Positions 1 through 20,504 of a stretch of 20,504 nucleotides of DNA are shown here, in pieces. Below the pieces are notes generated by a model. The model ran no database searches, was not told the DNA's origin, and saw only the letters and a list, made by a program, of their open reading frames with translations. A program made the position numbers and the translations under genes. The stretch's first letter is position 1. Each line of letters begins with the position of its first letter. Source of the stretch: Candidatus Rifleibacteriota bacterium (lineage in GTDB: Bacteria > Riflebacteria > Ozemobacteria > Ozemobacterales > Ozemobacteraceae); assembly GCA_029560455.1 (NCBI GenBank), contig JAKQKW010000492.1, positions 1 to 20,504 of the forward strand. Direction: 5' to 3'.

Positions 1-14
1 TGCTCTTCCGATCT
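1..14. other. Illumina adapter remnant at the contig end
   Basis: The first 14 bases are identical to the 3' end of the standard Illumina read-2 adapter (…TGCTCTTCCGATCT). This is known library chemistry, not biology. It means the window starts at the end of an assembled contig with untrimmed adapter, so nothing should be read into the left edge, such as a cos or att site. Confidence 0.9.
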
Positions 15-61
15 GTTGCCCGGAGGCGCCCTTTTTTGCTACTTACCGTTGAAAATTCACC

Positions 62-96
62 TTTCCGTTTTCCTAAAAGTAGTATATAGTATTGTC
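62..96 (+). promoter_or_regulatory. Possible promoter just upstream of the small terminase
   Basis: The AT-rich stretch before the first gene holds TATAGT at 85-90, a good -10 match, with a weak -35-like TTTCCG at 62-67 about 17 bases earlier. Transcription from this -10 would begin at or next to the ATG at 97, giving a nearly leaderless mRNA. That agrees with the lack of a clear Shine-Dalgarno sequence here. The -35 match is poor and the call rests only on spacing and the -10 box. Confidence 0.25.
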
Positions 97-630
97 ATGG
101 GGTCGAAAAAGGCTATAACCAGCATCACCGGCGAAGTTTGCACCGGCTCAGCCGTTGCTGAGCTTTTCGGCGTCACAGACCGCACTATTCGGAACTGGCG
201 GGCTGAAGGAATGCCAGAGGCCGCAGATGGAAAATACCGACTCCACGAGTGTTTTGCCTGGTGGCTGGAAAACATCAACAAGCCGTCGAGCGATAAAGAA
301 GAAAAAGCCCGCGAACGCTACTGGCAGGCCAAGGCAAGCAGAGAAGAGCACGCGGTTAAAATCCTGATCGGCGAATCTATCGCCCGCGACCAGGTAGAAA
401 AAGAGTGGTGCGCCAGGTTGATCGAAGTCGTGAGAGGCTTAGAATCACAAATATCAGTTTTTCCCAGCCTGCTTTGCGATAAAACGGCTGAGGAAATTCG
501 CGACCTGGTCGAATCTTATAACAGGAAATTACGCGAAAACTACGCCAGAGACGGGAAATTTACACCGGTAATCAAGAAAGCCCAGCCCAAAAAGCCAGCC
601 AAGAAAAAAAAGGCGGGCAAAAAGAAATGA
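97..630 (+). CDS. Terminase small subunit, lambda Nu1-like
   Basis: This is the DNA-recognition subunit of the packaging motor. It binds phage DNA and recruits the large terminase to start packaging. The 177-residue protein opens with a winged helix-turn-helix (about residues 11-60) with the pattern SAVAELFGVTDRTIRNW…GMP, very like Nu1 of lambda (ADIFG…RTIQNW…GMP). A charged helical middle follows, then a very lysine-rich tail. ATG 97 is chosen because the HTH begins shortly after it; an in-frame TTG at 16 would add an atypical hydrophobic leader and abuts adapter sequence. No clear ribosome-binding site is visible. The stop overlaps the large terminase start (ATGA), so the two are probably coupled. 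Confidence 0.88.
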   Translation: MGSKKAITSITGEVCTGSAVAELFGVTDRTIRNWRAEGMPEAADGKYRLHECFAWWLENINKPSSDKEEKARERYWQAKASREEHAVKILIGESIARDQVEKEWCARLIEVVRGLESQISVFPSLLCDKTAEEIRDLVESYNRKLRENYARDGKFTPVIKKAQPKKPAKKKKAGKKK

Positions 631-2537
631 CCATTTTTTCGGAAGCAGAACTGCAGATCTGGAAACCGGCCGAAGACATTTCTCTCTGGGATTGGCTGGG
701 GAAATATTTTGTTCTTTCAAAAGAATATTCTGACGTTGTGGGCCTTTATCCCCGCGAACTGGTGCCGGTTTTTAAGATTTTGGCCGACTGGCTCGATGAC
801 CCGAAAATCAAAGAGATTTGTTGCCGCAAATCAACACAGATCGGATTGACCACGTTTATTGTCGGCTGGTTTGTTTATAGACAATACAAAAGGCCAGGCC
901 CTGGTATTTTTTGCATGGCAGATCAGGCCACGGCCGAAGAAATGTCAATGCTGCGTTTTAAAAATGCTTTTGAGTCTGCAAAGTGTTTTCAGGGCATTAA
1001 ATCGCAAACTACAAAAAAAGGCACCACGCTAATTACCGGCGGCTCTGTGAAAATGGCGTGGGCGTCATCCATTGCCAGTATCGCATCATCGTCAACCAGA
1101 GATTACGCCGCCGATGAAATAACAAAACCTGGTTATAATCTGAAAACTCAAGAGGGCGAACCGGTCGGCAGGCTGCGATATAGGGCGAAGGGCTTTGACG
1201 ATCGTAAAGGCATAATTACCAGCACGGTCACGATCGAGGGCGACCGAATGCACCAGATCGAAGAAGATGCAGACTGCACATATCTTGTTCACGTGCCTTG
1301 CTCGCATTGCGGCCAGCGCCAGCCGCTTTTCTTTTTTAAAGGCGAAACCTATCTGGCCGCCGACGGAACCACGCAGCCGGGCGGTTATGTTCATTTCGAC
1401 AGCTCACTTGAAAACAAATACGAGCGGGCCAGATCGGCGCGTTATTGCTGCGGCTCTTGCGGCGCGTTGTGGACTACCGAGGAGAAAAACCGGGCAATGC
1501 AGCATTGCAGCGCCCATCCTAACAAACGCGTCGAAATCGAGGGAGAGAAGCGATTTATATGGATATGGCGAATTCATGAGGTCAGATCGGCAGGCTCATT
1601 GTATTCGCTCGTGCTGGAATTTTTGGAGAGCAAAGAAGACCCGGAAAAACTGCAGAACTTCTACAACAACGCCCTTGCCTTATATTTTAAGGAAATTGTC
1701 AAGAAGCCCGACGAGGGATTTATCGCACGCGCAAAGCTGGACTATCAGTCCGGCACCGTGCCAGATGACGCGGTTGCGTTGATTGCAACGGTTGACGTGC
1801 AGAAATACGGCTTCTGGTATGTTATTCGCGCCTGGTCGGCTGCAGAGACAAGCTGGAAGATCGAGCACGGCTTTGTAAGCTCAGAGCAGGAGCTAAATTT
1901 TGTGCTATTCGAAAAAACCTGGGCAAGCAAACACGGGCCTATGGGTATCTGGCGTGTCGGAATAGACACTGGCGGTGGTATGAAAGACAGCGGCGAAACA
2001 TCGACAGAATGGGTATACCGTTGGTATTTCCAGAATCTAAGCCGCGGCGTGCAGATTTTTCTGACAAAAGGTTTCAGCGGCAGCCTGCCAGATAATTTTA
2101 AATTCGGAAAACCGATCTTTACATCTCCAACCGGGAAAAAGCTACCGGCCGGCCTGCGTCTTGTTTTGATCGACACAGACAAAAGTAAAGACCTGTTTTT
2201 CTGGCGAATCAACCAGGCTCAAGAGGAAACCCCGATTTGTGCAGCATACATACCAGCCGATGAAAAGCAGGAGTATTTCCAGCAGCTGCAATCAGAGCAC
2301 AAAGTGAAAGAAGGCACACGGGAAACATGGAAGCAGAAAGGCAGTCAGGATAACCATTTGCTCGACTGCGAGCAGATGCAGATGATTATGGCGTCAAGGC
2401 AGCTCTATGGCGGCGTGTTCATAATTCAGGAGCCGGTCGGCATCATGCAACCGGTGCAGCCAGCGCCAGCAGCGACGAGAGACGAAAACGACGAAGAAGA
2501 ATCGGCAAGATCAAGAGTCAGAAGATGGAGGCGTTAA
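627..2537 (+). CDS. Terminase large subunit, GpA family
   Basis: This is the ATPase and nuclease that cuts concatemeric DNA and pumps it into the prohead through the portal. The 636-residue length is typical of the GpA family (lambda gpA 641). A deviant Walker A-like segment, RKSTQIGLT, lies at about residues 67-75 and the Walker B-like AADEI at 161-165. Cysteine pairs at 225/228 and about 275/278 suggest a metal-binding insertion. The nuclease half shows ATVDVQ (D390), VGIDTGGG (D447) and NHLLDCEQ (D580), the acidic residues expected of an RNase H-fold nuclease. It starts in an ATGA overlap with the small subunit. A GpA-type enzyme usually goes with cos packaging, but no cos site is visible here. 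Confidence 0.95.
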   Translation: MTIFSEAELQIWKPAEDISLWDWLGKYFVLSKEYSDVVGLYPRELVPVFKILADWLDDPKIKEICCRKSTQIGLTTFIVGWFVYRQYKRPGPGIFCMADQATAEEMSMLRFKNAFESAKCFQGIKSQTTKKGTTLITGGSVKMAWASSIASIASSSTRDYAADEITKPGYNLKTQEGEPVGRLRYRAKGFDDRKGIITSTVTIEGDRMHQIEEDADCTYLVHVPCSHCGQRQPLFFFKGETYLAADGTTQPGGYVHFDSSLENKYERARSARYCCGSCGALWTTEEKNRAMQHCSAHPNKRVEIEGEKRFIWIWRIHEVRSAGSLYSLVLEFLESKEDPEKLQNFYNNALALYFKEIVKKPDEGFIARAKLDYQSGTVPDDAVALIATVDVQKYGFWYVIRAWSAAETSWKIEHGFVSSEQELNFVLFEKTWASKHGPMGIWRVGIDTGGGMKDSGETSTEWVYRWYFQNLSRGVQIFLTKGFSGSLPDNFKFGKPIFTSPTGKKLPAGLRLVLIDTDKSKDLFFWRINQAQEETPICAAYIPADEKQEYFQQLQSEHKVKEGTRETWKQKGSQDNHLLDCEQMQMIMASRQLYGGVFIIQEPVGIMQPVQPAPAATRDENDEEESARSRVRRWRR

Positions 2538-2873
2538 ATGTCAGAAATTGGCACGAAATTAAAAGCAAGCCCGAAACTGTCAGCGTGGATTAAGGCCCAG
2601 ATCAAAGCGGCGGCAAAATACATACCCGGCAAGGGCGGCGTCTGTAATTTTTGCGGACGATTTTGCCGGACGAATCACACAGACTCAAAAACCGGCACGA
2701 GGTCGCATTATTGCCAACAATGCGGCATCAGTTTCCAGACTCGCGGCGGCGGGGCGGTTGGAAAAAGCCCAGACAAATTTGACACGGCAGAACCTGCGCG
2801 GGTAGAATTAGACAGAGCGCAGGTAAAAAAGACCCCACTGAAAAGCAAGGCGAAAACCGGAAAAAAGAGGTAA
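2538..2873 (+). CDS. Small zinc-ribbon protein, function unknown
   Basis: I do not recognise the family. The 111-residue basic protein has one zinc-ribbon-like unit in its middle: VCNFCGRFC, then about 20 residues, then HYCQQCGISF. The four cysteines of the two CxxC pairs could bind one zinc ion. Both ends are rich in lysine, and the C-terminus (TPLKSKAKTGKKR) looks like a nucleic-acid-binding tail. It begins directly after the terminase stop with GGAGG nine bases upstream. Its place between terminase and gpW suggests a packaging accessory or DNA-binding role, but that is inference. Confidence 0.75.
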   Translation: MSEIGTKLKASPKLSAWIKAQIKAAAKYIPGKGGVCNFCGRFCRTNHTDSKTGTRSHYCQQCGISFQTRGGGAVGKSPDKFDTAEPARVELDRAQVKKTPLKSKAKTGKKR

Positions 2874-2876
2874 GCA

Positions 2877-3095
2877 ATGCCCACGACCGCCCAACTTGAA
2901 GCATATTTAGCGGAATTGTATGCGGCTCGCTCTGCTCTGCTGACCGGCAAAAGCTATGGTATTAACGGCCGAACACTAACCCGCGTCGATGAAACATGGT
3001 TGTCTAACCAGATCAAAGAAGTTGAAAATCAGTTATATCGCCGATCTGGCCATGAAACGTCGGTCAGAGTTGTTTTCGACAGAGGCGGCAGATGA
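2877..3095 (+). CDS. Head-tail joining protein, gpW-like
   Basis: gpW acts late in head assembly. It sits below the portal, helps retain packaged DNA and makes the platform for the next connector. The 72-residue size matches the family (lambda gpW 68). The N-terminal helix AQLEAYLAELYAARSALLTGKS, the short hairpin with NGRTLTRVD, and the second helix NQIKEVENQLYRR reproduce the gpW helix-hairpin-helix layout. GAGG lies just upstream of the ATG. It overlaps the portal start (ATGA), and gpW directly before the portal is the order seen in lambda. Confidence 0.85.
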   Translation: MPTTAQLEAYLAELYAARSALLTGKSYGINGRTLTRVDETWLSNQIKEVENQLYRRSGHETSVRVVFDRGGR

Positions 3096-4591
3096 GCAGA
3101 AAGCCAGAATCAGAAAGCCTTTACAGCAAATTTGCTAGGACGATTGCAAAAGTAGTCGGCCTAGTCAGCCCGTCGTCAGCTGTTAAATACCTTGGTCAAC
3201 ACGCTTGCTTAAGAGCTTATGATGCTGCTGTAATTTCAGGCCACCACAACGAGTTCTGGACGCCCCAGATGAAAACCGGCGATCTTGAAATTGGTCGCGA
3301 CTGGAAAACAGCTGTTGCCAGGTCGCGCGATCTCGACCGCAATCACCCGCTCGTCAACGACGCTTTACGCGTCGGCTTTGCGTTTACCGTTGGCTCTGCC
3401 TTAGACCCACAATGGATAATCACGAAAGACGGCAAACGCGATACCGACAGCATCAGGCAACTTGAAGCAGCGTTCTGGAAATGGGCTGAGGACTGCACCA
3501 TAAACGGCATGCAGTGGGATGATGTCAAGCGGCTGGTGTATCGTCACCTAAAAGTTGACGGCGAGCTGTTTGTCATCGAGTCAGCCGATGAATTTCACCC
3601 GTACAAGCTGCAACTGGTCGAGCCTGACCAGCTCAATGACAGCATCGACGGCGATTTGCGCAACGGAAATTATGCGATACGCGGCATTGAGTTCAACAAG
3701 CGCGGGCGGCCAGTGGCGTATCATTTTTATGAAGCTCATCCGTCAGGCTCCGGCCTGGGCGATAAAACGGTCAGAATCGACGCTCGACGCGTGATACATG
3801 TTTTCCTGCCCGGCAGAATCACTGAAACACGCGGTATCTGTCATTTTGTCAGCGCAATAATGGCGCTTTATGACCAAAATGAACTATCCGACCAGATTCT
3901 GGAATTGCACCGTCTCGCAGCGGCTTACGGCATTTTTATCACGTCACCATCGGCAGAGGCCAACATCATCGGCCTGCCGACATCGCCAGACTCAAGCGGC
4001 AAGCATGTGCCAGTAAAAACCGTCGGCGGCGTCAGGGTAAACTATCTGAACGCAGGCGAAGACCCCAAAACAGTCAACCCTGAAATGCCAACGGGCAGCT
4101 TTTCCGAGTTCGACAAATCGTATCTCAGGAAGGGCGCAAGAGGCTTTTCTATGAGTTATGAAACATTTACCGGGGATTTTTCAAACGCTAATTTCTCGAC
4201 GCTGAAAGCCGGTAATAACAACGAAAGAGCGCTTTTTAGGCTCGACTCAAGTCTAATCATCAGAAAATTTTGCAATCGCGTTGTCAGGAACTGGATGGAT
4301 GCCGAAGTCATTAACGGGCTGCGACTCAAGAATTACTGGCAGAGCCGTGATTATTATCAGCAGTTCCGCTTTACACTGCCAGCCCTGCCCGCAGCGGACG
4401 CGGTAAAAGAAGAAGTGGCCGACGCCAAAGCGCTAGAGAACAAAACGACTACCAGACGCATGATCTGCGAGCGGAAAGGCGTCGATTATGACGAATTAAT
4501 CGAGGAATTACGACAGGAAGAAAAAGATTTAGCTACCGTTATAAATAACGCGGTTGCCGAGTTGGAAAGCGAGGAAAACGATGAACTTTGA
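3092..4591 (+). CDS. Portal protein, lambda gpB family
   Basis: This forms the twelve-subunit ring at one capsid vertex through which DNA enters and leaves. The 499-residue protein resembles lambda-type portals: residues 69-106 carry the family-like RDWKTAVARSRDLDRNHPLV…VGSALDPQ (compare SLRARSRDLVRNNPYA…VGSGIRPQ in relatives). The stretch RVIHVFLPGRITETRGI in the middle is also characteristic. The C-terminal part is charged and helical. It starts within the gpW stop and ends 11 bases inside the protease-capsid gene, consistent with coupling of portal, protease and capsid synthesis. Confidence 0.93.
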   Translation: MSRKPESESLYSKFARTIAKVVGLVSPSSAVKYLGQHACLRAYDAAVISGHHNEFWTPQMKTGDLEIGRDWKTAVARSRDLDRNHPLVNDALRVGFAFTVGSALDPQWIITKDGKRDTDSIRQLEAAFWKWAEDCTINGMQWDDVKRLVYRHLKVDGELFVIESADEFHPYKLQLVEPDQLNDSIDGDLRNGNYAIRGIEFNKRGRPVAYHFYEAHPSGSGLGDKTVRIDARRVIHVFLPGRITETRGICHFVSAIMALYDQNELSDQILELHRLAAAYGIFITSPSAEANIIGLPTSPDSSGKHVPVKTVGGVRVNYLNAGEDPKTVNPEMPTGSFSEFDKSYLRKGARGFSMSYETFTGDFSNANFSTLKAGNNNERALFRLDSSLIIRKFCNRVVRNWMDAEVINGLRLKNYWQSRDYYQQFRFTLPALPAADAVKEEVADAKALENKTTTRRMICERKGVDYDELIEELRQEEKDLATVINNAVAELESEENDEL

Positions 4592-6779
4592 GTTATTTTG
4601 CCGCGCAATGGGCTTGAATCCGGCCATAATGACCGATGCAGAGCGTAAGCACTGGCAAGAAATATACGAAAACTGCGACACGAGAAACGCCCAGATTGAG
4701 AAGGATTCCTTCTGCCGCGTGTTCAAGGTCGGCCCGAAGTCGTTCAACAAAGACGCTAGAACCGTTACAGCAGCAGTATTAACCGATGCCCCGACTTTTA
4801 TGTATGACTGGGAGCGCGGCTGGATAAAAGAGATTCTGCCTATGGAAACCTGCAGAATCCCAGCTCAGATGCCGCTTTGTGATACACACAACACATTTTC
4901 TGTAAAAGCCGTTTTAGGCAGTTGCCGCAACATCAGAGCCGAAAACGTTGGCGGCCAGGGGCAACTGATTGCCGATCTGGTATTTGCACGCGACACAGAC
5001 AGTCAAAACGCCATGGAAAAGGTTGAAGACGGCCATATAACCGACCTGTCTGGCGGTTATCGCGTTTATTCAGCCGTATATGTCGAAGAGGGCGAAACCT
5101 ATGTTTTAAAAAATAAAAGCTATGTCGGCCCGGTAAAAATTGCGCTTGACTGGGAGCCTTCAGAAGGCTCGCTTTGCCCCATCGGCGCCGATCAGTTTTC
5201 GAAAATCAGGGCAAAATCAGCAGATCAGCCCGGCGATAAAAACGGAATAACCAGCGCTCAGAGCGCTGCAGCAACCAGTCAGAGAAGCTCTGACGAAAAC
5301 CCACAGGAGGCTAAGGCCATGAAGAAAACTTTTGAACAGTTCTGCCGCGCTATCGGCACAGAAGCAGCCGCTCTGACAGACGCACAGAGAAGCATGCTTG
5401 AGATCATTTTCGAAGCACAGTGCAAAGAGCTTGCATCTGATGCAGAAATCCCGGCAGACGCCAAAGAACGCGCTGCAAAGGTGATGAAATCGACCAAGGA
5501 AGCCGAAGAACGCGGCGCCAGAGTCGAACTCGAAAGACAGTCGGAAATTCGCGCAATGTGTGCCGTTCCCGGCGCTGAAACCCTTGCCGACAAGCTCATC
5601 AATGACAAAGTCGGCATTGAAGACGCCAGAAAACAGGTGCTTGAACATCTCAGAAGCTCACGCGCTCCAATCAGCACCCCGAAAACCACCATCGAGGGCG
5701 GCGAAACCTCTGGCGAAAAACTTGTCAGAGCTGCTACTCACGGGCTTGCTTTGCGCCACAATATCAAAATCGAAAACCCCGCTGCAGGCGCCAACGAGTT
5801 TCGTGGCCGCTCGCTCATGCGCGTGGTTGAAGAATGTCTGCATGCAATCGGCGTCAACACCAGAAGCCTGAGCGATGACGAAATGATTCAGCGTGCCATG
5901 GCCAGCAGCGACTTCCCGAACATTCTCAGCAACGTCGCCAACCTTCAGCTGAAAATGGCTTATGAAAACAGCGAAGAAACCTGGCGCGACATCGTCGAAA
6001 TCAACAACGACGTCAGCGACTTCAAAGTTATGACCGTTGCCAACTTCGGCGGCGTGCCGGTCTTCTCAGAAGTTCTCGAAGGCGGCGGATATAAAGCCGT
6101 TGATTTCAGAGAAAACGGCGCTACAAACCAGGTTAAAACCTACGGTTGCGAAGCCAAAATGACCCGTCAGATGATCATCAACGATCGGCTCGGCGCTTTC
6201 CTGCGCGCTCTTGAATTGTTCGGCGTTGGCGCTGACAAGCTGATCGGCAACGGCGTCTGGGGAATCATCACCAGCAACCCGAATCTTTCAACCCTCGGCG
6301 ACGGCACTACTAATGCCCTTTTCAGCGCTGCTCACGGCAACCTGATCACCAGCGCCAAAACTCTGAGCAATGACGGTATCGCCGCTATTCGCCTGAAACT
6401 TCGACAGATGAAGGGCCTCAAAACCACTGACAGTATGAATCTGCGTCTGACCAGAATCGCTGTGCCGTCAGAACTGGAAGAACAGGCCCGCATTCTCACT
6501 GAAAACGCCATGATGGTTGTTGACGGTGTTGGCATCAAAAACACTGCTGCCGGGCTGCAGCTCACGGTTGAAGATCGTCTCAGTGCTAACAGCGACGAAA
6601 ACTATTACGGTTTTGCATCGCGCCCGATCATTCAGGTGGCATTCCTGAACGGCCAGCAGCGCCCTGAAATCGTCAGGCTGAACAGCCGCAACCCGGACAT
6701 GTTCGAAGTTATGGCCCGCGTCGATGTGGGCTGGGCACCGATCGAACACAGATACGCCGTCAAAGCCGCTGTCAAATAA
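4581..6779 (+). CDS. Prohead protease-scaffold-major capsid fusion protein
   Basis: One 732-residue chain covers three head functions. Residues about 40-200 look like an S78-family prohead protease: LCDTHN (H103) and ITDLSGGYRV (S157) match the family's catalytic His and Ser contexts. Residues about 205-246 are an Ala/Ser/Gln-rich linker. Residues 247-365 are charged and helical, like a scaffold or delta domain. The rest is an HK97-fold major capsid domain (NFGGVPVFSEVLEGG, ELFGVGADKLIGNGVWG, ending RVDVGWAPIEHRYAV). ATG 4581 has GAGG six bases upstream and is preferred to the TTG at 4554. A 20-residue motif at the N-terminus recurs at residue 251. Fused protease-capsid genes are known; the third catalytic residue was not assigned. 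Confidence 0.88.
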   Translation: MNFELFCRAMGLNPAIMTDAERKHWQEIYENCDTRNAQIEKDSFCRVFKVGPKSFNKDARTVTAAVLTDAPTFMYDWERGWIKEILPMETCRIPAQMPLCDTHNTFSVKAVLGSCRNIRAENVGGQGQLIADLVFARDTDSQNAMEKVEDGHITDLSGGYRVYSAVYVEEGETYVLKNKSYVGPVKIALDWEPSEGSLCPIGADQFSKIRAKSADQPGDKNGITSAQSAAATSQRSSDENPQEAKAMKKTFEQFCRAIGTEAAALTDAQRSMLEIIFEAQCKELASDAEIPADAKERAAKVMKSTKEAEERGARVELERQSEIRAMCAVPGAETLADKLINDKVGIEDARKQVLEHLRSSRAPISTPKTTIEGGETSGEKLVRAATHGLALRHNIKIENPAAGANEFRGRSLMRVVEECLHAIGVNTRSLSDDEMIQRAMASSDFPNILSNVANLQLKMAYENSEETWRDIVEINNDVSDFKVMTVANFGGVPVFSEVLEGGGYKAVDFRENGATNQVKTYGCEAKMTRQMIINDRLGAFLRALELFGVGADKLIGNGVWGIITSNPNLSTLGDGTTNALFSAAHGNLITSAKTLSNDGIAAIRLKLRQMKGLKTTDSMNLRLTRIAVPSELEEQARILTENAMMVVDGVGIKNTAAGLQLTVEDRLSANSDENYYGFASRPIIQVAFLNGQQRPEIVRLNSRNPDMFEVMARVDVGWAPIEHRYAVKAAVK
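4587..4646 (+). repeat. Duplicated 20-residue motif, copy 1
   Basis: Residues 3-22 of the fusion protein (FELFCRAMG…MTDAER) match residues 251-270 at 12 of 20 positions without a gap. Conserved positions are F, E, F, C, R, A, G, A, T, D, A and R. Each copy sits within five residues of a translation start. Confidence 0.75.
5305..5310 (+). promoter_or_regulatory. Internal Shine-Dalgarno site for scaffold-capsid
   Basis: A full AGGAGG lies eight bases before the in-frame ATG at 5319, inside the fusion gene. It is one of the strongest ribosome-binding sites in the window and falls exactly at the boundary between the linker and the scaffold-like region, which argues for real internal initiation. 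Confidence 0.7.
5319..6779 (+). CDS. Nested scaffold-major capsid protein (internal start)
   Basis: Internal initiation at ATG 5319 would give a 486-residue protein: about 118 residues of charged helix (scaffold/delta-like, comparable in size to the 102-residue HK97 delta domain) followed by the major capsid domain. The start begins MKKTFEQFCRAIG, closely resembling the start of the longer protein. By analogy, lambda makes its scaffold Nu3 from an internal start within protease gene C. The sequence shows the ribosome site and start. That this is the main capsid source, with the longer form a minor protease-bearing species, is inference, but capsids need hundreds of shells per few proteases. 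Confidence 0.7.
   Translation: MKKTFEQFCRAIGTEAAALTDAQRSMLEIIFEAQCKELASDAEIPADAKERAAKVMKSTKEAEERGARVELERQSEIRAMCAVPGAETLADKLINDKVGIEDARKQVLEHLRSSRAPISTPKTTIEGGETSGEKLVRAATHGLALRHNIKIENPAAGANEFRGRSLMRVVEECLHAIGVNTRSLSDDEMIQRAMASSDFPNILSNVANLQLKMAYENSEETWRDIVEINNDVSDFKVMTVANFGGVPVFSEVLEGGGYKAVDFRENGATNQVKTYGCEAKMTRQMIINDRLGAFLRALELFGVGADKLIGNGVWGIITSNPNLSTLGDGTTNALFSAAHGNLITSAKTLSNDGIAAIRLKLRQMKGLKTTDSMNLRLTRIAVPSELEEQARILTENAMMVVDGVGIKNTAAGLQLTVEDRLSANSDENYYGFASRPIIQVAFLNGQQRPEIVRLNSRNPDMFEVMARVDVGWAPIEHRYAVKAAVK
5331..5390 (+). repeat. Duplicated 20-residue motif, copy 2
   Basis: Second copy (FEQFCRAIG…LTDAQR), immediately after the internal start at 5319. A looser match continues to a shared Cys about ten residues later in both copies. 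Confidence 0.75.
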
Positions 6780-6787
6780 TTTTTAAG

Positions 6788-6809
6788 GGGCGCGGGGTAA
6801 CTCGCGCCC
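6788..6809 (+). other. RNA hairpin with GNRA tetraloop after the capsid gene
   Basis: Bases 6788-6796 pair with 6801-6809: nine base pairs, eight of them Watson-Crick and one G-U (6795/6802), closing a GTAA loop that fits GNRA. It lies ten bases beyond the capsid stop and just before the next ribosome site. It is not followed by a T-run, so it is not a standard intrinsic terminator. An mRNA-stabilising or partial attenuating role is plausible. Confidence 0.6.
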
Positions 6810-6828
6810 TATTAACAGGAGTAAAAAA

Positions 6829-7218
6829 ATGAAGAATCTCAAAATTCAGGCTCTGATGCTTGCCTTCTGCATCTGTTCGATTGTCCTGGCTACCGGTTTT
6901 GCTGACAGCTCAATCGGCGCTGTCGTTACGCGCCCCGGCAGCTCTGGCTTTAAAGCCGTCACAACCCAGAATCTGACCATTGCCACCAGCTCAGCCAGCC
7001 TTATTGGCACGATGCCGCCGAACTGCAGAACAATAACGGTGGTCGCCAAAGATGCAACAATGTATTATGGTGATGCAAATGTGGCCGCTAATGGCCTCTA
7101 TCCGAGTATTGCAGACGGTCAAAGCGTGACTTTCGATAACATCGACACCCGCACCCCGTCCATCTATTTCATCGCCCTGGCAACTGCTACCGGCAAAATC
7201 GGCATCGTTGCCCGGTAA
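6829..7218 (+). CDS. Small capsid-region protein with Sec signal peptide
   Basis: I do not recognise a named family. The 129-residue protein starts with a typical Sec leader: MKNLK, a hydrophobic core (ALMLAFCICSIVLA) and a likely cleavage site GFA|D after residue 25. The remaining ~104 residues look beta-rich and resemble small phage virion beta-sandwich proteins (MPPNCRTITVVAKDATMYYG…YPSIADGQSVTF). AGGAG lies seven bases before the ATG. Between the capsid and the capsid-cement gene, a decoration or head-fibre role would be expected. A secreted leader there is odd because heads assemble in the cytoplasm. Confidence 0.7.
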   Translation: MKNLKIQALMLAFCICSIVLATGFADSSIGAVVTRPGSSGFKAVTTQNLTIATSSASLIGTMPPNCRTITVVAKDATMYYGDANVAANGLYPSIADGQSVTFDNIDTRTPSIYFIALATATGKIGIVAR

Positions 7219-7244
7219 CAAAGAATAAAAAAGGAGAAGCAAGC

Positions 7245-7589
7245 ATGCTTAACGTAATTCAGCACGACTCTAAATATTACGACTACACCAACTCCACCGG
7301 TTCAGACATCGCCTCCGGACAGCTCGTCCACATCGGCAATGGCAAAATAGGCGTTGCAATTAACGCAATCCCGAAGGGCTCAAAAGGGGCTCTGCAGATT
7401 GCTGACATAGTTGTCGAATTCCCCAAAGCGGCCGGCAACGAACTTACCGCAGGCAGCTCTGCAGCTATCGGCCCGGACGGCAACACCGTGACCGCCGCCG
7501 TCAGTTCAAGCGTTACCACTATCACCAACGGCTTTGTCTGGGAAACCGCCGCCAGCGCCGCAACAGTGGTAAAATTCGCCCTCGGTTGA
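7245..7589 (+). CDS. Capsid cement / head decoration protein (DUF2190-like)
   Basis: Proteins of this type bind the outside of expanded capsids and stabilise them. The 114-residue sequence matches the DUF2190 pattern: YYDYTNSTGSDIASGQLVHIGN at the start, then GVAINAIPKGSKGALQIADIVVEFPKAAG and AAIGPDGNTVTA, a small beta-barrel with alternating Val/Ile and Gly. It has GGAG nine bases upstream and no signal peptide. Its place straight after the capsid region fits. The stop overlaps the next ATG (TGATG). Confidence 0.8.
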   Translation: MLNVIQHDSKYYDYTNSTGSDIASGQLVHIGNGKIGVAINAIPKGSKGALQIADIVVEFPKAAGNELTAGSSAAIGPDGNTVTAAVSSSVTTITNGFVWETAASAATVVKFALG

Positions 7590-7771
7590 TGATACCGCTT
7601 CTTCTGCAGCCCGACCCGGCTTTCGGCTGGATAGGCGTTTCAACTAGCTTTCCAAATAGTTGGCGCTGGACGGCTGCAGAAGTAGCGGAATCAATCGACA
7701 AAAAAGCTGCAAGAGCCAGATTTTTTAAAAGCATTTTGAAACATAACAAGAGGAAAGCCCGCAAACGATGA
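7589..7771 (+). CDS. Small basic protein, function unknown
   Basis: A 60-residue protein with no family I recognise. The first half is Trp/Pro-rich (PDPAFGWIGVSTSFPNSWRW); the second is a strongly basic helix (DKKAARARFFKSILKHNKRKARKR). ATG 7589 is used, in a TGATG overlap with the previous gene, in preference to the TTG one codon earlier. It overlaps the next gene by ATGA. In this slot many siphophages carry a short head-tail or capsid accessory gene, but nothing specific supports that here. Confidence 0.6.
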   Translation: MIPLLLQPDPAFGWIGVSTSFPNSWRWTAAEVAESIDKKAARARFFKSILKHNKRKARKR

Positions 7772-8115
7772 CCACATTCAAGCAAGCACTATCAGCAGAC
7801 TTTGCCGCTGTTTTCGCGAATCCCGACGAATTCGGCGAGCTGGGTAGCTACACGTCACCCGCTGGCGCTGTTACCTCTAATGTGCTCGTAGTGCCTGCCG
7901 TGCAGGGCTTTGTCAATGAAATGACAAACACTGCCGGGCTTGGCGGGACAATCGTTATTAGCCGGGCGAGCGTATCTAATCCGGCAATACACGGCAAGAT
8001 CACTATAGCGGCCGGCGTGTTTGTCATCACTCAGATCATCAGTATTGATGATGATACCGTGACAGTTGCAGCAATGGCTGATAATCGCATCAGCCCGGCA
8101 GGAATGAGGCAATAA
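7768..8115 (+). CDS. Head-tail connector, lambda gpFII-like
   Basis: The 115-residue protein fits the gpFII-type connector, which joins the completed head to the tail. An N-terminal helix (FKQALSADFAAVF) is followed by a beta-barrel-like stretch (GELGSYTSPAGAVTSNVLVV, HGKITIAAGVFVITQIISIDDDTVTVAAM). The helix, the 'xxx-G-V-xxx' strand and the closing 'I…D…V' strand match gpFII (117 residues) in length and order. The call leans on position between capsid and tail genes plus these weak patterns. Confidence 0.6.
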   Translation: MTTFKQALSADFAAVFANPDEFGELGSYTSPAGAVTSNVLVVPAVQGFVNEMTNTAGLGGTIVISRASVSNPAIHGKITIAAGVFVITQIISIDDDTVTVAAMADNRISPAGMRQ

Positions 8116-8116
8116 C

Positions 8117-8812
8117 ATGGCTTTTGACGTCCAAATAACGCCAGACTTCAGCGGTTCAGGCTCAGAGCTTGAAAAGCTAATTGCTCGCGCTATCGGCTCA
8201 AATCCTGCAGCCGCTGCGGTTTACGCGAAGCAAACGCTGGCTTTTTTGAATAGCGCCAAAACCGGAGCGCTGCGAATTACTGCAGCCAGGCTGAGAAAGC
8301 GGATTCTTGAGGCTTACACAGAAAACAAACTCGGCTGGCCGGCACACAAGCAGTATTCGAACTGGCTCGGACTTTCTCAATCTGTCACGGTTGCGCATTT
8401 AACACGGGCAAACAGACCTATTGCAACCATGACGAAAAGCGGCAAAGCAAAAAAAGTAGGCTACTCTCAGAAGCCGATCAAAATGCCGCAGCCCTACCCG
8501 CTCGGCGGCAGACTGCCGAAGGCTACGCGTTACAAGGTCGATAAAGACAGCGTGACAGTTGGCATTTTACCGAGTTCAAAAGCCAGTCAACAAAACAAAA
8601 TGAGACAATTCCAGGACGGCAGCACAGAGCAGATCAGCGAAAGCTCGCGACGGTATCTTGCGTCAATAGGCGTTTTCGTGCGTCGCGGCACGTCTCTGAC
8701 GTCGCCCATCAGGAAACTAATCGACCCGATACAGGCGCAAAACCCACCCGACAAACTCTATGAATCGGCATTTATCGACATTTTAACCGGCAAGCTGGAG
8801 GCACGCGACTAA
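8117..8812 (+). CDS. Head-tail / minor tail morphogenesis protein (gpZ or HK97 gp10 position)
   Basis: A 231-residue basic protein, helical at the start (LEKLIARAIGSNPAAAAVYAKQTLAFLNSAKTGALR) with a beta-rich C-terminal half (YKVDKDSVTVGILP, RRYLASIGVFVRRG). This kind of protein sits between the gpFII-like connector and the tail terminator in lambda-like phages (gpZ) and helps make tails competent to join heads. The assignment is by position and general character, not a diagnostic motif. GAGG lies upstream of the ATG, and the stop overlaps the next start (TAATG). Confidence 0.6.
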   Translation: MAFDVQITPDFSGSGSELEKLIARAIGSNPAAAAVYAKQTLAFLNSAKTGALRITAARLRKRILEAYTENKLGWPAHKQYSNWLGLSQSVTVAHLTRANRPIATMTKSGKAKKVGYSQKPIKMPQPYPLGGRLPKATRYKVDKDSVTVGILPSSKASQQNKMRQFQDGSTEQISESSRRYLASIGVFVRRGTSLTSPIRKLIDPIQAQNPPDKLYESAFIDILTGKLEARD

Positions 8813-9279
8813 TGACAACACTTTCAACGCTTCTCGCTTCTATCGCCTCTGCAATCGCGACAAACGCCGCGCTTGAGACATATTGTCAAACTAATTTCGG
8901 CAAATCTATCAGCGTTCACGTCCACATCGACCCCAAAAACCCGCCCAGCATCGCCAAAGCGCCGTGGGTTGGGCTGACAATTCAGGGCTATTCGAGACCC
9001 ACCGAAAACCGGGCGCTGATCGTTAATTTTGACCTCGAAACCGCTGTATACTGCGAGAAATCAACAGAAACCACAAGCGGCAAGATCACCACTCTTGACG
9101 GATTCAGTAAAATCGAGGGGCTTTCTGATCTGGTTTTTTCGATCATCGAGGCCGCCGTGACTCACGCATCAGCGCAGTTAAGCATGGATTACATCAGCGA
9201 ACAAGGCACGAGCATCGGTATCGCTGAATTTCCGGGCTGGATTGCGGCCCGAACATGGACTATAGGCAAACACGCTTAA
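8812..9279 (+). CDS. Tail terminator protein, gpU-like
   Basis: Tail terminators cap the tail tube when it reaches the tape-measure length and dock it to the head. The 155-residue protein has the usual alpha/beta layout: an N-terminal helix (LASIASAIATNAALETYC), a strand with PWVGLTIQGYS, a strand NFDLETAVYCEK, a long helix (LSDLVFSIIEAAVTH) and a last strand (ISEQGTSIG…WIAARTWTIG). Length and place just before the tail tube agree. It starts at TAATG with GGAGG eleven bases upstream. Confidence 0.68.
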   Translation: MTTLSTLLASIASAIATNAALETYCQTNFGKSISVHVHIDPKNPPSIAKAPWVGLTIQGYSRPTENRALIVNFDLETAVYCEKSTETTSGKITTLDGFSKIEGLSDLVFSIIEAAVTHASAQLSMDYISEQGTSIGIAEFPGWIAARTWTIGKHA

Positions 9280-9292
9280 AGGAGAAATAAAA

Positions 9293-10324
9293 ATGCAAGT
9301 TCCGACCATTCCGCAAACCGGAAAAAATGCTAAAGTTTCGCTGTCTTTCAATGACGGGACACAGGCCACAGCTCTGGCTCTGACTAAACAGGCCAGTTAT
9401 AATTACAACGGCGAAAGTTTTGCAAATCGCGTCTATCTGCTGGGCGCTCGCAAAATGATTAACAGCCGTCCTGCAGCAAATCCTCAGGCGTTCATCGACG
9501 GCATTCTCGACGGTATCGACGTTTCTAGCACCGTTTCAAACGAAATCGCAACAAGTGCCGGCTCAATCCTGGTTGATAATGCGACTGTTGCAGTTGACGC
9601 TGATGCATCAACATCTATCGTCCGCCCGGCATCAACGCAGGCGGCCTGGTTTGCAATCGTGGTAGACGAATCCACAGGCGAAATAACAGCAGTTGCAGGC
9701 ACCGACACGACAGCCGGCACCGGCAAGGCTGGTCTTGTAGATACTTACGGCACCGGAGCTGGTCAGAAACCCCTGATTGCTACTGACAAACTGCTGGTAT
9801 GTTATCTCAAGCTCGACTCTACTGCAGGCGTTATCACCAGCGATGAAATCGAATACACCGACCGCGAATGGGCCAGCATCAGTTACCGCCTCGTGCCGTC
9901 GATCGGCGGCGTTGTTATTTCTGAGGCCCTTAAACCGCTGCACGTCGGCGCCGTTGCTCGTGATGTGAAATTCACTGGCAAATACTGGGAATCAACCGCG
10001 CTGGCCGTTGTTGGCGATGCTCAACAGTGGTCGGTCACGCCGAATACCTCGACCGTTTCAGCGGTTACATTTTCCGGCGGCCCGTCTGAGTCTCAGATTG
10101 ATAACTGGGCATTCACTTTTAATCAGCTTTTTACCGACGCAAAAGCACTTGACGCGATCTATAACCGCCAGGGCTACGCCGCCGTCAAGCTCGAACTTGC
10201 AAGCGGTCAGTATTTCCTGTTTGTCGGCAGCTTCGCTGGCGGCATCACTGTTGAGCCTGGCTCGTTTATCGTTCAGCAGCTTTCCGGCAGCATTCAGGAC
10301 AGACCCTACTGGTCAGGACAGTAA
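9293..10324 (+). CDS. Major tail tube protein
   Basis: The probable tail-tube building block, translated from a strong AAAGGAG site, as needed for an abundant structural protein. The 343-residue chain is longer than lambda gpV (246). N-terminal beta strands (NAKVSLSFNDGTQATALAL) and the C-terminal part (YAAVKLELASGQYFLFVGSF…ITVEPGSFIVQQLSGSIQDRPYWSG) look like the tube fold. The Thr/Ala/Gly-rich middle (about residues 95-210, DESTGEITAVAGTDTTAGTG) looks like an inserted outward-facing domain. The position between tail terminator and tail chaperone is the main support. Confidence 0.75.
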   Translation: MQVPTIPQTGKNAKVSLSFNDGTQATALALTKQASYNYNGESFANRVYLLGARKMINSRPAANPQAFIDGILDGIDVSSTVSNEIATSAGSILVDNATVAVDADASTSIVRPASTQAAWFAIVVDESTGEITAVAGTDTTAGTGKAGLVDTYGTGAGQKPLIATDKLLVCYLKLDSTAGVITSDEIEYTDREWASISYRLVPSIGGVVISEALKPLHVGAVARDVKFTGKYWESTALAVVGDAQQWSVTPNTSTVSAVTFSGGPSESQIDNWAFTFNQLFTDAKALDAIYNRQGYAAVKLELASGQYFLFVGSFAGGITVEPGSFIVQQLSGSIQDRPYWSGQ

Positions 10325-10327
10325 CGC

Positions 10328-10660
10328 ATGAAAAAGGCTAAAAACAAGTGTTTGAGCGCGTCTGACGTGCTGAATATTGTCAAAGCCTCTGTTGTCGAAG
10401 TGCAGGTGCCCGAGTGGGGTGCCTGCGTTCGCTGCAGAGTGCCCGACCACAAGACCGTGTTTCAGCTTCGCACCGCATCGGCGAACAATGAAGAATTTCA
10501 GGCGGCGCTGTTTAAAGCCTGCCTGGTAGACTTTACCGCCGAACAGGTCGCAGAGCTTGAGGCCGGCCACGGTATCAAGTATTTTCAGCTTTTCAACGCC
10601 GTTATGCAGAGCGCTGATCTATTCGGCGTTGCGCTGGCCCCGGACAAAATAAAAAACTGA
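10328..10660 (+). CDS. Tail assembly chaperone, short form (gpG-like)
   Basis: Such chaperones coat the tape measure before tube assembly and are not part of the virion. The 110-residue protein shows the common N-terminal pattern VEVQVPEWGACVRCRVPDHKTVFQLR, followed by helices. Its last codons are ATA AAA AAC TGA, which hold a slippery site, so most ribosomes should stop here and a minority shift into the extension. It sits directly between the tail tube and tape measure. Confidence 0.82.
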   Translation: MKKAKNKCLSASDVLNIVKASVVEVQVPEWGACVRCRVPDHKTVFQLRTASANNEEFQAALFKACLVDFTAEQVAELEAGHGIKYFQLFNAVMQSADLFGVALAPDKIKN

Positions 10661-10800
10661 CTCAACGGCTGTCCGATGATTCAATTCTGAGGGCAGCCGT
10701 TACTATTGCAATCAATGACGGCGTGAGCGTTGCCGAGGTTTTCGCCCGTGGCCCTGACGACATGGCGTTGAGAGTGGCGCGTATGAACATGGAGAGATAG
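10328..10800 (+). CDS. Tail assembly chaperone, -1 frameshifted long form (gpGT-like)
   Basis: A -1 slip at 10651-10657 bypasses the TGA at 10658 and continues for 47 codons from CTG 10657 to TAG 10798-10800, giving about 157 residues. The extension (LTQRLSDDSILRAAVTIAIN…EVFARGPDDMALRVARMNMER) is clean protein-like sequence and fills the only gap of over 100 bases between genes, ending four bases before the tape measure. In lambda the equivalent gpG/gpGT pair is made by the same trick; the T part binds tail-tube protein and the G part the tape measure. Confidence 0.85.
10651..10657 (+). promoter_or_regulatory. Slippery heptamer A AAA AAC for -1 frameshifting
   Basis: The heptamer is in the correct phase (zero-frame codons AAA AAC, X XXY YYZ pattern), one of the most efficient bacterial -1 slip sites, and is followed at once by the zero-frame TGA. 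Both tRNAs can re-pair after slipping. Confidence 0.9.
10664..10701 (+). promoter_or_regulatory. Stimulatory stem-loop downstream of the slippery site
   Basis: Bases 10664-10674 pair with 10691-10701 over eleven base pairs, ten Watson-Crick and one G-U. The 16-base loop may hold a small inner TCA/TGA stem. The spacer from the heptamer is six bases, in the range typical for stimulating -1 frameshifting. Confidence 0.82.
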
Positions 10801-10804
10801 ACGC

Positions 10805-12391
10805 ATGGCATCAGCTATCAACATAGTTTTGAACGCTGTCGATGAGTATTCAAGCACCCTGACGGGGTTAAATCAGGGGCTTGAATTGCTTTCAAAGGGC
10901 TTCGGCCTGGTAAAAGAAGCGGCTAGTTTTGCTTTTGATACTATTGGCAAAGGCGTCGAGCTTGCCCGCATCGGCGGTGCGTTCGATGAGCAGCGCAACC
11001 AGTTCGAAAACCTTGCAAAAAGCTTTAATATCAGCGGTCAGCAGATAATTGATACCGTTCAAGACATCAGTAGTAACACTGTTACTGAGCTCGAAGCGGT
11101 AAAAATAGCGACGAAAGCGGTCGCGGTTGGCCTTCAAGGGCCAGATCTTCAGAACGCCTTGACTTATGCAAAAAAATGGTCGGAAGCCACTGGCGAAAGT
11201 TTCGAAAGTGCAGCAGAGCGAATCACAACAGCTCTCGGAACTGGCCGGTTCGGTGTTCTCCGGCAAATGGGGCTGATCGTCGAAAAAGGCGCAACAACAG
11301 AGCAGGTGCTTAAAAGCATTTCTGCTGGGCTTCAGCGCTTTGGCGATACCGGCTTTAACACTGCCGACAAGCTTGACAGTTTGAATGTGGCACAGGAAGA
11401 TTTCACACGCAAAATCGGGCAAGGGATTAACCAAAGCAAAGAATTTCAAAGCGTGTTGGGCACCGTTGCCGATGCAGTTTTTAATCTTGTGAAAGGCTTT
11501 AATCCCGCGCCGGTGACAGTTTTTGTTGATTTGCTTGTAAAGGGCGCAAAGTCTATCGGCAACGCTTTTTTAACCGCCTTCCCGTCTGTGAATAAAGCTC
11601 TTGAGGTGCTTTTTACCGATACTAAGGGCGCTGTTACAGACTTGACAAAATTTATGATTGATGCCTCTTTCGGCACCGTTCGCCAAATTTCAAGCGCCAT
11701 AAACACAGTTATTGATCTTGTGCAAGGGCTTAACATCGGCAATGTATTCAGCAAGGCCGCGCAAAGTATAGCGCTGATTGTCGGCACGCTGATTGAGGGC
11801 ATTGTAAAAAGTGTCAGCTTTGTTATTGATTACGTGCTCAAGGGCTTTGACAATTTGGCGCTTGGACTTGCCGCAACTGTCAGAAAATTCCCAAATATTG
11901 CCGATGCTTTGGGCATAGACCCTGACGAAGTCGAAGGGCTTGCCGATAGCTTTAACAGCATCAGAACAAGCTTGACAGGCGGTCTTGACGGTATTGGCAA
12001 TTTGGCTTTTGACGCTGGAAAAAACATTGCTCTTGCGCTTGATGACTTCAACAAAAGCGCCGACAAATACAAAATTTCGCTTGATGCAATCGACAAAGCG
12101 CAGGCAGACGCCAAGAAAAGCGCCGAGGATTTGCTGAAGGGCGGCGTGCTTGCTGGCGGCGAAATCAAAGTTTCTGTGCCCGAGTCTGAGCTTGAAAAGC
12201 TGAAAGCGTTCAGGGCCGAATTGGAAGCCGATGTCAATTTGAAATTAGACGAAGGCAAAGGCGGAAAAAAGGAAGACACACGCGACGAACTCGACGAAAA
12301 TTCAATCTTGGCGGCCCTGGTGAAACTGTTAAAATCTGCGCTCGTGAACGATGCAGCATCTGAGGGCTTGCCCGTGGCGGTGACTACATGA
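10805..12391 (+). CDS. Tail tape measure protein (short)
   Basis: The tape measure sets tail length and is later ejected ahead of the DNA. The 528-residue chain is helical, rich in Ala, Lys and Gly, with alternating amphipathic and hydrophobic stretches (VFNLVKGFNPAPVTVFVDLLVKG; IALIVGTLIEGIVKSVSFVIDYVL) that could insert in the host membrane. A coiled-coil-like charged C-terminus follows (residues ~420-510). It lies directly after the chaperone, as in nearly all siphophages. Using the general rule of about 1.5 angstroms per residue, the tail would be near 80 nm, shorter than lambda's. GGAGAG lies upstream. Confidence 0.85.
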   Translation: MASAINIVLNAVDEYSSTLTGLNQGLELLSKGFGLVKEAASFAFDTIGKGVELARIGGAFDEQRNQFENLAKSFNISGQQIIDTVQDISSNTVTELEAVKIATKAVAVGLQGPDLQNALTYAKKWSEATGESFESAAERITTALGTGRFGVLRQMGLIVEKGATTEQVLKSISAGLQRFGDTGFNTADKLDSLNVAQEDFTRKIGQGINQSKEFQSVLGTVADAVFNLVKGFNPAPVTVFVDLLVKGAKSIGNAFLTAFPSVNKALEVLFTDTKGAVTDLTKFMIDASFGTVRQISSAINTVIDLVQGLNIGNVFSKAAQSIALIVGTLIEGIVKSVSFVIDYVLKGFDNLALGLAATVRKFPNIADALGIDPDEVEGLADSFNSIRTSLTGGLDGIGNLAFDAGKNIALALDDFNKSADKYKISLDAIDKAQADAKKSAEDLLKGGVLAGGEIKVSVPESELEKLKAFRAELEADVNLKLDEGKGGKKEDTRDELDENSILAALVKLLKSALVNDAASEGLPVAVTT

Positions 12392-12768
12392 TAACAATAC
12401 TCCCGACAACAGTATCTGGATTACAGGCAGCGACATACCGCGTCGATCTTCCGGGGGAAATCAACCCCACAAGGCCACGCGCTCAAAAAATTACAACGAC
12501 AATCGACGGCGGGGCAGCGGTGACGCTATGGCCGCGCAATAATGCGGGGGCGTCGCAATCTGTGCAGCTCACGATGAGCGAGGAAAAATACCGAAAACTT
12601 CGGCAAATAGTCGATCATCCGACAGTTTTTGAGTGGCTTGTAATGTGCGAGGGGCGGCGTTATGTGTGTGCCGTGGACGTGGAAACCCCGGTATCTGTAA
12701 GCATTGGCGGCCAGCATTATAAGCAGCTCGGAGTCACATTTGTGGTCATCGAGGACAAAAACACATGA
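12388..12768 (+). CDS. Minor tail protein after the tape measure (distal tail position)
   Basis: A 126-residue protein I cannot assign to a named family. It is beta-rich (GLQAATYRVDLPGE, KITTTIDGGAAVTLWPR, SVSIGGQHYKQLGVTFVVIED) with a central helix EEKYRKLRQIVDHP. The position straight after the tape measure is where distal tail or gpM-like tip proteins sit. Both its start and its stop are ATGA overlaps, so it is translated with its neighbours. Confidence 0.6.
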   Translation: MITILPTTVSGLQAATYRVDLPGEINPTRPRAQKITTTIDGGAAVTLWPRNNAGASQSVQLTMSEEKYRKLRQIVDHPTVFEWLVMCEGRRYVCAVDVETPVSVSIGGQHYKQLGVTFVVIEDKNT

Positions 12769-13901
12769 TCAAGGGCGGCACAAGCAGCGCGGGCAAGACG
12801 GGAAACCTGAGAACATCATATTCTCAGCAGTTCATACCGTGCCAGCTTTACTTGATGCCGTCAGAAATGCGGCAGAAGCTGGAGCGCAACGAATCACTAA
12901 CGTTTAACGCGTTTGTTGAAATAGAAAATCTTGCCGGAGACATGATCAGGCTCAATACATGCAGTTATTTCCAAGTTCAAAAACAGTTGTTGGGCGGCAT
13001 AGAGACGGCAAATATTACGATCGAAAAACCTGAGCTGTGGTCAATATGGGGCGACGCTTACATAGAAGTATTGCGGCCGTCAAAGCGGCGCTTGAAAGTT
13101 TTTTCAGGCTTTCCGGGCTATGAAATGCCGATCTACACAGGAAGAATCGTTAGTGTGTTTGAAATACGCGGAAGCGACAATCTCGGAGCTATCAATCTCA
13201 CCTGCAGCGATTATCGCAGCGTATTACGCAAAGAGGAAAGCGACGCAGAAGATTTTGAAGTCAGCAGGTTTTTTGAAATTTATCGCCTGGCTCGCGGCGT
13301 GTTCGACGGAGCTGGTCAGATGTTAATAATATCAGATCGCGATGTTATCGGCGCATTTTTACCAACGGGTGATAATTTGCAAGCCATAAATAATACTCTC
13401 ACGGGGCAGCCGGCATGGTCAATGGGCTCCGGGGCTGTTGTCGTATGCGGCAATCGTCAGCTTGTGGCCGCCGGAGATGTTTTGAAAATCACTGATAAGC
13501 AGATCAATACCGCGACCAGGACTTTTGCTGACTCTAGTGCTTATAACGTCGTGATTGCACGAGGCTTAGACGGTGACGGCAAAATTGCAGAGCAAGAGGT
13601 CAGAGATGACGCTGATATTGCCAAGCGTGGCAGACAGATATATCCGCAAACCGTCGGCGGTGATAACGACTCTTTAGCTGACATGATAATTTTAGCCGGG
13701 GAAATCATTGCGCGGGCGCTGGCTGGCGGGTTCAGCGCTAATATATTGTTTAATCCATATTTGCTGCCCGGCCAGATCGTGAGTTTTCAGAGCACGCGTT
13801 TCGGGATTCCGGCGACGAATGCAAAAATACAGGCCGTGAGGCATCAATACAGGCACGGTAGTTGTTCAACGTCGCTAGATCAACTGGAGCTATTGAGTTG
13901 A
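12765..13901 (+). CDS. Tail tip hub-like protein
   Basis: The 378-residue protein looks like a tail-tip hub component that closes the tube and links it to fibres. After a polar N-terminus (residues 1-35) comes an alternating strand region with ETANITIEKPELWSIWGDAYIEV and YTGRIVSVFEIRG…INLTCSDYRSVL, resembling the beta-barrel repeats of gp27/Tal-type hubs. A later helix DSLADMIILAGEIIARALAGG and the strand NPYLLPGQIVSFQS also fit that fold, where Pro-Gly-x-x-Val/Leu strands recur. The specific role is inferred from order and these patterns. Confidence 0.55.
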   Translation: MIKGGTSSAGKTGNLRTSYSQQFIPCQLYLMPSEMRQKLERNESLTFNAFVEIENLAGDMIRLNTCSYFQVQKQLLGGIETANITIEKPELWSIWGDAYIEVLRPSKRRLKVFSGFPGYEMPIYTGRIVSVFEIRGSDNLGAINLTCSDYRSVLRKEESDAEDFEVSRFFEIYRLARGVFDGAGQMLIISDRDVIGAFLPTGDNLQAINNTLTGQPAWSMGSGAVVVCGNRQLVAAGDVLKITDKQINTATRTFADSSAYNVVIARGLDGDGKIAEQEVRDDADIAKRGRQIYPQTVGGDNDSLADMIILAGEIIARALAGGFSANILFNPYLLPGQIVSFQSTRFGIPATNAKIQAVRHQYRHGSCSTSLDQLELLS

Positions 13902-14866
13902 GGATATACGCAACAATCACAGCTATAGACGCGCCTGAGCCTGGTTTTTATCAGGCTCGGACGGTTTTCGGGCGCAATATTTCCGGCGTTAGTTTGATGG
14001 GCCGTGATGAGCCGTTAAACATCGGTCAACAAGTGCAAGTGTATGAGGTCGGCGGCGAATTCGGCGCCCTGGGCGGTAGTTATCCGTCGTTGCTGTCTAT
14101 GCCTGTATCGCTATTTCCGCAAGCGCCCGCGTCTGTATCGTTGGCATATTTAGCAACACTTGCAGGCAATACCCGCAAAAAATATGCTGTCGGCACAGTG
14201 ACGGGGGTTTATCCTGACGGTCTCGACGTCATGACACCGATCGGCAAGACTCCGAGGATTACCGGCAAAGTATCAGTCGCGCTGATAGCGCCAGATAGAT
14301 TTGGGGTCGATGACAAAGTGTTGATAGATGTATCTGGCAAAAAGCCCGTGGTGCTGGGCTGGTGGAGCCTGACAAATAAACAACAGGATAAGCTCAGAGC
14401 TGTCTTTTTGCATCGACCGGCATTTACCGCACGCGTCGCGCTCTACGAATACGCCCAGGACGCTAAAGGCACGCTAGAGTTGCGGCGCTCTCAGGTATTC
14501 GCGAACAAAAACCTTTTGTCGGTTCGGGCGGTGCTTGGAATTCAGCCAACCACCGACGCCGATGATTATTACTATTGCACCGCTACAATGCAGGATGCAG
14601 CTTTCAACGTGACCGAATTTTATTACTTAGCATTTAGCAAAGACTTCAGGAACGTGCTAGAATTGAGTCAGAGCGAATACCCGCCATCACCCGGCACGCC
14701 ATACAGCAGGACGGCTGACAACAAATTCTGGTGGGCGCGACAGGAAGACGTTTTCTGCTTGCAGTCTGACACGGTAGACGGCGAAAAATATCAAGTATTC
14801 AACGGCCCTTTCGATCAAGAGGGGCAGTGGATGCCGCTAAAGGGGCAAATTTATACAGCGCTATGA
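13898..14866 (+). CDS. Tail tip protein with two OB-fold-like units
   Basis: A 322-residue protein, probably at the tail tip. Residues 1-55 (RIYATITAIDAPEPGFYQARTV…NIGQQVQVYEVGGEFGALG) and about 90-155 (YAVGTVTGVYPDGLDVMTPIG…GVDDKVLIDVSGKKPVVLGWW) share a strand-strand-'G/D-xx-V-x-V' layout like OB-fold spikes. The C-terminal half has aromatic-rich strands (DADDYYYCTATMQDAAFN) and may contact receptor or host surface. I choose TTG 13898, which overlaps the previous TGA, has GGAG eight bases upstream and yields MRIYATI. A TTG at 13862 lies within the preceding gene. Confidence 0.55.
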   Translation: MRIYATITAIDAPEPGFYQARTVFGRNISGVSLMGRDEPLNIGQQVQVYEVGGEFGALGGSYPSLLSMPVSLFPQAPASVSLAYLATLAGNTRKKYAVGTVTGVYPDGLDVMTPIGKTPRITGKVSVALIAPDRFGVDDKVLIDVSGKKPVVLGWWSLTNKQQDKLRAVFLHRPAFTARVALYEYAQDAKGTLELRRSQVFANKNLLSVRAVLGIQPTTDADDYYYCTATMQDAAFNVTEFYYLAFSKDFRNVLELSQSEYPPSPGTPYSRTADNKFWWARQEDVFCLQSDTVDGEKYQVFNGPFDQEGQWMPLKGQIYTAL

Positions 14867-16215
14867 GCAAAGAGAAGCCGGTAAATTTAACATTGGTCAA
14901 TGACCCTCAGCAGATCGTGTTTTCTGGCGCAAATGCAGCGCCTTTAACGCTCACGCTCAGGAATGACGACAACCGCGACGCTAAAAGTGTGTTGATCAAC
15001 GTCGTCAGGGGCGATCTACTCAAAAAAGACGATCTGACGCTATCGCCGGAAGAACTGACCGGCGGCGGGTATAAAGTGGTCGATGAAATGTGGGTTGAGT
15101 GCCGGCTGTCAGAGCTGGACGCATGGCGAGTCGTCGATGAATGGGATATACCGTTTGATCTGGGCGCGTTAAACAAAGGCGATTCAGTCAGTTTTCAGCT
15201 CCGCGTCAATGTGCCGACAAACAGCACTGATGTCGGCCGCATGTGCTTTGCAATTATGATTAGCGCTTCGACAGGCGAAGATGTCAGAGTTAATTCGGTA
15301 ACGATTGATCAGCCCGGTTTTTCTTTGAGCGTTGGAGACTCAACCCAGGCCACAGCAACGGTTGACGCGCAAGTCGGCGCCGACGATAGCGTAGATTGGT
15401 GGTCTGATGCGCCAGATGTGGCAGTAGTTGATGTTGACGGCAACATCGAGGCTATAGCGCCGGGAAAGGGCGTAATTAGAGCCGTTAGTGCTGCAAATTC
15501 TGCAGCTAAAAGCAGTCGTTTCATAGTCGTTGATGATATCCCGGTCGTAAACGATGCTAAAGTCTGGTTTGACGCGCTAGACAACGATACATTGATACAA
15601 TCTGGCGGGAAACTTATACAATGGCTCGACAAATCCGGCTATGGATTTCATGCGAGCCAGGCAAGCGAAACGCTTCAGCCGGTTGTTGTCACTGACTCAG
15701 GCTTCGGAATGCAAGCTGTTTATTTCGACAGAGACTATATGTTAGCTGGCGAGCCGTTGCCAACCGGCAAAATAGATTATACTGTTTTCATTGTAGCACG
15801 CTGCAATAGCAGTTTTCAAAGTTCGTCATTCTTCTCGTTCGGCAGTGTCGACGGATTTACCACTGGGACGTGTTTCGGCCTGCAATCAGTATCCGGGAAC
15901 GTGCTACAGCATTACTACCCAAACAGCGGACTAAATAAGTTATCTGCTGGCCTTTCTGCGCCTCAACTAATAACGATAACAATGAGCGGAAACAACAGAT
16001 CTACGAGACAAAATGGGGTAGAAGTAGCAGCCGATACAGCTTCAGGCTTAAATATATCTGACAGCTTGTTATATCTCGGCGGCAGAGAGCTGAACAAGCC
16101 GACATCAGCCCATCTTGGGGTTATTTGTGAATTCATAGCATACTCAAGATCTTTGACACCGGCGGAAATCGCTCGAAATGAATTTTATTTAATGTCTAAA
16201 TGGGGGTTGAGCTGA
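14863..16215 (+). CDS. Tail adhesin-like protein with BIG2-like and LamG-like domains
   Basis: A 450-residue protein. The first ~145 residues form strands with DDNRDAKSV…SFQLRVNVPTN, like an adaptor. Residues about 150-224 match a BIG2-type Ig-like domain (SDAPDVAVVDVDGNIEAIAPGKGVIRA). Residues about 230-450 look like a concanavalin/LamG sandwich (VWFDALDNDTL…WLDKSGYGFHASQ…YTVFIVARC…FIAYSRSLTPAEIARNEFYL). Both domain types bind or display at cell surfaces, so receptor or glycan binding is likely. ATG 14863 (ATGA overlap) is preferred to GTG 14827, which is inside the previous gene. No signal peptide. Confidence 0.7.
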   Translation: MSKEKPVNLTLVNDPQQIVFSGANAAPLTLTLRNDDNRDAKSVLINVVRGDLLKKDDLTLSPEELTGGGYKVVDEMWVECRLSELDAWRVVDEWDIPFDLGALNKGDSVSFQLRVNVPTNSTDVGRMCFAIMISASTGEDVRVNSVTIDQPGFSLSVGDSTQATATVDAQVGADDSVDWWSDAPDVAVVDVDGNIEAIAPGKGVIRAVSAANSAAKSSRFIVVDDIPVVNDAKVWFDALDNDTLIQSGGKLIQWLDKSGYGFHASQASETLQPVVVTDSGFGMQAVYFDRDYMLAGEPLPTGKIDYTVFIVARCNSSFQSSSFFSFGSVDGFTTGTCFGLQSVSGNVLQHYYPNSGLNKLSAGLSAPQLITITMSGNNRSTRQNGVEVAADTASGLNISDSLLYLGGRELNKPTSAHLGVICEFIAYSRSLTPAEIARNEFYLMSKWGLS

Positions 16216-16553
16216 TGTTTAGTGCACCTGAATTGGATGCTATTATATCCGCCGGAGCGGGCGCGATACCTACGACGGCGCTGTGGGCAGAGATCAGAAC
16301 GCTGTTGAATAACGTCTACGGCGCGGCAGACGGCAGCCAGCAGCTTGCCGGCCCGGACGGTGCTGTCGTGACGATTAACGACGTTAATACCGTCGAATAC
16401 GACGTGTTTTTTTGGATAGAATATGCAGAAGGCGTTCCGGCTGGCTCTACCGGAGAAATCAGAATAGAGATTCTCAGTCAAACCAGCTTTAAAGTCTACA
16501 ACTCCGGCTCTGATACAGAATCAATACTGCACTATCGGGTGGTGCCAAGATGA
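16215..16553 (+). CDS. Small tail-region protein, function unknown
   Basis: A 112-residue acidic protein with no family I recognise. A helical N-terminus (SAPELDAIISAGAGAIPTTALWAEIRTLLNNVYG) is followed by beta strands (VEYDVFFWIEYAEG, TGEIRIEILSQTSFKVYNSG). ATG 16215, in a TGATG overlap with GGGGG eight bases upstream, is a better start than ATG 16200. Between two LamG-type genes it may link or help fold fibre proteins, but this is only context. Confidence 0.55.
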   Translation: MFSAPELDAIISAGAGAIPTTALWAEIRTLLNNVYGAADGSQQLAGPDGAVVTINDVNTVEYDVFFWIEYAEGVPAGSTGEIRIEILSQTSFKVYNSGSDTESILHYRVVPR

Positions 16554-17389
16554 AAAAACTGTTTTTGATTGTGCTTATAATGTGCTGTTCGACCGCATTC
16601 GGGCAATGTGTCGGTCTTGCAGGTGGTCGGATTGGCTTTTCTAAGCCGTTTATAGATACTTCCGTGTTGCCTGACGCATCAACAACCGCTTTGCTACATT
16701 TCGAGAACAATCTGCTCGACCTGGGCGGTGGCACGTGGGCAAGCGCCTGGTCAGGGTTTAGCTCAGATGTTAAAAAGTTCGGGAAATACTCGATATATCA
16801 TCAGACAGCATTTAACACAAACGCATATAGTTTTAGCTCTACGACCGCAACGGCAGCGTTTACGATGGGCAATGATGATTTTACCATAGAATTCTGGGCG
16901 GGTATAAATGTGACGAGAAACAACGTTGGCGGCAACCATGATACAATATTGGCGTTGGGAATAGTGACCGGCGAGACTTTCAACCTGCTTGAAGTCAGCA
17001 ACATATACAACTCAGTGCCGAATAATACGCAATACGTGCCGCGTTTACGACTCAGCACTCATCTCGGGATTCAGTTTTCGGGAACATACACGGGCCACGG
17101 CTTTTTTTCCGGCTTGAACTGGTTCCATATCTGCTTTGAGCGCAGAGGCGGAACACTATACTGTTACGTCAATGGGCAGCAGGTCGCAAGCGGTGCAATG
17201 GGCGCAATTCCAAGCGTGACATCGATTGAGTTTTCGGCATATAATCGCACATATCTGGCCGCCACGTTTTACGTCGATGAACTCAGGGCATACAGAGGTG
17301 GCTACGTCTACGGCGGCGAGTTTACGCCGCCCTCTGAGCCTTTCGGAATCAAGAAAAACAACCGATTAAATTTCAGGGGGGCGCAATGA
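16550..17389 (+). CDS. Secreted LamG/concanavalin-like protein
   Basis: A 279-residue protein with a clear Sec leader (MKKLFLIVLIMCCSTAFG|Q, predicted cleavage after residue 18; the Cys at 20 lacks a lipobox). From about residue 45 it is a LamG-type sandwich: LLHFENNLLDLGGG, FTIEFWAGI, NWFHICFERRGGTLYCYVNGQ and FYVDELRAYRGG are diagnostic pieces in the right order. LamG domains bind carbohydrates or proteins. It lies within the fibre genes, joined by ATGA overlaps on both sides. The leader is unexpected for a virion part; it could be a host-exported surface protein carried by the phage. Confidence 0.78.
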   Translation: MKKLFLIVLIMCCSTAFGQCVGLAGGRIGFSKPFIDTSVLPDASTTALLHFENNLLDLGGGTWASAWSGFSSDVKKFGKYSIYHQTAFNTNAYSFSSTTATAAFTMGNDDFTIEFWAGINVTRNNVGGNHDTILALGIVTGETFNLLEVSNIYNSVPNNTQYVPRLRLSTHLGIQFSGTYTGHGFFSGLNWFHICFERRGGTLYCYVNGQQVASGAMGAIPSVTSIEFSAYNRTYLAATFYVDELRAYRGGYVYGGEFTPPSEPFGIKKNNRLNFRGAQ

Positions 17390-18396
17390 AACAGCGTAAT
17401 AACGCCTATTTGACGACTTTTCTTTTTATCGCGGCATTAGCATCAACGCTTTTACCGCAAAATTACAGCGTGCCATCACCGTTATCGCCTTACGATCTTG
17501 CAATCTGGGCTAATCGCGGCGGGTTTATCGCATCCGGCAGCGCAATACCGACGGAACCAGCGCAGATCGGCGCGTTATACGTCAATGATGACGACCCGGA
17601 CGAGCCGAAAATGTATCGGTATGGCGCTGCTGGCTGGTCTCTTGTCGCTGGCGGAGGAGGAGTGTCGACACACTCGCAACTCTTGGGGCTGGATTTTGCT
17701 ACAAGTGGGCACACGGGCTTTGCGTCTGAGTCAGCAATAAATGAACATATTGCAGATCAGATCGACCCGCACGGCGCGACAATGACAGTCAGCCAAGAAA
17801 TCACGATCGGAGACCCGGAAGCCTCAGCGACAGCGTTTTTAGATAACCCGGCGTCAGGCGTAGCCAGAATTGCAGGCAAATTGATTATAACTGACGAATT
17901 AACCCCGGCAAGCGGCACGATCGAGCCTTACGCGAAATTTCATCGAGTCGCAACGATGACGCTGGCGGACCCTGATACATGGACAGATGTCGAGTGGGAC
18001 ACCGTGCCGGCAGGCGAGACTGGCTTCGGTTTTAAGCTGGTCTCGTCTACGACAATAATGATTGCATCGTCGAGCATGGTGCAGATAGCCGGTTGCTTGC
18101 ATCCGAGGTGGACGGGGGCATCCGGGACGTCGGTAACTATCGCGTCCAGGGTTGTGTATAGTCACGACAACGGCAGCACGTGGACAGAGGCACGCTGCTC
18201 GCAACAAGTGACAAGCCGATCAAATCAAAGCAACGAGGTTGATACGCCGCGATACGGCGGCACAGTTGCGGCAAAAAACGGCACAAAGCTCAAGCTGCAA
18301 ACACGAGTTTCTGATGTTGGCATGGTATTCGCGGGCTGGAACGTGTTCGATAGCCCGATATCAGCTACTATAAACCTTTTCACGACTGGAAATTAA
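17386..18396 (+). CDS. Tail fibre-like protein with signal peptide
   Basis: A 336-residue protein. The N-terminus (KQRNNAYLTTFLFIAALA|S) fits a Sec leader with cleavage near residue 19. The middle has common tail-fibre neck motifs, THSQLLGLDFATSGHTGFAS and HIADQIDPHGAT. The C-terminal ~150 residues (ASSSMVQIAGCLHPRW, TIASRVVYSHDNGSTWTEARC, GTKLKLQTRVSD) look like a C1q/TNF-type sandwich as in fibre tips. Receptor binding is the likely role. A G-rich stretch at 17375-17381 lies before the ATG, which overlaps the previous stop. Confidence 0.7.
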   Translation: MKQRNNAYLTTFLFIAALASTLLPQNYSVPSPLSPYDLAIWANRGGFIASGSAIPTEPAQIGALYVNDDDPDEPKMYRYGAAGWSLVAGGGGVSTHSQLLGLDFATSGHTGFASESAINEHIADQIDPHGATMTVSQEITIGDPEASATAFLDNPASGVARIAGKLIITDELTPASGTIEPYAKFHRVATMTLADPDTWTDVEWDTVPAGETGFGFKLVSSTTIMIASSSMVQIAGCLHPRWTGASGTSVTIASRVVYSHDNGSTWTEARCSQQVTSRSNQSNEVDTPRYGGTVAAKNGTKLKLQTRVSDVGMVFAGWNVFDSPISATINLFTTGN

Positions 18397-18407
18397 CAGG
18401 AGGGCTT

Positions 18408-18983
18408 ATGTATAAACTTTTAAGCGTGCTTTTTTTGTTCGTGATTCTTTTTTCGTCAGTGCCTGCCTTCGCTCAGCGGCCAGTGCAATCACCGTCACAG
18501 CCCAAAATCATGCTCGACGATGGCACATTAGTCGGACACGGCAATCCGATGCCGGTTGACGCAGATGTCAGCATAAGCAGCATAACCGTAGAAGTTTTCC
18601 CGGTTTACGCCGATGATAACGGCAACCCGGCAACGGCAACGGTTGACATCAACCACAGAGCGATAATCAATATTGGCTCTGACAGTATCGGGCTTGTTGA
18701 TGCCGTTAAAGGCGTTGTCACTGAGTGGGCACAACAGACAGTTGCCTTGCCCGCGAACACCAGCACGACAGTTACCAGCGGCATAACTGGAGACCGTGCG
18801 TTTATCGAGATCAAAAGCCACCTACCTAACCAAGTTTTCTGGGTATCAGCCTCTAACAGTGCTGTCGTTGGGGATTGCCGCCCATGCACCGAATATTTTT
18901 ACGCTGAAATACCTGCTGGGGTTGATGTTTCGATCATCGCATCGACCGCAATGGATTTATCAATCGTTGAGGGAGGCCGGTAA
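18408..18983 (+). CDS. Small beta-rich protein with signal peptide
   Basis: A 191-residue protein of no named family. Its Sec leader is textbook: MYK, a long hydrophobic core (LLSVLFLFVILFSSV) and PAFA|Q cleaved after residue 22. The mature part ends in a beta domain of a kind common in phage virions (VALPANTSTTVTSGITGDRAFIEI…FYAEIPAGVDVSIIA), broadly like the mature part of the protein at 6829-7218. A CxxC lies at DCRPCTE. AGGAGGG directly upstream is the strongest ribosome site of the tail-fibre genes. Confidence 0.65.
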   Translation: MYKLLSVLFLFVILFSSVPAFAQRPVQSPSQPKIMLDDGTLVGHGNPMPVDADVSISSITVEVFPVYADDNGNPATATVDINHRAIINIGSDSIGLVDAVKGVVTEWAQQTVALPANTSTTVTSGITGDRAFIEIKSHLPNQVFWVSASNSAVVGDCRPCTEYFYAEIPAGVDVSIIASTAMDLSIVEGGR

Positions 18984-20504
18984 TGAAACGAATCATCGCG
19001 TTAATACTGTGTTTGTCGCTGGTTTGCAGCTACGGCTACAGTCAGCAAAAAATATCTGACGGCTCACGCGACCACGGTGCCGCCCGCAAGAATCTCAGCA
19101 ATGTCGATGCCTCTGCAACGCCATCTATGACATCCATAACCTTGTCGGGCAAAGTCAGAGCAGCCTGGGCTGATATCCTCGGCGATATTTATGCCAGTGG
19201 CACCGTGAAAGTTGGTGCAGGCACCGCAGCCGCGCCAGCTTATACGTTCAGCTCTGACCCTGATACCGGGATTTATTCGCCGGGCGCTGATGTGCTTGGG
19301 TTCGGCGTTGGTGGGGCTGATGTAGCATCATTATCATCAGCCGGACTTAGCCTCGGAACACCCTTGAGCGTAGCCAACGGTGGCACCGGCGCAACCGACG
19401 CGGCAGCAGCGAGAACGAATTTGGGTGTCGCCTATGGCACCACAACGGGCACGGTTTGCCAGGGTAACGACGCTCGGCTCTCAGATGCAAGAACACCTGT
19501 CGCGCATGAGCACAGCGGGGCTGATATTACCTCGGGCACCGTTGCAGACGCGAGGATTGACGCTGCTATTGCAAGAGACTCAGAAGTAACTTCGGCAGTC
19601 TCTGCACACGCCGGTCTGACAGCTTCACATGGAGTCTCAGGGAACATAGTTGGCACCACTGACACCCAGACGCTCACAAACAAAAGCATCTCTGGCGAAC
19701 AGATTAACTCAGGCACGGTTGCCGATGCAAGAATCGACGCAACACTGGCCAGGGATTCTGAGGTCTCAACCGCAGTCTCTACTCACGCCGGTCTGACCGC
19801 TACGCATGGAGCCACCGGGGCTGTTGTTGGAACAACAAATACCCAGACGGTTACCAACAAGACTCTCGACAGCACGAATAGCATCGATGGCGGAGCGATT
19901 AAGACCGGCACCGTTGCAGATGCTCGAATAGACTCTGCAATCTGTCGTGACAGCGAACTGACGACGCACGCCGACCTGACAGCCGCTCATGGCGCGACGG
20001 GTGAGGTTGTAGGAACCACGAACACGCAGACGGTTACCAACAAGACCATGGGATCGGGCTGCTCCTGGGGCGGCACGGCAGTTCCTGTTGCCAACGGTGG
20101 CACCGGGGCAACCACTGCTGCTGAAGGGCTGGCGGCTCTGGGTGGCGCGAGTTTGAACGGTAGTAGCACTGTGGATTTCAACATTAAAAACATTTATGGT
20201 GCCATGAGCAACCAGAGTGCGCCGACATATAGTTTCACTGGCGATACCGACACAGGTGTATACAGCAATGCCCCAAATGTCTTAGGACTTGGAGCCGGCG
20301 GTGTAACTGGTCTTGTTACAAGCGGCGGGAATGTGGCCATTGGTGCGACTCCGTCTACAGACTACAGGCTGCGAATAATCGCGTTTCCTGAAAACTATAG
20401 CGCGCTAGACATAACAAGCCCAAATCCCGCAGTGACAGTCGACGAGACAAACTACAAACGGGGATTGGGTGTTAATAGCATTCTTGCGGATATAGCGACA
20501 GGCG
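18983..20504 (+). CDS. Large repetitive tail fibre protein with signal peptide, partial
   Basis: The frame from ATG 18983 (TAATG overlap) is open for 507 codons and continues past the window. The leader MKRIIALILCLSLVCSYGYS|Q is Sec-like. Two types of fibre motif follow: PAYTFSSDPDTGIYS…VLGFGVGG (residues 85-111, repeated at 414-440) and VANGGTGATDAAAARTNLG (130-148, echoed at 369). Between them are three tandem units (GTVADARID…ARDSEV…HAGLTASHG…TQTxTNK) at 185-356. Such Gly/Thr-rich repeats build trimeric phage fibre shafts; the receptor-binding tip and any chaperone domain would be outside the window. Confidence 0.8.
   Translation, partial: MKRIIALILCLSLVCSYGYSQQKISDGSRDHGAARKNLSNVDASATPSMTSITLSGKVRAAWADILGDIYASGTVKVGAGTAAAPAYTFSSDPDTGIYSPGADVLGFGVGGADVASLSSAGLSLGTPLSVANGGTGATDAAAARTNLGVAYGTTTGTVCQGNDARLSDARTPVAHEHSGADITSGTVADARIDAAIARDSEVTSAVSAHAGLTASHGVSGNIVGTTDTQTLTNKSISGEQINSGTVADARIDATLARDSEVSTAVSTHAGLTATHGATGAVVGTTNTQTVTNKTLDSTNSIDGGAIKTGTVADARIDSAICRDSELTTHADLTAAHGATGEVVGTTNTQTVTNKTMGSGCSWGGTAVPVANGGTGATTAAEGLAALGGASLNGSSTVDFNIKNIYGAMSNQSAPTYSFTGDTDTGVYSNAPNVLGLGAGGVTGLVTSGGNVAIGATPSTDYRLRIIAFPENYSALDITSPNPAVTVDETNYKRGLGVNSILADIATG
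19235..19315 (+). repeat. DTGxYS fibre motif, copy 1
   Basis: 27 residues with the pattern PxYxFxxDxDTGxYSxxxxVLGxGxGG, recurring at 20222-20302, on the other side of the tandem units. Confidence 0.7.
19535..20049 (+). repeat. Three tandem 48-65-residue fibre repeats
   Basis: Units begin at 19535, 19712 and 19907 with GTVADARID and run 59, 65 and a shortened 48 residues. Each carries HAxLTAxHG and VGTTxTQTxTNK. The DNA is also alike in the last two units near their ends (CAGACGGTTACCAACAAGAC), which may favour recombination that changes fibre length. Confidence 0.8.
20222..20302 (+). repeat. DTGxYS fibre motif, copy 2
   Basis: Second copy of the PxYxFxxDxDTGxYSxxxxVLGxGxGG pattern, so the fibre has a motif-repeat-motif layout before the window ends. 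Confidence 0.7.

Follow-up and report, generated by a model that had tools for sequence, protein, structure and literature searches.

Five of the 24 genes in the window, the 20,504-nucleotide stretch of DNA analysed here, were called as carrying Sec-type leaders by a rule-based scorer, and judging from their sequences the products very probably pass through the inner membrane and have the leader removed. In the window lies the late operon of a tailed phage, with its packaging, head and tail genes. Our preferred reading, held with middling confidence, is that the leader-bearing products are accessory surface proteins which are exported by Sec and are added to the particles from the side of the envelope, at lysis or later.

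The leader genes and their operon

The operon encodes on the plus strand the terminase small subunit (100..630, phrog_57), a GpA-type terminase large subunit (627..2537, phrog_15), the portal protein (3092..4591, phrog_21), a fusion of prohead protease and major capsid protein (4554..6779, phrog_4523) and a cement or head decoration protein without leader (7245..7589; PF09956, phrog_122). A structural-type protein with Big_2 and LamG-like parts (14827..16215, plus strand), also without leader, is encoded two genes upstream of the leader cluster. Gene 4554-6779 had no relative among viral contigs, and 12765-13901 had none among viral contigs or annotated phages. A Riflebacteria-like host is plausible for the window phage, but the GC content of the window is 0.511 versus 0.35-0.43 across five measured phage loci of the Riflebacteria phylum, and terminase relatives at 34-35% are also present in Desulfobacterium and Deltaproteobacteria MAGs.

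The scorer was home-made, with a threshold of 28, and detected six of seven known leaders, missing one. It was applied to 24 frames chosen from the ORF list, of which 7586-7771 is doubtful. An earlier sequence-only reading had ascribed Sec-type leaders to four genes at the tail end, and all four were called. The first (16550..17389, plus strand, 279 aa) has the leader MKKLFLIVLIMCCSTAFG, with its predicted cut before Q. The second (17386..18396, plus strand, 336 aa), with a predicted cut between ALA and S, has the weakest leader. The third (18408..18983, plus strand, 191 aa) has a leader ending in SVPAFA before Q, and the fourth (18983..20503, plus strand), which has at least 507 aa and runs off the window, has one ending in SYGYS before Q. 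These genes are consecutive on the same strand, overlapping or in near-contact, and each leader starts with a basic n-region, continues with 15-19 uncharged residues and ends at a predicted small-residue cleavage site. To these we add a fifth gene (6829..7218, plus strand), encoding a small protein of 129 aa and flanked by the protease-capsid gene and the cement gene; its leader is MKNLKIQALMLAFCICSIVLATGFA, with a predicted cut before DSS (VLATGFA before D). All five present the predicted features of Sec and signal peptidase I substrates (a positive n-region, a hydrophobic core of 8-16 residues and small residues at -3/-1), 17386 weakly. Scores were 31.0 for 17386, 44.0-50.1 for the three other tail-end leaders and 45.9 for 6829.

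Among the genes downstream of terminase in 41 relatives, 11 of 356 were leader-positive, in a set which leaves out L026 and L057 and includes some near-copy records. At this background rate, four leader genes in succession would have a probability of about 2 in 100,000, assuming independent calls. As controls, 14 of 5080 internal 45-mers from window proteins were called as leaders, and shuffling of residues 2-40 gave calls in 4 to 62 of 500 depending on the gene.

The LamG, fibre-neck and repeat motifs previously ascribed to all four mature parts held for two of them. The mature part of 16550 carries a Laminin_G_3 or concanavalin-like domain (PF13385, E 2.8e-06, 28 bits with a cut-off of 27.6), and 18983 carries phage tail-fibre repeats, matching phrog_21962 (tail protein, E 2.5e-12) and further tail families. 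With fibre repeats or a LamG domain within the tail-end cluster, these two are candidate fibre or receptor-binding proteins. For 17386, Pfam and PHROG profile searches gave no family above its cut-off, and the sole PHROG match of 18408 was weak (E 0.0016). Residues 88-117 of 17386, a fibre-type motif, match a 689-aa leader-bearing protein of a Riflebacteria-phylum prophage, and the structure model of 18408 predicts a C-terminal jelly-roll-like beta domain at about residues 101-190 (block pLDDT 82-94). A PDB sequence search gave no convincing match.

Persistence and gain of the leader

All 14 homologues found for 6829 retain the leader, as do all 14 aligned with 18408 (16/16 and 15/15 alignment rows, respectively), although leader identity among them drops to about 14%. 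Simulated neutral drift at 30% identity left a surviving leader in 191 of 2000 runs for 6829 and 167 of 2000 for 18408. As far as the alignments can tell, the leader of these two genes is conserved functionally and not at the sequence level; homologues lacking these N-termini, which the sequence-only reading had named as evidence against itself, were not encountered for either gene.

For 16550 the evidence leans against conservation, its LamG relatives being mostly without leader. Such relatives were found at 22 viral loci and the gene under the match was leader-called at only one, L017, a doubtful call because the hydrophobic core lies far from the start. Most share the LamG domain alone; the match at L002 spans residues 28-279. 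Gene 18983 matches 99 phage records, all from Mycobacterium or Gordonia phages, each covering at most 21% of the query among the matches listed. For 17386 the viral contigs gave one matching stretch and no distinct locus, and the annotated phages gave none. Neither 17386 nor 18983 yielded a full-length homologue. Neither 6829 nor 18408 had relatives among annotated phages, and a viral scan using the 18408 alignment returned zero matches. Two candidate relatives of 18408 were rejected, namely its lone viral locus L001, as a chance match, and a 198-aa leader protein of G012.

Among the relatives, two phage structural-module families carry the leader as an N-terminal add-on which is absent elsewhere. 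One of them, the phrog_22694-type family, includes Hiyaa gp9 and proteins of Bradyrhizobium and Microcystis phages and resembles the mature parts of L057:15233, L168, L096, L110, L120 and L143. The three annotated phage members compared are without leader, whereas the leader-bearing members are relatives lying outside the window. Residues 29-188 of one such relative, L057:15233, align with positions 6-169 of 170 of the phrog_22694 profile (E 4.8e-30), and removal of the leader at the predicted cut in L057, L168 and L096 would recreate the N-terminus of the leaderless homologues. Searched with this family's alignment, 39 genomes of the G002 phylum gave one match, G002 itself, with two copies both bearing a leader, and 297 genomes of the G041 phylum gave one (G191) in a 173-residue frame too short for a leader. 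An early mixed alignment gave no match in the 297 genomes, a set without a positive control. The treatment of A4 and A5 as a single family was rejected, their similarity being confined to the leader.

A genome of the Riflebacteria phylum contains a Mu-like prophage, apparently complete, whose head module includes one leader gene and whose tail end has three consecutive ones; by the predicted leaders its layout is the same as that of the window. The leader as a trait of the whole host phylum was rejected, the head-tail stretches of G020/G021, G034 and G035 having been read as without leader genes. Set aside in this reading were two calls past the tail genes in G021, of 90 and 135 aa and lysis-like on visual inspection, a reverse-strand frame of 60 aa in G020, and a call (score 29.5) in a 1005-aa frame in G035. 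The best tree, built by a quick method and with L057 on a long branch, has three changes of leader label (4 of 500 shuffles were as low), and its strongly supported branches require only one. Repeated gain of the leader among the relatives is likely on this tree.

Proposed routes from export to the particle

In the textbook view tailed phages assemble in the cytoplasm. The conflict of exported fibre-type proteins with such assembly, for which the sequence-only reading knew no standard phage model, still stands. Of the four possibilities it offered, display on the envelope or addition from it fits best, because relatives bear the leader as an extra on structural-module families which lack it in other phages, and because internal starts give no leaderless form. 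In the 20 leader genes checked, the sole internal start that has a ribosome-binding motif and might yield such a form is doubtful and lies past the leader, and dual isoforms are accordingly not supported. A domesticated particle is unsupported, as the operon here is an ordinary packaging-head-tail one and a relative is a Mu-like prophage that appears to be complete.

Under addition from the envelope, capsid and tail would be assembled in the cytoplasm from leaderless genes, while the exported proteins would fold in the periplasm, attach to particles from the side of the envelope, at lysis or later, and act there as decoration, lectin or fibre parts. On this reading the products of the leader genes would be incorporated into virions. 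A possible benefit is that sticky lectin and fibre domains would be held apart from the assembling particles; alternatively, extracytoplasmic folding may itself be the benefit. More tentatively, we propose that some tailed phages have a further assembly line outside the cytoplasm, acquired on more than one occasion, among lambda-like and Mu-like phages, in which decoration, lectin and fibre proteins would be Sec-exported, processed in the envelope and fitted on exiting particles. There are hints that some tailed phages draw outer-surface parts from the cell envelope and not from the cell interior. Should some phages export structural-module proteins, then the building of their particles and their host-range parts would rely on host envelope machinery, annotation that classes signal-peptide proteins as non-virion would overlook components of the particle, and the folding of phage lectins outside the cytoplasm would become testable.

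A credible though lesser possibility is that the five proteins are exported and are not virion parts, but work at the cell surface or outside the cell as adhesins or in receptor masking or superinfection exclusion, being products of late expression of the tail operon. Binding to surfaces is a property of LamG and fibre domains, and T5 Llp is a role analogue of the superinfection-exclusion type. The leader evidence is identical under this reading (five of five called, conserved under drift in 6829 and 18408). Moreover, export of phage genes from the tail-fibre region has a precedent in lambda Lom, which has an N-terminal signal peptide and a gene between the tail-spike and tail-fibre genes (PMC12309495). 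The window leader genes resemble Lom in signal peptide and in gene position in the tail-fibre region of a tailed phage, but Lom is one membrane barrel, whereas the window holds five unlike proteins, one of the head region, none with a match to an outer-membrane barrel family (Pfam, PHROG). The Ail/Lom family, which Pfam includes, was likewise absent from all five in a Pfam search, and the lipobox motif, [LVI][ASTVI][GAS]C, whose cysteine directly follows the leader in phage exclusion lipoproteins of the Llp/Cor type, was found at the predicted cut in none of them, which also speaks against purely exported effectors. Nor does such a role predict that two families with leaders in relatives occur in other phages as structural-module proteins without one, and 6829, flanked by the capsid and cement genes, is distant from the fibre region.

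It is improbable that the hydrophobic N-terminus stays uncleaved and serves, whether on the particle or in the inner membrane, as a membrane anchor or a membrane-active peptide. Both structure models have predicted N-terminal helices, of low to middling confidence, as such an anchor would have; however, the core lengths resemble those of signal peptides, every aligned homologue keeps the full leader pattern and a permissible cut despite drift of the core, and the predicted cut in L057, L168 and L096 would leave the leaderless N-terminus described above. Free drift of the leader sequence, with the whole pattern persisting, argues against the earlier suggestion that virions retain the leader. 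That ordinary hydrophobic N-termini with no role in export were scored as leaders is very improbable, for despite the weak 17386 and the one known leader in seven missed by the scorer, 28 of 28 aligned database homologues in two families were called, set against the background of 11/356.

No report of leaders on structural-module or fibre proteins of tailed phages was found among the results listed by literature searches in a library holding few subscription papers and no bioRxiv preprints. The endolysin of UFJF_PfDIW6 and the fOg44 lysin are likewise late tailed-phage proteins with a Sec-type leader, but they are cell-wall enzymes, whereas the domains of the window proteins are of structural-module, lectin or fibre type. 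In filamentous phages the coat proteins are virion proteins synthesised with Sec leaders, and these phages are assembled in the membrane; the window phage differs in being tailed, with terminase, portal and prohead protease. The modelled mature domains may have the broad jelly-roll fold of decoration, turret and spike proteins (PM2 spike P1, the HFTV1 turret and KHP40 cement).

Leader genes of the late operon

The window, 20.5 kb long, corresponds to the late operon of a tailed phage. Its genes encode the terminase subunits, a portal, a prohead protease-capsid fusion and a cement protein, followed by the genes of the tail region and a cluster at the tail end; the terminase shares at most 35% identity with the loci found. 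Sec-type leaders were called with a rule-based scorer which looks for a net positive n-region, an uncharged core of 8-16 residues and small residues at -3/-1, and which passes six of seven known laboratory leaders. Among the 24 window genes, which are frames selected from the ORF list, five were called. Four of them are the consecutive tail-end genes starting at 16550, 17386, 18408 and 18983, as the sequence-only reading had claimed, and the fifth, in the head region (6829-7218), had been overlooked by it. The weakest leader is that of 17386. By the same scorer the terminase, portal, protease-capsid, cement and middle tail-region genes have none. The background rate was 11 in 356 forward-strand genes located 3' of the terminase in 41 relatives, several of them near-copies and the set being without the leader-rich contigs L026 and L057; of the internal 45-mers of the window's proteins, 14 of 5080 passed. 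Ribosome-binding motifs are present at the starts of 6829, 18408 and 18983, and none was found by the motif list used at those of 16550 and 17386. The observation holds, extends beyond what was first reported, and is conserved in the families for which full-length homologues could be compared.

The prohead protease and major capsid protein form a single frame of 741 aa (4554-6779), and long matches of this kind also occur in Bordetella and Shewanella phages.

Conservation and probable acquisition of the leaders

Full-length homologues were collected for two of the five window leader proteins, 6829 (n = 14) and 18408 (n = 15). The 6829 alignment has 16 rows (window, 14 homologues and L057:11538) and that of 18408 has 15 (window and 14 homologues, P0016 being excluded). 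The leader was called in every row (16/16 and 15/15), so that, against the refuting condition, no aligned homologue of these two families lacks such an N-terminus. The mature parts of the 14 homologues of 6829 are 63-98% identical to the window protein, with leader identity as low as 15%; in the 18408 family leader identity falls as low as 14%. When codon drift of the window leaders was simulated down to 30% identity the call survived in 191 and 167 of 2000 trials. The call persists in all natural rows, unlike in most random-drift trials, so selection maintains the leader property in these families while leaving its letters free to change. The 18408 family also presents several dissimilar N-terminal segments on one C-terminal domain, each starting with a leader. 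The evidence for 16550 points in the opposite direction: at 21 of the 22 viral loci with a LamG relative the scorer called no leader beneath the match, and the single call is doubtful.

In other families the leader looks like an addition. The contig L057, of phage origin and part of a Candidatus Riflebacteria MAG (G002), carries three genes with leaders in its head-tail module; one of these, 15233-15802, is a member of phrog_22694, the family likeness starting at residue 29. The relatives of this gene in Streptomyces phage Hiyaa (two genes after the capsid gene), in a Bradyrhizobium prophage (between capsid and head-tail adaptor genes) and in Microcystis phage Mae-JY04 (between a putative prohead protease and the head-tail adaptor) have no leader. 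In L057, in L168 (another phage contig of that MAG) and in three viral contigs that share one N-terminus (L096, L097 and L098), the leader stops precisely at the A of M-ALT, the start of the leaderless form, and in L057 and L096 the scorer's cut falls there too. A scan for this family kept the best 80 of 321 viral loci, a ranking that favours likeness to L057, and six of the 80 bear a leader (L096, L097, L098, L110, L120 and L143, the last counted after its start was located); the 80 include four over-long frames (L107, L117, L135 and L150) that do not count towards the six. On the best tree of 46 members, leader columns excluded, the leader label changes three times, and the well-supported branches require only one change. 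At L149:34-540 a leader-bearing gene of 168 aa lies immediately 5' of a leaderless member of this family.

The pattern recurs in a second family, represented by L026:9335-9685, whose leaderless counterparts are 87-aa proteins of Mesorhizobium phage Lo5R7ANS and Rhizobium phage RHph_I20. Within the structural module of the 42.8 kb contig L026 four genes are called as leader genes, of which one may encode a lipoprotein. Between leader genes of this module lies a 214-aa frame (9700-10344) that we take to resemble an alpha/beta hydrolase, with a lipase-like motif.

Possible fate of the exported products

Exported phage proteins are already known, namely endolysins (PMC8951688, PMC12571629) and Lom, encoded in the tail-fibre region of lambda (PMC12309495). 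The literature searches, as far as their hits were listed, brought up no paper recognised as describing leaders on structural-module or fibre proteins of tailed phages.

Internal starts were found in only one doubtful case among 20 leader genes checked, and this scarcity suggests that all copies carry the leader, in which case the products would leave the cytoplasm. Particles would still be built inside the cell, since the terminase, portal, protease-capsid, cement and middle tail-region genes are leaderless. The exported products may then dock onto the particles from the envelope side, at lysis or later. We infer both this docking and incorporation into the virion; envelope-side docking is the simplest way of reconciling structural-module identity with export, and we give it an even chance. 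Alternatively, the products might never become part of the particle and would act at the cell surface by coating or blocking it; this is the main rival reading, somewhat less likely, and it would equally begin with export.

Similar layouts in Riflebacteria-phylum genomes

Among 39 genomes of the G002 phylum, three matched the 6829 alignment at E up to 0.01, one of the matches being weak and within a 2170-residue frame. The matched genomes include G012, whose contig C109 holds an apparently complete Mu-like prophage (about 8,300-40,100; L171, L167, L170) with Mu transposase, Mu portal and capsid; its right flank, the side read, carries FeoB and other cellular genes. The head module of this prophage encodes a 142-aa leader protein of 6829 type, assigned by eye (the scorer misses it, with an aspartate near the cut), and at its tail end stand three consecutive genes with leaders (689, 198 and 503 aa), the product of the first sharing with 17386 a fibre-type stretch of 30 residues at 57% identity. 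The 198-aa protein was considered as a relative of 18408 and ruled out by sequence comparison. Locus L169 (G022) has two leader genes, one matching the 18408 alignment; a 236-aa leader protein (L169:3058-3768, reverse complement, G022:C153) adjoins the leader-bearing 18408 relative.

In the prophages of G020/G021, G034 and G035 the head-tail stretches read contain no leader genes, bar a near-threshold call (29.5) in G035, the tail ends being partly covered, as the G020 contig stops in the tape-measure gene and that of G034 soon after the tail genes. Beyond the tail genes of G021 there are two leader calls (90 and 135 aa), which look like lysis genes. L072:1-2446 (G021:C170, a prophage of this phylum) carries two stretches with WWLRAVASS in common, NFANVNNNGNANNNGASN coming after one of them, and behind the pair a 434-aa frame; the pattern looks like a diversity-generating retroelement plus its target gene.
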